From Nesterenkonia sp. PF2B19 (lineage in GTDB: Bacteria > Actinomycetota > Actinomycetes > Actinomycetales > Micrococcaceae): a DNA stretch of 64,000 nt. Under the pieces are notes generated by a model, which ran no database searches, was not told where the DNA came from, and saw only the letters and a list, made by a program, of their open reading frames with translations. Within the stretch, counting starts at the first letter, position 1. Every line of letters begins with the position of its first letter. Location: assembly GCF_001758425.2 (NCBI RefSeq), contig NZ_MDSS02000010.1, forward strand, positions 1 through 64,000, in the 5' to 3' direction. The translations under genes were made by a program, and so were the position numbers. Shown piece after piece: positions 1 to 64,000 of the stretch.

Positions 1-675
1 CTCTGCGCGTCGTCGTCGCGCGCGCGCGCGGCCGGCGTGCTCGCCGTCGAGAGCCGCCGTGGCCCGCACGCGGGAGGCCGGGTCGACCGTGCCAGCATCA
101 TCAGCCCCGGCATCGTCAGCCCCGGAGCTCAGGCGCAGGACGAACTCGGCCGGGGCCTCGGAGCTGAGCGAGAGGTGAATGGTCTCGTCTCCATGGCGCG
201 GCTCCGCTCGGAGGGTCTGGCGCCCCCGCCGGGCGTCCTGCCAGCTGATCTCGACGACGCCGGTGCGCAGGTCCACATCACGCCGCCGGCTGCCCGGCAC
301 CGGGTCCGCCTCCGGATCGGTGATCACCAGTCGGGCGGCGGGCACGAAGGGATCCGTCCAGATCAGGGCGCCGCCGGGGCTGTGCTCCTCGGCCGCCTCG
401 GCGAGCAGATCTCCCGCGGAATCGGCGTCGCCCTCGAGCAGCGCCTGGCGCATGGCGGGAAGCCGGGCCTGCAGGTCGGGCGCCGGCATGTGGGGGTTCG
501 CGGGTAGGAAGAACCACTCATGGGTGAGGTCCACGCGGTGCTCCCGGGGGTCCCCGTGGATGAGGGCGCCCACCCTGCCGGTGCCCACCGGCAGGCCGTG
601 CTCCCAGTCCTCACCGGCGGAGACGCTGGTGAACGCGCCTGGCGCCTCGTCGGGACGGGCTGACGGCGTGGCCAT
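1..675 (-). CDS. GH95-like glycoside hydrolase (alpha-L-fucosidase/galactosidase type), N-terminal part
   Basis: The open frame runs off the left edge, so only the first 225 residues are present. The N-terminus carries GLPVGTGRVGALIHG followed by a helix-rich DLQARLPAMRQALLEGD stretch, which resembles the N-terminal domain of GH95 enzymes (family form LPxGNGRLGAMxxG). GH95 members release alpha-L-fucose or alpha-L-galactose from plant or host glycans. There is no signal peptide, so it is probably cytoplasmic and acts on imported oligosaccharides. The ATG at 675 has AGAGGA five bases upstream and starts 28 bp after the ABC permease stop, so it is the fourth gene of the SBP-permease-permease operon. 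The catalytic region lies outside the window, so family assignment is probable, not certain. Confidence 0.7.
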   Translation of the reverse strand, partial: MATPSARPDEAPGAFTSVSAGEDWEHGLPVGTGRVGALIHGDPREHRVDLTHEWFFLPANPHMPAPDLQARLPAMRQALLEGDADSAGDLLAEAAEEHSPGGALIWTDPFVPAARLVITDPEADPVPGSRRRDVDLRTGVVEISWQDARRGRQTLRAEPRHGDETIHLSLSSEAPAEFVLRLSSGADDAGADDAGTVDPASRVRATAALDGEHAGRARARRRRAE

Positions 676-703
676 CCGGTTCCTCTCGCTCAGGGGGTGC
701 TGC

Positions 704-1660
704 TCACTTCAGGCCGGTGGTGGCGATGCCCTTGACCAGGTACCTCTGACCCATGATGAAGAAGGCCACGATGGGAAGCAAGGACACCACTGACATGGCG
801 AACATGGGGCCCCATGACGACTGACCTTCAGCATCCATGAACTGTCGCAGCGCCAACGGCACCGTGTACAGGTCGGGGTTGGTGATGTAGATCAGCGGAG
901 AGAAGAACTCGTTCCAGGTGCTGATGAAGGTGAAGATCGCCGTCGTCGCGAAGGCCGGGATGCACAGCGGGGCGATGATCTGGAAGAAGATCCGGAAGGG
1001 ACCGCAGCCGTCGATCCGGGCGGCGTCGTCGAGCTCCCGGGGCAGGGCCCGCATGAACTGGACCATCAGGAAGATGAAGAACGCGTTGGAGGCCAGGAAG
1101 TTCGGCACGACCAGCGGCAGGTAGGTGTTCAGCCAACCGAGCTCGGAGAAGATGATGTACTGCGGGATCAGCAGCACATGCCCCGGCAGCATCAGGGTCA
1201 CCAGGGCCAGGCCGAAGAACAGCTTGCGGCCGGGGAACTCCAGACGGGCGAACGCGTAGGCCGCGAGCGCCGAGCTGACCACGGTGCCCACGATGCTCAG
1301 GCTCACCACGATCGCGGAGTTCACCAGATAGTGGCCGAACGGGTGCTGCAGGGAGTTCCACCCCTCCGTGTAGTTCTCGAACCGCCACTCGGAGGGCCAC
1401 AGACCCTGCTCGGTGAAGATGTTGGCGTCCGGCTTCACGGAGCTGGAGAGCATCCACAGCAGCGGGTACATCATCACCAGCGCCACACCGCAGAGGATCA
1501 CGTGGCGCAGGAACCGGCTGCGTGCGGTGTCCTGGGCGTCGACGCCGCTGATCTCCGCCTCGCCGGAGTCCCGGTGCCGACGTCGTCGTCCTCCGGTGCC
1601 GCGCCGCGGCCTCATGGTGGGCGCGGGGGCGGGCGCCACAGGGCTGGTGGGAATCGCCAT
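704..1660 (-). CDS. Carbohydrate ABC transporter permease, MalG type
   Basis: Inner-membrane subunit of a CUT1-type sugar importer, 318 residues. The hydrophilic Arg-rich N-terminus (about 55 residues) precedes six predicted spans. The EAA-loop signature lies at LPRELDDAARIDGCGPFRIF, where the ATPase docks. The C-terminus GQRYLVKGIATTGLK is typical of MalG-like permeases. The ATG at 1660 was chosen over upstream starts because homology and the neighbouring permease stop (1678) fit it. It belongs to the operon SBP (4033), permease, this gene and the GH95-like gene. No ATPase gene is in the operon, as is common in actinobacteria that share an MsiK-type ATPase. The substrate is inferred to be a pectin-derived oligosaccharide from the operator shared with the pectate lyase gene. 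Confidence 0.93.
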   Translation of the reverse strand: MAIPTSPVAPAPAPTMRPRRGTGGRRRRHRDSGEAEISGVDAQDTARSRFLRHVILCGVALVMMYPLLWMLSSSVKPDANIFTEQGLWPSEWRFENYTEGWNSLQHPFGHYLVNSAIVVSLSIVGTVVSSALAAYAFARLEFPGRKLFFGLALVTLMLPGHVLLIPQYIIFSELGWLNTYLPLVVPNFLASNAFFIFLMVQFMRALPRELDDAARIDGCGPFRIFFQIIAPLCIPAFATTAIFTFISTWNEFFSPLIYITNPDLYTVPLALRQFMDAEGQSSWGPMFAMSVVSLLPIVAFFIMGQRYLVKGIATTGLK

Positions 1661-1677
1661 GGTCGGTCTGCCTTCTC

Positions 1678-2660
1678 TCAGTTCTCGTAGTAGACCCAGT
1701 ACTTCTGCGCGATGAAGTTCAGCGCGGTGAACGCCGCGATGATCACCAGCAGCAGCCAGGCCATCGCCGAGGCGTAGCCCATGTTGAACCGGCTGAACCC
1801 CTCGATGTAGAGGTTCAGGTTGTAGAAGAGGGTGGAGCCCGCGGGCCCGCCTGAACCGTTGGAGAGCACGTAGCCCTGGGTGAAGGTCTGCAGCGTGCCG
1901 ATCGTGGAGAGCACCAGGTTGAAGAAGATGATCGGGCTGATCAGCGGCAGCGTGATGGAGCGGAACTGCCTCCACCGGGAGGCGCCGTCCACGGAGGCGG
2001 CCTCGTAGTACATGGTCGGCACCTGCCGCAGCGAAGCGAGGAAGATGACCATGGGTGCGCCGAAGGTCCACACGTTGAGGATGATCAGCACGCTCAGCGC
2101 GGTGCTGGGGTCGGACACCCAGGCGGGGCCTTCGATGCCGAACCAGCCCAGGAAGGTGTTGACGATGCCGCGGGTGCCGAAGATCTGCCGCCAGAGCATC
2201 ACGATCGCCACGCTGCCGCCCAGCAGGGACGGCAGGTAGTAGACGGCCCGGTACAGCGGCAGCCCCCGGATGCCCTTGTTCAGCGCGAGCGCGACCCCCA
2301 GTGCGGCGATCAGCGAGAGCGGCACGGAGACGAACGTGTAGGTGAAGGTGACGATCAGTGACTGCCCCACCGCGGGTCCCGGAACAGTTCGATGAAGTTG
2401 GCGAAGCCGACCCACTCCGGAGGGGTGAGCAGGTCGTAGTCGGTGAATCCCAGGTACAGCGAGGCCCCGAACGGGACGATCGTGAACAGCATCCCCAGGA
2501 ACCAGGGCGCCAGGAAGAGGTATCCCGCCCACTGGACCTGGCCTCGCCCTCCTCTCCGCCGACGGCGGCGCGGCGCCGTCGACGGTGTCGCGGCAGGCCC
2601 CGGGGAGCCCGAGGGCCCCTCGGGCCGGGCCTCCGGCGCCTGGGTGGTGGTCATCGCCAT
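1678..2660 (-). pseudogene. Carbohydrate ABC transporter permease, MalF type, split by a -1 frameshift
   Basis: The first membrane subunit of the importer. Residues 1-99 (ATG at 2660, Pro/Arg-rich tail then the first span WAGYLFLAPWFLGMLFTIVP) read in one frame that ends with FRDPRWGSH and a stop at about 2355. The rest, GQSLIVTFTYTFVSVPLSL through the EAA loop (YYEAASVDGASRWRQFR) to KYWVYYEN, reads in the next frame. Adding one G to the G4 run at 2365-2368 restores a continuous 327-residue permease with DPRWGQSLIVTFTYT at the join, which matches the paralogue at 15149-16081. Both halves are fully conserved, so a sequencing error is more likely than decay. It is second in the operon after the binding protein. 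Confidence 0.88.
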
Positions 2661-2692
2661 CTCATGGCTCCTCTCGCTCCGCCCGGCGGCCC

Positions 2693-4033
2693 TCAGGCCA
2701 GTCCCATGGCGCCGTCGGCGGTCTCCCGCAGCCGCTGGGCGGCCTGCTCCGGAGTCATGCGCCCGAACTGGACCTCCTCGTCGACCTCGGTGAGCTTGTC
2801 CTGCACGGCGGAGCCGCCGGCGGGGTCGGGCCGGGACTCCGGCAGGTCCTCCTCGGCGAGGTCGAGGATGTACTGCATGGACTCCTGGTCGGCTTCGCTG
2901 AGGCTGTCGGAGATCTCCTGGGCCACCGCTTCGCTGGAGGGCAGACCTCGGGTGACCCCGACGGCGGCGTTGCCCTCGGCGTCGTTGATCATGAAGTTCA
3001 GCAGGTCCAGGGCGCCCTCGACGTTGGGAGCCTCCGCCCCGATGGACCAGTACATGGCGGTGTCGATGGACATCCCGCGGCGGGCGCCCTGCACCTCTCC
3101 GGGGAAGCGACAGAGCTGCAGCGGACCCTCGACGACGTCGCCGAAGACCTCGAGATTGTTGGTGGGGATGACCTGGCCGGCCACGAGGCCGGAGGCGATG
3201 GCGGACTCGGCGGCCGAGTTCCCGGTGATGTCGATGAATCCGGCCGGGGGCAGGCCGCCGCGTTCACGCTGCTCCACCGACATCTCGAACCAGGCGGCCA
3301 GGGTCTCCTCGCTGGCGCCGAACAAGCCGTCCTCGGTGTAGAGCTCCTCGCCGGTCTGGCGCACCCAGACCACCAGGTTCTGCACGGTGGCGAAGGAGAG
3401 GTCCACCCCGTAGACCTCGTCGCCGGCGGCGGCCGCGGCGTCGGTGATCTCCCGGCTGAAGTCCCAGAGGTCCTCCCAGGACCAGGTGAGATGGTCCGGC
3501 ACCTCGGCGCCGTAGTGCTGGGCCCGGTCCGTGTCGATGATGAACCCCACGGCGTTCAGCCCGGCGGGGATGCCGTAGAGGTCATCCCCTACTCGTCCTA
3601 GCGGATAGGTGTCCGGGACGCCGCTCAGGTCCAGCACGTCGGTGTGTTCGCTGAGGTTCAGCAGGGCGCCCCGATCGGCGTACTCGCGGAGTCCGTCGCG
3701 CCGCTGGTTCATCAGGTCCGGGATGTCTCCGGCGGCGAAGCGGGTCGCCATGCGGTCCTGATAGGGCCCCGAGTCGGCGTAGTCGGTGGTGATGCTCAGC
3801 TCCGGGTGACGTTCCCGGTAGACGTCCAGCATGGCCTCGGTCTGCTCCGCGCGGGTGGCGTCTCCCCACCAGATCACATTCAACGACTCGGAGCTCCCGC
3901 CGGCGGAGGCGCTGCCGCCCCCGAAGCGGTCGCAGCCCGCCAGGGAGATCGCGGCGGCCCCGCCGAGCCCGAGGCCGAGCAGCGTGCGGCGACTCAGCGC
4001 CGACCGGGCCAGAGTGCGTCGTGCCATGTCCAT
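2693..4033 (-). CDS. Extracellular solute-binding lipoprotein of a sugar ABC transporter
   Basis: A 446-residue periplasm-equivalent sugar receptor (family 1 solute-binding protein). The N-terminus has an RR motif at residues 15-16, a hydrophobic core and a lipobox ISLAGC with Cys34 as the lipidation site, so it is anchored outside the membrane, possibly by the Tat route. LNVIWWGDATRAEQTEAMLD and later TDYADSGPYQDRMATRFAAGD are typical of the family. The ATG at 4033 has AAGGAG six bases upstream. It is the first gene of the operon with permeases at 2660 and 1660 and the GH95-like gene. A perfect LacI-type palindrome lies at 4077-4092, 44 bp upstream of the start. Likely ligands are pectin fragments, by operator sharing. 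Confidence 0.93.
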   Translation of the reverse strand: MDMARRTLARSALSRRTLLGLGLGGAAAISLAGCDRFGGGSASAGGSSESLNVIWWGDATRAEQTEAMLDVYRERHPELSITTDYADSGPYQDRMATRFAAGDIPDLMNQRRDGLREYADRGALLNLSEHTDVLDLSGVPDTYPLGRVGDDLYGIPAGLNAVGFIIDTDRAQHYGAEVPDHLTWSWEDLWDFSREITDAAAAAGDEVYGVDLSFATVQNLVVWVRQTGEELYTEDGLFGASEETLAAWFEMSVEQRERGGLPPAGFIDITGNSAAESAIASGLVAGQVIPTNNLEVFGDVVEGPLQLCRFPGEVQGARRGMSIDTAMYWSIGAEAPNVEGALDLLNFMINDAEGNAAVGVTRGLPSSEAVAQEISDSLSEADQESMQYILDLAEEDLPESRPDPAGGSAVQDKLTEVDEEVQFGRMTPEQAAQRLRETADGAMGLA

Positions 4034-4076
4034 GGAACTCTCCTTGTCGCTCGTGACGGTCCCGCGTCACTCCGGC

Positions 4077-4092
4077 GAGAAACCGGTTTCTC
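4077..4092. promoter_or_regulatory. LacI-type operator before the ABC/GH95 operon
   Basis: GAGAAACCGGTTTCTC is a perfect 16-bp palindrome with the central CG of LacI-family operators. The identical 16 bp occur at 4900-4915 before the pectate lyase gene. Its position just upstream of the binding-protein start suggests repression that is relieved by a pectin metabolite. The cognate regulator is not identified; the two LacI proteins in the window have other candidate sites. Confidence 0.75.
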
Positions 4093-4301
4093 GTGAAGGG
4101 ATGGCGCCACAGTACTCTGTGACCCATGCCACTTCAACAGCTGAACGGCGATCCGATGATGCCGCTCTCGTGTCACCTCATGCGCGGCGGGCATGAGACG
4201 CACGGGCGCGGAGCTGTGCGGCGCGCCACCCCACTCCCGGAACCACGCATCCTCGATTAGGCTGAACACGTCACATCGCGCAGTCCACAAAGGAGCACAC
4301 C

Positions 4302-4729
4302 ATGCCAGGTCCGATCATCGTCGCGTCGACGGAAGCCCCACGGCCCGCAAGGCCGCGGAGAAGGCCCGTGAACTCGCCACCAGGCTGAACGCCCCGCTGC
4401 ACGTCGTCTCGGCCTACGCCGACGACCGCACCGAGGTCGTCAACAGCGGGTCGGACCAGTGGGTCGTCTCAGACGCTGACAACGCCCGCTACATCGCCGA
4501 GAAGGTCTCCGAGTCGCTCAAGGCCCCGGGCGTGGAGATCCTGCCCCGCTCCGTGCACGGCAAGCCGGCCGACGCCCTGATCAGCTATGCGGAGAAGATC
4601 GACGCCGACGTCATCGTCGTCGGCAACCAGCGCATGCGCGGGGTGCGTCGCGTGCTCGGCAGCGTGGCCAACTCGGTCTCCCACAACGCCACCTGCGACG
4701 TCTACATCGCCAACACCTACGCGGACTGA
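4302..4729 (+). pseudogene. Universal stress protein family, frameshifted near the N-terminus
   Basis: A small UspA-fold protein, 142 residues when the frame is restored. The start ATG at 4302 follows AGGAG (AAAGGAGCACACC). Seven residues in (MPGPIIV) the frame breaks at about 4323: adding one G gives IIVGVDGSPTARKAAEKA, the canonical beta1/loop/alpha1 of the family. The rest reads cleanly to VIVVGNQRMRGVRRVLGSVANSVSHNATCDVYIANTYAD, which includes the G-x2-G-x9-G(S) ATP-binding-like motif (GNQRMRGVRRVLGSVANSVSH). Such cytoplasmic proteins bind ATP or act in stress survival; the exact role is unknown. It is a single-gene unit with a terminator at 4760. A sequencing error is the likely cause of the break. 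Confidence 0.85.
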
Positions 4730-4759
4730 CGCCCAGCGTCAGACCCAGCGTCAGCGGCC

Positions 4760-4797
4760 ACGACGGCGGCTCCGGCATCTGCCGGGGCCGCCGTCGT
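4760..4797 (+). terminator. Rho-independent-like terminator after the universal stress gene
   Basis: ACGACGGCGGC (4760-4770) pairs with GCCGCCGTCGT (4787-4797) around an inner CCGGCA/TGCCGG stem. There is no long T run, as is usual in high-GC actinobacteria. Confidence 0.7.
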
Positions 4798-4837
4798 CGT
4801 CAGCGGGGAACACGGTGGACAGCATCTGCGTCATGAC

Positions 4838-4851
4838 GTGATGTGCATCAC
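4838..4851. promoter_or_regulatory. CRP/GlxR-like site before the pectate lyase gene
   Basis: GTGATGTGCATCAC matches the GTGA-N6-TCAC core of CRP/GlxR-type cAMP receptor sites. It lies about 50 bp upstream of the LacI-type operator at 4900, suggesting global carbon control plus specific induction. A second site of the same form is at 45280-45293. Confidence 0.5.
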
Positions 4852-4899
4852 ATGATGCCCCATCGGTCCTGGACCTCCTCAGGCCGGCGATCTACCGTC

Positions 4900-4915
4900 G
4901 AGAAACCGGTTTCTC
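4900..4915. promoter_or_regulatory. LacI-type operator before the pectate lyase/pectinesterase gene
   Basis: GAGAAACCGGTTTCTC is identical to the palindrome at 4077-4092. It lies 66 bp upstream of the preferred start codon at 4981, so an upstream ATG at 4921, only six bases after the operator, is unlikely to be the real start. Confidence 0.75.
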
Positions 4916-4980
4916 ACCGGATGGCGTCCCTGCCCGTCCGGTCGGACCCGGCATGGATCCCTCGACGCGAAAGGCCAGCG

Positions 4981-7900
4981 ATGCCCCTCACCGTCCCCGA
5001 CCCGCAGACTCGTCCACCCACCAGCAGACACCTCCGACGGCGCGCCCGACGGTCCGCCGTCTCGACGCTGCTGGCCGCTTCCCTGCTGGCAGGCTCCGGC
5101 CTCACGCCAGCACAGGCGACGCCGTCGGCACCGGCGCCGCTGTCGGTGACGCCTCCGGCGACCACCACCTCCACCACCTCCACCGCCTCCACCACCCTGT
5201 CCGCGGAGGACCAGCTCGCCCGGGAGACCCTTTCTCCGGGCGACGGCTGGGCGTCCGCCGACGGCGGCACCACCGGCGGGACGGAGGCCGAGGAGATCGT
5301 CGAAGTCACCAGCCGCGCCGAACTCGTCGACGCCGTCGCCGGGGATGAACCGAAGATCGTGCGCGTCACCGAGGACATCCACGCCGATGAGGCCGATGAC
5401 GGCTCCCTGATGACCTGCGAGGACTATCAGCGCGACGGCTACTCCTGGGAGGACTATCTGGAGGCCTTCGACCCGGAGCAGTGGGACGGCGCCGCCGAGG
5501 GACCTCTCGAGGAGGCCCGCCGTGCCTCCCACCGAGCCCAGGGCGAGCAGATCCGGCTGAAGCCTGGCTCCAACACCACGCTGATCGGCGCTGAGGGCGC
5601 CACACTCACCGGGTTCCAGGTGGAGCTCGCCGAGGTGGACAACGTCATCGTGCGGAACCTGCGGATCTCTGACCCCTATGACTGTTTCCCCCAGTGGAAG
5701 GGGAACGAGTGGGACGTCGAGTGGGACAACGTGACGCTCTCCGGAGCCACGCACGTCTGGCTGGACCACATGACGCTCGACGGCGGCGAGACCGACCACG
5801 CGGCCCAGCCCGAGGTGTTCGGCCAGCAGGTGCACCGCCACGACGGCATGCTGGACATCGTCCGCGCCTCCGACCTGGTGACGGTCTCCTGGAGCCGGTT
5901 CGACGGCCATGACAAGGCGCTGCTGTTCGGCAACGGCGATGACCGCACCTCCGACCGCGGCACGCTGCGCGTGACCATGCACCACAACGAGTTCACCGAC
6001 CTCGTGCAGCGCGCCCCGCGCGTCCGCTACGGACAGGTCCACGTCTACAACAACCTCTACCGAGTCGCCGAGTCCGCCCCGTATCTGTACTCCTGGGGCG
6101 TCGGCGTGGAGTCGAGCATCACGGCCCGGAACAACGCCTTCGAACTGGGCGACGGCGTCACCGCGGCTGACATCATCCACGCCTGGGGAGGCGACGGAAT
6201 CGTCGAGGAGGGCACCCTCGTCGACGGCGAGCCCGTCAACGTGCTGGACGCCTACCTCCAGAAGCATCCGGACGCTCCCCTGAGCGACGAGATCGACGGT
6301 GAGTCCGGCCCCCACGGGGTGGTCCAGACCGCCGCACGCGCCGCCGACGCCGTCGACGAGCACGCCGGAGCGACCCTGACCCCGGAGTGGACCGACCCCA
6401 CCGACCCGGTCGCCGCCGGCGAGGAGGTGCTGGACCGCATCAAGGCCCCCGACACCACCACCGAGGCGGGCCCCGTGTGGTCCCCCACGCCGACCGGATT
6501 CGCCGCCACCCCCACCGACGACCTCCCCCAGGGGACCACCGGAGGCACCGGCGGCCCGACCGTCACCGTCGAGGACGCCGAGGAGCTCGCCCACTGGGCC
6601 GGCCAGGAGGAGCCGGTGACCATCTTCATCAAGGGAGCCGTCGAGGTCGAGGAGCTCGGAGAGATGATCCGGGTGGCCGGCGACAAGACGATCGTGGGGC
6701 TGAACTCCCGCGCCGCGCTCGTCGGCGGCGGATTCTTCCTGGATGAGGTGCAGAACGTGATCATCCGCAATCTGCGCATCCGCGACTCCTACGTCCCCGG
6801 CGACTGGGACGGCAAGGAGAACGACCACGACGGCGTCCGTGTCGACACCTCCTCGCATGTCTGGCTCGACCACATCGACTTCACCCGGATCGGAGACGGC
6901 GAGGCCGACCTGCGCAAGGACTCCACCGCGATGACGCTGTCCTGGAACATCTTCCGGGACCACAACAAGGCCATCGGGGTGGGCTGGACGGACAATGTCG
7001 AGACCACGCTGACCATGCATCACAACTGGTTCTCCAACTCGTACCAGCGCAATGCGAGCATCGACAACGTCGCCGCCGGCCACCTCTACAACAACCTCGT
7101 GGAGGGCTTCGGCCAGTACGGCACCATGTCCCGCGGGGCCGCGCAGCTGGTCATCGAGAACAGCGTCTACGCCCATGGCGAGGACCCTGTGGTCGCCAAG
7201 GACCCGGAGTCCCAGGTGGAGCTGCGGGGGAACAGCTTCACCGACGTGCGGGGACGCCGGGATGACACTGGGCCGACCTTCGAACCCTCCGAGCATTACG
7301 ACTACACCGCCGACCCGGTGGACGACGTCCGCCGTCTGGTGACCGCCGACGCCGGTCCGCTCGGCGCCCCGGAGAAGGTCGGCCGGACCGTGACCGTGGC
7401 CCTGGACGGCAGCAGGGACTACGAATCCGTGACCGCGGCCGTCGGTGCCGCCTGGCGGGCTGATCGTCCCGTGGACATCGTCATCGAGCCGGGCGTCTAT
7501 GAGGAGGTCGTCCGTCTCTGGCCCGGCATGGAGGGCATCACCGTCCGCGGCGCCACCGGTGATCCGGAGGACGTCGTGATCTCCTACGACCTGGCCGCCG
7601 GACAGGAGAAGTTCTACGGCGGGACCTTCGGCCTCACCGGCTCCCCCACGGTGGCTGTGCTCGCCGAGGACGTCACCCTGCAGAGCCTGACGATCGAGAA
7701 CGCCTATGACGAGGAGGAGCACGGCCCCAGCCAGGCAGTGGCGCTGCGCACGGCCGCTGATCGGGTGGTCCTCGACGATGTGCGCCTGCTGGGGAATCAG
7801 GACACGTTCCTCGCGGACACGCCGTCACGGGACGAGGGCGCACGGGTCTACATGCGGGACTCGTACCTGGAGGGCGATGTGGACTTCCTCTTCGGCGGGG

Positions 7901-8340
7901 CCACCGCCGTCGTCGAGAACTCCCACATCCACTCGCTGGACCGCGGTGAGGAGCACACCAACGGCTATGTGGGCGCACCGGCCACCCACACCGGCGCTCC
8001 GGGCTTCCTGATCCTGGACAGCACCTTCACCTCGGACGCGGCCGAGGGCACCGTGCACCTGGGGCGGCCGTGGCACCCCAGCAGCAACCCGGACGTGGAG
8101 CCGTCGATGATCGTGCGCGATTCCGAGCTGGGGGCCCATATCGCCACGCCCGCCTGGGCGGACATGGGCGGCCACTCATGGGAGGACAGCCTGCTGGCCG
8201 AGTACGGCAACACCGGTCCGGGCGCTGTGCCCGACGGCGAGACCTGGGAGGGTCGGCCGCAGCTCACCGAGGAAGAGGCCGCCGAGCACACCCGGGAGGC
8301 GTATCTGACCGGTGACGACACGTGGCGCCCGTGGCGGTGA
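4981..8340 (+). CDS. Secreted multidomain pectinase: two PL1 pectate lyase domains plus a CE8 pectin methylesterase domain
   Basis: A 1119-residue secreted enzyme. The ATG at 4981 follows AAAGG; it gives a signal peptide with an Arg-rich n-region (RRRARRSAVSTLLAASLLAG) cut near PAQA. Residues about 105-370 form a first PL1 beta-helix with HVWLDHMTLDGG, HDKALLFGNGDD and the catalytic QRAPRVRYGQVHVYNN. Residues about 525-745 form a second PL1 domain with HVWLDHIDFT and HNKAIGVGW, but its Arg motif is QRNASIDNVAAGHLYNN, so its activity is uncertain. Residues about 803-1119 are a CE8 pectinesterase with NQDTF (Gln940, Asp941), VDFLFGG (Asp968) and LGRPW (Arg1029, Trp1031). Together it would de-esterify and cleave homogalacturonan outside the cell. 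Expression is probably controlled by the 4838 and 4900 sites. Confidence 0.95.
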   Translation: MPLTVPDPQTRPPTSRHLRRRARRSAVSTLLAASLLAGSGLTPAQATPSAPAPLSVTPPATTTSTTSTASTTLSAEDQLARETLSPGDGWASADGGTTGGTEAEEIVEVTSRAELVDAVAGDEPKIVRVTEDIHADEADDGSLMTCEDYQRDGYSWEDYLEAFDPEQWDGAAEGPLEEARRASHRAQGEQIRLKPGSNTTLIGAEGATLTGFQVELAEVDNVIVRNLRISDPYDCFPQWKGNEWDVEWDNVTLSGATHVWLDHMTLDGGETDHAAQPEVFGQQVHRHDGMLDIVRASDLVTVSWSRFDGHDKALLFGNGDDRTSDRGTLRVTMHHNEFTDLVQRAPRVRYGQVHVYNNLYRVAESAPYLYSWGVGVESSITARNNAFELGDGVTAADIIHAWGGDGIVEEGTLVDGEPVNVLDAYLQKHPDAPLSDEIDGESGPHGVVQTAARAADAVDEHAGATLTPEWTDPTDPVAAGEEVLDRIKAPDTTTEAGPVWSPTPTGFAATPTDDLPQGTTGGTGGPTVTVEDAEELAHWAGQEEPVTIFIKGAVEVEELGEMIRVAGDKTIVGLNSRAALVGGGFFLDEVQNVIIRNLRIRDSYVPGDWDGKENDHDGVRVDTSSHVWLDHIDFTRIGDGEADLRKDSTAMTLSWNIFRDHNKAIGVGWTDNVETTLTMHHNWFSNSYQRNASIDNVAAGHLYNNLVEGFGQYGTMSRGAAQLVIENSVYAHGEDPVVAKDPESQVELRGNSFTDVRGRRDDTGPTFEPSEHYDYTADPVDDVRRLVTADAGPLGAPEKVGRTVTVALDGSRDYESVTAAVGAAWRADRPVDIVIEPGVYEEVVRLWPGMEGITVRGATGDPEDVVISYDLAAGQEKFYGGTFGLTGSPTVAVLAEDVTLQSLTIENAYDEEEHGPSQAVALRTAADRVVLDDVRLLGNQDTFLADTPSRDEGARVYMRDSYLEGDVDFLFGGATAVVENSHIHSLDRGEEHTNGYVGAPATHTGAPGFLILDSTFTSDAAEGTVHLGRPWHPSSNPDVEPSMIVRDSELGAHIATPAWADMGGHSWEDSLLAEYGNTGPGAVPDGETWEGRPQLTEEEAAEHTREAYLTGDDTWRPWR

Positions 8341-8419
8341 TCCACGCCCCGGTGGGCCACGCGCCGGTGATCCACGCCCCGGTGAGCCACGCGCCGGTGA
8401 TCCACGCCCCGGTGAGCGA
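8338..8419 (+). repeat. 15/30-bp tandem repeat at the stop codon of the pectinase gene
   Basis: Starting with the TGA stop, a 30-bp unit is repeated about 2.7 times. Each unit is itself two 15-mers (TGATCCACGCCCCGG and TGAGCCACGCGCCGG). Every 15-mer begins with TGA, so the reading frame is closed repeatedly. Confidence 0.85.
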
Positions 8420-8451
8420 CACAGCGCGCTGACCGCCGCACGGCACGACAC

Positions 8452-8479
8452 GGCGGCCCCGGCACCTGCCGGGGTCGCC
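8452..8479. terminator. Bidirectional terminator between the pectinase and tetR genes
   Basis: GGCGGCCCCGGCA (8452-8464) pairs with TGCCGGGGTCGCC (8467-8479) around a 2-nt loop. It lies between two convergent genes, eight bases from the tetR stop. Confidence 0.7.
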
Positions 8480-8486
8480 GTCGTCC

Positions 8487-9107
8487 TCAGTCGAAGTACT
8501 GCTGGATCACCGGGCCGACGAGGTCCTCCAGCTCCTGGACGGATGCGGAGGCCATCGGCTCGATGCGCAGCACGTGGCGGGCGATCACCAGTCCGAAGAG
8601 CTGAGCCACGGCGGCCTCAGCCCGCAGCTCACGATCTTCCCCGGTCATGCCCTGGGCGATCCGGGCCACCATGACGCGCCGTCCGAAGCCGCGCAGCAGG
8701 GCAGAGGCGGAGTCCTGGGACATGGCGGCGCGCAGCAGGGCCAGCAGCGGTGCGCGGCGCACCGGATCATCCCAGACGCCGAGGAAGACGTGGACCAGCC
8801 GACGGCCGCGCAGCTCCAGCGGAGCTTCCTGCACCGCGGCGGCGACGCCCTGCGGATCGAAGGGCACGTCCACCGCGGCGGCGAACAGCTTCTCCTTGGT
8901 GCCGAAATAGTGATGCACCAGGGCGGGGTCCACTCCGGCGCGGGCAGCGATGCCGCGCAGGGACGCCTTCTCGTAGCCGGCCTCGGCGAAGCTCTCACGG
9001 GCGGCCGCGAGGATCTGACCCTTCGTGTCGGGCCGGCCGGCACGGCGCCCCTTGCCGTAGCGGGCCGACTCACCGGGCTGAGGGTCAGGGTCGGCGTCAG
9101 CGTCCAT
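8487..9107 (-). CDS. TetR family transcriptional regulator
   Basis: A 206-residue repressor. The N-terminal helix-turn-helix spans roughly residues 20-65 (ILAAARESFAEAGYEKASLR, then AGVDPALVHHYFGTKEKLF), followed by an alpha-helical ligand-binding domain ending QQYFD. The ATG at 9107 shares one base with the MMPL stop (TGATG), so translation is coupled; a longer start at 9140 would sit inside the MMPL gene. It most likely represses the MMPL exporter and itself. A TTCATC-N4-GATGAA inverted repeat upstream of the exporter (11384-11399) is the candidate operator. The inducer is unknown. Confidence 0.92.
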   Translation of the reverse strand: MDADADPDPQPGESARYGKGRRAGRPDTKGQILAAARESFAEAGYEKASLRGIAARAGVDPALVHHYFGTKEKLFAAAVDVPFDPQGVAAAVQEAPLELRGRRLVHVFLGVWDDPVRRAPLLALLRAAMSQDSASALLRGFGRRVMVARIAQGMTGEDRELRAEAAVAQLFGLVIARHVLRIEPMASASVQELEDLVGPVIQQYFD

Positions 9108-11365
9108 CAGGACTCCCCTCCGCCCGCTCGGCGGGCCCACAGCACGAGCGCCCCCGGAGTGACGAAGACGCCGGCGACCAGCGCGACGACGATCGCGACG
9201 GCACCGAGCCTACCAAGGGTCTGGATCGGCACCAGGGCAGACCAGGAGAGGACCAGGAGCGCCCCCAAGGTGGTGACGGCGGATCCGGTCAGCGCTGCCC
9301 CGGTGGTCCCCACGGTGGAGGAGACCGCTCCCTCGGGAGCGCTCATGGGCAGCTCCTGGAGGAAGCGGTTCACCACGTGGACGCCGTAGGGGACGCCGAT
9401 CCCGATCGCCATGGCCGTCAGCGTCGCGCTGAGCACGTTGAGGTCGATGCCCAGCACCCACATCATGGCGATCACCCCTGCTGCGCTCGTCACCGCAGGG
9501 ATCATGGCGATCACCCCGAGCACGGCTCGACGACGCCACAGCCGGTAGGTGGCCATGAGCAGCACGGTCACGATGCTCAGCGTCAGCAGGATGGACCTCA
9601 CCTGAAACTCGGCGAGATCCCGGTTCATCTCGGCGACCACCATCGGCTCGCTGGAGATCGACACCTCTGCCCCCTGCTGCGTGACGGGGTCCAGCGCGGC
9701 AGCCAGGTCCTCGGCCAGCTGCTCCGCTCCGCCGTCGCCGGCGGTGGTCCGGATCTGCCAGAGCAGAGTGTCCGACTCGGCGGCCTGACGCGCCATGATC
9801 TGCGCCTCTCCGCCCGAGACCCGCACACCCTCGACCTCGGCCACCTGCTGGCTGGCCCTGTCGAGCGCCGACCCGAGATCGGCACGGGTGTCCGGCGGGT
9901 CGATGAGGACGAAGGTCGCCTCGGTGATCTGGGACCCGAAGAGCTCCTCCTGGTGCGCCAGGGTCGCCTCGATGTCGGACCCCTCAGGGAGGAAGTCACT
10001 CCTGTCGAACTGGGTGTCCAGGCGGAAGGAGGCCAGGACGGCCAGGCCGATGAGCATCAATGCCACGACGAGACCGGCCAGCGGCCTCCGATCAGCGGTG
10101 CGGACCGCCGCGCGGTTCAGGACGCCCGAGGACGGCCGCGCGCTCTCGCGCCCTGTGGGCTGGGCGCCCGAGTCCCGCCGGCGGCGCCTGGCAGACGCCG
10201 CGGCGAGGCGCCGTCCCCAGAGAGCCTGGGTCGCGGGGACCAGGATGATCATCACCAGGAAGGCGCAGAGGATCCCCAGGGCCACCTGGACTCCGAAGGT
10301 GGCCAGCAGGGGAAGTGGCGCGGTCGCCGTCGCGCCGAATCCCACGCCGGTGGTGACCGCGGCGATGGCCAGGGCAGGGCCGACCGCGCGGACCGCCCCG
10401 GAGGCGGCCGGGGAGGGTGCAGCCCCCTGCGCGGAGAGCTCACGGAAGCGGGCCATGAGGTGCACCGCGAAGTCGATGCCGAGCCCGACCAGCAGGATGG
10501 GGACGATGATCGCCAACTGAGAGAGCGGCCCGATCCAGCCCAGCCCCTGAGGTCCGAGAAGGCCGGCCAGCCCGAAGGTCCAGACCACCGTCATCGCCAG
10601 ACCGATCAGACCGACTCCGACGACCAGAGCCGACCGGAACGTCACCGCCAGCAGGACCAGGACCGCCAAAAGTGCCACCAGGAACAGCACGGGCGCCTCG
10701 CCGCGGACAGCGTCGAGCATGCCCTCCACGAACAGCCCCTGGCTGTAGACGATGATCTGCTGATCTGGAGTCTCGGCCACGGCTTCCTGGACCCGCAGCG
10801 CGGCCTGCGTGCGATCCTGCTCGCTGAGGCCCTCCCGGAGGAACGCGACGATGACCGTGGCCCGCGTGCTGCCGGCGTCGGCGTCATAGTCCCCCGAGAT
10901 CAGGGCGGCGGCCTGCGGCTGAGCTGCGACGGCGCGGAGTCGCTCCCTCGCGTCCTGGGCGTCGTCCTCCGTCGGAGTCCGCTCATCGAGCCCGAGAAGC
11001 ACCGGCAGCGAGAGCAGGCTCGGCCCTCCGTCGGCGGGCTCCCGCAGATCCTCCCCCAGTGCATCGGCCACGTGCCGCTGCACCTCACTGACCGCGGCCA
11101 GCCCCTCTGAGGTCAGAATGTCCCCGCCGGGGCCGGCGTCCACGATGACCTGCACGACGGCGGAGGGGTCGTCGAACTCCTGCTGCACGCGGGCCATGGT
11201 CTGCACCGTGGCAGAGTCCTCGCGCCCGAGCTGGGTGATGTCGACCTCGACGTCATTGAGCGACGCGGCGGCGACGAAGCCGAAAGTCACCAGCAGCAGG
11301 ACGGTGAGCGCGGACTTCGGCCGGCGCACCACCGCCGCCAGGAGCTTCTCCAGGATGCGCCCCAT
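9107..11365 (-). CDS. MMPL/RND family membrane transporter
   Basis: A 752-residue protein with two repeats of a first span, a large extracytoplasmic loop and five more spans, 12 spans in all. The first repeat has GLGIDFAVHLMARFRE and the second GIGVPYGVHVVNRF, the conserved GxGxD/Y signatures of RND/MMPL pumps (the second copy has Y-G-V in place of the usual acidic pattern). Such proteins export lipids, drugs or hopanoids using the proton gradient; the substrate here cannot be told. It forms a two-gene operon with the downstream tetR gene, with a one-base stop/start overlap. An inverted repeat 19 bp upstream of the start is the likely TetR operator. Confidence 0.92.
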   Translation of the reverse strand: MGRILEKLLAAVVRRPKSALTVLLLVTFGFVAAASLNDVEVDITQLGREDSATVQTMARVQQEFDDPSAVVQVIVDAGPGGDILTSEGLAAVSEVQRHVADALGEDLREPADGGPSLLSLPVLLGLDERTPTEDDAQDARERLRAVAAQPQAAALISGDYDADAGSTRATVIVAFLREGLSEQDRTQAALRVQEAVAETPDQQIIVYSQGLFVEGMLDAVRGEAPVLFLVALLAVLVLLAVTFRSALVVGVGLIGLAMTVVWTFGLAGLLGPQGLGWIGPLSQLAIIVPILLVGLGIDFAVHLMARFRELSAQGAAPSPAASGAVRAVGPALAIAAVTTGVGFGATATAPLPLLATFGVQVALGILCAFLVMIILVPATQALWGRRLAAASARRRRRDSGAQPTGRESARPSSGVLNRAAVRTADRRPLAGLVVALMLIGLAVLASFRLDTQFDRSDFLPEGSDIEATLAHQEELFGSQITEATFVLIDPPDTRADLGSALDRASQQVAEVEGVRVSGGEAQIMARQAAESDTLLWQIRTTAGDGGAEQLAEDLAAALDPVTQQGAEVSISSEPMVVAEMNRDLAEFQVRSILLTLSIVTVLLMATYRLWRRRAVLGVIAMIPAVTSAAGVIAMMWVLGIDLNVLSATLTAMAIGIGVPYGVHVVNRFLQELPMSAPEGAVSSTVGTTGAALTGSAVTTLGALLVLSWSALVPIQTLGRLGAVAIVVALVAGVFVTPGALVLWARRAGGGES

Positions 11366-11383
11366 GACGATCCCTCCCTGTAT

Positions 11384-11399
11384 TTCATCATGCGATGAA
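11384..11399. promoter_or_regulatory. Candidate TetR operator before the MMPL gene
   Basis: TTCATC-ATGC-GATGAA is an inverted repeat with 6-bp arms, located 19 bp upstream of the MMPL start. A further half-site (GATGAATT) appears about 30 bp upstream. Confidence 0.55.
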
Positions 11400-11591
11400 T
11401 TTCAGGGCAGGACTCGATCTCTCATTTTTCAACGCCTGATGAATTCCGTCGCGCGACTGCCCGCCGGTCCGTCCCCCTCGGCTTCGTTCGTCCCAGGGGA
11501 ACACCACGGTGTGATGTCTCAGGACATAGGGGAACACCACGGGGACGGACGCACGCCAGGGGGCAGACGAACTGGACGAGGACGGACGCCC

Positions 11592-12533
11592 TCACGTCAC
11601 GGGAGCGCTGCCCTGCTCACTGCCCTGCTCACTGCCCTGCTCACTGACCAGCTCGGTGCGCCAGGAGCGCGTCGGCTCCCAGCCGAGCACACGGCGGGCC
11701 TTCTCGAGGGAGAACGCCGGGGCGTCCCCGGTGAGGTCCCCGGCCAGATGCGCCAGGTCCGGGAAATGCTCCGGGATGAGCTCAGCCAGGGGCCGGCGGG
11801 CCAGCGCGTCCTTGGCTCCGACGAAGAACACCGAGCCGTTCTCCACCTGGTCGATCTTGGCCAGCAGCGTCAGCAGGAAGTCGGTGACGTCCCGGGCATC
11901 CACGTAGTTGAACAGCGCGACGGCGGACAGCGCCGGGTCGTCCAGGCGTTCGGTGAGCGTGTGCCCCTGCTGGGTGGGCGCGCCCGCCCACTCCTCCGGA
12001 GCGATGACGTAGCACGGCCGGAAGGAGACGAACGTGACCTCATCGGTCTGCTGGGCGAACATCGCGGCCACCTGCTCGGCCACGTGCTTGCTCAGCCCGT
12101 AGGCGTGCCACGGCTGAGGCGGCACCTCCTCGTCCAGGGGCAGCCGCGGCGGCACCCAGCCGGCCGGCGACCCGTAGCCCATGATCGAGGGGCTGGAGGC
12201 GATGACCACCTTCGTGGCACCGGCCGCCACTGCGGCGGCGGTCACGTTGTGGGCGATGCCGGCGTTGGTCTTCAGGATCACGTCCTCCGGGGCGCTGAAT
12301 GGCACCGCGATCGCGGCCAGGGAGACCACCGCCGTCGGGGCGAGCTCCGCGAACAGGGCCTGGGTGGCCTCGGCGTCGAGCAGGTCGATGCTGCGGTGCT
12401 CGACCCCGGCCACGGGCTCTGGGGGCAGATCCCGGTCCACGCTGATGACCTCATGCGCGGTCTCGGCGAACCCGGCCACCACGCTGCGGCCCAGCCGTCC
12501 GGAACCGCCCGTGACGATGATGCGTTCTGCCAT
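11592..12533 (-). CDS. NAD(P)-dependent epimerase/dehydratase (extended SDR family)
   Basis: A 313-residue Rossmann enzyme. The dinucleotide motif TGGSGRLG is at residues 8-15, SSPSIMGYG provides the catalytic Ser region, and YGLSKH gives the YxxxK pair. The family covers UDP-sugar epimerases and uronate or aldose dehydrogenases; no exact reaction is visible. The ATG at 12533 has GAGGAGG six bases upstream. It follows the Gfo/Idh/MocA gene by 34 bp in the second ABC permease operon, so it probably modifies an imported sugar. The C-terminus ends in three Ser-Glu-Gln-Gly repeats encoded by a perfect 12-bp tandem repeat. Confidence 0.9.
   Translation of the reverse strand: MAERIIVTGGSGRLGRSVVAGFAETAHEVISVDRDLPPEPVAGVEHRSIDLLDAEATQALFAELAPTAVVSLAAIAVPFSAPEDVILKTNAGIAHNVTAAAVAAGATKVVIASSPSIMGYGSPAGWVPPRLPLDEEVPPQPWHAYGLSKHVAEQVAAMFAQQTDEVTFVSFRPCYVIAPEEWAGAPTQQGHTLTERLDDPALSAVALFNYVDARDVTDFLLTLLAKIDQVENGSVFFVGAKDALARRPLAELIPEHFPDLAHLAGDLTGDAPAFSLEKARRVLGWEPTRSWRTELVSEQGSEQGSEQGSAPVT
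11610..11645. repeat. 12-bp tandem repeat, three perfect copies, in the SDR gene C-terminus
   Basis: GCCCTGCTCACT is repeated three times and encodes SEQG repeats on the minus strand just before the stop. Copy number is likely variable between strains and does not break the frame. Confidence 0.9.
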
Positions 12534-12567
12534 GGCTGTCCTCCTCGGTCCCCTGTTCAGTCCCTGC

Positions 12568-13971
12568 TCAGTGCGCGACGGCGGCGTCGGCGCGCGAGTC
12601 CGTGGCATCGGCCCCGGAGGCGGTCCCCGAGGCATCCCCGGAGGCCAGCCCCAGCTCCACCTCGGCCACCGTCACGGGGCCGCGCGTCTGCAGGGAGCGG
12701 TTGCCGCAGACGCCGACGGCGATGGCCTGGATGCCGTCCACCAGACCGGCGGGGCGGGCGTACGGGTCCTCGCCGGGACCGTTGAAGATGTCGGCCAGCA
12801 GCAGCCGGTCGCCGCCGCCGTGGGCCCCTTCGCCCTGGACGATCTCGAGCTCCTCGGCCTCGCCCCAGTGGCGCTGCAGCACCAGGCGCTCACCCTTGGA
12901 GCGCACCGCCCCGGACCGGCCGTCGTCGGCCACCGAGGGATCCACCGGGGAGCCGCCGGAGGCGGGCAGCACAGCGGCCCGCTCCACGACGTCGAGCTCC
13001 AGCCGGCCCTCGGTGCCGTTGACCGCCACCCGGTACCCCTCCCAGGGGGCGTGGGCGTTGAGCGAGTAGTTCAGCACCGCGCCGCGGGTGTAGTCCACGA
13101 TCAGCGCGAGGTTGTCCTCGATGGTGATGCCCTCGCCGAAGACGTCCTGGTCACGGATGTAGCCGTCGTGGTGTTCGTTGTCCAGGTAGAGCTTCTGCAG
13201 GGTCTCGTCGGTGCGCAGGTCCAGGGCGAAGGGGTCGGCTGACGAGCCCTCGCGGGTGCCGCGCTCGGCGGGGGCGATGCCGCGGGCGGCGGCGTTCTTC
13301 GCCCCGTAGAACTTCAGCCCGCCGGAGGCATAGATGCGCTCCGGGACGTCGGCGAGCCACCAGTTGACCAGGTCGAAGTGGTGGCTGGCCTTGTGGATCA
13401 GCAGTCCGCCGGAGTTCTCCTTGACCCGGTGCCAGCGACGGAAGTAGTCCGCACCGTGGACGGTGTCCAGCACCCAGGTGAAGTCGATGGAGGTCACCTG
13501 CCCGATCCGGCCTTCGAGGATCGCGGCCTTCAGCGCGGTGTTGCGCGGGGAGTACCGGTAGTTGAAGGTCACGATGACCTCGCGCCCGGTGGCCTCCACG
13601 GTGCGCGCGATCCGGGCGCTTGACTCGGCGTCCACCGTCAGCGGCTTCTCCACGACGACGTCGGCCCCGGCCTGCAGGGACTCCACGATGTAGTCGGCGT
13701 GGGTGAAGTCCGGGCTGGTGATGATGACCCGGTCGATGCGCTGCTCCTGGATGACGGAGGTCAGCGCGGCAGGGTCGAAGGTGGCGACGTCGGCGCCGTG
13801 CTCCTCGCGGATGCGGCTGCGGTGGTACTCGACGCGGCCGGGGTTGGTGTCGGCCAGGGCGACGAGCTCGGCGACGTCGGCGTGGGGGCCGGCGATCGCG
13901 TCGGTGTACATCCTGCACCGGCTGCCCATGCCGATGATCACGTAGCGGGTGCGGGCGTTCTCAGTGCTCAC
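12568..13971 (-). CDS. Gfo/Idh/MocA family sugar oxidoreductase
   Basis: A 467-residue NAD(P)-linked dehydrogenase or related enzyme. The Rossmann start is IIGMGSRCRMY, the conserved EKPL lies in ADVVVEKPLTVDAE, and the C-terminal half holds GGLLIHKASHHFDLVNWW with the His residues expected at the active site. The family oxidises or rearranges sugars and sugar acids. Translation starts at GTG 13971 with AAGGAG 11 bases upstream. It lies downstream of the permeases at 14182-16081, which suggests the same operon and an imported carbohydrate as substrate. The final 25 residues are Ala/Ser/Asp-rich and probably disordered. Confidence 0.9.
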   Translation of the reverse strand: MSTENARTRYVIIGMGSRCRMYTDAIAGPHADVAELVALADTNPGRVEYHRSRIREEHGADVATFDPAALTSVIQEQRIDRVIITSPDFTHADYIVESLQAGADVVVEKPLTVDAESSARIARTVEATGREVIVTFNYRYSPRNTALKAAILEGRIGQVTSIDFTWVLDTVHGADYFRRWHRVKENSGGLLIHKASHHFDLVNWWLADVPERIYASGGLKFYGAKNAAARGIAPAERGTREGSSADPFALDLRTDETLQKLYLDNEHHDGYIRDQDVFGEGITIEDNLALIVDYTRGAVLNYSLNAHAPWEGYRVAVNGTEGRLELDVVERAAVLPASGGSPVDPSVADDGRSGAVRSKGERLVLQRHWGEAEELEIVQGEGAHGGGDRLLLADIFNGPGEDPYARPAGLVDGIQAIAVGVCGNRSLQTRGPVTVAEVELGLASGDASGTASGADATDSRADAAVAH

Positions 13972-14158
13972 GGGTGAGCCAGCTCCTTCATGCGGTGTAC
14001 AGGTGGTGTGCGTCCGGGGAGGTCCTCCCCAGCAGTCTTGCCGTGTCGGCGGGGAATGAGAAGCGATCCGCCCATGCCTTCCGTGGATGGCACATGTGCC
14101 GCGTGGGCATCCACCCCGCAGACGCCGACGACGGCCGCCCGCCGCAGGCAGCGGCGGA

Positions 14159-14175
14159 CGACCGTCGCACGGTCG
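14159..14175 (-). terminator. Short hairpin after the second malG-type gene
   Basis: CGACCGT-CGC-ACGGTCG is a 7-bp stem starting seven bases beyond the permease stop. It may attenuate transcription into the Gfo/Idh gene 190 bp downstream. The rest of the 13972-14181 gap shows no gene. Confidence 0.45.
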
Positions 14176-14181
14176 GGCGGA

Positions 14182-15156
14182 TCACTTGATGCCGGTGGTG
14201 GCCATGCCCTTGATGAGGAACCGCTGACCGAACAGGAAGATCAGGAACAGCGGCAGGATCGAGATGATCGACATGGCGAACATGCCGCCCCAGTTCGACT
14301 CGCCGGTGGAGTCGATGAAGGCCCGCAGCGCCAGCGGCACGGTGTACATGTCCGGTGAAGTCAGGAAGATCAGCTGGCTGAAGAAGTCGTTCCACGTCCA
14401 CATGAAGGTGAAGATGGTGGTGGTCGCCAGGGCCGGGACCATCAGCGGCAGGATCACCTGGAAGAAGATCCGGATGTGGCCGGCGCCGTCGATCCGGGCC
14501 GCCTCGTCCAGGTCCTTCGGGATGCCGCGGATGAACTGCACCATCAGGAAGATGAAGAAGGAGTCCGTGGCGAGGATCTTCGGCACGATCAGCGGCAGGA
14601 ACGTGTTCACCCAGCCGAGGTTCGAGAAGAGGATGTACTGCGGGATGATCACCACGTGCACCGGCAGCATGATGGTCAGCAGCATCGCCGCGAACATCGG
14701 GATCTTGAACTTGAAGTCCAACCGGGCGAAGGCGTAGGCCGCCATCGAGCAGGCGATGAGGTTGGCCAGGATGGAGGCGAACACGACGATCGCCGAGTTC
14801 CACAGGAAGTGGCTGAACGGGTGGCTCAGCGCATTCCAGCCCTGCACGTAGTTGTTGAACTCCAGCGTGGTGAGCAGGATGCCCGGCTCGCGGAAGATCG
14901 CTTCGTTGGGGCGCAGGGAGGAGACCAGCATCCACAGCAGCGGGTAGATCATCGCCAGCGAGGCGGCGATCATGACGATGTGCTTGACGGTGGCCTTGAC
15001 CGCGCGCTGGGCCGGAGAGACGGACTTCATCGGGGCTCGGTCCTCCGAGGCGATGGAGCTCGCCCCGGCCAGGGCGGCGGTGGCGTCAGACTTGGTGGCG
15101 TCGGTACGGCTCATCGTGGACGTGCCGCTGGTGGTGGTCTGAGGAGAATCAGTCAT
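14182..15156 (-). CDS. Carbohydrate ABC transporter permease, MalG type (second system)
   Basis: A 324-residue permease with a long Ser/Thr/Ala-rich cytoplasmic N-terminus (about 60 residues) and six predicted spans. The EAA loop reads GIPKDLDEAARIDGAGHIRI and the C-terminus FGQRFLIKGMATTGIK is like that of the first system. The start at 15156 overlaps the MalF-type stop by eight bases, so the two are co-translated. Sequence similarity to the 704-1660 permease is high throughout, suggesting duplication. Neither an ATPase nor a solute-binding protein is in this operon; both must be supplied elsewhere. Confidence 0.93.
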   Translation of the reverse strand: MTDSPQTTTSGTSTMSRTDATKSDATAALAGASSIASEDRAPMKSVSPAQRAVKATVKHIVMIAASLAMIYPLLWMLVSSLRPNEAIFREPGILLTTLEFNNYVQGWNALSHPFSHFLWNSAIVVFASILANLIACSMAAYAFARLDFKFKIPMFAAMLLTIMLPVHVVIIPQYILFSNLGWVNTFLPLIVPKILATDSFFIFLMVQFIRGIPKDLDEAARIDGAGHIRIFFQVILPLMVPALATTTIFTFMWTWNDFFSQLIFLTSPDMYTVPLALRAFIDSTGESNWGGMFAMSIISILPLFLIFLFGQRFLIKGMATTGIK

Positions 15157-16081
15157 CGTAGTGCACCCAATACTTGGAGAGCCAGAAGTTGATGGCGGTG
15201 ATCGCCGCGATGATCAGCACCAGCAGCCAGGCCATCGCCGAGGCGTAGCCCATGTCGAACCGGCCGAAGCCCTGCTGGTAGAGGTAGAGCGTGTAGAACA
15301 GCGTGGAGTCAGCCGGGCCTCCGGATCCGCCCGAGACGATGAACGCCTGGGTGAAGTTCTGGAAGGCACCGATCAGCTGCAGCACGAGGTTGAAGAAGAT
15401 GATCGGGGTCAGCAGCGGGATCGTGATGGTGAAGAACTGTTTGATCCTGCCCGCACCGTCGATCGAGGCGGCCTCGTAGTACATGTCCGGGATCTGCCGC
15501 AGGCCGGCCAGGAAGATCACCATCGGGGCGCCGAAGGTCCACACGTGGAGGATGATCAGCGTGCCCAACGCGGTGTCCGGGCTGGACACCCAACCCTGAC
15601 CTTCGATGCCGACCATGCCCAGCAGCTGGTTGATCAGACCCGAGTGGCCGAAGATCTGGCGCCACAGCACGGCGATGGCCACCGAGGAGCCGAGCATGGA
15701 GGGCAGGTAGAACACCGAGCGGTAGAACGCCAGCCCGCGCATGCCGCGGTCCAGCAGCATCGCGATGGCCAGCGACACCGCCAACTGGATGGGCACTCCG
15801 ACGAACACGTAGGTGAAGGTCACCTGGATGGCGTTGTGCAGGCGGTCATCGCCCATCATCCGGGTGATGTTGTCCATGCCGATCCACTCGGGCGGCTGGA
15901 GCAGGTTGTAGTTCGTGAACGCCAGGTACAGCGAGGCGGCCATCGGGAAGAGGGTGATGCCGAACAGACCGATGGTCCACGGCAGCAGGAACAGATGCCC
16001 TGCCTTGTTGTCCTTGTGCCTCCGTTTGCGCTGCCCCTGAGGGGCCTTCTTGAGCTGCTGGAGTTCGGCGACGACACTCAT
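15149..16081 (-). CDS. Carbohydrate ABC transporter permease, MalF type (second system)
   Basis: A 310-residue permease. A Lys/Arg-rich N-terminus (QGQRKRRHKDNKAGH) precedes the first span; the EAA loop is YYEAASIDGAGRIKQFFTI. The ATG at 16081 has GGAGG seven bases upstream and lies downstream of the LacI-type operator at 16174-16187, so the longer frame starting at 16219, which would run through the operator, was rejected. First gene of the operon permease-permease-Gfo/Idh-SDR. The usual first gene, a solute-binding protein, is missing: the upstream neighbour is the divergent enolase-superfamily gene. Confidence 0.93.
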   Translation of the reverse strand: MSVVAELQQLKKAPQGQRKRRHKDNKAGHLFLLPWTIGLFGITLFPMAASLYLAFTNYNLLQPPEWIGMDNITRMMGDDRLHNAIQVTFTYVFVGVPIQLAVSLAIAMLLDRGMRGLAFYRSVFYLPSMLGSSVAIAVLWRQIFGHSGLINQLLGMVGIEGQGWVSSPDTALGTLIILHVWTFGAPMVIFLAGLRQIPDMYYEAASIDGAGRIKQFFTITIPLLTPIIFFNLVLQLIGAFQNFTQAFIVSGGSGGPADSTLFYTLYLYQQGFGRFDMGYASAMAWLLVLIIAAITAINFWLSKYWVHYDD

Positions 16082-16173
16082 GGCGTCACCTCCCGCCCCG
16101 CCGTGCGGCGGTGCTCCGCGGCGGGGTCGCTGCTCTGCGACTGGGACAGCATGGCTGCCTCCTCGAAACTTTG

Positions 16174-16187
16174 GGAAATCGCTTTCC
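16174..16187. promoter_or_regulatory. LacI-type operator before the second ABC permease operon
   Basis: GGAAATCGCTTTCC has perfect GGAAA/TTTCC arms and the central CG of LacI operators. It lies 93 bp upstream of the permease start. A weaker CRP-like element (TGTGA-N6-GCACA, 16222-16237) lies further upstream. Confidence 0.6.
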
Positions 16188-16336
16188 AGGTACGTTCCGT
16201 CAACGGTAAGTGAGGCCACATTGTGAGGTCAAGCACACCGGAGTCCGTACTCTGGCCCTGACCCGCGCGGATCGGGTCCCGGCGGGCAGCGCGGCCCAGG
16301 TGAACACGCGCACATCCGCGCAATACCGGGCAGGAG

Positions 16337-16377
16337 GGATTGAATCGATTTTTATAATGCCTTTCCGGCATCAATCC
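16337..16377. promoter_or_regulatory. Nested inverted repeats before the enolase-superfamily gene
   Basis: GGATTGA (16337-16343) pairs with TCAATCC (16371-16377), and ATGCC (16357) pairs with GGCAT (16367). The stretch is AT-rich for this genome (TGAATCGATTTTTATAATG), as expected for a promoter/operator. It is the only notable content of the 16220-16531 gap. Confidence 0.35.
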
Positions 16378-16531
16378 ATGCAGCACCCACCGTGGACGGC
16401 ATCACCCTGCGGCACTAGGCTCAAAGACGCCGTCGTCGCGCGGCTCCGCCGCCGCTGGCCGCTGCGAGGCCGGTGCCCGCTCGCCCCGCCGATCCCCCGC
16501 CGATCCCCCGCCGAATCCGCCCAGGAGAGCC

Positions 16532-17677
16532 ATGAGCCTCAGCCAGCCCACCGTCGCCCGCCTCGAGATGCTGCTCACCGCCCTGCCGTTCTCCGCGGCG
16601 CGCCGCGTCACGGGCGAGGAGTCCGTCGACGAGTACAACGCCTCCTCCCAGACCTTCACCCGCATGGAGGCACTGATGGTGAAGGTCACCGACTCCGACG
16701 GCCACGTGGGCTGGGGCGAGGCGTTCGGACATCGGAGCAACCCGGCCACGTGGGCAGCCCTGGAGGAGATCGTCGGACCGTTCCACCTGGGACGCGCCGC
16801 CGATCCGCAGGCCGTCCACCACGAAGCGGAATACGCGTTCCATGCGTTCGGGCGGACCGGGCCGGTCCACTATGCGCTCTCTGCAGTGGACACCGCGCTG
16901 TGGGACCTCACCGCGCAGCGCACCGGGGTCCCGCTGCGCCGCCTGCTGGACCCCCAGGCCCGGGACACCATCGACTGCTACGCCTCCCTGGTCCACTACG
17001 GGGAGGACCCGGTGGAGGTCGCGCACCACATCGGGCGCGCCCAGCAGGCGGGATACCGCTCGTTCAAGCTGCACGAGTCGACGGCCCCAGCCGTCATCGC
17101 CGCCCGGACCCAGGCCGGCCCGGAGGCTGCCCTGATGACGGATGTGAACTGCCGGTGGGACGAGGCCGGCGCCGCCCAGGCGCTCGAGGACTTCGCCGAG
17201 GCCGATCTGCTCTGGCTGGAGGAGCCGGTGTTCCCGCCCGACGACACCGGCGCCCTGACCAGGCTCAATGCCGCCCACGGCCGGATCTCTGCCGGGGAGA
17301 ACGCCTCCGGGGTCCACGGCATGGTCGAGCAGATTCGCGCCGGTGCAGTGTCCTACGCCCAGCCGAGTGTGGGCAAGATCGGCGGGATCTCCGCGATGCA
17401 GGAGGTGTTCGCCGCCGGGCGGGAGACCGGTGTCGCCGTCGTCCCACACTGCTTCTACTACGGTCCGGCACTGAACGCCTCGGCGGAGCTGATCGCCGCC
17501 CTGGGCCAGGACGTCCAGCTGGAGGTGCCGTTCCTGCAGTGGCCGCAGCGGCTGCATCGCCTGCACGGCGCCGGTCCGACGATCACCCTGAGCGAGGAGC
17601 CTGGCCTGGGCTTCACCCCGGATGAGCAGGTGCTGGCCGATCATCTGATGCGCCGGGCCGTGGTCGAGGCGTCGTAG
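16532..17677 (+). CDS. Mandelate racemase/muconate lactonizing enzyme family dehydratase (enolase superfamily)
   Basis: A 381-residue sugar-acid dehydratase or racemase. The barrel shows the metal ligands Asp (MTDVNCRWD), Glu (WLEEPVFPPDD) and Glu (SAGENASG), a lysine motif with the order K-x-H (SFKLHES) and the strand-7 His (VVPHCFYYG), all in the expected order. This supports abstraction of the proton alpha to a carboxylate, for example on an aldonate or aldarate. The ATG at 16532 follows AGGAGA. Glycerate kinase follows after 10 bp, which fits an aldarate route through tartronate semialdehyde to glycerate; the exact substrate is unknown. Confidence 0.88.
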   Translation: MSLSQPTVARLEMLLTALPFSAARRVTGEESVDEYNASSQTFTRMEALMVKVTDSDGHVGWGEAFGHRSNPATWAALEEIVGPFHLGRAADPQAVHHEAEYAFHAFGRTGPVHYALSAVDTALWDLTAQRTGVPLRRLLDPQARDTIDCYASLVHYGEDPVEVAHHIGRAQQAGYRSFKLHESTAPAVIAARTQAGPEAALMTDVNCRWDEAGAAQALEDFAEADLLWLEEPVFPPDDTGALTRLNAAHGRISAGENASGVHGMVEQIRAGAVSYAQPSVGKIGGISAMQEVFAAGRETGVAVVPHCFYYGPALNASAELIAALGQDVQLEVPFLQWPQRLHRLHGAGPTITLSEEPGLGFTPDEQVLADHLMRRAVVEAS

Positions 17678-17687
17678 AGTCGTGCGC

Positions 17688-18899
17688 ATGAGCCACATCA
17701 CCCCCGACCCGCACTCCAGCGCTGCCTCGCCCCGCGACACCGGCCCGCGCATCGCCTGCGTCCCTGACTCGTTCAAGGGCTCCGCCACCGCCGCCGAGGC
17801 TGCCGCCGCGCTGGCCCGCCGGCGCTCGGGAGGTGTTCCCGCAGGCGCGGATCACCGAGCTTCCCTTCGCCGACGGTGGCGAAGGCACCCTGGATGCGCT
17901 GCTGGCGGTCTGGGGGCAGGAGGCTGAACAGCTGGAGGTCCTCGACGCCATCGGGCGTCCCGCCACGGCCCTGGTGGGCCGCTCGGCAGACGGTCGGACC
18001 GCAGTGCTGGAGGCGGCCCAGGGCAATGGCCTCCCGCAGGTCAGCGATGTGCCGCTGCAGCCGCGCCGGGCTGACACCTACGGGGTCGGGCTGATCGCGC
18101 GGCACCTGCTGGACTCCGCCCCCGGCGGCACCCGCGTGGAGGAGATCCTGCTGTGCATCGGTGGCTCGGCCAGCACGACGGCGGCACCGGGCTGCTGCGC
18201 GCCCTGGGCGTGGAGTTCCTGGACGACGCAGGCGCCCCGGTGGCGCCCGGCGGGCAGGGGCTGGCCGAGATCGCTGCCGTGGACGTCTCCGGGCTGCATC
18301 CCCGCGCCTCCGACGTGCGGTGGCGGATCGCCGTGGACGTGGACAATCCGTTGACCGGTGAGCGCGGGGCCGCCGCGGTCTTCGGTCCGCAGAAGGGCGC
18401 GGATGAGGACGACGTCGCCGCGCTCGACGCCGGGCTCTCCCACCTGGCCGGCGTGCTCGCCGCCCACACGGGCGCTGAGGCCGAGGATTACCGGCAGGCC
18501 GCGGGCTTCGGGGCGGCCGGCGGCATCCCTGTGGGGCTGGTGAGCCTGCTCGGGGCCGAGGTGGTGCCGGGTTCGCAGATGGTGGGCGAGGCCGTGGGTC
18601 TGGCCGAGTCACTGGCCGAAGCCGACATCGTGCTGACCGGCGAAGGCTCCCTGGACTCCCAGTCACTGGGTGGGAAGGTCGTGGAGGCGGTGCGCCGCAA
18701 CGCGCCGGCGGGTGCCGCCGTCGTCGTCATCGCCGGCACCGTGAAGCTGACCGCCGCCGAATGTCGGGAGGCGGGGCTGACCGGGGCATTCTCCATCGCG
18801 CCCGGGGCCGCGGAGCTTCAGGAGCTGCTGGAGCGCGCGCCCGAGCTGATCACGCAGACCGCGGCCCAAGCCTGCGGGCTGCTGGCGCACAGCCGCTGA
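17688..18899 (+). pseudogene. glxK: Glycerate 2-kinase family protein with two frameshifts
   Basis: A glycerate kinase (GlxK/GarK family) that phosphorylates D-glycerate for entry to glycolysis. Three frames are needed: RIACVPDSFKGSATAAEAA; then EVFPQARITELPFADGGEGT to LLCIGGSAST; then DGGTGLLRALGVEFL to the C-terminus GLLAHSR. The joins need one C removed at about 17819-17821 (giving ALARGAREVFPQA) and one G added at about 18177 (giving GSASTDGGTG). DSFKGS, PFADGGEGT, TDGGTG, GAAGGIP and LTGEGSLDSQSL are family signatures. The restored length is 403 residues. Both flanks of each break are conserved, so errors are likelier than decay. It follows the dehydratase in the same operon. Confidence 0.87.
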
Positions 18900-18922
18900 G
18901 CTCCCTCCGCGGACCGAGTTGC

Positions 18923-18982
18923 CTCCGCGGTTTGGGCCCTTATCCGGCGCTGGGAGCCCTCAGAAGGGCCTAAACCGCGGAG
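18923..18982. terminator. Long inverted repeat between convergent genes
   Basis: CTCCGCGGTTTGGGCCCTT (18923-18941) pairs with AAGGGCCTAAACCGCGGAG (18964-18982) at 18 of 19 positions around a 22-nt loop. It sits between the glycerate kinase and FMN reductase stops, so it can stop transcription from both sides, but the arms are unusually long and T-poor for a simple terminator. Confidence 0.6.
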
Positions 18983-19011
18983 TCATCGTGGCGCGGACTT
19001 CCCGGGAGAGC

Positions 19012-19551
19012 TCAGGAGTGCTGCTCCACCCAGGTGGTGAGCGCCTCCATGTACTTGGCGGCGCGCGTGGCGAGCTGCTCGTCTGGGCCGGCGTCGCCGA
19101 AGGTGTCCTCGGTGACCTGCACGGCCATCAGCGGGGTGCCCATGAGCTTGACCCCGAGCAGCGGCAGGAAGCTGCGCAGCTGAGTCTGCGAGTTGATGGT
19201 CCCGAACCTGCTGGGCGAGGCACCGGCGATGCCCATCGGCTTACCGCGCAGCACGCCCTGCCGCGGGGGTCGGGTGAGGATGTCGATCGCGTTCTTCACC
19301 GGAGCGGGGAAGCTCTGGTTGTGCTCCGGACTGACCAGCAGCAGCCCATCGCAGGCGGAGGCCTGCTCCTTGAATACGGTCATCTCGGCCGGGAAGTCGT
19401 CGTCGAGGTGCCGGTCATAGAGCGGCAGGGGGCGGATGTCGATCTCGGTGAGCTCTGCCCGCTCCGGGGCCTGGTCCACCAAGACCTCGGCGAGCTTCCG
19501 GTTCACGGAGTCCTCCGCGAAGCTGCCCACGATGTATCCGATCCGCACCAT
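19012..19551 (-). CDS. NADPH-dependent FMN reductase family protein
   Basis: A 179-residue flavodoxin-fold reductase. IGYIVGSFAEDSVNRKLAE at the N-terminus binds the FMN phosphate, and GLLLVSPEHNQSFPAPVKNA matches the SPEYN-type motif of the family. Members reduce free FMN, quinones or azo compounds with NAD(P)H in the cytosol. The ATG at 19551 has GGGAG upstream. It stands alone, so the physiological substrate cannot be inferred. Confidence 0.9.
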   Translation of the reverse strand: MVRIGYIVGSFAEDSVNRKLAEVLVDQAPERAELTEIDIRPLPLYDRHLDDDFPAEMTVFKEQASACDGLLLVSPEHNQSFPAPVKNAIDILTRPPRQGVLRGKPMGIAGASPSRFGTINSQTQLRSFLPLLGVKLMGTPLMAVQVTEDTFGDAGPDEQLATRAAKYMEALTTWVEQHS

Positions 19552-19682
19552 CTGTGCTCCCTTCCCGTCGACGACGATGCCAGTCTGGCACGACAGTCCC
19601 TGCGGGCGGGAGGAGGTGACGGGAAGGCCTACCCCTGGCGGGGATCCGGATCAGCCCCGGTCCATGCCGCCTCAGCTCCAGC

Positions 19683-19910
19683 TCAGATCCAGCGGAAGTC
19701 CCCGGAGCCTCCGATCCTCCACCGATGACCCGCACGCTCGACCTCAAGCCGCTGCAGGGCCAGCTCGCGAGCACGGAGGAGTCGGACCTCGCGGGAGAGA
19801 ACCCGACGACGGCGTCGGGCTTCGCGGCGTGCGGCCCGAGCCTGCCGATGGGGCGGAGGTTCCAGACTCTCGGACGCGGGGGCATCCGGCCGGGGCGCTG
19901 TGGTGATCAT
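19683..19910 (-). CDS. Small Arg-rich hypothetical protein
   Basis: A 75-residue frame with a Pro-rich start and a strongly basic, probably helical middle (ARREARRRRRVLSREVRLLR) and an ending GGSGDFRWI. It is unrecognised. Support is the isolated position with no competing gene on either strand and a 7-3-7 inverted repeat (19933-19949) 23 bp upstream of the ATG. High GC makes spurious frames common, so it may not be real. Confidence 0.35.
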   Translation of the reverse strand: MITTAPRPDAPASESLEPPPHRQARAARREARRRRRVLSREVRLLRARELALQRLEVERAGHRWRIGGSGDFRWI

Positions 19911-19932
19911 GCACCCACGCTATGGAGCGATG

Positions 19933-19949
19933 AGGACAGATTCTGTCCT
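19933..19949. promoter_or_regulatory. 7-3-7 inverted repeat upstream of the small Arg-rich frame
   Basis: AGGACAG-ATT-CTGTCCT is a perfect inverted repeat, of the size of a repressor site. The regulator is unknown. Confidence 0.4.
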
Positions 19950-19977
19950 GATCTCGCGGGCGCTGGCGTCCGCCCCA

Positions 19978-20049
19978 CGTTGACCCCGGAGATCGTATCG
20001 CTAACCTCGCGTCAGTGCGTGGATTCCGACCAACGCTCCGGGGTCAACG
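19978..20049. repeat. 72-bp element bounded by a 14-bp perfect inverted repeat
   Basis: CGTTGACCCCGGAG (19978-19991) is the exact reverse complement of CTCCGGGGTCAACG (20036-20049). The 44-bp interior is not obviously structured or coding. It ends just before the pirin stop, so it could be a terminator or a small repeat element. Confidence 0.5.
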
Positions 20050-20062
20050 CCGGAGGGTCGGC

Positions 20063-21235
20063 TCATCCCCGCGGCTTCATCCGAGTGGTCGGCAGAGCCG
20101 GGGCAGGCAGGGGCGGCTCGGTGTGCCGCGGGAAGTCGCCGAACTGCGGGAAGGGGCGGCCGTCGTCGTAGGTCTCCCCGGCGAGCGCGTCCCGCAGCTC
20201 CCCGGACAGCGGCGCTCCGAGCGGCTCACCCTCCGGCAGGTGCCGGTGCAGCGGGGAACCCGCAGGAGGAGGCTCGAAGCCCATCTCCGACTGGTAGGCG
20301 GCCCGGTAGGCGGCGATGTCCTCGTGGCTGCGACCCACGAAGTTCCACCACATCACGATCCGCTCTCCCAAGGGCAGGCCGCCCAGCAGCAATGCCGCCA
20401 CGGGCTCCTCACCGGCGTCGATCCGCAGAGCGGTGCGTCCGACGTCGGCCACGGCCAGATGGTCGGCGGGAACGTCCGCGCCGTCGACGCGCACCCGGCC
20501 GGACACCGGGAGCAGGCCGTGTTCGTGATCTGCGGGGATCGTGAGCTCCAGGCTCGCACCGGGTTCCAGGCGCAGCTCGGCGCCGGTCAGCGGCAGAGGC
20601 GTGGGCACCGGCGAACGGCTGCCGAGCAGCTCGCCGAGGAAGACCTTCGCCTCCCAACCCCGGCCGGTGACGGTCTCAGGACGGTACGCCGCCAGTGAGG
20701 GCTCCGAGAACCGGTGGTCCTGCGGGAACGCGAACCACAGCTGCGCGCCATGCAGCACAGTGGTGTCCTCGGTGGAGTACTCGGAGTGGCTGATGCCGCT
20801 CCCTGCGTTCATCAGGGCCAGCTCACCGGGACGGACGGTGGCCCAATGTCCGGCGGAGTCCAGGTGGTCGATGCGGCCGGAGAACAGCCAGGAGACGGTG
20901 GCCAGTCCGGTGTGCGGATGGCGGGGCACCCGCATCGGCGTGGACGCGGAGACGTCGTCAGGACCGTAGAAGTCCAGGAAGCACCAGGCCCCCACCAGGG
21001 AGCGCGCACGCTGTGGCAGGGTTCGGCGGACAGTCATGGCCCGCGGCCCTCCGAGCGGCACCTCCCGCGGCTCAAGGATCTCGACGCCGGAGTCAGCCAC
21101 GGCGACGCCGTCGCGCAGTCCCCCGGTGCCGCCCACCTGGGGGCCGCCCACCTGGGGGCCGTTGACCTGGGGGCCGTTGACCTGGGGGCCGTTGACACAG
21201 ACCCGCTCCTGCGGGGCGCGCTCCACATTGCTCAT
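20063..21235 (-). CDS. Pirin family protein
   Basis: A 390-residue bicupin. The N-terminal cupin holds the metal ligands in MRVPRHPHTGLATVSWLFSG and in SGISHSEYST, typical of pirins (HPHxG; H-x-E). The C-terminal cupin ends with the WWNFVGRSHEDIAAYR signature. Pirins are cytosolic iron proteins acting as quercetinases or regulators; neither role can be chosen here. The first 40 residues contain a V(N/G)GPQ repeat encoded by a 15-bp tandem repeat, absent from typical pirins. Stands alone next to a possible operator at 21271-21287. Confidence 0.92.
   Translation of the reverse strand: MSNVERAPQERVCVNGPQVNGPQVNGPQVGGPQVGGTGGLRDGVAVADSGVEILEPREVPLGGPRAMTVRRTLPQRARSLVGAWCFLDFYGPDDVSASTPMRVPRHPHTGLATVSWLFSGRIDHLDSAGHWATVRPGELALMNAGSGISHSEYSTEDTTVLHGAQLWFAFPQDHRFSEPSLAAYRPETVTGRGWEAKVFLGELLGSRSPVPTPLPLTGAELRLEPGASLELTIPADHEHGLLPVSGRVRVDGADVPADHLAVADVGRTALRIDAGEEPVAALLLGGLPLGERIVMWWNFVGRSHEDIAAYRAAYQSEMGFEPPPAGSPLHRHLPEGEPLGAPLSGELRDALAGETYDDGRPFPQFGDFPRHTEPPLPAPALPTTRMKPRG
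21128..21196. repeat. 15-bp tandem repeat in the pirin N-terminus, about 4.6 copies
   Basis: Units GCCGCCCACCTGGGG (two) and GCCGTTGACCTGGGG (two, plus a partial) encode a pentapeptide repeat of the VNGPQ/VGGPQ type. The period is a multiple of three, so copy changes keep the frame. Confidence 0.9.
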
Positions 21236-21270
21236 CCTGGCACCTCCGACACTCAGCCACGGGGGTCATT

Positions 21271-21287
21271 CAGATTTGAATCATCTG
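21271..21287. promoter_or_regulatory. Possible operator upstream of the pirin gene
   Basis: CAGAT-N7-ATCTG, overlapping ATTCA-N4-TGAAT, lies 36 bp upstream of the pirin start in an AT-richer patch. The size suits a MarR- or TetR-type dimer. Confidence 0.3.
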
Positions 21288-21413
21288 GGGTCTCCACTGT
21301 AGCCGAGAGGAACGACGCCGCAAGAGCCCCGGCCGCCTCCCTCTCTCACCTGATTCCCACAGTGAGCCGTCATCCTGGAACTCATGAGGACAGGCGCCCG
21401 GTCCGGCCGGTCG

Positions 21414-21456
21414 TCCAGGCCTGGCCTGCGGCACATCCAGGCCTGGCCTGCGGCAC
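21414..21456. repeat. 21-bp direct repeat upstream of the lacI gene
   Basis: Two identical 21-mers, beginning TCCAGGCCTGG and ending CTGCGGCAC, lie at 21414-21434 and 21436-21456. Looser 15-bp repeats (GGCCTGGATCTCGCC type) follow at about 21500-21545. No gene is seen in the 21236-21583 gap. Confidence 0.75.
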
Positions 21457-21583
21457 CCCGGACCGCGGCGCATCTCCGAGCCGGGCCCGCCCTCCGCGCT
21501 GGCCTGGATCTCGCCGGCCTGATTCTGTCCGGCCTCGATCTGCCCAGCGGGGAGTGCACCCTGAGCAGGTCGTGTAGCCTCCC

Positions 21584-22639
21584 ATGACCATGGGGAGGTC
21601 ACGCGAGGAGCGCACCGGAGGGACGTCACGACGGCGGCGCGTCACCATCGCCGACGTCGCCGCCGAGGCCGGGGTCTCCACCGCGGCAGTCTCCAAGGTC
21701 CTCCGTGACGCCTACGGCGTGAGTGACCAGATGCGGACGAAGGTCCAGGCCGCCGTCGATGCCCTCGGGTACCGGCCCCACACCGGCGCCCGGGCGATGC
21801 GGGGACGCTCCTACACGGTGGGGGTGATGCTGCTGGACGTGGCCGCGCAGTTCCAGTGGGAGATCATCGACGGCATCAGCACCCATCTGGAGTCCACCCC
21901 GTTCCAAGAGGTCCTCATCACCGGAGGGACGGACCCCGCCCGGCAGAAGCGCGCGGTAGAGGCCCTGCTGGACCGTCAGATGGACGGCCTGGTCCTCATC
22001 ACCCCGAACATGGAAGCCTCGTGGCTCGAGGAGCTCGGACGCCGCGTGCCCCTGGTGACGGTCGCCCGCCATGGACCCTCACAGACCTATGATTCGGTGG
22101 TCACCGACGACCGCCTCGGTGCGGTCCTGGTGGTCGATCATCTCGTCGCCCTCGGCCACCGGCGGATCATGCACATCACGGCGCCGATCGGGGAGCTGGA
22201 GCGCCCGTCGGTGCTGTCCCAGACTCCGCGACTGGACGGATACCTGGCGGCCATGGAGCGCCATGGACTCCCCCCGCAGGTGATCGAGACGGACTATTCG
22301 GAGCCCGGCGGCCACCGCGCCGCCGCCCAGGCGCTGGACGCGGCGACCCCGCCGTCAGCAATCTTCGCCGGAGCCGACGGCAGTGCGCTGGGCGCCCTGC
22401 GCGCCGCTGAGGAGCGCGGCCTCGAGGTGCCGGAGCACCTCTCCGTAGTGGGCTTCGACAACGCCTTCGTCTCCGGCATCGGCAGGGTCTCACTGAGCAC
22501 GGTGGACCAGGATGGGCCCGCCACCGGAAGGATCGCCGCGGAGCTGCTGCTGCAGCGGCTGGACGGCCGCACCGAACCTGCCCATCGAGTCATCTCACCC
22601 GACCTGGTGATCCGCGGAACCAGCGCTCCCCCGCGCTGA
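21584..22639 (+). CDS. LacI family transcriptional regulator
   Basis: A 351-residue repressor. The DNA-binding headpiece is at residues 20-42 (TIADVAAEAGVSTAAVSKVL) and the hinge helix lies near residues 55-65. The periplasmic-binding-like effector domain follows, with GLVLITPN and SVVGFDNAFVSG. A second ATG six bases on is equally possible. It precedes the MFS transporter and rhamnosidase genes by about 160 bp, and two LacI-type palindromes lie between them, so it most likely controls the uptake and hydrolysis of rhamnose-containing sugars. It lies in the same direction as its presumed targets. Confidence 0.93.
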   Translation: MTMGRSREERTGGTSRRRRVTIADVAAEAGVSTAAVSKVLRDAYGVSDQMRTKVQAAVDALGYRPHTGARAMRGRSYTVGVMLLDVAAQFQWEIIDGISTHLESTPFQEVLITGGTDPARQKRAVEALLDRQMDGLVLITPNMEASWLEELGRRVPLVTVARHGPSQTYDSVVTDDRLGAVLVVDHLVALGHRRIMHITAPIGELERPSVLSQTPRLDGYLAAMERHGLPPQVIETDYSEPGGHRAAAQALDAATPPSAIFAGADGSALGALRAAEERGLEVPEHLSVVGFDNAFVSGIGRVSLSTVDQDGPATGRIAAELLLQRLDGRTEPAHRVISPDLVIRGTSAPPR

Positions 22640-22673
22640 CCTGGGCGGACCGAAATACTCCCCGACACATCCT

Positions 22674-22711
22674 ATGAATCGTTTCATCTCCTGCTTGTAA
22701 AACGTTCTACA
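22674..22711. promoter_or_regulatory. Two LacI-type operators before the MFS transporter gene
   Basis: ATGAATCGTTTCAT (22674-22687) and TGTAAAACGTTCTACA (22696-22711) are near-perfect palindromes with a central CG, 22-25 bp apart centre to centre. They lie 86-123 bp upstream of the transporter start and just after the lacI gene. Confidence 0.65.
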
Positions 22712-22796
22712 TCCCTCTACGCTGTGTGACCACGCCCACGTGACGCACCTCACCGGGCAGCACAGGCTGTCACCCACACTCCCGCAGGAGCAACCC

Positions 22797-24077
22797 ATGT
22801 CACTGAACCCCATGACGCCGGAACGTCGTCGCGCGTGGTGGACCGCCGGCATCGCCGGCATGGCGTCCTACCTCGACGCCGGAGCGATCGTCACCACCGG
22901 CACCGCACTGGTGCTCTACCAGGACGAGCTCGGCATCACCTCCGGCCAGTTCGGCCAGCTCTCCGCACTGCTGATGGTCATGATCGGCCTCGGCGCCCTG
23001 ATCGGCGGCAATCTCTCAGACCGCTTCGGACGCCGCCGCGTCTTCACCGTCACCATGGTCCTCTACGCCGTGGGCGCGCTCATCCTGGTGGCCGCACCCG
23101 GCGTCGGCGCGCTGTACCTGGGCATCCTTCTGCTCGGCTTCGCCTCCGGCGCCGACCTTCCGCCGTCGTTGGCGATGATCGCCGAGGCTGCGCCGGAGAA
23201 CGACGAGGGCAAGATGGTGGCGTTCTCCCACGTGCTGTGGATGATCGCGATCCCGGTGGTCAACGTCTTCGGCATCATCGTCGGCGGCATGGGAGCCACC
23301 GGAGCACGCATCATGTACGGCCATCTGCTCGTGGTCGCGCTCGTGGTGCTGGTGCTGCGCATGCGCCTGCCCGAATCTCCCCTCTGGGCGCGACGCCAGG
23401 TCGACGTGGACACCGGCGCCGTGGATCGGGCCAGCCTCAAGGACCTGTTCTCCCGGCGGTGGTTCCCCGCCCTGGCCGGCGTCGCGCTCTTCTACGCAAT
23501 CACCAACATCGCGGCCAACACCAACGGGCAGTTCTCCACCTACATGTACGTCAATGTGGCCGGGGCCGACGTCTCCACGGCCTCGGCGATGAGCCTGGTG
23601 GGGCTGGGCTGCAGCATCGCCGCTTCTCTGTTCCTGATGCGCATCGTGGACACCCGATACCGGATGCTCGCCTTCTTGCTCGGCACCGTCGCGGCGGTCA
23701 TCGCCTGCCTGGTCCCCGCCGTGGTGGGAATCTCCATCCTGGCGCTCGTGCTGTTCGGCGTCGTCTACGGGATCTCCGGCATCGTCTCCGGCGAACCCAT
23801 GTTCAAGGTCTGGTCCCAGGAGCTGATACCCACCGCACACCGCAGCACCGCCCAGGGGGTGTCCATCGCGTTCGCGCGTGCCGTCGCCGCCGGCGTCGGG
23901 CTCGTCACCCCGGCGATCCTGGACCGCAGCGCCGAGCTGATGTTCCTGTTCCTGGCCGGGGTCATCCTGGTGGCCGGGCTCATCGGACTCCTCTGGGTGG
24001 CGCGCCGCCCGAAGGTCCTCCAGGCCGAGAAGGACCCGACGACGCACCCGCAGCCGGCTGACTCCCCGACCTCATGA
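22797..24077 (+). CDS. MFS sugar transporter
   Basis: A 426-residue, 12-span major facilitator. The loop 2-3 motif GGNLSDRFGRRRVF is the MFS motif A. WFPALAGVALFYAITNIAAN and the following spans match sugar/metabolite porter forms. The ATG at 22797 has AGGAG seven bases upstream, preferred over 22740. It overlaps the rhamnosidase gene by four bases (ATGA) and is preceded by two LacI-type sites. Inferred role: proton-coupled uptake of rhamnose-containing oligosaccharides that the next gene product cleaves. Confidence 0.88.
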   Translation: MSLNPMTPERRRAWWTAGIAGMASYLDAGAIVTTGTALVLYQDELGITSGQFGQLSALLMVMIGLGALIGGNLSDRFGRRRVFTVTMVLYAVGALILVAAPGVGALYLGILLLGFASGADLPPSLAMIAEAAPENDEGKMVAFSHVLWMIAIPVVNVFGIIVGGMGATGARIMYGHLLVVALVVLVLRMRLPESPLWARRQVDVDTGAVDRASLKDLFSRRWFPALAGVALFYAITNIAANTNGQFSTYMYVNVAGADVSTASAMSLVGLGCSIAASLFLMRIVDTRYRMLAFLLGTVAAVIACLVPAVVGISILALVLFGVVYGISGIVSGEPMFKVWSQELIPTAHRSTAQGVSIAFARAVAAGVGLVTPAILDRSAELMFLFLAGVILVAGLIGLLWVARRPKVLQAEKDPTTHPQPADSPTS

Positions 24078-26412
24078 CCACTCGACACCCAGAGAAGGAC
24101 CCCATGACGCAGCACCTCGCCACCGACCCTGGCAGCCACACCGCCGACCTGCCCCCGCTCACCGCCGAGGCCATCACCCCGGCCCGGCCCGTGGACACCG
24201 CCCCGCGATTCCGCCGTGCCTTCACGCTGGACACCGGACACGGAGGCGTCGCCCGCGCCACACTGCGGGCCTCCGCCCTCGGCGTCTACGAGGCCCAGCT
24301 CGACGACGTTCCGGTCAGCGACGACGTACTGGCCCCCGGCTGGTCCAGCTACGAATGGAGGCTGCGATACCAGACCTACGACGTCACCCACCAGCTGCGA
24401 GCCGACTCCGCCGACGACGAGCACGTGCTCACCGCCACCGTGGGCAACGGCTGGTACCTGGGCCAGCTCGGCTGGCAGGAGCGACGGCGGCTCTACGGGG
24501 AGCACCGGGGCCTGATCATGCAGCTGGACGTGGAGTACGACGACGGCCACGTGCAGTCGATCCGCACGGATGCCTCCTGGACGGCCTCCGGATCAGAGAT
24601 CCTCTCCGACGACCTCTACGACGGCCAGACCATCGACGCACGCCGGCGGGAACAGGACGCCGAGCAGGTGCCGGTGCGCACCCTCGAAGTCGATGCCGAG
24701 CTGGTGGAGCCGCTGGGACCGCCGGTACGCCGCCAGCAGGAGATCGCCCCGCAGCGGATCTGGACCTCCCCGTCGGGGAAGACCCTGGTCGACTTCGGGC
24801 AGAACCTCGTGGGCTGGATCCGGATGACCGCGTCCGGGAGCCCAGGCGAGACGATCACCGTGCGTCACGCCGAGGTGCTGGAGCATGACGAGCTGGGCAC
24901 CCGTCCGCTGCGGCACGCCGACGCCACCGACCGCTTCGTCCTCTCCGGCGGACAGGACACCTTCGAACCCACGTTCACGTTCCACGGATTCCGCTACGCC
25001 GAGGTGACCGGCTACCCCGGCACGCTGACCGCAGACGCGCTGACCGCCGTCGTCGTGCATTCCGAGATGCCGCGCACCGGGACCTTCCGCACCTCACATG
25101 ACCTGGTGAACCGGCTGCACGAGAACGTGGTGTGGGGGCTGCGCGGGAATTTCCTGGACGTGCCCACCGACTGCCCGCAGCGCGACGAGCGGCTGGGCTG
25201 GACCGGTGACATCGCCGTGTTCGCCCCGGCGGCGGCGCACCTGTACGACGTGCACGGCTTCCTAGCCGACTGGCTGCGGGATGTGGACGCGGAGCAGCGG
25301 GCCGCTGACGGGTTCGTGCCCTATGTGGTGCCGGATGCCCTGAAGTACCAGGACATGCCGGAGGAGTTCCAACCCGTGGAGACGGCGGCGATCTGGTCCG
25401 ACGCCGCCGTGTGGGTGCCGTGGGCGCTGTGGGAGGCCTCTGGAAACGCCGAGGTCCTGGCCGTCCAGTACGACTCGATGACCGCACACCTGCGCCGCGT
25501 GGAGTCCCGGCTCTCGCCGACCGGACTGTGGGATCAGGACTTCCAGTTCGGCGATTGGTTGGACCCTGATGCCTCTCCCCACGAGCCCTGGAACGCCAAG
25601 GCCGACCGTGCGGTGGTGGCCACTGCCTGTGTGGTGCGCACCGCCCGCATGGTCGCCGAGACTGCACAGATCCTGGGCCGTGACGACGACGCCGCCACCT
25701 TCCGCGCGCTGGCCGACCTGGTCCAGGCCGCATTCCTGGAGCACTATGTGGACGCCGAGGGGCGGATCCGCTCGGACTCCACCACCGTCTACACCCTGGC
25801 GATCGTCTTCGACCTGCTGGACGGGACACGGCGTGCCGCCGCCGGCGAGCGCCTGGCTGAGCTGGTGCGCCAGGCGGAGTTCCGGGTGTCCACCGGCTTC
25901 GCCGGGACCCCGTACATCACCGAGGCGCTGAGCAGCACCGGGCACACGGAGGAGGCCTACGGGCTGCTGCTGGAGACCGGCTGCCCGTCCTGGCTGTACC
26001 CGGTGACGATGGGGGCCACCACCATCTGGGAGCGCTGGGACTCCATGCTGCCGGACGGTCGATCAACCCCGGGGAGATGACCAGCTTCAACCACTACGCG
26101 CTGGGGTCGGTGGCCGCCTGGATGCACCGTGTGGTCGGCGGTCTGGCTCCAGCGGCGCCGGGCTATGCGCGGGTGCGGGTGGCCCCGCAGCCGCCGGTCG
26201 GGGTCTTCGCCGAGGAGATCACCTGGGCGGAGACCACCCAGCAGACGCCCCACGGGCTGGTCACCGTGGCCTGGCGGCGCGAGGGGCAGGCGGTGGTGCT
26301 GACGGTGGAGCTCCCGGAGGGGGTCGAGGCCGACGTCGACCTCTCCTCCACGTTCCCGCAGGCCGAACCGGCCGTGCTCGGGGCGGGGCGGCACGAGCTG
26401 CGATTCGGCTGA
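24074..26412 (+). pseudogene. Alpha-L-rhamnosidase-like GH78, frameshifted near the C-terminus
   Basis: A GH78 inverting glycosidase that removes terminal alpha-L-rhamnose. The N-terminal beta domains contain GNGWYLGQLGW (around residues 125-135). The catalytic (alpha/alpha)6 barrel has the signature DCPQRDERLGWTGD with Asp371 and Glu372. The frame ends after IWERWDSMLPDG; adding one T at about 26059 gives GSINPGEMTSFNHYALGSV, the conserved continuation, and then runs to 26412 (779 residues). A start at 24104 (MTQHLATD, AGAAGG upstream) is an alternative. There is no signal peptide, so it acts on imported sugars. The break is probably a sequencing error. Confidence 0.9.
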
Positions 26413-26475
26413 GGCAGGGTTCGGCTGAAGCGGGGCTCGGCTGAGAGGCGCCGATGGCCTGCCGCTGAGACGACA

Positions 26476-26509
26476 ACGGCCCGTCTCCCTGATCAGGGAG
26501 ACGGGCCGT
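26476..26509. terminator. Bidirectional terminator, 34-bp perfect palindrome
   Basis: ACGGCCCGTCTCCCT (26476-26490), GATC loop, AGGGAGACGGGCCGT (26495-26509). It lies between the convergent rhamnosidase and Ohr genes. Confidence 0.85.
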
Positions 26510-26552
26510 GGCACGTGCGGCGGAAGCGCGGGCGCTTCTCCTCGCGGATCGA

Positions 26553-26975
26553 TCAGTCGTCGGTCACGACGACCTTGACCTCGATGTTGCCGCGGGTGGC
26601 GTTGGAGTAGGGGCACACCTCGTGGGCCTTGTCGGCCAGCTTCTGCGCCTCATCCTGGGGCAAGTCCGGCACGACCACCTCGAGGGTGACCTCCAGACCG
26701 AAGCCGCCCTCGGGCAGCTTGCCGATGCCGACCTTGGCCCCCACGGAGGAGTCGCCCAGCTCGGCGTTCTCCTGGCTGGCGACCAGCTGCAGCGCGCCGT
26801 GGAAGCAGGCCGCGTAGCCGGCGGCGAAGAGCTGCTCCGGGTTGGCGCCCTCGCCGGATCCGCCCATGGCCTTCGGGGCGGCCAGGTCGAGGTCGACGCG
26901 GCCGTCGTCGGTACGGGTGTGGCCGTTGCGGCCTCCCCCGGTCGCGATGGCCTCCGCCGTGTACAGGGTCTCCAT
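26553..26975 (-). CDS. Organic hydroperoxide resistance protein, OsmC/Ohr family
   Basis: A 140-residue thiol peroxidase. Both redox Cys residues are present, in AACFHGAL and CPYSNATRGN, as in Ohr rather than YhfA types. Ohr reduces organic and lipid hydroperoxides with lipoylated proteins as electron donors. The ATG at 26975 follows AGGAGA. The ORF reads in frame further upstream but without homology. No ohrR regulator is adjacent; the gene is isolated between a terminator and the divergent galactokinase. Confidence 0.93.
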   Translation of the reverse strand: METLYTAEAIATGGGRNGHTRTDDGRVDLDLAAPKAMGGSGEGANPEQLFAAGYAACFHGALQLVASQENAELGDSSVGAKVGIGKLPEGGFGLEVTLEVVVPDLPQDEAQKLADKAHEVCPYSNATRGNIEVKVVVTDD

Positions 26976-27176
26976 GGTGATCTCCTCTCGGTCGACGATC
27001 AGTCCTGCATCAGAACAACACATCTGTCCGGCCTTGACCAGGGGTTCGTGCCGGTATTCGCTCAGAGCTGTGCGCTGTTCAACCACTCCTCCACCCGGGG
27101 GCGGGACGTCGCCGGTGAGCCTGGCTCGTGTCACCGATGCCGTGTCCGGGCCGTCCGCCAGGCAGAATAGGGAACC

Positions 27177-28606
27177 ATGCATTCCGACGACGCCGCCCGC
27201 CTCTCCCCCGGGGAGCCGCACCGCATCAGCGCAGGGCTCCGCACCCGGTTCGCCGAGGAGTTCGGCCGGGATCCGGACGGCGTCTGGTTCGCCCCCGGGC
27301 GGGCGAACCTCAACGGTGAACACGTGGACTTCCATGGTGGCCGGTGCCTGCCGATGGCTCTGGCGCATGGCACCTACGTGGCCGCCGCCCCGCGGCAGGA
27401 CGGCCTGCTGCGGCTGCGCACCCTGGACCCGGAGCTCGACGACGGCGTGCAGACCCTCAGCCTGGCCGCCGTCGGCGCGGTGATGAGCGACGACGGCGCG
27501 GAGGCCGGCGAGCCGGCCACGATCACCGATGTGCACACCATCGTGCCCGGGCAGATCTCAGGATGGACCTGGTACGTGGCCGGCACCCTGTGGGCGCTGG
27601 CTCGGGTGGGCGAGGAGGCCCCGGAGCTGGCGGTGCCGGAGGACTTCGGCGCGGACCTGCTGATCTGCTCGACCCTGCCCATCGGCGGCGGGCTGTCCTC
27701 CTCGGCCGCGCTGGAGTGCTCGGCGATGCTGGCGTTCGTCGCTCTGGCCACCCCGCTGGGAGCGGCAAACCGTGGAACCGCGCTGGACGCGGCCCTGGAC
27801 GACGAGCTGAGGGCCCGGCTGGCTGCGGCCTGCATGCGCGCCGAGGTGGAGGTGGTCGGTGCAGGCACCGGCGGGCTGGACCAGACGGTGAGCCTGAGGG
27901 GGCGTGCCGGTCATGTGGTGTCCCTGGACTGCCGGGACTTCACGGTGGAGCGCCTGCCGATGGACGGACTGCTGGCCGAGCACGCCTTCTTGGCGATCGA
28001 CACCCGGCAGGCCCACTGGCTGGGTGACGGGCAGTTCGACGATCGTCGCGCCGACTCGGAGGCGGCGATGCGCCTGCTCGGTGTGGACCGGCTGCGGGAT
28101 CTGCTGCCCGAGCACCCGGAGACTGGCGACGTCGACGTCGCGCTGGCACGGTTCGATGAGCTGACCGGCGGCCATGAGCTGGCCAGCGAAGCAGAGGCGC
28201 TCGAGGGGCGCAGCACGGCGGCATGCCGGCGTCGCCTGCGGCATGCGTTGACGGAGATGCTGCGATCTGAGCAGCTGGACCGGATCCTCACTGACGAGGA
28301 ACTGGAGCCCACGACGCGGCCGCCGAGGTGGGTCGCATCCTCACCGCCGGGCATGCCTCGATGCGGGACGACGCCGAAGTCTCCTTCCCGGCGGCGGACG
28401 CCCTGGTGGGGACGGTGTCCGAGGTCGGGGCGCTGGGCGCGCGGCTGATCGGCGGCGGCTTCGGCGGTTCCGTGCTCGCGCTGGTGCCCCGCGACCGCGA
28501 GGATGCGGTCATCGGGGCTGCGGCCCGAGTGTGCCAGGAGCAGGGGTTCACCGCTCCGCGGTTCCTGCATGTGGAACCGTCGGCGCCGGCGCGCGTGGTG
28601 GGGTGA
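27177..28606 (+). pseudogene. galK: Galactokinase, frameshifted in the C-terminal part
   Basis: A GHMP kinase that phosphorylates D-galactose to galactose 1-phosphate (Leloir pathway). PGRANLNGEHVDF is the galactokinase signature (with N where L or I is usual), PIGGGLSSSAALECSAM is the phosphate loop and GGGFGGSVLAL the third motif. The first frame fails after DRILTDEELEP; adding one C to the run at 28308-28310 gives HDAAAEVGRILTAGHASMRDD and runs to 28606 (476 residues, longer than most). The ATG at 27177 is near the gene's promoter region shared with divergent ohr. The galT and galE partners are not in the window. Confidence 0.9.
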
Positions 28607-29151
28607 GGGCCTTCCAGGTGGTCGCACCAGCCCCTCTGGAAGGACCGACCGTCCGTGAGATCCGCGCGACCGACCTCCCCGCCTTCCTCGCCGCCCGGCC
28701 GGACGCCGCGAGCATGGGCCCGTATCTGCTGCGCCAGCAGACCAGCGGCATCGGCACGGGCCTGGTGGCCTTCTGCGGGGAGGAGCTGAGCGGGTCACTG
28801 GAGCTGTGCTGGACCTGGCCTGCCGAGGTGAGAAACGTCCACGTCGTCGAGACTTGGCGAGGGCAAGGCATCGGCACCGCGCTGATGAACGCGGCTGAGC
28901 AGGCGGTGCTGGCGCGGGCCGCACAGGGTGAGTCGGCGGACGATGGTGAGCCTGCCGACGATGAGGAGGCGCTGAGCCTCCAGCTGCGCGTGAGCGCGGA
29001 CAACGCGGGCGGCCGGCGGCTCTACGAGCGGCTGGGGTACCGGCCCACCGGCGTGCGCACCACCACCACGTTCTCATCCGTGGACGACGGCGGCGCCCCC
29101 GGCACCGCCACCGAGACTGAGGAGCTGCTGGTCAAGCGCTTGGAGCCCTGA
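28603..29151 (+). CDS. GNAT family N-acetyltransferase
   Basis: A 182-residue acetyltransferase. HVVETWRGQGIGTALMNAAE is the acetyl-CoA-binding motif A (Q/RxxGxG/A) and VSADNAGGRRLYERLGY is motif B. The GTG start at 28603 overlaps the galactokinase stop (GTGA), so translation is coupled. The acceptor substrate is unknown; the link to galactose metabolism is by position only. An acidic insert (GESADDGEPADDEE) lies between the motifs. Confidence 0.85.
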   Translation: MRAFQVVAPAPLEGPTVREIRATDLPAFLAARPDAASMGPYLLRQQTSGIGTGLVAFCGEELSGSLELCWTWPAEVRNVHVVETWRGQGIGTALMNAAEQAVLARAAQGESADDGEPADDEEALSLQLRVSADNAGGRRLYERLGYRPTGVRTTTTFSSVDDGGAPGTATETEELLVKRLEP

Positions 29152-29162
29152 GCCGACTGCGA

Positions 29163-30407
29163 TCAGCGACGCGAACGGGTGAAGGCGGAGAGACCCGTGA
29201 TCTCTCGACCGACGATGAGCGCCTGCATGGAGTCGGTCCCCTCATACGTGGAGACCACTTCCATGTCGGTGAGATGACGCGCGATCTCGTTCTCCAGCAG
29301 AAGGCCGTTCCCGGCGAGGATGTCCCGTGCGGTGCGGCACATCTCCAGCGCCTTCCGCGACGTGGTCATCTTCACCAGTGAGGCCCGAGGGCCGGTCAGC
29401 CTCCCCGCCTCCGCGAGGTCGGCCATTCGCAGGCACATCAGCTGCATGGAGACCAGGTCGGAGAGCATCGTGGCCAGCTTCTCCTGGACCAGCTGGTATC
29501 CGCCGATGGGCCCGCCGAACTGCTCCCGCTCCAGGGAGTAGCGGACGGCGATGTCAAAGGCGGCCATCCCGTGGCCCAGCGCCTCCCAGGACGCCCCGCC
29601 GCGCGTCGCGGCCAGCACTCGGTTGACACCCGCGAAGCTCTCGCAGTGCTCCAGACGGTTCTCCGAGGGGACCCTGAGGGCCTCGATCACGATGTCCGCC
29701 TGGTTGATGGCACGCTTGCCGATCTTCCCGGTGATGACCTCAGGCCGATAACCCGCAGGCCAGGCGCCGTCGTCCTGCCTCTCCACCACGAACGCCTTGA
29801 CCTGGCCGTCAGCCTCATCCCGGGCATAGACCACGACGACGTCGGCGGCATGTCCGTTGCCGATCCAGCGTTTGTGCCCATCGAGCACCCAGGTGTCACC
29901 TTCTCGGCGCGCCCGCGTCTCCAGCGAGACTGAGTCCGAGCCGTGGGCCGGCTCGGTCAGAGCGAAGGCCCCGGTCTTCTCCAATCGAGCCATGGCGGGC
30001 AGCCACCGGTGGTGCTGTTCGTCATTGCCCAGCATGTAGATGCTGCCCATGCACAGCGACGAGTGCACCCCGAAGAAGGTGTTCACGGACCCGTCGATGC
30101 GCCCCATCTCCCGCGCCACGATCCCCGCAGCTCGCCGGGAGAGCCCCGGACATCCGTGCCCCGGGATGAAGCCGCCCACGATGCCGAGCTCCGCCAATCC
30201 GGGCAGCACAGAGGTGGGGAACTCTGCCCGCTCCCAGTGGTCATCGATCACCGGGGCGATCTCTCGCAGTCCGAACTCCCGGACCCGGTCACGCAGGTCC
30301 CGCTCGTCCTGGCTGAGATCCGCGTCGAGCTCGAAGAAGTCCAGAACTGTCGGCTCCTGGCCTACAGAGGTGTCTGCCGCCGGAGCGGCACTCAGGGTCT
30401 CAGCCAT
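29163..30407 (-). CDS. Acyl-CoA dehydrogenase, glutaryl-CoA dehydrogenase-like
   Basis: A 414-residue FAD enzyme. ALTEPAHGSDS and WVLDGHKRWIGNG are the FAD-binding signatures, LAGNGLLLENEIARHLTDME and STYEGTDSMQALIVGREITG carry the catalytic Glu in the position used by glutaryl-CoA and isovaleryl-type enzymes. It introduces a double bond in an acyl-CoA and passes electrons to ETF. The ATG at 30407 has GGAG nine bases upstream; the ATG at 30416 is too close to it. It is the last gene of the CoA-transferase/thioesterase operon. The exact acyl group is not visible. Confidence 0.9.
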   Translation of the reverse strand: MAETLSAAPAADTSVGQEPTVLDFFELDADLSQDERDLRDRVREFGLREIAPVIDDHWERAEFPTSVLPGLAELGIVGGFIPGHGCPGLSRRAAGIVAREMGRIDGSVNTFFGVHSSLCMGSIYMLGNDEQHHRWLPAMARLEKTGAFALTEPAHGSDSVSLETRARREGDTWVLDGHKRWIGNGHAADVVVVYARDEADGQVKAFVVERQDDGAWPAGYRPEVITGKIGKRAINQADIVIEALRVPSENRLEHCESFAGVNRVLAATRGGASWEALGHGMAAFDIAVRYSLEREQFGGPIGGYQLVQEKLATMLSDLVSMQLMCLRMADLAEAGRLTGPRASLVKMTTSRKALEMCRTARDILAGNGLLLENEIARHLTDMEVVSTYEGTDSMQALIVGREITGLSAFTRSRR

Positions 30408-30496
30408 CGAAGGCATCTCCTTCTCAGAACGTACGGGATGGACAGCAGGGAGTGGTCGGAACCGGTCGACTCGGGGAAGAGCGAGGACGGGCCGGA

Positions 30497-30928
30497 TCAG
30501 AGCTGCCCTGCTCTTTCGGCAGTGTCCTCGGGGATCAGCGCCGCCTCGAGCGCGGCCCGGAGGTCCGGGCTCAGGGGCTCCGGGCGTCCGACCTCTGGAT
30601 CTACGCAGACCATCACGGAACGGCCGGTGACGCAGGCCCGCCCCTTCTGGTGCAGCTCGTGGTGGACGCTGAACGACGTCGTGCCGATCCGGGATATCCA
30701 CACGCGCGCCGTCGTCTCTTCCCCGTAGTGCAGCGGGTGGACATAGTCGACGGAAAGGGAGCGCACCAGGCGCGGCCTCTCCGGAATGCCCCGGAACCAC
30801 TGGGAGGAGGCCTGGATGCGCGCCTCTTCGAACAGCGTGATGACCTTGGCGTTGTTCACATGCGCGTTGAGGTCCTGATCCGACCATCGCAGCGGCATGG
30901 CGCAGGTGAACGGTGCGACGCCTGTCAC
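30497..30928 (-). CDS. Hotdog-fold acyl-CoA thioesterase
   Basis: A 143-residue 4HBT-type thioesterase. MPLRWSDQDLNAHVNNAKVI holds the conserved catalytic Asp and the HVNNA stretch; the central strand SVHHELHQKGRACVTGRSVM completes the hotdog fold. It hydrolyses acyl-CoA, probably recycling CoA in this catabolic operon. The GTG start at 30928 overlaps the CoA-transferase stop by four bases (GTGA), so the two are coupled. Confidence 0.9.
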   Translation of the reverse strand: MTGVAPFTCAMPLRWSDQDLNAHVNNAKVITLFEEARIQASSQWFRGIPERPRLVRSLSVDYVHPLHYGEETTARVWISRIGTTSFSVHHELHQKGRACVTGRSVMVCVDPEVGRPEPLSPDLRAALEAALIPEDTAERAGQL

Positions 30929-32205
30929 CGCACGCCCTCAGCCGAGGCGCCGCCGCCGGAGGAGTCTCCGCTCTTCTCTCGCCGCTCGGCGAGCCAGGTC
31001 AGCACGGCGTCCTGGTCCTCCCCCAGGGCCGGGGGCTGCTTGGGATAGCTGGCGGGCGTCCGGCTGTAGGTGACAGGATGCCTGACGGTCGGCACGCTCG
31101 TCTCACCGTCGCCGCTCTCGGCCACGGGCTCCAGGCCCAGAGAGGCGGCGAACTCCACCCCTTCGTCGATCCCGAGGATGGGCGAGCATGGCACGCCTTC
31201 AGCCTGCAGGGCGTCGAACCATTCCTGAGCCGTGGCTCCGGCGAGCGCGTCGAGGAGCAGAGGGCGGAGCTCGTCCCGATGCCCGTTCCGGGCCTCCATG
31301 GAGGAGAAGCGGGGGTCGTCAGCAAGTTCCGGCAGCCCGAGGCGGGTGACCAGTCGGGTGAACTGCCGGTCGTTGCCCACGCAGATGATGAGGTCTCGAT
31401 CCTTCGCAGGGAAAGGTCCGTACGGATAGAGGCTGGGGTGGTCGTTGCCGAGTCTCCGGGGCACGTTTCCGCAGGCGACGTAGCCGGTGGTCTGGTTCAC
31501 CAGGCCGGACAGCGCTGAGGAGAGCAGGTCCAGGGCCAGATGCTGACCTTTGCCGGAGGCCTCCCGCTCCCGCAGGGCGCCGAGGATGCCGACTGCCGCG
31601 TGGAGGCCGGTGATGACGTCGAACATCGCCACTCCTGCACGCTGCGGCGAACCGTCGGCCTCCCCGGTCACGGACATGAACCCGGAGACGCCCTGAGCGA
31701 GCAGGTCGTAGCCGGGCATCGTGGCCCCGCCCTTGGTGCCGAAGCCGGTGATGCTCACATGGACGATCTCGGGCCAACGCCGCGCCACCGACTCGACGTC
31801 GAGGCCGAACTTCGCGAGGCCTCCGGGCTTGAAGTTCTCCACGAAGACGTCGGCCGCATCGAGCAGCTCGTGAGCGGTGCGCAGATCCTCAGGATCCTTC
31901 AGATCCAGCATCACGGAGTGCTTGTTGCGGTTGACCGCGAGGTAGTAGGTGCTCACACCGTCACGGTGCGGGGGGATCCACTGGCGGGTGTCGTCTCCGC
32001 CGGGGCCTTCCACTTTGATCACGGTCGCCCCCATGTCCGCCAGGAGCATGGTGCAGTACGGCCCGGCCAGCACCCGGGAGAAGTCGGCGATGACGACGCC
32101 GGCCAGTGGACCCGTGGGCGTGGCCTGCGACGTCGGCCAGCACGCCGGGTCCTGGTCCTGAGATCCGTACTCCCCGGCGGCGACGTCTTCGGCTGACAGT
32201 GTCAT
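30925..32205 (-). CDS. CaiB/BaiF family III CoA-transferase
   Basis: A 426-residue transferase that moves CoA between carboxylates. The N-terminal LAGVVIADFSRVLAGPYCTM and KHSVMLDLKDPED, and GYDLLAQGVSGFMSVTGE with the catalytic Asp167, are the family's hallmarks. The ATG at 32205 has GGGGGAAG upstream. It is the first gene of the operon with the thioesterase and the acyl-CoA dehydrogenase and is divergent from a LysR gene. A CoA-transferase plus GCDH-like dehydrogenase plus LysR regulator resembles glutarate catabolism, but the acid could be another dicarboxylate or branched acid. Confidence 0.93.
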   Translation of the reverse strand: MTLSAEDVAAGEYGSQDQDPACWPTSQATPTGPLAGVVIADFSRVLAGPYCTMLLADMGATVIKVEGPGGDDTRQWIPPHRDGVSTYYLAVNRNKHSVMLDLKDPEDLRTAHELLDAADVFVENFKPGGLAKFGLDVESVARRWPEIVHVSITGFGTKGGATMPGYDLLAQGVSGFMSVTGEADGSPQRAGVAMFDVITGLHAAVGILGALREREASGKGQHLALDLLSSALSGLVNQTTGYVACGNVPRRLGNDHPSLYPYGPFPAKDRDLIICVGNDRQFTRLVTRLGLPELADDPRFSSMEARNGHRDELRPLLLDALAGATAQEWFDALQAEGVPCSPILGIDEGVEFAASLGLEPVAESGDGETSVPTVRHPVTYSRTPASYPKQPPALGEDQDAVLTWLAERREKSGDSSGGGASAEGVR

Positions 32206-32264
32206 CACTTCCCCCGATTCCTGTGAACGCTGTGCTTTGCACCACACAACCACGCAGATTAGGC

Positions 32265-32279
32265 TTTGTCCAAGACAAA
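32265..32279. promoter_or_regulatory. LysR-type box between the CoA-transferase and lysR genes
   Basis: TTTGTC-CAA-GACAAA is a perfect 6-3-6 inverted repeat that contains the T-N11-A core of LysR-type sites. It is 60-64 bp from each divergent start, as expected for co-regulation. Confidence 0.7.
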
Positions 32280-32342
32280 TTCCTCTGAACTCTGATACCT
32301 GCGCGGCAATAATCGGACGGGCAGCACGAACAATGGAGGCGC

Positions 32343-33269
32343 ATGGAGGTCCACCAGGCTCAGGCCTTCCTCACGGTGGCCGAGGAGCTGCACTTCGGAC
32401 GGGCGGCCTCCCGGCTGCGCATGGCCCAGCCCCCGCTGAGCCGCCTCATCAAGCAGCTCGAGCGTTCCCTGGGAGCGGACCTCTTCGAACGCAGCACCCG
32501 TCACGTCGCCCTCACCGCCGCCGGCCGCGCCCTACTCGAACCCGCCCGGAGGCTCGTCGAAGCGTCAGAGGAGGCGGAACAGGCCGTGCGCAACGCTCTC
32601 ACCGGGGAGACGGGCCGGGTCCGCGTCGGGTTCGCGGGGGCCTCGATCAATCGCAAGGTCGGCGAGCTCGCCCGCCAGGTCCGTGCGGCACGCCCCGGGC
32701 TCATGCTGGAGCTCTACAGCTCGCAGTTCTCCCATCTGGGTCTCGAGCGCGTGCTGGACGGCTCCCTGGACCTGGTCATCGGGCGCTGGGACTTCCTGCC
32801 GGCCGAGGTCGACTCGGCAGTCATCGCCCTGGAGGAGGTGATGGTGGTCCTGCCGGCGGCCCACCCGCTGGCCTCGCGGGCCACGGTCGACATGCGGGAC
32901 CTCGCCGAGGAGCCCTGGATCACCCTTCCCGGTGGTGTCGGCGCCGCGCTGCAGAACCGCCTGAACTCGCTGGCGATGGCGGCCGGGTTCGTCCCCCGAG
33001 TCGTGCAGACCGCACCCGACTCATGGACGCAGGTGGTCCTCGTCGGCGCCCAGATGGGATGCGGCCTCAGTCTGGACTCCGTGCGGGACAACGTCTCGTC
33101 AGACGGCGTCGTGTTCTCCTCGATCACCTCGGAGGACCGCCCGTTGGAGGTGAGGATGATCTGGCGGCGGGCCGACGACAATCCGGCGCTGCACGCGGTC
33201 ATCGACATCGCCCAGACCATGTTCCCCGACCCACGGGACGGGCAGGAGGGGCAGGACGGACACACCTGA
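32343..33269 (+). CDS. LysR family transcriptional regulator
   Basis: A 308-residue regulator. The winged helix occupies residues 1-60 (FLTVAEELHFGRAASRLRMA, QPPLSRLIKQLERSLGADLF), followed by the LysR substrate domain (VRVGFAGASI, LPAAHPLA). It is divergent from the CoA-transferase operon with a palindromic LysR box between, so it most likely activates that operon when its carboxylate or acyl-CoA inducer is present. The C-terminal tail is Gly/Asp/Gln-rich. Confidence 0.94.
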   Translation: MEVHQAQAFLTVAEELHFGRAASRLRMAQPPLSRLIKQLERSLGADLFERSTRHVALTAAGRALLEPARRLVEASEEAEQAVRNALTGETGRVRVGFAGASINRKVGELARQVRAARPGLMLELYSSQFSHLGLERVLDGSLDLVIGRWDFLPAEVDSAVIALEEVMVVLPAAHPLASRATVDMRDLAEEPWITLPGGVGAALQNRLNSLAMAAGFVPRVVQTAPDSWTQVVLVGAQMGCGLSLDSVRDNVSSDGVVFSSITSEDRPLEVRMIWRRADDNPALHAVIDIAQTMFPDPRDGQEGQDGHT

Positions 33270-33299
33270 GGCGCGGGGGCGTCTCCCGACGACGGACCG

Positions 33300-34198
33300 T
33301 CACTCGTAGGTGTACCAGCCTGTCCGCTCTTCCTGCCGTACCGTCCGGCCTCCACCAGCTCCGTGATGGCCGGGTGTGGCAGGCTCGCGGGGTCGCCGGT
33401 CTGCTCATACTCGGCGTTCCGGATCATGTGCACGACGTCGATTCCCACCAGATCCATCAGCTCGAAGGGCCCCATGGGGTGGCGCAGGGCCGTCCGAGCG
33501 GCGGCGTCGATGTCCTGGAAGTCGGCCACGCCCTGGTCCAGGAGGCTCAGCGCCTCCTGGCGGATGGCGTGGAGCAGCCGATTGGCCACGAACCCGGGGA
33601 TCTCCTTCCGCAGCGTGACCAGGGTCTTGCCGAGGGCGCGGGTGAAGTCCGCCGCGCGTTCGAGCGTGGCTTCCGAGGTGCCGGGGTGCGGCACCAGCTC
33701 CACGCACTCCATGACCAGGGCCGGATTGAAGAAGTGCAGGTTGCACACCCGCTCCGGATGCCGCACCGCGTCCGCCAGGCGGGACGACACGATGTTGGAC
33801 GAGTTGGTGGCCAAGATGGTGTCAGGACCGCAGACGGCGTCCAGCTCGCTGAAGATCCTGCGTTTCACACCGAGCTCCTCCACAGCGGCTTCGATGACGA
33901 TGTCGCTGGCGGCCGCGACCGCGTCACGGTCGGTGGTCATGCTCAGGCGACCCCAGGCTGCGGCCACGTCCTCCGGAGTCTGCCTTCCCTTCTCCACATC
34001 CCTGTCCAGTCGGGAGCGCAGCTGGTCGCCCGCGGAGTCGAGCTGCTCCTGGCTGATGTCCACCAGGTGGGTGCGGAAGCCGGCGAGCGCGGACACGGCC
34101 GCGATCTGTGAGCCCATGGTGCCAGCGCCCACCACGGTGGCCGTGGAGATCGCTGACTCCCCCTGAGGCGTCGAGGGCTCGTGGGCGTGAGTGCTCAT
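33300..34198 (-). pseudogene. 3-hydroxyacyl-CoA dehydrogenase, frameshifted at the extreme C-terminus
   Basis: An NAD-dependent beta-oxidation enzyme. TATVVGAGTMGSQIAAVSAL is the dinucleotide motif, HFFNPALVMECVELV holds the catalytic His region and MGPFELMDLVGIDVVH the C-terminal helical domain. The frame breaks at about 33319: adding one G gives GRYGRKSGQGWYTYE with a stop at 33300, the usual end of the family (299 residues); as written it runs on through the lysR gene. The ATG at 34198 overlaps the enoyl-CoA hydratase stop by four bases. Sequencing error is likely. It would act on the hydratase product. Confidence 0.9.
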
Positions 34199-35133
34199 TC
34201 CTGGCCTCCTTCAGGGGCGCGATCGGATGCGGCGGGGCTTCCGGAGTCAGTGGGTCGGGACGGCTGCACCACCTGGTGCGCGCTGTAGTCGGGCGTCCGC
34301 TTCTCCAGAAAGGCGCCGGTGCCCTCTGCTCGCTCTCCGGTGCTGTAGAGCACCGACTGGGCCAGTCGTTCAAGGAGCATGCCGGTCGCGGCGTCGGCGT
34401 TCAGACCGTGACGGATGATCGTGGTGGCGAGCTGGACGGCGAGCGGCCCCCGGGCCATGATCTGGGCTGCGGTCCGTCGCGCCTCCTCGAGCAGGCCGTC
34501 CGGTTCCACGACGGCAGTAACCAGCCCCGCCTGCAGCGCCTCATCGGCGTCGAGACGGCGCCCGGTCAGGATCATCTCGGTGGCCCGCCCGGCACCGATC
34601 AGCCGGGCAAGACGCTGGGTGCCGCCGGCGGCGGGGATGATGCCCAACCCCGTCTCCGGCAGGGCGAAACGAGCGGCCGTGGAGGCGATCCGGATGTCGC
34701 AGGCCAGCGCCAGCTCGAGCCCGCCCCCGAAGGCATAGCCGTTGACGGCGGCGATCGTGGGCTTCTCCACGGCCTCTACGGCGGTGTAGAACCGCTGCAT
34801 GGTGGCACGCAGCCCGTCCTCAGGCGTGCGCCGGGCGAGCTCGTTGATGTCGGCACCGGCGACGAAGGCCTTCTCCCCTGCCCCGGTGAACACGATGACC
34901 CGCACGGCGTCGTCCCACCGGAGCTCCTCCACCGCATCGGCCAGCTGCTGCAGGACACGGCTGTCCAGGGCGTTGCGGACCTCCGGACGGTCCACAGTGA
35001 TCGTCCCGATGCCGTCGTCGACGTCCAGGATCAGGCTCCCGACCCTGCGGGTGGATTCGTGTGCATATGTGGTCATCGTCGATTGTGCCCCTTCACGTGT
35101 CGGGTCGGTCTCGGTGGTCGGTTGCAGTGTCAT
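34195..35133 (-). CDS. Enoyl-CoA hydratase/isomerase family protein
   Basis: A 312-residue crotonase-fold enzyme. VDRPEVRNALDSRVLQQLA, AFVAGADINELARR (oxyanion), GYAFGGGLELALACDIRI and ALPETGLGIIPAAGGTQRL with the two Glu positions are present. It hydrates enoyl-CoA in beta-oxidation. The ATG at 35133 overlaps the TRAP permease stop (ATGA) and has AAGGAG five bases upstream; an ATG at 35076 is an alternative that would drop an unstructured 19-residue head. It is followed by the 3-hydroxyacyl-CoA dehydrogenase with a four-base overlap. Confidence 0.93.
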   Translation of the reverse strand: MTLQPTTETDPTREGAQSTMTTYAHESTRRVGSLILDVDDGIGTITVDRPEVRNALDSRVLQQLADAVEELRWDDAVRVIVFTGAGEKAFVAGADINELARRTPEDGLRATMQRFYTAVEAVEKPTIAAVNGYAFGGGLELALACDIRIASTAARFALPETGLGIIPAAGGTQRLARLIGAGRATEMILTGRRLDADEALQAGLVTAVVEPDGLLEEARRTAAQIMARGPLAVQLATTIIRHGLNADAATGMLLERLAQSVLYSTGERAEGTGAFLEKRTPDYSAHQVVQPSRPTDSGSPAASDRAPEGGQE

Positions 35134-37226
35134 CGTGCTCCTTCCGCGGCGGCCTCGGCGGCCGCATCCTGGGGTGTGTCGTCCTCCTGACGGCCGCGTC
35201 CCGCCCAGGCCACGCCCACCACTCCCGCGACGACGGCCAGGCCGACCAACGCCCAGATGCTCCCGCTGAGGAAGAGAAGGAACCCGCCGGCTCCGAGCAG
35301 CACCCGCAGCGGCACGCTCACATGCGCTTCGACGCCGACCAGCCAGCCCCCGATCGCGCAGGCAAGGGCGTAGACCGCCACGAGGCCGGCCAGCAGCGCC
35401 AGCGCGACATCGCCGAACCCTGCCTGGGCCACGAGAGCCGGATTGAGCACGAACCCGAAGGGCACGACGTACTTCACGGCACCGAGCTTCATCGCGGAGA
35501 TGCAGGTCGCCATCGGGCTGGATCGGGCGATCCCTGCGGCGGCGAACGCGGCCAGTCCGACCGGCGGAGTGATGTAGGAGACCGAGGCCCAGTAGATGAC
35601 GAACAGGTGCGCCGCGATCGGATCCACTCCCAGCGCGGTGACGGCGGGGACCATGACGATGGCGAGGAAGACGTAGGCCGCGGAGATCGTCAGCCCCATG
35701 CCGAGGATGAAGCACACCAGGGCGCTGGCGATGAGGATCAGCAGCAGGTTGTCCCCGACGACGGCGACGAGGTCGCGGGACAGCGACAGCGCCACTCCGG
35801 TGGCGGAGAGTCCACCCAGGAACAGCCCCACCCCGGCGATGATCGCGATGATCTGCCCGAGGGTCCGGCCGACGTCGAGCACCATCGCGAGCCATTCCTG
35901 CGGACCGAAGCGCAGCCCCGGGGTGACCACAGCGATGGCCAGGAGCACGCCCACGACCCAGAACGGGACCTGGGACTCTGACCCTGAGGTGAACAGCAGG
36001 ACGGTCAGCAGGGCGAGCGCCCCCAGGTAGGGCCATCCCGCCAGCAGCGAGGCGCCCAGCCGAGGAAGCCGTTCCCGCGGCGTGCCGGTAAGACCCTGCT
36101 GCGCGGCATAGCCGTCGATCTGCAGGAAGATGCCCAGGAAGTAGAGCACCGCGGGGATGGTGGCCGCGATGAGGACCTCGGTGTAGGGAACCCCGACGAA
36201 GGAGACCATGAGGAAGGCGGCCGTGCCCATGATCGGCGGCGTGATGGAGCCGCCCGATGAGGCCGTGGCCTCGATCCCTCCGGCCATGCGGGCGCTGAAA
36301 CCGCTGCGTTTCATGGCAGGGATGGTCATGGGGCCGGTGGTGAGCACGTTGGAGACGGCCGAGCCGCTCATCATGCCCATGGCGGCAGAGCTCGCCACCG
36401 TGACCTTCGCCGAGCCCCCGCGGTATCGGCCGAACAACGCCATGGACAGGCCATGGAAGAACCCTGCGCCGCCGGTGTGCTGGAGGACGACGCCGAAGAG
36501 CAGGAAACCGACCAGGATGGACCCTGCCGTCTGCAGCGGCAGGCCCAGAATGCTCTCCGCCCCCATCACGTGGATCTGCGCGATCGTCGGAAGGTCGTAG
36601 GAGATCCCCTGCAGCAGACCCATCGGTATGACGTCGGCGACCATCGGATACAGCGAGAAGGCCAGGGCCAGCACCGCCACGATCCATCCCGCGGCCCGTC
36701 GAAGGGCCTCCAAGACGATGCCCCACAGGACGAAGCTGAGCACCGTGGCAGTGGTCGGCGCGACGAACTCCCAGCCATACTCCTGGATGTCCACGCCGTG
36801 GTAGGCGAACCACAGGCAGCACGCGAGGAAGACCGCCAGCACCAGCACGTCGTACCAGGGGACGCCCGGGGCGGCGTCCTCGCCCGCGGTCGGGGCGGAC
36901 CGTGCACCGCGGGCCGGCCACATGATGAACACGATCGGGATGAAGCAGGCGATCAGCAGATAGAGGAAGGCGTTGGTCAGCACGGCCAGGCCTCCGATGT
37001 TCCAGAAGAACACCTGATTCATGGTCAGCAGGATCCCGGCCAGGGTGAGCCCGGTGACGACCACGGTCCACGGGAGGGTCAGACGAGGGTTCCTCCGGAC
37101 GGCGTCGAGGACGCGGCGCGTCTCCGTGGACTCCTCCCCCTCGGACATCGCGGGCATCCCGGGGGCCTCAGGTTGCTCCCGCCGGGTCGTCGCTGCGCTG
37201 CGGCGCTCAGGACTGATGGAGGTCAT
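35130..37226 (-). CDS. TRAP transporter fused permease subunit (4TM/12TM type)
   Basis: A 698-residue membrane protein in which the small (about four-span) and large (about 12-span) TRAP subunits are fused, as in TAXI-type transporters. Conserved stretches include SGSAVSNVLTTGPMTIPAMK, SSGGSITPPIMGTAAFLM and VSYITPPVGLAAFAAAGIA. It couples uptake of carboxylates to the sodium gradient. The start at 37226 overlaps the binding-protein stop by four bases. It leads into the hydratase and dehydrogenase genes, so the transported acid is probably degraded through CoA thioesters. Confidence 0.94.
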   Translation of the reverse strand: MTSISPERRSAATTRREQPEAPGMPAMSEGEESTETRRVLDAVRRNPRLTLPWTVVVTGLTLAGILLTMNQVFFWNIGGLAVLTNAFLYLLIACFIPIVFIMWPARGARSAPTAGEDAAPGVPWYDVLVLAVFLACCLWFAYHGVDIQEYGWEFVAPTTATVLSFVLWGIVLEALRRAAGWIVAVLALAFSLYPMVADVIPMGLLQGISYDLPTIAQIHVMGAESILGLPLQTAGSILVGFLLFGVVLQHTGGAGFFHGLSMALFGRYRGGSAKVTVASSAAMGMMSGSAVSNVLTTGPMTIPAMKRSGFSARMAGGIEATASSGGSITPPIMGTAAFLMVSFVGVPYTEVLIAATIPAVLYFLGIFLQIDGYAAQQGLTGTPRERLPRLGASLLAGWPYLGALALLTVLLFTSGSESQVPFWVVGVLLAIAVVTPGLRFGPQEWLAMVLDVGRTLGQIIAIIAGVGLFLGGLSATGVALSLSRDLVAVVGDNLLLILIASALVCFILGMGLTISAAYVFLAIVMVPAVTALGVDPIAAHLFVIYWASVSYITPPVGLAAFAAAGIARSSPMATCISAMKLGAVKYVVPFGFVLNPALVAQAGFGDVALALLAGLVAVYALACAIGGWLVGVEAHVSVPLRVLLGAGGFLLFLSGSIWALVGLAVVAGVVGVAWAGRGRQEDDTPQDAAAEAAAEGAR

Positions 37227-38401
37227 GCGTCAGCTCCGTCGTCGGTGGAATCGATGGAGGGCAGGCTCGGCAGATTCTCCCGCTTCCAGTCCTTCCAGCG
37301 GCGGGCGACGCCGTCGTCGTCGCCATGGCGCTCCCAGAATCCCGGCCAGGCCTCGGCCAGGAGTCCCTCACGATCCAGCAGGGCCTGCTGACGGGCCTCG
37401 TGCCCTTCCGTCCACCGTCCGATGGAGCGGAAGTACTCGACGGACCCGGAGTGGAAGGGGACCACCATCGGCTCCAGAAGGACCTTGTCGGGCCCGAAGT
37501 TCTGCGCGTCCGGTGTGGCATCCCGGAAATGCTCGAAGTGCTCGTCGATCCCGAGCACCAACTCGGAGACCTCGTCCGCGGGCCGTTCGGCCACAGTGGT
37601 CAGCGGGATGGAGTACTCCATGTTGACGGCGGTCTCGCCGTCGTCCATCCCGGCACCGGTGAACTCACCGGGCCGGACCATGGGTGCCAGCTCCTCCCAG
37701 GTCTCATAGCGAGTCGGGTCATCGCCGCCGAGGTCGAGCCAACGGACCTCATGCTGAGAGGCCAGCTCCTCGATGTTCGAGCCGACCACGTTCTGATAGA
37801 GCGCGTCGAGGTGGCCGGTGCGCAGTGCGTCGATCTGCTCTCCGTAGGTCAGGTCCACCGGGACCACGTCCTCGCCGGTGAGGCCACCGTAGTTGAGGAT
37901 CGCCTCGAGCTTGCGATTCATCGAGGTGCTGGCCACCAGGCGCGGGTACCGCTTGCCTTCGAGGTCGGCGACGGTCTCGATTCCGCTGTCCGCCAGCACC
38001 AGGACGCCGTAGTTGCCGGGAGGAGCCCAGACCTGCCGGATGGGCTGCGGTCCCCACTGCTCGGAGGCGAACTCGTCGTCGCCTTCGAAGCCGTAGTAGT
38101 ACTCGTCTCCGGCGCGGGCGTAGTGGGCCGTTCCGTTGATCATGGGGGCCAGTCGCCCGATCCCCGTATCTGAGGTCATGAGGCGGACCTGGACCCCCAT
38201 GCGCCCCGTGAGAGTGTTGGCGACGGCGGCGAGATCGTTGTACGTCCCGGTGCCGACGCCGTAGGTGGACCAGACCAGCTGCCGGGGCAGGCCGGAGGCC
38301 TGGGCAGGGGCCGGGCTGCATCCGGTGAGGCCGGCCAGCGCGGCCAGCCCGGTCCCGGACGCGGCTGCCAGGAACGTGCGACGAGTCAACCTCGGGGACA
38401 T
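37223..38401 (-). CDS. TAXI family TRAP solute-binding lipoprotein
   Basis: A 392-residue extracytoplasmic receptor. RRTFLAAASGTGLAALAGLTG with Cys28 forms a Tat-like lipoprotein signal. STYGVGTGTYNDLAAVANTL corresponds to the G-T-G-x-Y motif of TAXI proteins. The ATG at 38401 has AGGT upstream. It supplies substrate to the fused permease that follows with a four-base overlap, forming the four-gene operon TAXI-permease-hydratase-dehydrogenase. The ligand is a small carboxylate by family; its identity is unknown. Confidence 0.92.
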   Translation of the reverse strand: MSPRLTRRTFLAAASGTGLAALAGLTGCSPAPAQASGLPRQLVWSTYGVGTGTYNDLAAVANTLTGRMGVQVRLMTSDTGIGRLAPMINGTAHYARAGDEYYYGFEGDDEFASEQWGPQPIRQVWAPPGNYGVLVLADSGIETVADLEGKRYPRLVASTSMNRKLEAILNYGGLTGEDVVPVDLTYGEQIDALRTGHLDALYQNVVGSNIEELASQHEVRWLDLGGDDPTRYETWEELAPMVRPGEFTGAGMDDGETAVNMEYSIPLTTVAERPADEVSELVLGIDEHFEHFRDATPDAQNFGPDKVLLEPMVVPFHSGSVEYFRSIGRWTEGHEARQQALLDREGLLAEAWPGFWERHGDDDGVARRWKDWKRENLPSLPSIDSTDDGADA

Positions 38402-38814
38402 GTGACCTCCAGGTGGGGAGCGCGATGCGAGACGTCCGGCCGACTCCTCAGGCCGCATCGAGCCTGTCGGGCCGGCGTACCTGAGAATCGTCTGCGGACG
38501 GAACGAGGACGTCGCCTCGCGGTCGGAGCAGTACCTCCATTCATACCCGCAGAGTGTGATCCGCAACACTCCACGGGGGCTTTATTCCTCTTTTCGCATG
38601 AATCACGAGCGACAGACGCAACGCCTGCCGAGTCCCGCACCAGATCAGGAGAGTCCGGGCCACCACGTGGTGCGCGGGGACCTCACGGGCGTCGCACCCT
38701 CGCCCGGAGCCTGGTCACCGCGTTGCCAAACGGGGCCGACCCTGGTTACGTGTTGCTCGTCACGCGGATGCGAAGGCCACAACTCTCACCCGTGACGCGG
38801 AGTAAGGAGTCCTC
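38402..38814. other. 413-bp divergent intergenic region, no gene
   Basis: The gap separates the TAXI operon (minus) from the acyl-CoA ligase operon (plus) and must hold both promoters. Besides the palindrome at 38661-38672 it contains an AT-richer patch around 38540-38600 (CTTTATTCCTCTTTTCGCATG), a plausible promoter for the minus-strand operon. No protein-like frame was found. Confidence 0.6.
38661..38672. promoter_or_regulatory. 12-bp perfect palindrome in the divergent TRAP/ligase promoter region
   Basis: CACCACGTGGTG is a perfect palindrome centred between the TAXI binding-protein and AMP-ligase genes. It may bind a regulator of both units. Confidence 0.4.
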
Positions 38815-40332
38815 ATGTTCAATCTGGCGATGGCCGTCTCACACACCGCCCAGACGCGTCCCCATCGGCTGGCAGTGGTCTCCGCCGAAGAGTCGTGGAC
38901 GTTCGCCGAGCTGGAGGACCACATCAGTCGCGCCGCAGGAGGTCTCCGGAATGCCGGGCTCATGCCGGGCGACACCGTCGCACTGAGCCTGCCGACGTCG
39001 CCCGAGTTCGTCGTCTCCTACTACGCCGTACTGAGAGCCGGTCTCACCGTCGCTCCGATGGCCCCGTACTCGTCAGCCCGGGAGGTGCGACACGCACTGG
39101 GTACGTGCGGCGCCCGGGCGCTCGTCACCCTGGACGGCAGCCGGCCAGAGGGCAGCGATGACCTCACCGTGCTGAGTCTCTCGGGCCTCGTCGAGCACAG
39201 CGCTGACGACGGCGCCGAGTCATTGACGGCACGATCACCTGAGGACGTCGCCGCCGTCATCTTCACCTCCGGGACCACCGGAGCCGCGAAGGCCGCGCAG
39301 CTGACCCACTGGAACCTCTGGATGAGCTGCACCGCCCTGCTCTCTCGTTCCCAACCCACGGCCGACGACGTGGTCCTGGCCTCCCTGCCCCTCCACCACG
39401 TCTTCGGCATGTCCGGACTGATGAACGCCGCCATGACCTGGGGGATGACGCTGGTGCTCCAGCCCCGCTTCGAGGCGGCCGAGGCCCTGGATCTCATCGA
39501 GGAGCACCGGGTAACCCGCTTCTCCGGGGTGCCCACCATGTTCCTGGACATGATCCGACAAGGCGTCGGAGAACGTGATCTCTCCAGCCTGCGTCACGTC
39601 ACTTCCGGCGGCTCGGCACTGCCTCCCGGCGTGCTGGAGGACTTCGAGAACTTGATTCCCAGTGCGACCCTGCTGGAGGGCTATGGGTCCTCCGAGACGA
39701 CGTCGTCGGTATGCGTGAACTCGAGCAGAGCACGACGACGCCCCGGTTCAGTCGGCACACCGTCCTGGGGCACGCAGATGCGTGTCGTGTCCGATGACGG
39801 AACTCCGCTCCCTCCTGGACCGGAGCATGTGGGTGAGCTCCAGATCTGCGGTCCCACGGTCTTCGCCGGATACGCCGGAGATCCCGACGCCACCTCCGCG
39901 GCATTCGACGGCGACTGGCTCCGCACCGGGGATCTCGCCTGGATCGACCCAGAAGGCTACGTCCACCTGGTCGATCGGCGGTCGAACATGATCATCCGCG
40001 GGGGCCTCAACGTCTATCCGGCCGAGGTGGAACACGTGCTGACGTCCCATCCGGACGTTGTGGAGGCCGTGGTCCTGGGGCAACCCCATGAGAGGCTCGG
40101 ACAGGAGATTGCCGCGCTGGTGGTGCCATGTCGCCCGACGGCGGAGATGACCGCGCCCGAACGGGCCCGGCTGCTGGAGGGCATCGATCAGCATGCGCGT
40201 CAGGAGCTCGCTCCGTACAAACGCCCCCGACAGACACACCTGGTCGACTCGCTGCCACGGACGGCCGCAGGGAAGATCATTCGACCTGCAGCCCGGAGCA
40301 TGCTGGCGGAGCGGGTCGTCGACCCCGCGTGA
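38815..40332 (+). CDS. AMP-dependent acyl-CoA synthetase (acid-CoA ligase)
   Basis: A 505-residue adenylate-forming enzyme that activates a carboxylic acid with ATP and CoA. VIFTSGTTGAAKAAQLTH is the phosphate-binding core (A3), GYGSSETT the A5 motif, DWLRTGDLAWIDPEGYVHLV A7 and RTAAGKIIRPAA the A10 lysine. The ATG at 38815 has AAGGAG upstream. It is followed after 56 bp by an acyl-CoA dehydrogenase, so the acid is probably activated and then desaturated. The acid is unknown; the neighbouring TRAP transporter may import it. Confidence 0.94.
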   Translation: MFNLAMAVSHTAQTRPHRLAVVSAEESWTFAELEDHISRAAGGLRNAGLMPGDTVALSLPTSPEFVVSYYAVLRAGLTVAPMAPYSSAREVRHALGTCGARALVTLDGSRPEGSDDLTVLSLSGLVEHSADDGAESLTARSPEDVAAVIFTSGTTGAAKAAQLTHWNLWMSCTALLSRSQPTADDVVLASLPLHHVFGMSGLMNAAMTWGMTLVLQPRFEAAEALDLIEEHRVTRFSGVPTMFLDMIRQGVGERDLSSLRHVTSGGSALPPGVLEDFENLIPSATLLEGYGSSETTSSVCVNSSRARRRPGSVGTPSWGTQMRVVSDDGTPLPPGPEHVGELQICGPTVFAGYAGDPDATSAAFDGDWLRTGDLAWIDPEGYVHLVDRRSNMIIRGGLNVYPAEVEHVLTSHPDVVEAVVLGQPHERLGQEIAALVVPCRPTAEMTAPERARLLEGIDQHARQELAPYKRPRQTHLVDSLPRTAAGKIIRPAARSMLAERVVDPA

Positions 40333-40388
40333 CCCGCCGCCCAGATCCACGCACCCCCGATCACTCACCTCATGACGAAGGAGTCTTG

Positions 40389-41623
40389 ATGACCACCACC
40401 CCCGCCCTCCACCGCACCGACCTGATGGGCATCGAGGCCCAGCTCTCCGCCGAGGAGATCGCCACCCGGGACCGGGTTGCGGAGTTCGTGGACCGGAGGA
40501 TCCGTCCGCACATCGCCCGGTGGTACGACGAGGCGGTCCTGCCCACGGAGCTGTTCGGGGAGATGGCGGAGCTGGGGCTGTTCGGCATGCACCTGAGCGG
40601 CTACGGCTGCGCGGGCCGCAGCGCCACTGAGTACGGGCTGGCCATGCAGGAGCTGGAGGCCGGGGACTCGGGGATCCGCACGGTGGTCTCGGTGCAGGGC
40701 TCGCTGGCGATGTCGGCCATCCACAAGCACGGCTCCGAGGCGCAGAAGCAGCAGTGGCTGCCCGGCATGGCCGCCGGGGACACCATCGGATGCTTCGGAC
40801 TGACCGAGCCGACCGCCGGCTCAGACCCGGGCGGCATGTCCACCCGGGCCCGCCGTGAGGGTGACGAATGGGTGCTCGACGGGGCGAAGCGCTGGATCGG
40901 CCTGGCCACGATCGCGGATGTGGCGATCATCTGGGCCAAGGTCGCGGCCGGGGAGTCCGAGGCCGCCGTCGATGGCGAGCACCGTACCCGCCCCGACGAC
41001 GCGGGCGAGGTGGTGCGCGGCTTCATCGTGCCGACCGACACCCTCGGGTTCCGGGCCGAGGCCATCGAACGGAAGCTCTCCATGCGCGCCTCCCTGCAGT
41101 GCGACATCGTCCTGGACGGCGTCCGGCTGCCAGCCGATGCGATCCTGCCGAAGCACCCGGGCCTGCGTGGCCCCTTCTCCTGCCTCTCGGAGGCCCGCTA
41201 CGGCATCGCTTGGGGTGCCATGGGCGCGGCCCGAGACGCCTTGGAAGCCGCCCTGGACTACGCGGCGGAGCGCCAGCAGTTCGGCCGCCCGCTCTCCGGC
41301 TACCAGCTGACCCAGAAGAAGCTCACCGACATGGCCCTGGAACTCACCAAGGGCCAGCTGCTGGCCCTGCAGCTGGGCCGGGCGAAGGACGCCGGCACCC
41401 TGGAGAACCACATGATCTCCGTGGGCAAGCTGAACAACTGCCGGACCGCCATCGAGATCTGCCGAGAGGCCCGCACCATCCTGGGCGGCAACGGCATCAC
41501 CGCCGAGCACTCCCCGCTGCGGCACGCCAACAACCTGGAGTCGGTCCGCACCTATGAGGCACCGACGAGGTCCACACGCTGATCATCGGTCAGCGTCTCA
41601 CGGGGGAGGCCGCCTTCCGCTGA
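40389..41623 (+). pseudogene. Acyl-CoA dehydrogenase, frameshifted at the C-terminus
   Basis: A FAD-dependent dehydrogenase resembling the glutaryl-CoA type. GCFGLTEPTAGSDPGGMSTR and WVLDGAKRWIGLATIADV bind FAD, and ILGGNGITAEHSPLRHANNL precedes the catalytic TYEGT. The frame fails right there: adding one G at about 41558 changes EAPTRSTR to EGTDEVHTLIIGQRLTGEAAFR and a stop at 41621-41623 (411 residues). The ATG at 40389 has AAGGAG upstream; the 5'-extended frame is inside the ligase gene. A sequencing error is likely. It pairs with the acyl-CoA ligase. Confidence 0.9.
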
Positions 41624-42079
41624 TCATCTGAGGTTGACGGCCTCCGCGATGGAGGGCTCAGCCACGGCATCCGTCACGGGAGACTCGCCCCTGAGGAGCA
41701 GGGCCGCCCGGGCGGGAAGCCCTGCTCCTCGCGTGCCCCCAGGCTCCGCGATGCCTCGTTGAGACGCCCCTCATCCGTGGGGCTCCCGAGATCGCGCCCA
41801 TGACCCCGGCAGTCCATGAGGAACACCCCGCACCCCTCCTGCTGCAGATGCCCGGCCAGGCCGTTGGGGGTCCGTAGAGTGAGGTCCTGACCGTCCACCA
41901 GCGCCTCTCGGCCGGGGCCCCTGAGGCACTCGGGCAGCAGATCCTAGACCGCTGGAGTCTCCACACCGGCAGCAGCACCAGCGCTGCCGGCAGCATCCGC
42001 CTCGGCCTCAAGCACCCCGGCGCGCGACGTGAGATTCTGCCCGGGGAGACCAGCGACACCGTCCGCCGTCCGAGGCGCG
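41624..42079. other. 456-bp intergenic stretch, probably eroded coding sequence
   Basis: No confident gene. Protein-like pieces occur in conflicting frames, for example GCGVFLMDCRGHGRDLGSP on the minus strand (around 41780-41860) continuing out of frame into RAALLRGESPVTDAV near 41650-41700, and HQRLSAGAPEALGQQILDRW on the plus strand (around 41900-41955). None could be assigned. The stretch separates the acyl-CoA island from the TRAP operon and may hold a decayed gene. Confidence 0.4.
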
Positions 42080-43393
42080 TCAGTCCATGAGACCGCTCAG
42101 CCGCGGCACCGTCAGTGAGAGCTCAGGGACGAACACCACCAGCAGCAGCGCCACCAGGATCGCCAGGAGGAACGGCCAGAGCTTCCCGATCACCGGCTCG
42201 ATGCGGAGCCGCGCCACCCGCGCCCCGACGAATAGCACGTTGCCGATCGGGGGCGTGATCACACCGAGCGACAGGTTCATCACGACCATAGTTCCGAAGT
42301 GCACCGGGTCGATGCCGAACTCTAGGGCGATGGGCAGGAAGATCGGCACGAAGATCAGGATCGCCGGAGTGGGATCCATGAATGTCCCGATCGCGATGAG
42401 CACCGCCATCATCAGCAGCAGCACCACGATCTCGCTCTCGGTCAGACCGAGGACCAGGTCCGAGATCAACGGGGGGATCCTCGCGAAGGACAGCACGAAG
42501 GACAGCACTGTGGAGACGCCCACCAGCAGCATCACGATGGCCGTCGTGCGGCCTGCGTCGACGAGGATCTGCGGCAGATCCTGCACTCGGATGGTTCGGT
42601 AGAAGGCGGAGAGCACCAAGCAGTAGACCACAGCGATCGCCGCGGACTCCGTGGCGGTGAAGTATCCGGCGATGATGCCGCCGACCACGATCACGATCAT
42701 CAGCAGCGAGGGGAATGCCCTCCACAGCACCCTCAGTGCCTGCACGAAGCTCACCCGCTCCGGGGTGCGCAGTCGCCCGGGCTGGCGCAGGGCGTAGACG
42801 AGCACCACCACCATGCAGGCCAGCACCCAGAGGATTCCCGGGACCACGCCGGCCATGAAGAGTGCTGCGATGGAGGTCCCGGAGACCAGCGCATAGACGA
42901 TGAACGTGTTCGACGGCGGCAGCAGCATCCCTGCCGGGGCCGAGGCGATGTTCACTGAGGCGCTGAAGCGGCGGTCGTAGCCCTCCTGGGTCATCCTCGG
43001 GTTCATCACCGTCCCGACCGCCGCCGCCGAGGCGACCGCCGCGCCGGAGACGGAGCCGAAGAGGCCGTTGGCCACGACATTGGTCTGCGCCATGGAGGCC
43101 GGCATCCGACCGGTGACCACCTTGGCAGCATCGACCAGTCGCCCGGCGATCCCGCCGTTGTTCATGAGCACCCCGGCCAGCACGAACAGGGGGATGGCCA
43201 ACAGCGGGAAGGAGTTGATCCCGGTGAACATCTGCTGAGCGCTGATCAGCGCGGCCTCCTGCAGCCCGAGCAGCGGGATGGCGGCGAGGAACGAGACGGC
43301 GCCGATGACCACCGCGATCGGCACGGAGAAGGCCATGCCGATGATGATCCCGACCAGCAGGATGAGTCCGGTCAGCGTCGCAGGCTCCATCAC
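42080..43393 (-). CDS. dctM: TRAP transporter large permease subunit (DctM type)
   Basis: A 437-residue, 12-span sodium-coupled subunit. NGLFGSVSGAAVASAAAVGT, LLPPSNTFIVYALVSGTSIA and SLGVITPPIGNVLFVG are the conserved DctM segments. The ATG at 43393 overlaps the dctQ stop by four bases. Transcribed after dctP and dctQ. The operon shares a 24-bp composite operator with the GH3 and uxaC genes, which suggests hexuronate or an oligouronide as substrate. Confidence 0.93.
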   Translation of the reverse strand: MMEPATLTGLILLVGIIIGMAFSVPIAVVIGAVSFLAAIPLLGLQEAALISAQQMFTGINSFPLLAIPLFVLAGVLMNNGGIAGRLVDAAKVVTGRMPASMAQTNVVANGLFGSVSGAAVASAAAVGTVMNPRMTQEGYDRRFSASVNIASAPAGMLLPPSNTFIVYALVSGTSIAALFMAGVVPGILWVLACMVVVLVYALRQPGRLRTPERVSFVQALRVLWRAFPSLLMIVIVVGGIIAGYFTATESAAIAVVYCLVLSAFYRTIRVQDLPQILVDAGRTTAIVMLLVGVSTVLSFVLSFARIPPLISDLVLGLTESEIVVLLLMMAVLIAIGTFMDPTPAILIFVPIFLPIALEFGIDPVHFGTMVVMNLSLGVITPPIGNVLFVGARVARLRIEPVIGKLWPFLLAILVALLLVVFVPELSLTVPRLSGLMD

Positions 43394-43968
43394 TTCCCCT
43401 TCCGTGGGTCATCCGTACTGGGCAGGATCGTGCTGCGGTCGGTGTACTTCGTCACCTGGACCTGCGGGTCGTCCTCGTCGCTGGTGTCGGGATACGGAGG
43501 TTCAGCCTCACGCACCAGCGCCTGGATGTAGTACAGCGCGTAGAAGGTGATCAGCACCCCGGTCACCGGGAGCGCCAGATACATCTGCCCCACGGTGAAC
43601 GGCAACGCACTCAGCTCCTGGTTCCAGGCGTTCTGCGACGCCCGCCATCCTCCCCAGATCAGCACGACGAGAGAGAAGGTGAGCACCACCACCTGGACCA
43701 GCACGGAGAGCAGTCGCTCGGCTCCGCTGGGGAGCTTCCGCGCCAGGAACTCCACGGCGATGTGGCCACGCTCCCCGAAGACGAACGCCGAGGCGAAGAG
43801 CCCCAACCACACGAACGTCAGCCGAGCCCCCTCTTCAGTCCAGGTGGCCGGACTCCCGGCGACCTGCCGGCTGAAGACCTGCCACACCACCACCAGGACC
43901 AGCAGCGCGAAGAGCACCACGGTGATCCAGTAGAGGCCTCTGTCCAAGGACTTCTTCAGAATGTCCAC
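43390..43968 (-). CDS. dctQ: TRAP transporter small permease subunit (DctQ type)
   Basis: A 192-residue, four-span protein. DRGLYWITVVLFALLVLVVV begins the first span, followed by QVFSRQVAGSPATWTEEGAR and the WTEE/LTFVWLGLF pattern typical of DctQ. It anchors the binding protein-permease complex in the membrane. The C-terminal 50 residues are acidic and hydrophilic. It lies 42 bp after dctP and overlaps dctM by four bases. Confidence 0.92.
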   Translation of the reverse strand: MDILKKSLDRGLYWITVVLFALLVLVVVWQVFSRQVAGSPATWTEEGARLTFVWLGLFASAFVFGERGHIAVEFLARKLPSGAERLLSVLVQVVVLTFSLVVLIWGGWRASQNAWNQELSALPFTVGQMYLALPVTGVLITFYALYYIQALVREAEPPYPDTSDEDDPQVQVTKYTDRSTILPSTDDPRKGK

Positions 43969-44010
43969 GTCACACCTCCGACCATCACCGGCACGGGCAG
44001 CACAGCAGGA

Positions 44011-45021
44011 TCACTCAGCCGCATCCCGTGCGGCGTCATGGAGCTCCTGCTGGGAGTCGGTGGTGATGAACTCCTCGACCATCGCCGTGAGCTCGTCGTC
44101 GAAGGCCTCGTCATCGACCTCTGAGAACTCGGCGCCGCCAGCCTCGGCTCCTGCGATGGCCTCCTCGGTGGCCTCGGCCCAGAGCTCGGTGTGCTCCTGG
44201 TGGGCGGCGGCCCAGCCCTCGTCGAAGGTCGCACGGTCCTCCTCGCTCATCGAGTCCAGGACGTCGGAGTTGATGATCAGGTAGTCCAGACCCACCAAGT
44301 GGTTCGTGTAGGACCAGTAGGGCGCCACCTCGTAGTGTCCTTGCGTGTAGTAGGAGACTTCGTTGTTCTCGGCAGCGTCCACCACACCGGACTGCAGCCC
44401 GGTGTACAGCTCTCCATAGGCCATCGGCGTCGCGGACCCGCCCAGCGCCTCAGCCATGGCGATGTTGATCGGGGACTCCTGGATGCGCAGGTTCTGTCCG
44501 CTGAGGTCCTCCGGAGTCTCGATCGGCCCGTCCGTGGTGTAGACGCTTCGGGCCCCCTGAGTGAAGCCTCCGAGCACGGTGAAGCTGTGGGAGTCCTCGA
44601 GCGAGGCATAGAGGTCGCCGGTGATCTCCGGGTCGTGGATGACGTCCATCTGATGGTCGACGTCGTCGAAGACCCGCGGCAGGTTGAACACCATGAAGTC
44701 GTCGTTGAGGTTCTCCAGCTGGGCGCCGGAGACGATGGCCATGTCCACGCTTCCATCGCTGACCAGCTGCAGAGCCTCGGCCTGCGCGCCGAGCGTCTCA
44801 TTGGGGTAGACGTCGATCTCCCACCCCTCCGTGTTCTCTGCGAGATGGTCGTTGAAGTTCTCCAGCGCGATGTACGACGGGTGATCCTCAGACTGGTTCA
44901 GCGCCAGCCGCAGCGTCTGGCCGGCGTCGGCACCATCTGCCGCCTCACCGCCGCAGGCGCTCAGCAGCAGGGTCACTGTGGCCACGCTGGAGATGATGAT
45001 CGGGGTTCTGGTGCTGTTCAT
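44011..45021 (-). CDS. dctP: TRAP transporter solute-binding lipoprotein (DctP type)
   Basis: A 336-residue receptor. Cys23 ends a lipobox (LLLSAC) after a short signal. ENLNDDFMVFNLPRVFDD, GARSVYTTDGPIETPEDLSG and LRIQESPINIAMAEALGGSA are DctP signatures, the last holding the carboxylate-binding Arg. The start at 45021 keeps a normal signal length; 45042 is also possible and its SD spacing is not better. A 24-bp operator copy lies at 45143-45166. The operon dctPQM is divergent from the GH3 gene. Confidence 0.92.
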   Translation of the reverse strand: MNSTRTPIIISSVATVTLLLSACGGEAADGADAGQTLRLALNQSEDHPSYIALENFNDHLAENTEGWEIDVYPNETLGAQAEALQLVSDGSVDMAIVSGAQLENLNDDFMVFNLPRVFDDVDHQMDVIHDPEITGDLYASLEDSHSFTVLGGFTQGARSVYTTDGPIETPEDLSGQNLRIQESPINIAMAEALGGSATPMAYGELYTGLQSGVVDAAENNEVSYYTQGHYEVAPYWSYTNHLVGLDYLIINSDVLDSMSEEDRATFDEGWAAAHQEHTELWAEATEEAIAGAEAGGAEFSEVDDEAFDDELTAMVEEFITTDSQQELHDAARDAAE

Positions 45022-45142
45022 CGAAATCAGTCCATCCTTCATCGGTGCGTCCACGACGTCCTCGTCGCCGCCGTGGGGTGATCCGGCCGCTCAGAACAGG
45101 AACAGCCTCAGACCTGCATTGTCGTCAGACCGCAGAAAGGCA

Positions 45143-45166
45143 GGGAAGTTGTTGCCACGAGTTGCC
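45143..45166 (-). promoter_or_regulatory. 24-bp composite operator, copy 1 (before dctP)
   Basis: Read on the minus strand: GGCAACT-CG-TGGCAA-CAAC-TTCCC. It matches copies at 45239-45262 and 53535-53558 with the pattern GGCAACT-N2-TGGCAA-N4-TTGCC (one mismatch in the last arm). The inner 14 bp form a LacI-type palindrome GGCAA-N4-TTGCC; the extra GGCAACT half-site sits at a fixed 9-bp offset. It points toward dctP. Confidence 0.7.
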
Positions 45167-45238
45167 AGACTACGTGGCCCAGGACACATCCCTGGCCCCG
45201 GCGCTGAACCCCTCGCTCCGCACTGCAGCCTGGGGAGC

Positions 45239-45262
45239 GGCAACTCATGGCAACTTGTTGCC
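45239..45262 (+). promoter_or_regulatory. 24-bp composite operator, copy 2 (before the GH3 gene)
   Basis: GGCAACT-CA-TGGCAA-CTTG-TTGCC. It is the mirror image of copy 1 across the divergent promoter region, each copy pointing at its own gene. It ends 57 bp before the GH3 start. Confidence 0.75.
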
Positions 45263-45279
45263 GGTCGGCGTCGCACGCC

Positions 45280-45293
45280 GTGATCCTGATCAC
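45280..45293. promoter_or_regulatory. CRP/GlxR-like site before the GH3 gene
   Basis: GTGATCCTGATCAC is a near-perfect palindrome matching GTGA-N6-TCAC. It lies 26 bp upstream of the GH3 start, close enough to be repressive or to overlap the promoter. Confidence 0.5.
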
Positions 45294-45318
45294 TCCACAC
45301 CGAATGGAGGATCACTCA

Positions 45319-47646
45319 ATGACGACGTCTCACCCGCCACGGCGACGCACCCTGCGTCGTGGTCTTCTCCCTGTCCCGCTCGGCCTGACCCTGGTCGCCA
45401 CGTCCTGCGCCACTCCCACAGAGAGCGCATCCGAAGAGCCGCCGGAGCTCGACTCCCGGGTCGCCGAGATCATCGAGGTCGACGGAGAGAGCTTCCGCGA
45501 CCTGAACGACAACGGTGAACTGGATCCCTATGAGGACTGGCGCCTGCCCACCTCGGAGCGCGTCACGGATCTGGTGGGCCGGATGACCCTGGAGGAGAAG
45601 GCCGGCCTGATGCTCATCGACACGCTCAATGCAGAGTGCCTGGACGAGGAGCGCGGCGCGGTGCCGGAGCATGCCGAGGACTACATCGACACCGAGCACA
45701 TGCACCGATTCGTCTTCCGCAACGAGGTCACCCATGAGGACGACGCCGAATGCGGGGATCCCGACGGCGGCTTCCGGGCGAGCACCAGCGTGACCCCGGC
45801 GGAGGCGGCGGAGTTCACGAACGCCGTGCAGGAGCTGAGCGAAGCCACCCGATTGGGCATCCCGGCGCTGTTCAAGTCCAATGCGCGCAACCACATCGAC
45901 CCGGACGCCCGTGCCGGGATCAACGAATCGGCGGGAGCCTTCAGCGCGTTCCCCAAGGAGGCGGGCATCGCCGCGGCGGCACTCGGAGCTGAGGCGGAGG
46001 CCACTGGGGAAGCGCCGACCACCGGCGACATGAGTGTGGTGGAGGACTTCGCGCAGGTCATGGGTCAGGAGTGGGAATCCATCGGACTGCGTGGAATGTA
46101 CGGCTACATGGCCGACCTCGCCACCGAGCCGCGCTGGTACCGGACTCATGAGACGTTCACGGAGGATGCGGCGCTGGCCGCAGACATCATGGAGACCCTG
46201 GTCGGCACCCTGCAGGGCCCTGTCGACCAGGACGGCGTCTCCCTGTCCCCCGACACAGCAGTGGCACTGACGCTGAAGCACTTCCCGGGCGGCGGGCCTC
46301 AGGAGCTGGGGCTGGACCCGCATTACGCCTTCGGGAAATCACAGGTCTACCCCACCGACGCCTTCGGGGAGCACCTGCTGCCCTTCGAGGCCGCCATCGA
46401 TGCAGGAGTCTCCTCCATCATGCCGTACTACGGCATCCCGATGGATGTGACCCATGACGAACAGCAGTACGACGAGACCGGCTTCGCCTTCTCCGATGAG
46501 ATCATCGACGGGCTGCTGCGCGAGAACCTCGACTTCGGCGGGTACGTCAACTCCGACACCGGCATCATCAACGACCGGGCCTGGGGACTGGAGGAGGCCT
46601 CCGTGCCTGAGCGGGTCGCGGCCTCGATCAACGCCGGGACGGACACCCTCTCCGGGTTCAACGAGGTCGACGTCATCCTTGATCTCGTCGATGACGGCCT
46701 CGTCACCGAGGAGCGGGTGGACGAGGCGGCAGAGCGGCTGCTGACACCGATGTTCCAGATGGGGCTCTTCGAGAACCCCTACGCTGACCCCGAGGCTGCC
46801 ACAGCCACCATCGGCGCCCAGGAGAACCGGGAGCTCGGCCTGGACCTGCAGCGGCAGTCGCTGACTCTGCTGCAGAACGAGGACGTCGACGGCGAGCCCA
46901 CCCTGCCCCTGGAGACCGATTCGGAGGTCTACATCCTGGGTGACTTCACCGAGGAGACGGTCGCCGAGTACGGCTTCGACGTCGTCGACGGCAACGTCGA
47001 CGAGGACCAGGAACGCCCCAGCGCCGAAGGGAGCGACCACGTGCTGATCTCCATAACGGCACGCAATGTCTCTGACGAGTATGTCAGCGACGATGAGGAG
47101 TTCGGCCTCGATCTGGAACACACCAACCCGATCACCATCGACGGCCTGGAGGGCCTCGACGGGTGGAGCCCCTACGGAGCCGCGGACGCGTGCGTGGCCT
47201 ATCGCGCCGAAGACTGCACCGATGACGGCCTGATCTTCGGAGGCTCATATCCGTGGGAGTCCTCCATCCTGGACTTCACCGGGATGGAAGAGGCCGAGTC
47301 CTGGGAGGTCGTCCCGTCCCTGGAGACGATCCAGGAGGTCATGGACGAGGTGGACGACCCCAGCAAGGTCGTTCTGCACGTCTACTTCCGCCAGCCCTAC
47401 GTCCTGGACGAGGACAGCGGCCTGCTCGATGCCGGTGCGATCGTCGCCGGGTTCGGCATGAGCGACACGGCCCTGATGGATGTGCTCTCCGGTGAGCATG
47501 CGCCGCAGGGCAGGCTGCCTTTCGCCCTGCCCTCCACCCGTCAGGCGGTCATCGATCAGAACAGCGACGCCCCTGGATATGCCGACACCGAGGACGGCGC
47601 CCTGTTCGAGTTCGGCCACGGCCTCACCTACGAAGAGGGCAGGTAG
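45319..47646 (+). CDS. Secreted GH3 family beta-glycosidase lipoprotein
   Basis: A 775-residue retaining glycosidase. PRRRTLRRGLLPVPLGLTLV leads to a lipobox TSC with Cys30, so it is anchored outside the cell. RMTLEEKAGLMLIDTL begins the barrel, LKHFPGGGPQELGLDPHYAF contains the KHFxG motif, and GGYVNSDTGII carries the candidate nucleophile Asp413. The C-terminal sandwich domain ends FEFGHGLTYEEG. The ATG at 45319 follows GGAGG. GH3 enzymes hydrolyse terminal beta-glycosides; here the shared operator with uxaC suggests release of glucuronic acid or another uronate-linked sugar, which is inference. Confidence 0.93.
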   Translation: MTTSHPPRRRTLRRGLLPVPLGLTLVATSCATPTESASEEPPELDSRVAEIIEVDGESFRDLNDNGELDPYEDWRLPTSERVTDLVGRMTLEEKAGLMLIDTLNAECLDEERGAVPEHAEDYIDTEHMHRFVFRNEVTHEDDAECGDPDGGFRASTSVTPAEAAEFTNAVQELSEATRLGIPALFKSNARNHIDPDARAGINESAGAFSAFPKEAGIAAAALGAEAEATGEAPTTGDMSVVEDFAQVMGQEWESIGLRGMYGYMADLATEPRWYRTHETFTEDAALAADIMETLVGTLQGPVDQDGVSLSPDTAVALTLKHFPGGGPQELGLDPHYAFGKSQVYPTDAFGEHLLPFEAAIDAGVSSIMPYYGIPMDVTHDEQQYDETGFAFSDEIIDGLLRENLDFGGYVNSDTGIINDRAWGLEEASVPERVAASINAGTDTLSGFNEVDVILDLVDDGLVTEERVDEAAERLLTPMFQMGLFENPYADPEAATATIGAQENRELGLDLQRQSLTLLQNEDVDGEPTLPLETDSEVYILGDFTEETVAEYGFDVVDGNVDEDQERPSAEGSDHVLISITARNVSDEYVSDDEEFGLDLEHTNPITIDGLEGLDGWSPYGAADACVAYRAEDCTDDGLIFGGSYPWESSILDFTGMEEAESWEVVPSLETIQEVMDEVDDPSKVVLHVYFRQPYVLDEDSGLLDAGAIVAGFGMSDTALMDVLSGEHAPQGRLPFALPSTRQAVIDQNSDAPGYADTEDGALFEFGHGLTYEEGR

Positions 47647-47738
47647 ATCCCGCGGCGACTCGCCACGAGCTCGACGGCGGCACCTTGAGGGTCTTCCTTG
47701 AGTTGCCGCCGTCCGGTGCTCTGAGTACTCTCACGCAC

Positions 47739-48761
47739 ATGGCGGATGATGCGAAGCGGGTGAGGCCTCCGACCATCTATGACGTCGCCGAACGTGCAGG
47801 GGTCGCCCCCTCGACGGTCTCCCGGGCGCTGGCTCGGCCCGGTCGCGTGAGCACCCAGACGGCGGACAAGGTTCGTCGCGCCGCCGAAGCGCTGGGCTAC
47901 GGCAGACGCCCGCCCTCCCCCGGGCTGACCGCCCTGCCGACACGTTTGCTGGCCATTGTGGTCGCAGACATCGCCAATCCGGTGTTCCACGACGTCATCC
48001 GCGGCGCCGAGGCGGCTGCCGAGGAGGCGGGATACACCGTGATCCTGTTCGACGCCCAGGAGTCGGACGAGAGAGAGCGCCGCGCCGCCGAGCAGTTCCT
48101 GCCCGCTGTCGACGGTCTGGTGCTGACCAGCCCACGGCTCTCGGATGCCGGGATACACGCAATCGCCAAGCAGCGCCCGCTGATCACCTTGAACCGCCAG
48201 GTGCGGGGCCTGCCCAGCGTGCTCACTGACAGCGCGCGCGGGACGCGCAGGGCCGCTGAGCACCTCGGCGCCCACGGGCACGACTCGTTGGCCTACGTGG
48301 CCGGCCCTGAAGCGTCATGGACGGACGGCATGCGCTGGCGGGGAGCCCAGGAGGCCGGGATCGACCTGGACATCCGCACTCGCCGCATCGGGCCCGGCGT
48401 CCCCACTGTGGCCGGAGGCGAACAGGCCGCGAGAGCATGGGCGGAGGCTCCCACCACAGGCGTGATCTGCTACAACGACATCATGGCGGTGGGTTTCATC
48501 CGCCGCCTGCAGGCGACAGGTCTGGACGTGCCGACCGATGTCAGCGTCATCGGTTTCGACAACAGCCGCATCGGGCTGCTCACCACCCCGGCCCTGACGT
48601 CAGTGGCGTCCCCCTTGCAGCACCAGGGAGAGATGGCGGTGAAGAACCTGATCGCGATCATCAACGGGGCGATCTCCTCGGAGGAACCCGTTCTGCTGCC
48701 CACGAAACTCGTAGAGCGCTCCTCCAGCGGGCCGGCATCGGGCCGCCCGCCGTCGGCCTGA
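47739..48761 (+). CDS. LacI family transcriptional regulator (hexuronate locus)
   Basis: A 340-residue repressor. TIYDVAERAGVAPSTVSRAL is the headpiece (residues 12-31), followed by the hinge and an effector domain with AIVVADIANPVFHDVIRGAE and SVIGFDNSRIGLLTTP. The ATG at 47739 is 92 bp after the GH3 stop, and the gene converges on gntK. Its place between the two halves of the 24-bp-operator regulon makes it the leading candidate regulator of dctPQM, GH3 and uxaC-uxuB-manD-gntK. A GAGTTGCC half-site lies 38 bp upstream. Confidence 0.94.
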   Translation: MADDAKRVRPPTIYDVAERAGVAPSTVSRALARPGRVSTQTADKVRRAAEALGYGRRPPSPGLTALPTRLLAIVVADIANPVFHDVIRGAEAAAEEAGYTVILFDAQESDERERRAAEQFLPAVDGLVLTSPRLSDAGIHAIAKQRPLITLNRQVRGLPSVLTDSARGTRRAAEHLGAHGHDSLAYVAGPEASWTDGMRWRGAQEAGIDLDIRTRRIGPGVPTVAGGEQAARAWAEAPTTGVICYNDIMAVGFIRRLQATGLDVPTDVSVIGFDNSRIGLLTTPALTSVASPLQHQGEMAVKNLIAIINGAISSEEPVLLPTKLVERSSSGPASGRPPSA

Positions 48762-48769
48762 GGGACGAT

Positions 48770-49347
48770 TCAGGCGGCAGAGCCCGTCAGCCAGCTCCGG
48801 GCCTGGTCCACCACAGCGGCCACCGGAGTCGAGATGTCGACCATCCGTCCTGATTCGTCGGGCTGGAGCATCTCCAGCGTGGCGAGCTGGGAGTCCAGCA
48901 GGCTCGCCGGCATGAAGTGTCCAGGCCTCGCCTCCAGACGCTGGGCGAGCAGCTCCCGGCTCCCATGCAGGTGCAGGAACGTCACCTCCGGCGACGCCTC
49001 ACGGATGATCTCCCGGTAGCTGTGCTTCAACGCCGAACAGCCGATCACCAGGCTCCGCCGTCGTCGGCGGCGTCGGCCAGCAGCTCTCCGATCTGTCGAA
49101 GCCAGGGTTCGCGGTCTGCGTCCTCCAGGGGAACCCCCGAACGCATCTTCGCGATGTTGGATTCGGGATGCAGGACGTCGCCGTCGAGGAACCTGCCGTC
49201 GAGCTGCGCGGCGAGCAGCTCCCCCACCGTGGTCTTGCCGCAGCCAGAGACCCCCATGACCACCACACGGTGCGGCCCACCGCTGGAGACGCGCGAGGAG
49301 TCTCCCTGAGGCGGCCGCGCGGGAGTCTGCGGGATGCTCGCGCTCAC
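48770..49347 (-). pseudogene. gntK: Gluconokinase, split by a -1 frameshift
   Basis: A small ATP-dependent sugar-acid kinase (192 residues when restored). The P-loop VVMGVSGCGKTTVGE and GRFLDGDVLHPESNIAKM are gluconokinase signatures. The first frame stops after DGGAW; adding one C at about 49051 gives GGALVIGCSALKHSYREII, the conserved continuation, to the C-terminus WLTGSAA. It ends nine bases from the convergent lacI stop and overlaps manD by four bases. Gluconokinase makes 6-phosphogluconate; in this uronate operon it may instead act on a related acid, since no 2-keto-3-deoxygluconate kinase is present. Sequencing error likely. Confidence 0.88.
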
Positions 49348-50573
49348 CAGTCGTGGACCGTCCCGTCAGCCAGACGGTTGTACGGCAGGTACGCCTGCTG
49401 GTATGGGTGCTTCTCCGCAGCCTCGACGTTGAACTCGACGCCGAGCCCCGGGGCCTGCCCCGGGTGCAGATAGCCGTCGGTGAAGGTCATGGACTGCTCG
49501 AAGACCTCGTTGGTCGCCGGGGAGTGCGGCATGTACTCCTGCAGCCCGTAGTTGTGGATGGCGAGCCCGACGTGCAGCTGGGCGGCGAATCCGATGGGTG
49601 AGATGTCGGTGGGCCCGTGGAAGCCGGACTTGATCTGATACTGCGCCGCGTAGTCCATCACCTTCTTCAACGGCGAGATGCCGCCGAAGTGCGTGGAGGC
49701 GGCCCGCACGTAGTCGATGAGCTGCTCGCTGATCAGTGCCTGGAAGTCCCAGACGGTGTTGAAGATCTCACCGATGGCCAGCGGGGTGGTGGTGTGCTGA
49801 CGGACCAGGCGCAGGGCGTCCTGGTTCTCCGCAGGAGTGCAGTCCTCCAGCCAGAACAGATCGTAGGGCTCCAATGCCTTGCCGAGCTTGGCCGCCTGGA
49901 TGGGGGTCATCCGGTGGTGTCCGTCATGGAGCAGCGGAAGCTCAGGGCCGAACTCGTTGCGGACAGCTTCGAACACTGTGGGCAGGTGGCGCAGGTAGGC
50001 CCGGGTGTCCCAGTCCTCCTCCTGCGGGAAGGCGCCGCGTCCGGCGGGTTCGTAGTCGTAACGCTCCCCGGAGCTCTGCACCTGGGCGGCCACGCCGTAG
50101 ACGGCCTTGAGCCCCGGCACTGCGGTCTGGATGCGGATGGACCGATAGCCCAGCTCCAGGTGCTCCCGGACCGAGTCGAACAGCTCGGGGATGTCGGTCC
50201 CTGAGGCATGGCCGTAGGCGCGCAGCCCTGTCCGTGAGGCGCCGCCGAGCAGCTGGTAGACGGGCATGCCGGCCGCCTTCCCCTTGATGTCCCACAGGGC
50301 CATGTCGACAGCCGCGATCGCCGCCATCGTGACCGGTCCACGGCGCCAGTAGGAGGACCGGTACAGGAACTGCCAGGTGTCCTCGATCCGGTGCGGGTCC
50401 CGGCCGATCAGGAGCTGGGTCACGTGCTCGCGCAGATACGCGGCCACTGCGAGCTCTCGGCCGTTCAGCGTGGCGTCGCCGATCCCGACCAGACCTTCGT
50501 CGGTCTCCACACGGAGCGTGACGAAGTTGCGGGACGGACTGGTGACGAAGACTTCGGCCTTCGTGATCTTCAT
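49344..50573 (-). CDS. manD: D-mannonate dehydratase, ManD/RspA type (enolase superfamily)
   Basis: A 409-residue enzyme converting D-mannonate to 2-keto-3-deoxygluconate. [15 protein letters not shown] is not used by other subgroups; [24 protein letters not shown] and [10 protein letters not shown] give the metal ligands and catalytic His/Asp of the RspA/ManD subgroup. The N-terminus [20 protein letters not shown] is typical. It lies between uxuB and gntK in the uxaC operon, which supports the mannonate assignment over other sugar acids. Confidence 0.92.
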
Positions 50574-50620
50574 ACGATGTCCTCTCAGTGGGGCGGAGCT
50601 GCGCTCCGCCGGGGGTGACT

Positions 50621-52099
50621 TCAGTCGGTGAAGGTGCCGCGCAGTCCCTGGACCGCGGTGACGACCTCGGTCTCCTCAGCCAGCACAGGGTCGATGACGG
50701 CGAGCAGGGCAGAAGTCTGCGCGTCGTCGACGGCCTCAGCGTCGTCGGCCTCAGCGATGACGGCGCGGAGGCGCTCAGCAGCCGAGTCGTGGAGCTCCCG
50801 GCCTGTCTCAAACTGTGCGCAGATCTGGTCCATCCAGGCCGCGATGGCTCGCAGCGCAGCGGTGCCGGGACGTCCGGCCCTCCGTTCGGCCTGGAGGATC
50901 GGCACCGCTCGGGCTGCCAGCTTGAGCGATCCGTCGGCTCCGATCTGAGCCAGATGGTGTGCGATCCTGGGGTTCTCGAACCGGGCGCGCAACGCGGCCC
51001 GGTACTCGGGGATGCCCAGCGCAGGGTCCTGGAGATGGGCTCCGGCGGCGTCCCAGAGCTCCTCGACCCAGTCGGAGACGGCAGAGTCGCCCAGAGCCTC
51101 GGAGACGGTGGAGTGACCACGCAGCTGTCCCGCGTAGGCCATTAGCGAGTGAGCACCGTTGAGCATCCACAGTTTGCGGCGCTCGAAGGGTTCCACGTCC
51201 TCGACGAACACGGCCCCGGCATCTTCCCAGCACGGTCGACCGGCGGGGAACCGGCCGCTGAGCACCCAGGAGGTGAAGGGCTCGGTGACCACTGGAGTCT
51301 GGTCCGTCCGACCCGTGGCGGCCGCGACGGCGGCGCGATCCTCCTCAGCGGTCCGCGGCGTGATGCGGTCGATGGAGGAGTCGACGAACGAGATCTGCTC
51401 TGCGATCCATGCGGCGAGGTCCTCGTCGACCAGCCGCGCCGTCCCCAGGACGGCCGCCCGTGCCGCTGCCCCGTTGCCGGGCAGGTTGTCGCAGGAGACC
51501 ACGGCCAGCGGACCTGAGCCGGCGGCGCGACGCGCCGCCAGCCCCACCACGATGCGCGGGCGCGCGCTGCGGACGCCGTCTCCGGTCAGACCGGCGTCTC
51601 CGAGGGTGAAGGCGCCTCCGGTCCGGTGGGTGCGCAGCGCCGCGACGTCCGCAGCGACGACCTCATCGGCAGTGTCGAGCTGGAGGCCCTCCGGCCCAGG
51701 GGTGAGGTGATATCCGGCCTCGGTGATGGTCAGCGTGATCAGCGCAGTCTCGGCCCGAGAGATCAGACCGCTCAGGGCCTCCACGTCCGCCCCGTCATGA
51801 GCTTCGGCGATGGAGGTCACCACGTCGAACTCATCGCCCAGCGGGCCGCGGGTGACCAATGTGTACAGGCCGTCCTGGGCGGTGAGGTGGTCTGCCGCCG
51901 TCCGGGTGCGTCCGGTGAAGGCGGCGATGCCCCACTCCCCCCGCGGATCCGCCAGTGCCGTGTACCAGGCCTGATGGGCCCGGTGAAAGGCGCCGAGACC
52001 GATGTGCACGATGCGCACGCGCGGAGCTGGTGCCGTCTGGTGATCGGTGCGGTTCAGGAGAGAGAGAGTGTCCCCTGTCGTATTCGATGCGTCGTTCAC
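50621..52099 (-). CDS. uxuB: Mannitol dehydrogenase family: fructuronate reductase (UxuB) or tagaturonate reductase (UxaB)
   Basis: A 492-residue polyol/uronate NAD(H) dehydrogenase. [17 protein letters not shown] begins the Rossmann domain and [17 protein letters not shown] is the K-x4-N-x2-H active-site motif of the family. It reduces D-fructuronate to D-mannonate, the step between UxaC and ManD. Tagaturonate reduction cannot be excluded, but the mannonate dehydratase next door favours UxuB. The ATG at 52099 overlaps the uxaC stop by four bases. Confidence 0.9.
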
Positions 52100-53502
52100 A
52101 GCTTGAAGGCCCTCCTGGGTGAGGTGTCGACCAGCTCGACGATCGCCTGATGAGCACGAGCTTCGGTGATGCGGTGCTCTGCCACCAGTCTGGCCAGGAA
52201 TGAGGCCTCCACCCTGCGTGAGGCGTCATGACGAGCCGGGATCGAGCAGAAGGCACGGGTGTCATCGATGAAGCCCGAGGAGCGGGTGAACCCGGTGGTC
52301 TCGGTGACCGCGGCACGGAAGCGCAGCATCGCGTCCGGTGCGTCAAGGAACCACCACGGGGCACCGACGAACACCGAGGGGTAGAAGCCCGCCAGAGGGG
52401 CGATCTCGCGAGAGTAGACCGACTCATCGATGGTGAAGGGAATGAGATGGAAACCCTCCACGGTGCCGAAGTCCTCAAGCACCGGACGCAGTCCGCTCGA
52501 GTAGTCCACGGCGAAGGGGATGTCATGTCCGGTGTCCGGGCCGAAGCGTTCAAGAGTCGGTGTGTGGGTGTTGCGGTGCACACCAGGATGGACCGTCATG
52601 ACCAGTCCGTCCTCGGCCGACATCTGCGCCATCTGATACATCATGTGCGCTTCGAAGGCGCGGGCCTCCTCCAGCGTGGCCGTGCCGGTCATGCCCTTCT
52701 CAAACAGAGCCTCGGCCTCGGACTTGTCCATCCGCAGAGTGCGTGGGGTGTGGGCCCCGTGGTCGGCGGAGACCGCCCCGTGGTCGATGAAGTACCCGCG
52801 ACGGGCCTGGAGGGCGCGCAGATACCCGGCGTATCCGGAGACTCCGCCTCCGACCGTCTCCACCAGGGCTTCGACGACCTGACGGAACTCGGGACCGAAC
52901 TTCAGGTATCGGTCAGGACGGAACGTCGGCAGGACCCGACCGGTGAAGGTGGGATCCTCAGCCAGCCGACGGTGGGCCTCCAGATCGTCCAGCGGATCGT
53001 CGGTGGTGGCCAGGACTTCGATGCCGAACTGGTCGAACAGCGCCCGCGGCCGAAAGTCCGGTGCTGCGATGCGCTCGGAGATCGCGTCATAGAGCTCGTC
53101 GGCACGGTCCTCGGTGATGGTCGAATCGTCGATGCCGAAGACCCCGGTGAACTCCTGCCGCAGCCAGTACCCGGATGCGGTGCCGTCGAAATCCGCCCAG
53201 TGCGCGCAGAAGATGCGCCACGCCTCCCGCGGGGAGACCTCGGCGCTCCCGCCGACCCGCAGCTGCTCCAGCGGCACGCCGTTGGCGTGGATCAGTCGGG
53301 TGACGTAGTGATCGGGGCTGATCAGCAGCGCTGTGGGGTCCGGAAAGGGAGTGTCGTCGGCCAGCATGGCGGCGTCCACGTGTCCATGCGGGGAGACGAT
53401 CGGCAGGGCCTCCACCTCGGCGTGGAGGTCTCTGGCGATCTCACGCACCCTCGGGTCGGCCGGCAACAGACGATCCGCGTGATCAGCAATCTCAGTCGGC
53501 AT
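52096..53502 (-). CDS. uxaC: Glucuronate isomerase
   Basis: A 468-residue amidohydrolase-fold isomerase converting D-glucuronate to D-fructuronate (and D-galacturonate to D-tagaturonate). SPHGHVDA carries the metal-binding His pair; WLRQEFTGVFGI, VLATTDDPLDDLEAHRRLA and the C-terminal GFIDDTRAFCSIPARHD are family stretches. The ATG at 53502 was chosen because the 24-bp operator (53535-53558) would lie inside the longer frame from 53586. No Shine-Dalgarno is seen, so a leaderless transcript is possible. First gene of uxaC-uxuB-manD-gntK. Confidence 0.95.
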   Translation of the reverse strand: MPTEIADHADRLLPADPRVREIARDLHAEVEALPIVSPHGHVDAAMLADDTPFPDPTALLISPDHYVTRLIHANGVPLEQLRVGGSAEVSPREAWRIFCAHWADFDGTASGYWLRQEFTGVFGIDDSTITEDRADELYDAISERIAAPDFRPRALFDQFGIEVLATTDDPLDDLEAHRRLAEDPTFTGRVLPTFRPDRYLKFGPEFRQVVEALVETVGGGVSGYAGYLRALQARRGYFIDHGAVSADHGAHTPRTLRMDKSEAEALFEKGMTGTATLEEARAFEAHMMYQMAQMSAEDGLVMTVHPGVHRNTHTPTLERFGPDTGHDIPFAVDYSSGLRPVLEDFGTVEGFHLIPFTIDESVYSREIAPLAGFYPSVFVGAPWWFLDAPDAMLRFRAAVTETTGFTRSSGFIDDTRAFCSIPARHDASRRVEASFLARLVAEHRITEARAHQAIVELVDTSPRRAFKL

Positions 53503-53534
53503 GGGCACTATGCTTGGCCCGCGCAGACCCCCCG

Positions 53535-53558
53535 GGCAATCTCTTGCCAGAAGTTGCC
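53535..53558 (-). promoter_or_regulatory. 24-bp composite operator, copy 3 (before uxaC)
   Basis: Read on the minus strand: GGCAACT-TC-TGGCAA-GAGA-TTGCC, matching copies 1 and 2 exactly at every fixed position. It lies 32 bp upstream of the uxaC start and points at it. Confidence 0.75.
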
Positions 53559-53584
53559 ACCATCGGTGGGCGGCCGCGCTCGCC

Positions 53585-53664
53585 ACTGCCGAGCACTCCC
53601 CGTTGCGGCACGCGAACGACCTGGAATCGGTCAGCGCCTCACCGGGGAGGCCGCCTTCCGCTGA
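53585..53664 (+). pseudogene. Remnant of an acyl-CoA dehydrogenase 3' end
   Basis: About 80 bp match the end of the acyl-CoA dehydrogenase gene at 41500-41623 (73 of 80 aligned bases): the part encoding TAEHSPLRHAN-LESV followed directly by QRLTGEAAFR and the stop. Relative to that gene about 45 bp are missing between two TCGGTC direct repeats, and the join is out of frame. It is a decayed copy of a paralogous gene end between uxaC and the amidohydrolase gene. Confidence 0.75.
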
Positions 53665-53677
53665 AGGGCGCCCGAGC

Positions 53678-54952
53678 TCACCCCGCTCTGAAGGCTCGGC
53701 ACAGCGCCGCCACCGCGGCCCGCACGCCCGTCTCCAAGGTGGTCTCCTCCTCCGGGGCGAAGTGCGGCGAATGGTTCATCGGCACGTGCTCCCCTGCCAG
53801 GGTCTGCGCATCATGTCCTCCGAAGTACCAGTACACGCCGGGGACGCCGGCGGAGGCCGGCAGCGTGCCGAAGTCCTCCGAGCCCATGAGCGGCTCGCTC
53901 TCCATCACCTGGTCCGGGCCGAGCTCGGCGCCCAGGGCCTCGACGATCGAAGCCGTCCAGTCGGGGTCGTTGGTGAGCAGCGGGAATGTGTAGAGCTCTT
54001 CGATGACCGGCGCCGGGGCGGCGGACGCCTCCGCCTCGGCCAGGATGACGCGCCGCACCGCGGTGAGGACGCGCCGGCGGGTCTGCTCGTCCAGACTGCG
54101 GATGTTCAGCGTGATCTCCGCCTGCTCCGGGATGATGTTCTCCTTGAGCCCCGCGTGGAAGGTCCCCACCGTCACCACTGCGGAGCGCCGGGCGTCGAGC
54201 TCGCGGGAGACCACCGTCTGGAGTCGCGTGACGATGTGGGCACCCAGGACCACGGGGTCGATCGCATCCTGAGGCTGTGAACCGTGGGACTGGCGCCCGC
54301 GGAGGGTCACTCGCCACGAGTCCGCGAGCGCCATGGCGTTCCCCGTGATGTGCCGGATCTCTCCGGCCGGAATCGGCATGACATGCTGCCCCAGGATGAC
54401 ATCGGGCCGGGGCGCCCGCTCCCAGAGGCCGTCCTCGACCATGGCCCGCGCGCCGGCGGCGGTCTCCTCGCCCGGCTGGAAGAGGACGAGCAGGGTGCCT
54501 GACCATCCGTCCTGCTGGGCGACCAGGTGGCGGACGGCCCCCAGCAGGCACGCGGTGTGGACGTCATGGCCGCACCCGTGCATGACCGGCACCTCGGTCC
54601 CGTCCGGCAGCGTGCCCCGCGCGCCGCTCGCGTAGGGCAGCCCGGTCTCCTCCTCGATCGGGAGCCCGTCGGTGTCCGCACGGAAGGCCACCGTGGGGCC
54701 CTCCCCGTTGCGCAGCACCCCGACGACCCCGGTCCCGCCGCAGCGGAAGGTCTCGAGACCGGCAGCCTCCAGTGCGCGGGTGAGGTACTCGGCGGTGTGA
54801 TGCTCCTGCATCGAGAGCTCGGGGTGGCGGTGCAGGTGCCGGTAGTCCTGTCTCAGTCGCCCCCTGGGCTCGTCGTCGAGGTGGATTCGTCCGGGTGCGT
54901 CGTCGTGACGGGTGCATGCATCGTGGTTCCTCTCCGGTCGGTCACTGGTCAC
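53678..54952 (-). CDS. M20 family amidohydrolase (M20D-like)
   Basis: A 424-residue zinc-dependent amidohydrolase of the hippurate/N-acyl-amino-acid type. HRHPELSMQEHHTAEYL, VMHGCGHDVHTACLLGAV (with the metal-binding Cys/His) and LFQPGEETAAGARAMVEDG (catalytic Glu) are the M20D motifs, and GSEDFGTLPASAGVPGVYW the C-terminal one. It cleaves an amide bond of an N-acylated amino acid or related compound in the cytosol. The ATG at 54952 overlaps the upstream membrane-protein stop by four bases, so its substrate is probably imported by the two membrane proteins. Confidence 0.92.
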   Translation of the reverse strand: MTSDRPERNHDACTRHDDAPGRIHLDDEPRGRLRQDYRHLHRHPELSMQEHHTAEYLTRALEAAGLETFRCGGTGVVGVLRNGEGPTVAFRADTDGLPIEEETGLPYASGARGTLPDGTEVPVMHGCGHDVHTACLLGAVRHLVAQQDGWSGTLLVLFQPGEETAAGARAMVEDGLWERAPRPDVILGQHVMPIPAGEIRHITGNAMALADSWRVTLRGRQSHGSQPQDAIDPVVLGAHIVTRLQTVVSRELDARRSAVVTVGTFHAGLKENIIPEQAEITLNIRSLDEQTRRRVLTAVRRVILAEAEASAAPAPVIEELYTFPLLTNDPDWTASIVEALGAELGPDQVMESEPLMGSEDFGTLPASAGVPGVYWYFGGHDAQTLAGEHVPMNHSPHFAPEEETTLETGVRAAVAALCRAFRAG

Positions 54953-55692
54953 TTCCCCTGGGGCTGCCCGCTCGCTGCGGTCTCAGCGCGGCCCTCCGCT
55001 ACGCGCGGTCGCAGGAACCAGGTCAGCAGGATCGTGGTGAGCACACAGATTCCGGTGGCGACGAATGCCAGGCCGGGCATCAGCGGCACCAGCCCCAGCT
55101 GCACGAGGACCGCGACCGCGAAGGCGATGACCACAGGGCGCAGTCGTCGCACTGTGATGATCGCCTGTACGGCGACGGCGCCGAAGACGGCCGGCACGAC
55201 GTAGGTGCGCACCACCTCGAGCACCGTCTCCGGGGTGATGGACAGCAGCCAGGTGCCCATCAGTCCCACGAAGATCACCAGCGAGACGATGTGCACCACC
55301 GCGGCCCCGCATATCGCCATGGATGCCGCCAGGCTGCCCCGGTCGGTCCCAGGCTGAGCACCCACGTTCTGCTGGGCGACCACAGCTGAGGGGAGGAGCT
55401 TGTTGGAGATGTTGCCGATCATGAAGGCCTGATACATGGCGGCAGGGCCCAGGATCGGGTATTAGGTCACCGGCTCGACGAGCCAGATGATGAAGAACGT
55501 GCCGGCCACGGCCGCGAAGGCCGTCAGCAGGGCTGAGGCGGTGACGCCCAGGTCCGCGAAGAGGACCAGGTAGAGCGGCCCGGAGAGAGAGACCATCAGC
55601 CCGATGATCATGGTGAGGCGGCCAGCACGTGTCGTCGTCGCTGTGAACTGCGCCATCGAGCGCGGGGGATTCCCTAGGGTGGAGGTGCTCAT
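54949..55692 (-). pseudogene. Small membrane protein of the M20 operon, with an in-frame stop
   Basis: A 247-residue protein with about six hydrophobic segments. Reading in one frame from ATG 55692, it is interrupted at codon 77 by TAA (55464-55462) between WLVEPVT and YPILGPAAMYQAFMIGN; a single base change (TAC or TAT to TAA, for example) would explain it, and both sides are protein-like. It may be a sequencing error or a real null allele. Together with the 55708-56466 protein it looks like a two-subunit transporter. No named family is certain. Confidence 0.75.
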
Positions 55693-55707
55693 GGGTGTCC
55701 TTCCGTG

Positions 55708-56466
55708 TCAGCTGATGCCCAGTCCGAGGCCGGCCTGGTCTGCGACATATGCCGCCGCGAGGCCCGACAGGATGGAGAGGCCCAGCCCCCACTCCCGGAT
55801 CCAGGGCAGCGAGAGACGCGACGCCGCATAGGCGGCGAGCCCCATGGAGGCGCCCCCGACGACCAACGCGGTCGTATGCGCCGCGCTGATGCGGACCTCC
55901 GCGATCCCCAGGGAGAGGAACGCTGCGACCAGCGCCGCTCCCGGCACCACGGTCAGCACCAGCGGGTTCAACCGTGCGATCCGCTTCTCACTGCGCTGCA
56001 GGACCGGAGTGAGCAGCAGGGTGGCGAGCATCCACATGGCGCCGCCGGCGCTCATGGCGAAGAAGGCGACGGCGAACGCCGTCTGCGTGTAGCCGGGGCC
56101 GCCCAGCTCAGCCCCGGCGGCACCGGCGGCGATCGACGCTGCGCCGGTCTCATAGGCCACCGAGCCGATGAGACCGATCCTGACCAGGACACCAGGGGTG
56201 CCGAAGAGCGCGAGCAGCGAGAGGGCGACGATCACCACGGCTACGGAGGGGCCCAGTGCCGCGACCGCTCCTGACCGGAAGGAGACCCGTAGGTCGTGCC
56301 GATCCATGCCGACTCCGGGTCCGGCACGCCGGGCGGCCTTCATATAGATGGCGGTCTGGACGATGATGACCAGGAAGACGCCGAGGGCGCTGACCCACAG
56401 CAGCGGCATGTTCGCCACAGCCAGCACATCGGTCGACGTCTCAGGCGAGGCGGCGGGTGATGTCAT
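55708..56466 (-). CDS. Multi-span membrane protein resembling DUF5058
   Basis: A 252-residue protein with about seven hydrophobic segments (LLWVSALGVFLVIIVQTAIY, then AALGPSVAVVIVALSLLALF, and FAVAFFAMSAGGAMWMLATL among them). From memory it resembles the DUF5058 family, found near amidohydrolases; no function is established. The ATG at 56466 has GGAGG ten bases upstream. It is the first gene of the operon and is divergent from the tandem-Lrp regulator. A role in import of the amidohydrolase substrate is inference. Confidence 0.82.
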   Translation of the reverse strand: MTSPAASPETSTDVLAVANMPLLWVSALGVFLVIIVQTAIYMKAARRAGPGVGMDRHDLRVSFRSGAVAALGPSVAVVIVALSLLALFGTPGVLVRIGLIGSVAYETGAASIAAGAAGAELGGPGYTQTAFAVAFFAMSAGGAMWMLATLLLTPVLQRSEKRIARLNPLVLTVVPGAALVAAFLSLGIAEVRISAAHTTALVVGGASMGLAAYAASRLSLPWIREWGLGLSILSGLAAAYVADQAGLGLGIS

Positions 56467-56585
56467 GGACGAGATGCCTCCGTCGTCGAGGGGTGTTCCG
56501 CGGACGACTCCACCTTGACTGTGACGCCCGACACTTTCACCAGATTTCCGAGAAAAATCCAAAGATCCCGTCGGATGATGGACAT

Positions 56586-57584
56586 ATGACCGTTCTTGCT
56601 GAGGAAGACCTGCGATTGATCCATGCACTCCAGGTCTCCCCCCGCGCCTCCTGGACACATCTCGGGACCGTGCTCGCCCGCCATCCCTCGACGCTCGCCG
56701 CACGGTTCGAGAACCTCCGCCGGTCCGGCGCCGCCTGGGTCACGGCACACCCACGAGGCACCCCGGACGAGATGACCCTGACCCTCCACAGCGTCATCTG
56801 CGATCCGGCCTCCCGAAGGTCCGTCACCGCAGCCCTGTGCGCACTCCCCGAGGTCTACTCGGTGGAGGAGTCCCCCAGCGGACGGGACCTGCTGCTCACC
56901 GTGATCGTCCCCCACCCCGGCGACCTGCGAGAACGGGTATTCCCCCTCTTCGACGCCATACCAGGCCTGCTCCGCTGGCAGACGTTCCACTGCACCGCAC
57001 TGCACAGGGGTGCGGACGACTGGGACCTCGGGGCCCTTTCCCCTGACCAGATCCGTCAGCTGAGGGCACGACCCGCCCATCCGCAGACCCCCCGCTCCCT
57101 GCGCTCCTTCGGGCCGATCGTCCGGATCCTCGCCGAGGACGGGAGAGCCTCGTCCCGGACCGTCGCCGCACGGACCGGCCTCGCACCCACCACCGCACGC
57201 CGTCGCCTGCACCAGGTGCTGGCCAGCGGGCGAGTCTCCCTGCGCTGCGACGTCGCCCAGGGACTGCTGGGCTACCCTCTCGTCTGCCAATGGTTCGCGC
57301 GCCTCCCGACGACGCTGCACCCCCGAGCCGCTGCGCTGCTTGCCCAGATGGGAGCCCCGCGGCTGTGCACCTCCACGACAGGCACGACGAACTTCCTGTT
57401 CATGATGTGGCTTCGATCAGCCGCGGAGATCACCGAGATCGAACAGCAGATCGAGGAAGCCCTGCCGAGCCTGCAGCTGGCAGAGAGCGTCGTGCTGACC
57501 CACATCCCCAAGCGCGTCGGCTGGGCCCTCGACGAGCAGGGTCGTGCCGGACAGCTGCTCACCAAGCCGGCGGACTACTGGTGA
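56586..57584 (+). CDS. Tandem Lrp/AsnC family transcriptional regulator
   Basis: A 332-residue regulator in which the Lrp unit appears twice. Residues about 5-60 form a first winged helix (EEDLRLIHALQVSPRASWTH) followed by a RAM-like domain (ALPEVYSVEESPSGRDLLLT). A second winged helix starts at about residue 175 (GPIVRILAEDGRASSRTVAA, TGLAPTTARRRLHQVL), followed by a second RAM domain to residue 332. Normal Lrp proteins have one copy of about 150 residues. The ATG at 56586 is divergent from the DUF5058-like gene, so it probably controls the M20 operon in response to an amino acid. Confidence 0.88.
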   Translation: MTVLAEEDLRLIHALQVSPRASWTHLGTVLARHPSTLAARFENLRRSGAAWVTAHPRGTPDEMTLTLHSVICDPASRRSVTAALCALPEVYSVEESPSGRDLLLTVIVPHPGDLRERVFPLFDAIPGLLRWQTFHCTALHRGADDWDLGALSPDQIRQLRARPAHPQTPRSLRSFGPIVRILAEDGRASSRTVAARTGLAPTTARRRLHQVLASGRVSLRCDVAQGLLGYPLVCQWFARLPTTLHPRAAALLAQMGAPRLCTSTTGTTNFLFMMWLRSAAEITEIEQQIEEALPSLQLAESVVLTHIPKRVGWALDEQGRAGQLLTKPADYW

Positions 57585-57653
57585 GCTGCAGCGGAGCCAG
57601 AATCCCCCATGACTCGCGAGTCGCCCCAGGCCACACACGCCTCAGCAGCCTCC

Positions 57654-57700
57654 TTGACGTGGCGAGCGTCACTCTCCATAATTGGCGCAACTGAGTTGTG
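57654..57700 (+). promoter_or_regulatory. Creatinase promoter with overlapping IclR-type operator
   Basis: TTGACG (57654-57659), 17 bp spacing, CATAAT (57677-57682) form a near-consensus sigma-70 promoter. CGCAAC-TGA-GTTGTG (57686-57700) follows the -10 box immediately and matches the perfect repeat at 60016-60030 except one base. The overlap with the start region suggests repression. Confidence 0.7.
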
Positions 57701-57771
57701 TTGAATGCAACTCAGCGATTCAGACACCGCGCTCTCCACATATGGGCGCCCGACGACGGCGAGGCACACCG

Positions 57772-59016
57772 ATGACGACCACCACTGACACTGTCTCCGA
57801 CCTGGAGCGCCTGAAGACGCTGCACAACGGCGAGAAGCAGCCGCTGACGTTCTCCGCCGAAGAGTTCGAGCGCCGCCTGTCGGGCCTTCGGCGCATCATG
57901 AGCGAACAGGGCCTCGACGCCGCGATCCTGACCAGCTACCACGGCATCAAGTACTACTCCGACTTCCTCTACACCACCTTCGGCCGCAACTACGCACTGG
58001 TCGTCACGCAGGACGATTCAGTCACCGTCACCGCCAACATCGATGCCGGCATGCCGTGGCGGACCAGCCACGCCGACAACATCGTCTACACCGACTGGAA
58101 ACGTGACAACTTCTACTACGGCCTGCAGCAGGCCGTGGCCCGCGCCGGCGTCCCCGCCTCACGAATCGGCGTCGAGGACGACTCCCTGCCGGTGATGACA
58201 CGACGCAGCATCCAGGACGCCTTCCCGGATGCCGAGCTCCTCGACGTCTCGCAGGCCGCCATGCGCCAGAGGATGATCAAGTCGGACGAGGAGATCGAGG
58301 TCATCCGACATGGCGCCCGCATTGCGGATCTCGGAGGTGAGGCGATCAAGGCCGCCATCCGCGAGGGCATCATGGAATATGAGGTCGCCCTCATCGGCAC
58401 CGAGGCGATGACCCACGAGATCGCCAGAACCTTCCCCCACCGCGAAGTGCGGGACACCTGGGTCTGGTTCCAGTCCGGCATCAACACCGACGGCGCCCAC
58501 AACTGGGCGACCACCCGCCGGCTGCAGCACGGCGACATCCTGTCGCTGAACTGCTTCCCCATGACCTCGGGCTACTACACCGCTCTGGAGCGCACACTGT
58601 TCCTCGGCGAGCCGGACGAGACGAGCCTGCACCTGTGGAACGTCAACGTCGAGGTGCATCGGCGCGGCCTCGAGCTGATCAGGCCCGGGGCGGTCTGCAA
58701 GGACATTGCGGCAGAGCTCAACGAGATCTACGTGAGCCACGGACTCCTCCCCCGGCGCACCTTCGGATACGGCCACTCGTTCGGGGTGCTCTCCCACTAC
58801 TACGGCCGCGAGGCCGGCCTGGAGCTGCGCGAGGACATCGACACCGTCCTCGAACCAGGCATGGTGGTCTCCATGGAGCCCATGATCACGATCCCCGAGG
58901 GCGAGCCCGGCGCGGGAGGATACCGCGAACACGATATCCTCGTCGTCCAGGAGGACGGAGCTGAGAACATCACCGGATTCGGCTTCGGACCGGAGCACAA
59001 CATCATCCTCGCCTGA
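57772..59016 (+). CDS. Creatinase (creatine amidinohydrolase)
   Basis: A 414-residue pita-bread enzyme that hydrolyses creatine to sarcosine and urea. SGINTDGAHNWATT contains His243, at the place of the catalytic His of Pseudomonas creatinase; FGYGHSFGVLSHYYGREAG, MVVSMEPMITIPEGEPGAGG and ENITGFGFGPEHNII match creatinases closely as recalled, not metal-dependent M24 peptidases. The ATG at 57772 is preferred over 57742 since homology starts there. The nearby sarcosine oxidase and purU genes and the IclR and transporter genes support the assignment. Confidence 0.93.
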   Translation: MTTTTDTVSDLERLKTLHNGEKQPLTFSAEEFERRLSGLRRIMSEQGLDAAILTSYHGIKYYSDFLYTTFGRNYALVVTQDDSVTVTANIDAGMPWRTSHADNIVYTDWKRDNFYYGLQQAVARAGVPASRIGVEDDSLPVMTRRSIQDAFPDAELLDVSQAAMRQRMIKSDEEIEVIRHGARIADLGGEAIKAAIREGIMEYEVALIGTEAMTHEIARTFPHREVRDTWVWFQSGINTDGAHNWATTRRLQHGDILSLNCFPMTSGYYTALERTLFLGEPDETSLHLWNVNVEVHRRGLELIRPGAVCKDIAAELNEIYVSHGLLPRRTFGYGHSFGVLSHYYGREAGLELREDIDTVLEPGMVVSMEPMITIPEGEPGAGGYREHDILVVQEDGAENITGFGFGPEHNIILA

Positions 59017-59029
59017 GGCTCCTCATCGC

Positions 59030-59065
59030 ACGGTGGGGTCGACGCCGGAGCGTCGGCCCCACCGT
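59030..59065 (+). terminator. Hairpin terminator after the creatinase gene
   Basis: ACGGTGGGGTCGACGC (59030-59045) pairs with GCGTCGGCCCCACCGT (59050-59065) around CGGA, a 16-bp stem with one G-U pair. It lies 13 bp after the stop and before the IclR gene. Confidence 0.8.
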
Positions 59066-59096
59066 GGCCACGGGCTGGAGAACAGGAGCCCCCGAC

Positions 59097-59885
59097 ATGG
59101 CAGACCGCGAGACCAGGCGACAGCCGGGCCGTGAGCCCTCGGTGATCGTCAACGTCATCGAGGTGCTCCGCTGCTTCACCGTCGACGAGCCGCAGCAGAG
59201 CGTCACCGGGATCTCCTCCCAGGTCGGCCTCCACAAGTCGACCGTCTCGCGCATCCTGGCCACGCTCGAGGATGAGCGCATCGTGGAGCGCGACGAACCC
59301 TCCCGCCGCTACCAGCTCGGCCTGGGCCTGATCGCCGTCGCCGGACCGCTGCTGGCCAATCTGGACGTGCGTCGCGTCTCCCTCGACGAGCTCCAGGATC
59401 TCGCTGCGGAGACCGCCGAGACCGCGGCGCTGACCATCTGGGACGGCGAATCCTCTGTGACGGTTGAGCAGGTGGCGAGCCGGCTTCAGGTCAAACACAC
59501 CTCCGAGCTGGGCAGCCGATACTCGACCGGCCTGAGCGCCAGCGTGCAGGTGCTCCTCGCCCATCGCCCTCCGGGAGAGGCCCAGCGCCTCCTGGACACC
59601 GGGAGGGTGACGATCCCGCCGTCCCTGTCCACGGAGCAGCACCTCGACCTGCTCGCCCAGGTCCGCCGCCAGGGCTTCGCGGTCAACCACGCCCAGACGT
59701 CCGCCGATGAGGCCGGAGTCGCCGCCCCCGTGCGGGACCACCGCGGGGAGGTCGTCGCCGCCATGATGATCGCAGCCCCCGCCTTCCGCGTCCCAGAGAC
59801 GCGCATCCCGGAGCTGGTGCAGCTGTGTCGCCACTCTGCCGACCGGGTCAGTCGGCGCCTGGGCGCCGCACCCCAGCCCTCCTGA
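59097..59885 (+). CDS. IclR family transcriptional regulator
   Basis: A 262-residue regulator. Residues about 15-75 form the winged helix (VTGISSQVGLHKSTVSRILA), followed by the IclR effector domain (ELGSRYSTGLSASVQVLLAH, GEVVAAMMIAAPAFR). The ATG at 59097 follows AGGAG. It lies between the creatinase gene and the MHS transporter, both of which have a CGCAAC-N3-GTTGCG-type inverted repeat in front of them, so it is the likely repressor of creatine use. The inducer may be creatine or a breakdown product. Confidence 0.93.
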   Translation: MADRETRRQPGREPSVIVNVIEVLRCFTVDEPQQSVTGISSQVGLHKSTVSRILATLEDERIVERDEPSRRYQLGLGLIAVAGPLLANLDVRRVSLDELQDLAAETAETAALTIWDGESSVTVEQVASRLQVKHTSELGSRYSTGLSASVQVLLAHRPPGEAQRLLDTGRVTIPPSLSTEQHLDLLAQVRRQGFAVNHAQTSADEAGVAAPVRDHRGEVVAAMMIAAPAFRVPETRIPELVQLCRHSADRVSRRLGAAPQPS

Positions 59886-59983
59886 CCGCGACACCCCTTC
59901 GGCACACCTCCTGCTGCGATCCGCGCCCCGGTTCGGCGCGGCATGCCCGCACGCGCCCCCCCCCACTGAACTGTGCCGAACCG

Positions 59984-60030
59984 TTGACGACATGTGACAC
60001 CGCTCATACTCTTAACGCAACCGAGTTGCG
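59984..60030 (+). promoter_or_regulatory. MHS transporter promoter region with IclR-type operator
   Basis: TTGACG (59984-59989) is followed after 15-17 bp by CATACT/TACTCT, and CGCAAC-CGA-GTTGCG (60016-60030), a perfect 6-3-6 inverted repeat, follows directly. The layout copies that of the creatinase promoter. Confidence 0.65.
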
Positions 60031-60060
60031 TTCATCGCAACCTTTGAGCGGAGGTATCGC

Positions 60061-61434
60061 ATGTCCCCTCAGCCCGACTCCCCTATCCGGCACACCCAGC
60101 CACCGGCTCTCGACCGAACCGACACCCACCAGACCACCCCAACACCGAACACGGCGGGACTGACTCCCGTCGACCCGCTCACTCGACGCAAAGTGGTCGC
60201 CGCCACCTTCATCGGCAACTTCGTCGAATGGTTCGACTACGCCGTCTACGGCTACCTCGCCGGAAGCATCGCCATCGCGTTCTTTCCGGAGAGCGATCCG
60301 ACGACTCAGCTGCTGGGCGCGTGGGCCGTCTTCGCCGTCTCGTTCCTGGTCCGACCCCTCGGCGGGTTCTTCTGGGGGTGGCTCGGGGACCGTTGGGGCC
60401 GCAAGACGGCCCTGTCCTGGTCGATCCTGGTCATGTCGGTCGCAACCTTCTGCATCGGACTTCTCCCCACCTACCCGACAGCCGGAATCCTCGCACCGCT
60501 GATGCTCCTGCTGGTCCGTGTGGTGCAAGGGTTCTCTGCTGCCGGGGAATACGCCGGCGCCTCGGCCTTCCTCGTCGAGTACGCACCCAAGGGCCAGCGA
60601 GGCAGATACGCGGCCGTCGTGCCGGCCTCGACGTCGGCCGGCCTGCTCTTCGGCCTGCTCTTCGTCACCGGGCTCACCGCGGCTCTCGGATCGGACGCGG
60701 TGAATGAGTGGGCGTGGCGCATCCCGTTCCTCCTGGCCGCACCCCTGGGACTGATCGGCCATTACATCCGCACCCGGCTGGAGGACACCCCGCAGTTCAC
60801 GGCGCTCCAGCAGCAGGATGACGTCATCACGGCGCCCTGGCGCGACCTCTTCGTCCAGCACTGGCGCCTGCTGCTGCGTGCCCTGGGTGCCGCGCTGCTC
60901 AATGCGGTCGCCTTCTACATCCTGCTCAGCTACATGCCCAACTATCTGGAGTCCCAGCTTGACCTCTCAGTGACCCAGGCCAACACTATGACGGCGACCT
61001 CACTTGTCACCTATATCGGGTTCATCCTCATCACCGGATCGCTCTCAGACCGAGTAGGCCGGCGCAAAGTGCTGCTCTCGGCGTCCGTGGCCATGTTCGT
61101 ACTGGCCGTACCGGCCTTCATGCTGCTGAAGCACGGATTCCTCCTCGGCGTGCTGGTCCTCGTCATCATGGGCGGAACGCTCGCACTGAACGACGGCGTC
61201 CTGCCGAGCTTCCTCTCCGAACAGTTCCCCACACGGATCCGCTACACCGGCTTCGCAGTCTCGTTCAACTCGGCCAACGCCTTCTTCGGCGGCACCGCCG
61301 CATTCGTGGCCACGCTGCTGATCTCCGTGACCGGATCCGCGCTGGCCCCTGGCTGGATGCTGATGGCTGCAGCGTCGATCGCCTTCGTGGCGGTCCTGCT
61401 CTCCCGGGAGACGGCGCAGGAGGAGCTGCGCTGA
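60061..61434 (+). CDS. MHS family MFS transporter (putative creatine/metabolite:H+ symporter)
   Basis: A 457-residue, 12-span transporter. GNFVEWFDYAVYGYLAGSIA is the MHS hallmark of span 1, FWGWLGDRWGRKTALSWS motif A and VVQGFSAAGEYAGASAFLVE the span 4-5 region. MHS members carry betaine, proline, citrate or similar compounds. The Thr/Pro-rich N-terminus (about 40 residues) is hydrophilic. The shared operator with creatinase makes creatine, or a related guanidino or betaine compound, the best guess for the substrate. Confidence 0.9.
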   Translation: MSPQPDSPIRHTQPPALDRTDTHQTTPTPNTAGLTPVDPLTRRKVVAATFIGNFVEWFDYAVYGYLAGSIAIAFFPESDPTTQLLGAWAVFAVSFLVRPLGGFFWGWLGDRWGRKTALSWSILVMSVATFCIGLLPTYPTAGILAPLMLLLVRVVQGFSAAGEYAGASAFLVEYAPKGQRGRYAAVVPASTSAGLLFGLLFVTGLTAALGSDAVNEWAWRIPFLLAAPLGLIGHYIRTRLEDTPQFTALQQQDDVITAPWRDLFVQHWRLLLRALGAALLNAVAFYILLSYMPNYLESQLDLSVTQANTMTATSLVTYIGFILITGSLSDRVGRRKVLLSASVAMFVLAVPAFMLLKHGFLLGVLVLVIMGGTLALNDGVLPSFLSEQFPTRIRYTGFAVSFNSANAFFGGTAAFVATLLISVTGSALAPGWMLMAAASIAFVAVLLSRETAQEELR

Positions 61435-61804
61435 ACGGCAGGGAGGCGCGCACGACGGGCGTGAGCCTCGTTCTGACGGCGCTGTGCGGGAGTCACGTCT
61501 GCCCGGACGGCACAGGCGTGCTGGGACAGCGTGGTGTGACCGGGAAACCGGAGCTCCAGAGCCGGATCGGGCCGGACTCGGAGCAGAGACGGGAGTGTTC
61601 AGTTCTCACCCGTCGTCGACGATCTGCGCCTCATGGGCGTGTCAGCGTCTGCGCAGAGCAGCTCGTCGATGACCTTCGGCGACAGCACGTGGATCAGGGC
61701 CCGGGGAGGCTGCGGGACAGCAGCGGTCGGCCGCCTGGGCCCACCACCACTCTCTGAGGGCCCGGTGACCGCGATGCGTCGCGGCGCACGATCGTCCTGC
61801 GCCC
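61435..61804. other. 370-bp intergenic region, no clear gene
   Basis: The stretch separates the convergent MHS transporter and purU genes. A minus-strand frame (61599-61808, ending DELLCADADTP-type sequence) is too short and unconserved-looking to call. A TCGTCCTGCG/CGCAGGACGA hairpin (61792-61818) overlaps the purU stop and may terminate that operon. Confidence 0.4.
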
Positions 61805-62707
61805 TCACCGCAGGACGACCGTGCGCATCCCGTTGAGGAAGACCCGCCCCTCACAGTGCCACCGGACGGCGTTGGACAACGCCTTCGACTCGGTGTCTCG
61901 TCCGGCGGCGACCAGATCCTGCGGCATATAGGTGTGATCGACATCGACCACCTGCTGGGCGATGATCGGACCTTCGTCCAGCTCCTCGTTGACATAGTGG
62001 GCGGTCGCGCCCACGGTCTTCACTCCCCGGTCGAAGGCCTGGTGATACGGTCGGGCGCCTTTGAAGGAGGGCAGGAAAGAGTGATGGATGTTGATCGCCT
62101 TCCCCGAGAGCGTCCTCGTGAGATCATCCGAGAGGATCTGCATGTACCGCGCCAAGACGACCAGCTCCACGTCGAACCGGCCTACCAGGTCCAGCAGCTC
62201 CTGCTCGGCGGCCTGCTTCGTCTCGGGGGTGACCGGCACGTGGAAGTACGGGATCCCATGCCACTCCACGAGCTGTCGATGATCCTCGTGGTTCGACACC
62301 ACGGCGGCGATCTCGATCGGCAGCTCACCCGCCCGCGACCGGTTGAGCAGGTCGTTGAGGCAGTGGCTGAATCGGGACACCATGATCAGCACGCGCCGCG
62401 GCTCCCCGTGGCGGAAGAGCTCCCACCGGGCGTCCAGCTCGTCGGCCAGCTCGGCGAGCTCCTCGCGCATCCCCGCGCCGCCGACCTCGGCGCCCCCAGG
62501 TCCGCTCAGCCTGACCTGGACGCGGAGGAAGAATCGGCCGGTGTGCTGGTCGTCGAACTGCCTGAGCTCCACGATGTCGCCCCCATGCCGCAGCAGCACC
62601 CCGCTCACAGCATGGACCAGGCCCGGTCTGTCCGGACAGTCCATGCTGAGCACATGGTCCTGCGACTGGTCTGCCGATCCACGGTCAGGCCCGATCATGA
62701 CTGCCAT
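61805..62707 (-). CDS. purU: Formyltetrahydrofolate deformylase
   Basis: A 300-residue enzyme that hydrolyses 10-formyl-THF to THF and formate. An ACT-like domain (DRPGLVHAVSGVLLRHGGDI) precedes the formyltransferase fold with INIHHSFLPSFKGARPYHQA (catalytic His) and YVNEELDEGPIIAQQVVDVD (catalytic Asp). The ATG at 62707 has AGGAGG six bases upstream. It is the last gene after soxA and soxG, an order seen in other sarcosine operons, where it removes the one-carbon units formed by sarcosine oxidation. Confidence 0.94.
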   Translation of the reverse strand: MAVMIGPDRGSADQSQDHVLSMDCPDRPGLVHAVSGVLLRHGGDIVELRQFDDQHTGRFFLRVQVRLSGPGGAEVGGAGMREELAELADELDARWELFRHGEPRRVLIMVSRFSHCLNDLLNRSRAGELPIEIAAVVSNHEDHRQLVEWHGIPYFHVPVTPETKQAAEQELLDLVGRFDVELVVLARYMQILSDDLTRTLSGKAINIHHSFLPSFKGARPYHQAFDRGVKTVGATAHYVNEELDEGPIIAQQVVDVDHTYMPQDLVAAGRDTESKALSNAVRWHCEGRVFLNGMRTVVLR

Positions 62708-62881
62708 GACATCCTCCTGAAGTGATGGTGGAGGCCGACCTGCACTGACGTCGGCCATGAGACCCCCTGTTGAGGTCCGTCGGTTCTTCGATCCTCCGCC
62801 CGCGTCCGTCGAGCGCGTCCGCCAGGGACGCACACCGGACCCTCGCACACAGCAGAGGGTCCGATGCGCGTCATCCCAACG

Positions 62882-63567
62882 TCAGAGGAATCCCGGTGCC
62901 CCCGGGAGCTCCGGCTGGGCGAACTCCGCCATGCGTCGATCAGCCACCGGACGGTGTAGTCCGCGAAGGAGGCCCGCGGCAGGATCCGCCACGTGGTCTC
63001 CGCGCTGCGCACCAGGACCACCGGGACGGTCCCGAGCAGCGTGGAGACCCCGCTCCCGACCGGGAACGCCCTCGGATGGAGATCCACCGCGCAGCCCTTC
63101 TCCAGGACCGCACGTGCCTCGACGCCGGCCAGTTCGAGCACCGCACGGTTGGCGGAGAGGTCGAGCAGCTGGCCCGGCAGTCCCTCCAGGCAGCCGGCCA
63201 GCTCCTCAGCTTCGCCGGGGAGCTGCTCCCGGGAGACGTCGATGACGAGGAACTCATCCGGGCCGAGCCAGACCGCGTGCAGGCCGTTCAGATCGCCGCT
63301 GGTGCCCCGGTGATGCTGAGGGAGCGTCAGCCCGACACGCTGCTCGACCGCCTGTGCGGACGGCGTGCCGGGCCTCACCCGCACCCCCAGTTGCACCGGG
63401 AAGGCGATCTCGCGGAGCCGCACCTCCCGCCGGCCCGAGACTCCGGCATCGTGCATGGCCTCCTCGAGGTGGGCCACCGGTGAACGTCGCCGCGGGCCCT
63501 GCGGACCTCCCTGATGCGGACCGGTCCGCGCCGTCTCTGCTGTCATCGTCACGGTGTGGTCACCCAT
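62882..63567 (-). pseudogene. soxG: Sarcosine oxidase gamma subunit, frameshifted at the C-terminus
   Basis: The small subunit of heterotetrameric sarcosine oxidase, with a GcvT-like fold. LREIAFPVQLGVRVRPGTPS and WLGPDEFLVIDV and LLDLSANRAVLELAG are characteristic. After FADYTVRWLIDA the frame is off: adding one base at about 62933 gives MAEFAQPELPGAPGFL and a stop at 62882 (228 residues); as written the frame continues through purU. The ATG at 63567 overlaps the soxA stop by eight bases. Sequencing error likely. Confidence 0.88.
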
Positions 63568-64000
63568 CGCGCCGGCTCCCTTCGGGGTCGTAGAGGACAT
63601 GTGAGGTGATCTCGACGTCGACCACGCGGTCCCGCACCGGGACCTGCGCGATCTCGCCGATGAGATTCCTGCCGTCATCCACCAGGGCCAGCCCGAAGGG
63701 ACGGCCCAGAGCGGCCGAGAGGTAGGAGGAGGTCACGTGACCGATCATCGGCACAGGACCCTGATCAGGCGTGATCGACGTTCCGCGGGCGACGAGCTGT
63801 GCGCCTTCCTCGAGGCGGGTGGCGCCGTCGACAGGCAGCACCCCCACGAGCTGCCGACGGTCGGAACGGGCTGTGTCAGGCCGCGAGAGTGACCGTTTGC
63901 CCACGAAGTCCTTGACCTTGGAGACCGCCCAACCCATTCCCGCATCATCCGGGGTGACGGTGCCGTCGGTGTCCTGTCCGACGATGATCAGGCCCTTCTC
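63560..64000 (-). CDS. soxA: Sarcosine oxidase alpha subunit, C-terminal part
   Basis: The last 146 residues of the large subunit, cut by the right edge. [19 protein letters not shown] and [20 protein letters not shown], then [20 protein letters not shown], belong to the C-terminal GcvT-like domain that takes the one-carbon unit to THF. The complex oxidises sarcosine to glycine with transfer to 5,10-methylene-THF. It is coupled to soxG by an overlap; soxB and soxD are expected upstream outside the window. It completes the path from creatine. Confidence 0.93.

Follow-up and report, generated by a model that had tools for sequence, protein, structure and literature searches.

A two-gene DUF5058 membrane system with an M20D amidohydrolase in Nesterenkonia sp. 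PF2B19 and its possible link to glycine conjugates

Genes at the locus

The window, the whole 64,000-nucleotide stretch of contig NZ_MDSS02000010.1 analysed here, contains a reverse-strand operon encoding an M20D amidohydrolase and two membrane proteins, a DUF5058 protein and a second one termed MEM2 (Table 1). The operon is real, and its arrangement is not due to chance, since the same gene order was found in 72 of 80 named loci. The amidohydrolase named in the original prediction was identified with the Pfam families Peptidase_M20 and M20_dimer and with TIGR01891 (268 bits; cut-off 153.75). The likeness of one membrane protein to DUF5058 was borne out by a match spanning positions 1–222 of the 222-position profile PF16481 (193.1 bits; curated cut-off 28.2), and the Lrp-type gene indeed lies divergent from the operon.

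Table 1. Features of the operon and of the adjoining creatine/sarcosine island in the window.
Feature	Position	Strand	Evidence or remark
M20D amidohydrolase	53678..54952	-	PF01546/PF07687 and TIGR01891 above cut-off; 424 aa from GTG 54952
MEM2, second membrane gene	54949..55692	-	about 247 codons; in-frame TAA at codon 77
DUF5058 membrane protein, 252 aa	55708..56466	-	PF16481
Divergent intergenic region, 119 bp	56467..56585		between DUF5058 and Lrp-type gene
Lrp/AsnC-type regulator, 332 aa	56586..57584	+	two AsnC HTH stretches (PF13404)
Creatinase (creatine amidinohydrolase)	57769..59016	+	phmmer to 1chm_A, 567.5 bits
IclR-type regulator	59064..59885	+	Pfam IclR_C and HTH_IclR above cut-off
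MFS transporter	60061..61434	+	nearest TIGR00883/ProP, below their cut-offs
purU, formyltetrahydrofolate deformylase (one-carbon metabolism)	61805..62848	-	TIGR00655 326.3 bits, cut-off 285.95
soxG-like sarcosine oxidase gamma subunit	62695..63678	-	TIGR01375 137.2 bits, just under cut-off 143.95

The nearest solved relative of M20D is PDB 6slf, an N-alpha-acyl-glutamine aminoacylase (316 bits, residues 30–416). The motifs MHGCGHD, QPGEE and NHSPHF, which we take to be those of the metal site, were seen in the sequence, and no signal peptide was apparent. The proposed overlap of the M20D start with the MEM2 stop (54952/54949) holds if translation begins at the GTG, but an ATG at 54921 in another frame competes, with a better ribosome-binding site as judged by eye. 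The frame of this ATG closes after 22 codons, so that the 5' end of M20D may contain a small frameshift and the start of the gene is uncertain.

The Lrp-type protein was predicted to be a double regulator. This was confirmed for the HTH, which matched PF13404 in two stretches (49.8 bits; cut-off 27), but not for the two halves of the protein, between which BLASTP found no similarity (best E 3.0). A search for the RAM (AsnC_trans_reg) domain gave no match at E ≤ 0.001, a threshold that a degenerate domain could escape. Relatives with 43–53% identity lie divergent from DUF5058 in ten loci.

Both membrane proteins are hydrophobic and multi-span, as judged by an estimate and by models without a sizeable soluble domain. 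Neither matched another Pfam family above cut-off, and the fit to a known transporter family that would have refuted the original prediction did not appear in profile searches. For MEM2, no Pfam family was found at E ≤ 10 (P0002 and L038), and its relatives L065, L095 and L106 gave Pfam matches below cut-off only. Homology between DUF5058 and MEM2 was considered and rejected (hhalign probability 1%). Searched by sequence against solved structures, DUF5058 had no match at E ≤ 10 and MEM2 two chance-level matches only (E 1.4 and 1.5). The structural models of the pair were only moderate (pLDDT 71 and 73; pTM 0.52 and 0.49); with these, Foldseek gave best E values of 0.57 and 1.5 and VIA-align Z scores of at most 5.0 and 4.8, and no solved fold was matched.

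MEM2 had been described as a small protein, read as an intact gene of 162 aa. This reading is ruled out by translation and by the residue conserved at the stop: the TAA splits the full gene into pieces of 76 and 162 aa, and 79 of 79 aligned relatives have a Tyr in that column, which belongs to a motif of high conservation around EPxTY[FY]P[IV]LG...MYQAF. A profile search of the whole genome likewise reported one MEM2 gene across '1 TAA' (E = 5.9e-108). The stop may be a mutation or an assembly error. Because MEM2 carries it, the window copy may not work as read. A second DUF5058–MEM2–M20 set is present on contig C56 of the same genome, and its matched stretches have no stop. Recoding, an idea that arose from stops listed in other genomes, G349, G314, G366, G317, G386, G342 and G406 among them, was rejected on the translations of the first three, which showed stops at the C-terminal end and no common internal stop, with one exception near the N-terminus in G349.

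Pairing with MEM2 and M20 across genomes

Of 149 family genomes, 48 carry DUF5058, and a separate search for MEM2 returned exactly these 48, the window genome among them. In a draw of 296 genomes from the phylum, three had both genes, one of them the window genome; a fourth gave only a sub-cut-off DUF5058 match. Only these two surveys test the pairing independently of how loci were chosen, as the 111 loci compared below were picked for DUF5058. These 111 comprise 80 named loci, 22 other genome loci and nine plasmid stretches, are not independent, and include duplicate fetches (for example L080/L120, L042/L136 and L108/L135).

In the neighbourhood survey proposed with the original prediction, the membrane pair was mostly found close to amidohydrolases, not away from them. 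Of the 105 loci having at least 3.5 kb downstream, 96 have an M20 gene between -3 and +4.5 kb from DUF5058, haloarchaea included, and 9 lack one. Five M20-less loci with an amidase correspond to four distinct places. On haloarchaeal plasmids, the order DUF5058–hypothetical–M20/amidohydrolase is annotated in all five records opened, of six listed, and the order in Paracoccus is amidohydrolase–DUF5058–hypothetical. The hypothetical proteins in both groups are MEM2 relatives.

It is very improbable that the pair is a membrane enzyme or sensor partnering the hydrolase and not a transporter. The lack of a transporter family by profile and of a matched fold would suit such a role; the multi-span, hydrophobic character of both proteins does not, nor does the regular company of a hydrolase for which no signal peptide was apparent and whose substrate has to be taken up.

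Riboswitches and neighbouring genes linked to glycine

Directly upstream of DUF5058 and in the same orientation, the glycine riboswitch RF00504 is present at no fewer than 9 of the 67 loci (53 genomes; sub-cut-off matches G046 and G597 excluded), compared with 0.012 expected by a Poisson estimate that ignores shared ancestry. These loci belong to five genera in two families, and five of the nine come from one genus. In the 80-locus set, 11 loci have the riboswitch, one of them weak, with Rhodococcus jostii and a Nesterenkonia included. Rfam matches at gathering score were obtained in L033 to L036, L120, L121 and L132, and none in 20 further family loci (L008 to L027). Seven aptamers went into a model, R1, and one of them (L120) is the same place as L080. 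Rfam gave no match at the gathering threshold across the whole window and R1 found no glycine riboswitch there; neither method found one in the second-copy region on C56. Riboswitch state changes five times on the tree, by a quick method and with a long branch for the window row.

The six riboswitch leaders inspected consist of two aptamers followed by the gene start. The first aptamer outscores the second, as for gcv genes (70.5 against 53.5 bits in G257). According to passages of Crum et al. 2019, a stronger first aptamer accompanies a cleavage-gene context and on-switches, a pattern that one would not usually expect of an importer whose cargo is free glycine. No U-run terminator was evident in the six leaders, the T5 run of L047 being within the second aptamer, so that the switch may be of either the on or the off type.

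Neighbouring genes point to glycine in part of the family. Gly_transporter lies within 3 kb of DUF5058 in 7 of 53 genomes from four genera, positions being compared by eye, where 0.14 would be expected within 3.5 kb with shared ancestry again ignored. Glycine-cleavage genes adjoin DUF5058 in some Rhodococcus, Arthrobacter and haloarchaea: gcvP, gcvT and gcvH lie within 9 kb in L046, L055, L110 and G257, and gcv genes are annotated in three haloarchaeal records. Lone gcvT-like matches 6–8 kb away in L071, L106, L124 and L129 were excluded from the glycine links. The order at L161 is Gly_transporter, Lrp, DUF5058–MEM2–M20, glycine riboswitch, then gcvP and gcvH (both named by appearance); its M20 and Lrp are 67% and 49% identical to those of the window.

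In the window itself, the operon adjoins a creatine/sarcosine island (Table 1). The creatinase match to 1chm_A is near full length (residues 17–413 of 415), and no NCBIfam model scored above cut-off for this gene. The island continues beyond the window with soxD, soxB (split), glyA (split, SHMT) and creatininase, all assigned by NCBIfam, Gly_transporter, assigned by Pfam, and a soxA-like frame recognised by appearance only. Sarcosine oxidase, glyA, creatininase and Gly_transporter lie 6–17 kb from the operon. On the contig that carries MEM2, soxB and one copy of glyA are frameshifted as well. Ectoine degradation (DoeA/DoeB) was considered and rejected: NCBIfam models were listed for both window genes, far under cut-off, and the M24 gene is the creatinase.

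These riboswitches, gcv genes, Gly_transporter neighbours and the island point to a link of the pair to glycine that is new here. A literature search combining glycine riboswitch and hippurate found nothing, and the main text of PMC3766115 names three orthologues of a glycine transporter and does not mention an amidohydrolase. A search for DUF5058 found no mention in the papers covered; supplements of riboswitch surveys could carry the family under another name.

The same evidence could be read to mean that DUF5058 and MEM2 carry glycine (or sarcosine) as such, in either direction, and serve as a safety valve, with M20 supplying glycine from peptides. The riboswitches and the Gly_transporter neighbours are compatible with this, as are the 9 of 105 loci where the pair has no M20, and the on-switch hinted at by the aptamer pattern in those passages of Crum et al. 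2019 would suit an exporter. We nevertheless regard it as unlikely, because no other third partner is as constant as M20, from Micrococcaceae through to haloarchaea, and because a glycine mover would be redundant in the several genomes where Gly_transporter already adjoins.

Not every locus has a glycine link. On the tree, from which L078 was left out (it lacks MEM2), only 28 of 106 rows carry a glycine label; riboswitch, Gly_transporter and gcv labels were set by hand, L161 being given no gcv label. Of the 111 DUF5058 loci, 53 have an amidase no more than 5 kb away. The amidase-linked loci group into clades of their own, so that the handling of glycine compounds need not extend to the whole family. 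Other loci have as neighbours a second M20 (carbamoylase-like by appearance), a CoA-transferase, a carboxyltransferase or LamB/YcsF. Such neighbours, together with the N-acyl-glutamine substrate of 6slf, would fit a general N-acyl or amide importer whose substrate varies by clade, glycine being a regulatory signal only, and in some members. To this we assign a low probability, as links to glycine appear repeatedly in widely separated branches (the tree shows 11 changes) and in archaea, and a sensed amino acid is normally the substrate or product.

Candidate function and known systems

Computation establishes the pairing, gene order and M20 partnership and, for some members of the family, the riboswitches and the glycine-related neighbours. 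We put at about even the chance that DUF5058 and MEM2 together import compounds of the N-acylglycine type as a two-subunit system and that M20D cleaves these to release glycine. Both proteins would be required as subunits of a single membrane transporter, from a so far undescribed family, importing a small amide with glycine as its amino part, either an N-acylglycine, such as a conjugate resembling hippurate, or a small glycine peptide. From context and homology, M20D may be an N-acylglycine (hippurate-type) hydrolase, its nearest solved relative being an N-acyl-glutamine enzyme. Co-transcribed and taken as cytosolic, it would cleave the amide bond, and the freed glycine would pass to the glycine cleavage system or be moved by Gly_transporter. 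Expression would be controlled by the glycine riboswitch in a set of relatives or, in the window type, by the divergent Lrp-type regulator. Complex formation, transport, its direction and the exact substrate are predictions of this scheme.

The original idea of uptake and hydrolysis of an amide-linked amino acid thus finds a good fit in the strict pair, the M20 partner and the 6slf relative; against it stand the interrupted MEM2 and the amidase near about half of the loci, and uptake is predicted only. Tentatively, and with rather less than even confidence, we propose that the pair represents a new two-subunit class of secondary transporter for glycine conjugates, common to Actinomycetota, Proteobacteria and haloarchaea, that is an unrecognised glycine riboswitch target and feeds scavenged N-acylglycines into one-carbon metabolism. 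This provides a function hypothesis for DUF5058 and its Pfam-less partner, narrows 'some amide' to glycine compounds, and is made directly testable by the riboswitch leader. If true, a transporter-plus-hydrolase module joins the glycine riboswitch regulons, and soil and salt-lake microbes may channel glycine conjugates into one-carbon metabolism.

Among known systems, the enzyme of 6slf, presumably AgaA, resembles the window M20D in hydrolysing an N-acyl amino acid, according to the molecule name of the entry, and differs in its substrate, N-acyl-glutamine. AbgT with AbgA/AbgB likewise combines a transporter with hydrolases of the M20 type, the substrate being an aroyl amino acid; yet AbgT is one large protein with its own Pfam family, which neither DUF5058 nor MEM2 matched in Pfam scans. 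Gly_transporter/TRIC (PF03458), for all its shared neighbourhood with DUF5058 in the seven genomes, is a separate Pfam family and one gene, not a pair. AGCS symporters are membrane transport genes under the glycine riboswitch, according to passages of PMC11477304 and PMC6944388, whereas DUF5058 and MEM2 are two unlike proteins accompanied by an amidohydrolase. The same logic of amino-acid riboswitch, membrane protein and M20D hydrolase is seen in Clostridioides difficile, where, in the part of PMC11477304 concerned with it, a YfcC-type antiporter and an M20D amidohydrolase are under a lysine riboswitch; that system serves another amino acid and has a single membrane protein with its own name.

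The operon in the window and its interrupted membrane gene

The M20D amidohydrolase gene, the two membrane genes and the divergent Lrp-type gene of the original prediction were all found in the window, as judged from Pfam and TIGR01891 scores and gene coordinates (table). The M20 protein matches TIGR01891 with 268 bits (cut-off 153.75), and its nearest solved relative is N-alpha-acyl-glutamine aminoacylase. The Lrp-type gene is separated by 119 bp from the operon, and HTH_AsnC was matched in two stretches of its protein, which bears out its description as double for the HTH only. Directly downstream of the M20 gene, at 49344-53586, lie hexuronate catabolism genes, by appearance uxaC, a fructuronate-reductase-type dehydrogenase and an enolase-superfamily dehydratase.

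Operon, regulator and adjoining island (C11 numbering beyond the window)
Feature	Coordinates	Strand	Remarks
DUF5058 gene	56466-55708	minus	First in transcription order; Pfam 193.1 bits (cut-off 28.2)
MEM2, second membrane gene	55692-54949	minus	Second in transcription order
M20D amidohydrolase gene	54952-53678	minus	Third in order; Pfam Peptidase_M20 108.7 bits (cut-off 24.6)
Lrp-type gene	56586-57584	divergent from operon	Pfam HTH_AsnC 49.8 bits (cut-off 27)
Creatinase	island from 57769		Adjoins Lrp-type gene; 567.5 bits to 1chm
IclR regulator, MFS transporter, purU, soxG-like gene	up to 63678		In window, after creatinase
soxD, split soxB, split glyA			Beyond window
Creatininase			Beyond window; TIGR04448 309 bits (cut-off 235)
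Gly_transporter	C11:73099-73569		Beyond window

MEM2 had been read as a small protein of 162 residues. This proved wrong: its frame extends to codon 248 and is interrupted by an in-frame TAA at codon 77, a column occupied by Tyr in 79 of 79 aligned relatives, within a stretch highly conserved in the family. An intact 162-residue MEM2 was thereby ruled out. In a whole-genome profile search the read-through gene gave E = 5.9e-108 and was flagged '1 TAA'. The proposed start/stop overlap between MEM2 and M20 holds if GTG 54952 is the M20 start, which is uncertain, since this codon appears poorly led; the alternative ATG 54921 has, by eye, a better ribosome-binding site, but its frame closes after 22 codons. 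Farther on in this contig, frameshifts split soxB and the third of the glyA copies; the other two glyA copies are whole. Given the MEM2 stop, the unsure M20 start and these frameshifts, this region is either in decay or contains assembly errors. The second DUF5058-MEM2-M20 set of the genome, on contig C56, has no stop within the matched stretches.

The genes beside the operon are, on their sequence matches, a creatinine/creatine/sarcosine catabolic island, matching the route from creatinine through creatine and sarcosine to glycine. A BCCT transporter also lies in the island (window 57769-63678 and C11:64001-82000).

Conservation of the membrane pair and its hydrolase partner

DUF5058 was detected in 48 of 149 Micrococcaceae genomes, and an independent search for MEM2 returned the identical 48, the window genome included. 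Copy numbers differed in G398 and G399 only, both of which have a split gene. In a phylum-wide draw of 296 genomes, both were present in three, the window's own among them, and a fourth had a sub-cut-off DUF5058 match alone. DUF5058 exceeded the cut-off in 5/249 genomes of the family of G257, a genome from outside the Micrococcaceae. In profile searches neither membrane protein fell into a known transporter family. MEM2 matched no Pfam family, sequence searches gave neither of them a credible relative of solved structure, and no relation was seen when the two were compared with each other. Their predicted models were moderate (pLDDT 71.2 and 73.5) and matched no solved fold in searches.

Among 80 named loci examined for gene order, DUF5058 is followed by MEM2 in 79, and M20 comes next in 72. 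Of the eight M20-less loci, three (L045, L078, L081) are too short or are interrupted by a contig end. In a wider set of 111 DUF5058 loci, not all independent, MEM2 is present in 110, and an M20 gene is near in 96 of the 105 whose downstream sequence was long enough, so the pair does keep company with an amidohydrolase. Five of the nine loci without M20 (four places) have an amidase. At L060, L064, L066, L088, L090 and L096, an amidase, a CaiB-type CoA-transferase and a carboxyltransferase lie at most some 6 kb from DUF5058; these clades perhaps use a different acyl amide.

DUF5058 relatives were found in 12 plasmid records, nine of which were examined. The order DUF5058, hypothetical protein, M20 hydrolase or amidohydrolase occurs in all five haloarchaeal records examined; the amidohydrolase comes first in Paracoccus pantotrophus, and the region on an Arthrobacter plasmid has no annotation. 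Searches with hmmsearch (L142-L146) and tblastn (the others) identified the hypothetical proteins as relatives of MEM2. The Paenarthrobacter and Vibrio copies are broken. The copy on Paenarthrobacter ureafaciens plasmid pADNL2 (L142) is degenerate: its MEM2, at 7324-8178, is spread across several reading frames. A weak match to a glycine aptamer (33.7 bits with a model built for this analysis) lies there at 6393-6482 on the minus strand, opposite to DUF5058. The Vibrio diabolicus plasmid (L146, 5977-7441), far from Actinomycetota, carries, flanked by transposase genes, a DUF5058 frame that is interrupted and a MEM2 that is whole. One record under the title Vibrio cholerae strain 35D (WNZI01000006.1; L068, 8001-10755) holds an Arthrobacter-like DUF5058-MEM2-M20 operon; in the tree this operon clusters with the rows from Arthrobacter, and the record appears mislabelled or contaminated.

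Glycine riboswitches and glycine genes near the operon

In G257, Rfam detected a glycine riboswitch immediately ahead of DUF5058. An aptamer preceding the domain by 188-238 nt on the same strand was found at no fewer than nine of 67 DUF5058 loci from 53 genomes (five in g219 and one each in g214, g200, the window's genus g1 and, from another family, g7), against a chance expectation of about 0.012 that ignores shared ancestry. A covariance model located the aptamer at the same place in 11 of the 80 named loci, one weakly (L061); these belong to Paeniglutamicibacter and relatives, a Nesterenkonia and two Rhodococcus records including R. jostii. Rfam found no glycine riboswitch at 20 further family loci, and found one at DUF5058 in six of 16 other sources, two being the same place. 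In Nesterenkonia locus L080 (2991-10419), the riboswitch-led operon adjoins a LamB/YcsF (5-oxoprolinase-type) gene.

Six leaders were examined, each with two aptamers followed by the gene start. The first aptamer of G257 outscores the second at DUF5058 (70.5 versus 53.5 bits), as it does at the gcv genes (60.8 versus 44.6 bits). Crum et al. 2019 (PMC6944388) associate better conservation of the first aptamer with a cleavage-gene context, and such a context with on-switches; 74% of actinobacterial glycine riboswitches are assigned there to cleavage genes and 22% to other glycine metabolism. The aptamer scores therefore hint at an on-switch at DUF5058, which would suggest that glycine is used or exported and not simply taken up. 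Searches of the window gave no riboswitch, and the Lrp-type gene is therefore the likely regulator there.

Gly_transporter (PF03458), usually a single-copy gene, is located no more than 3 kb from DUF5058 in 7 of 53 genomes from four genera (G302, G399, G332, G326, G411, G342 and G330; positions compared by eye), with 0.14 expected by chance within 3.5 kb. An annotated TRIC-family gene adjoins the operon in three haloarchaeal records, PF03458 being confirmed in one. Glycine-cleavage genes occur within 9 kb in L046, L055, L110 and G257, and of the five haloarchaeal records, three have annotated gcv genes next to the operon; a fourth has lpdA and lipA, and the Halalkalicoccus record has no gcv genes there. 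The locus that best parallels the window is L161, which reads Gly_transporter, divergent Lrp, DUF5058, MEM2, M20, glycine riboswitch, gcvP and gcvH (the last two named by sequence appearance), with 49% identity to the window in Lrp and 67% in M20.

On a tree of 106 rows, 28 with a glycine label (quick method, long branches, labels assigned by the analyst), five changes are needed for the riboswitch state and 11 for 'any glycine link'; amidase-linked loci fall into separate clades. The glycine link thus seems widespread in the family and is perhaps old, and other clades may use other amides.

A putative glycine-amide route and its parallels

The most likely mechanism is that DUF5058 and MEM2 form a transporter through which a glycine amide would enter, to be cleaved by the M20D enzyme. 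The freed glycine would be sensed by the riboswitch or Lrp and burned by the glycine cleavage system.

DUF5058-MEM2-M20 is a real, well conserved, unnamed module. No mention of DUF5058 under that name was found in the literature searched, and the glycine-riboswitch literature consulted on hippurate, amidohydrolase or M20 yielded nothing on the module. What appears new is the membrane pair, together with its link to glycine. Nevertheless, this kind of system, a transporter and an amidohydrolase under amino-acid control, is already known: in C. difficile, a lysine riboswitch stands over yfcC and an M20D gene (PMC11477304), in parallel to DUF5058-MEM2-M20 under the glycine riboswitch.
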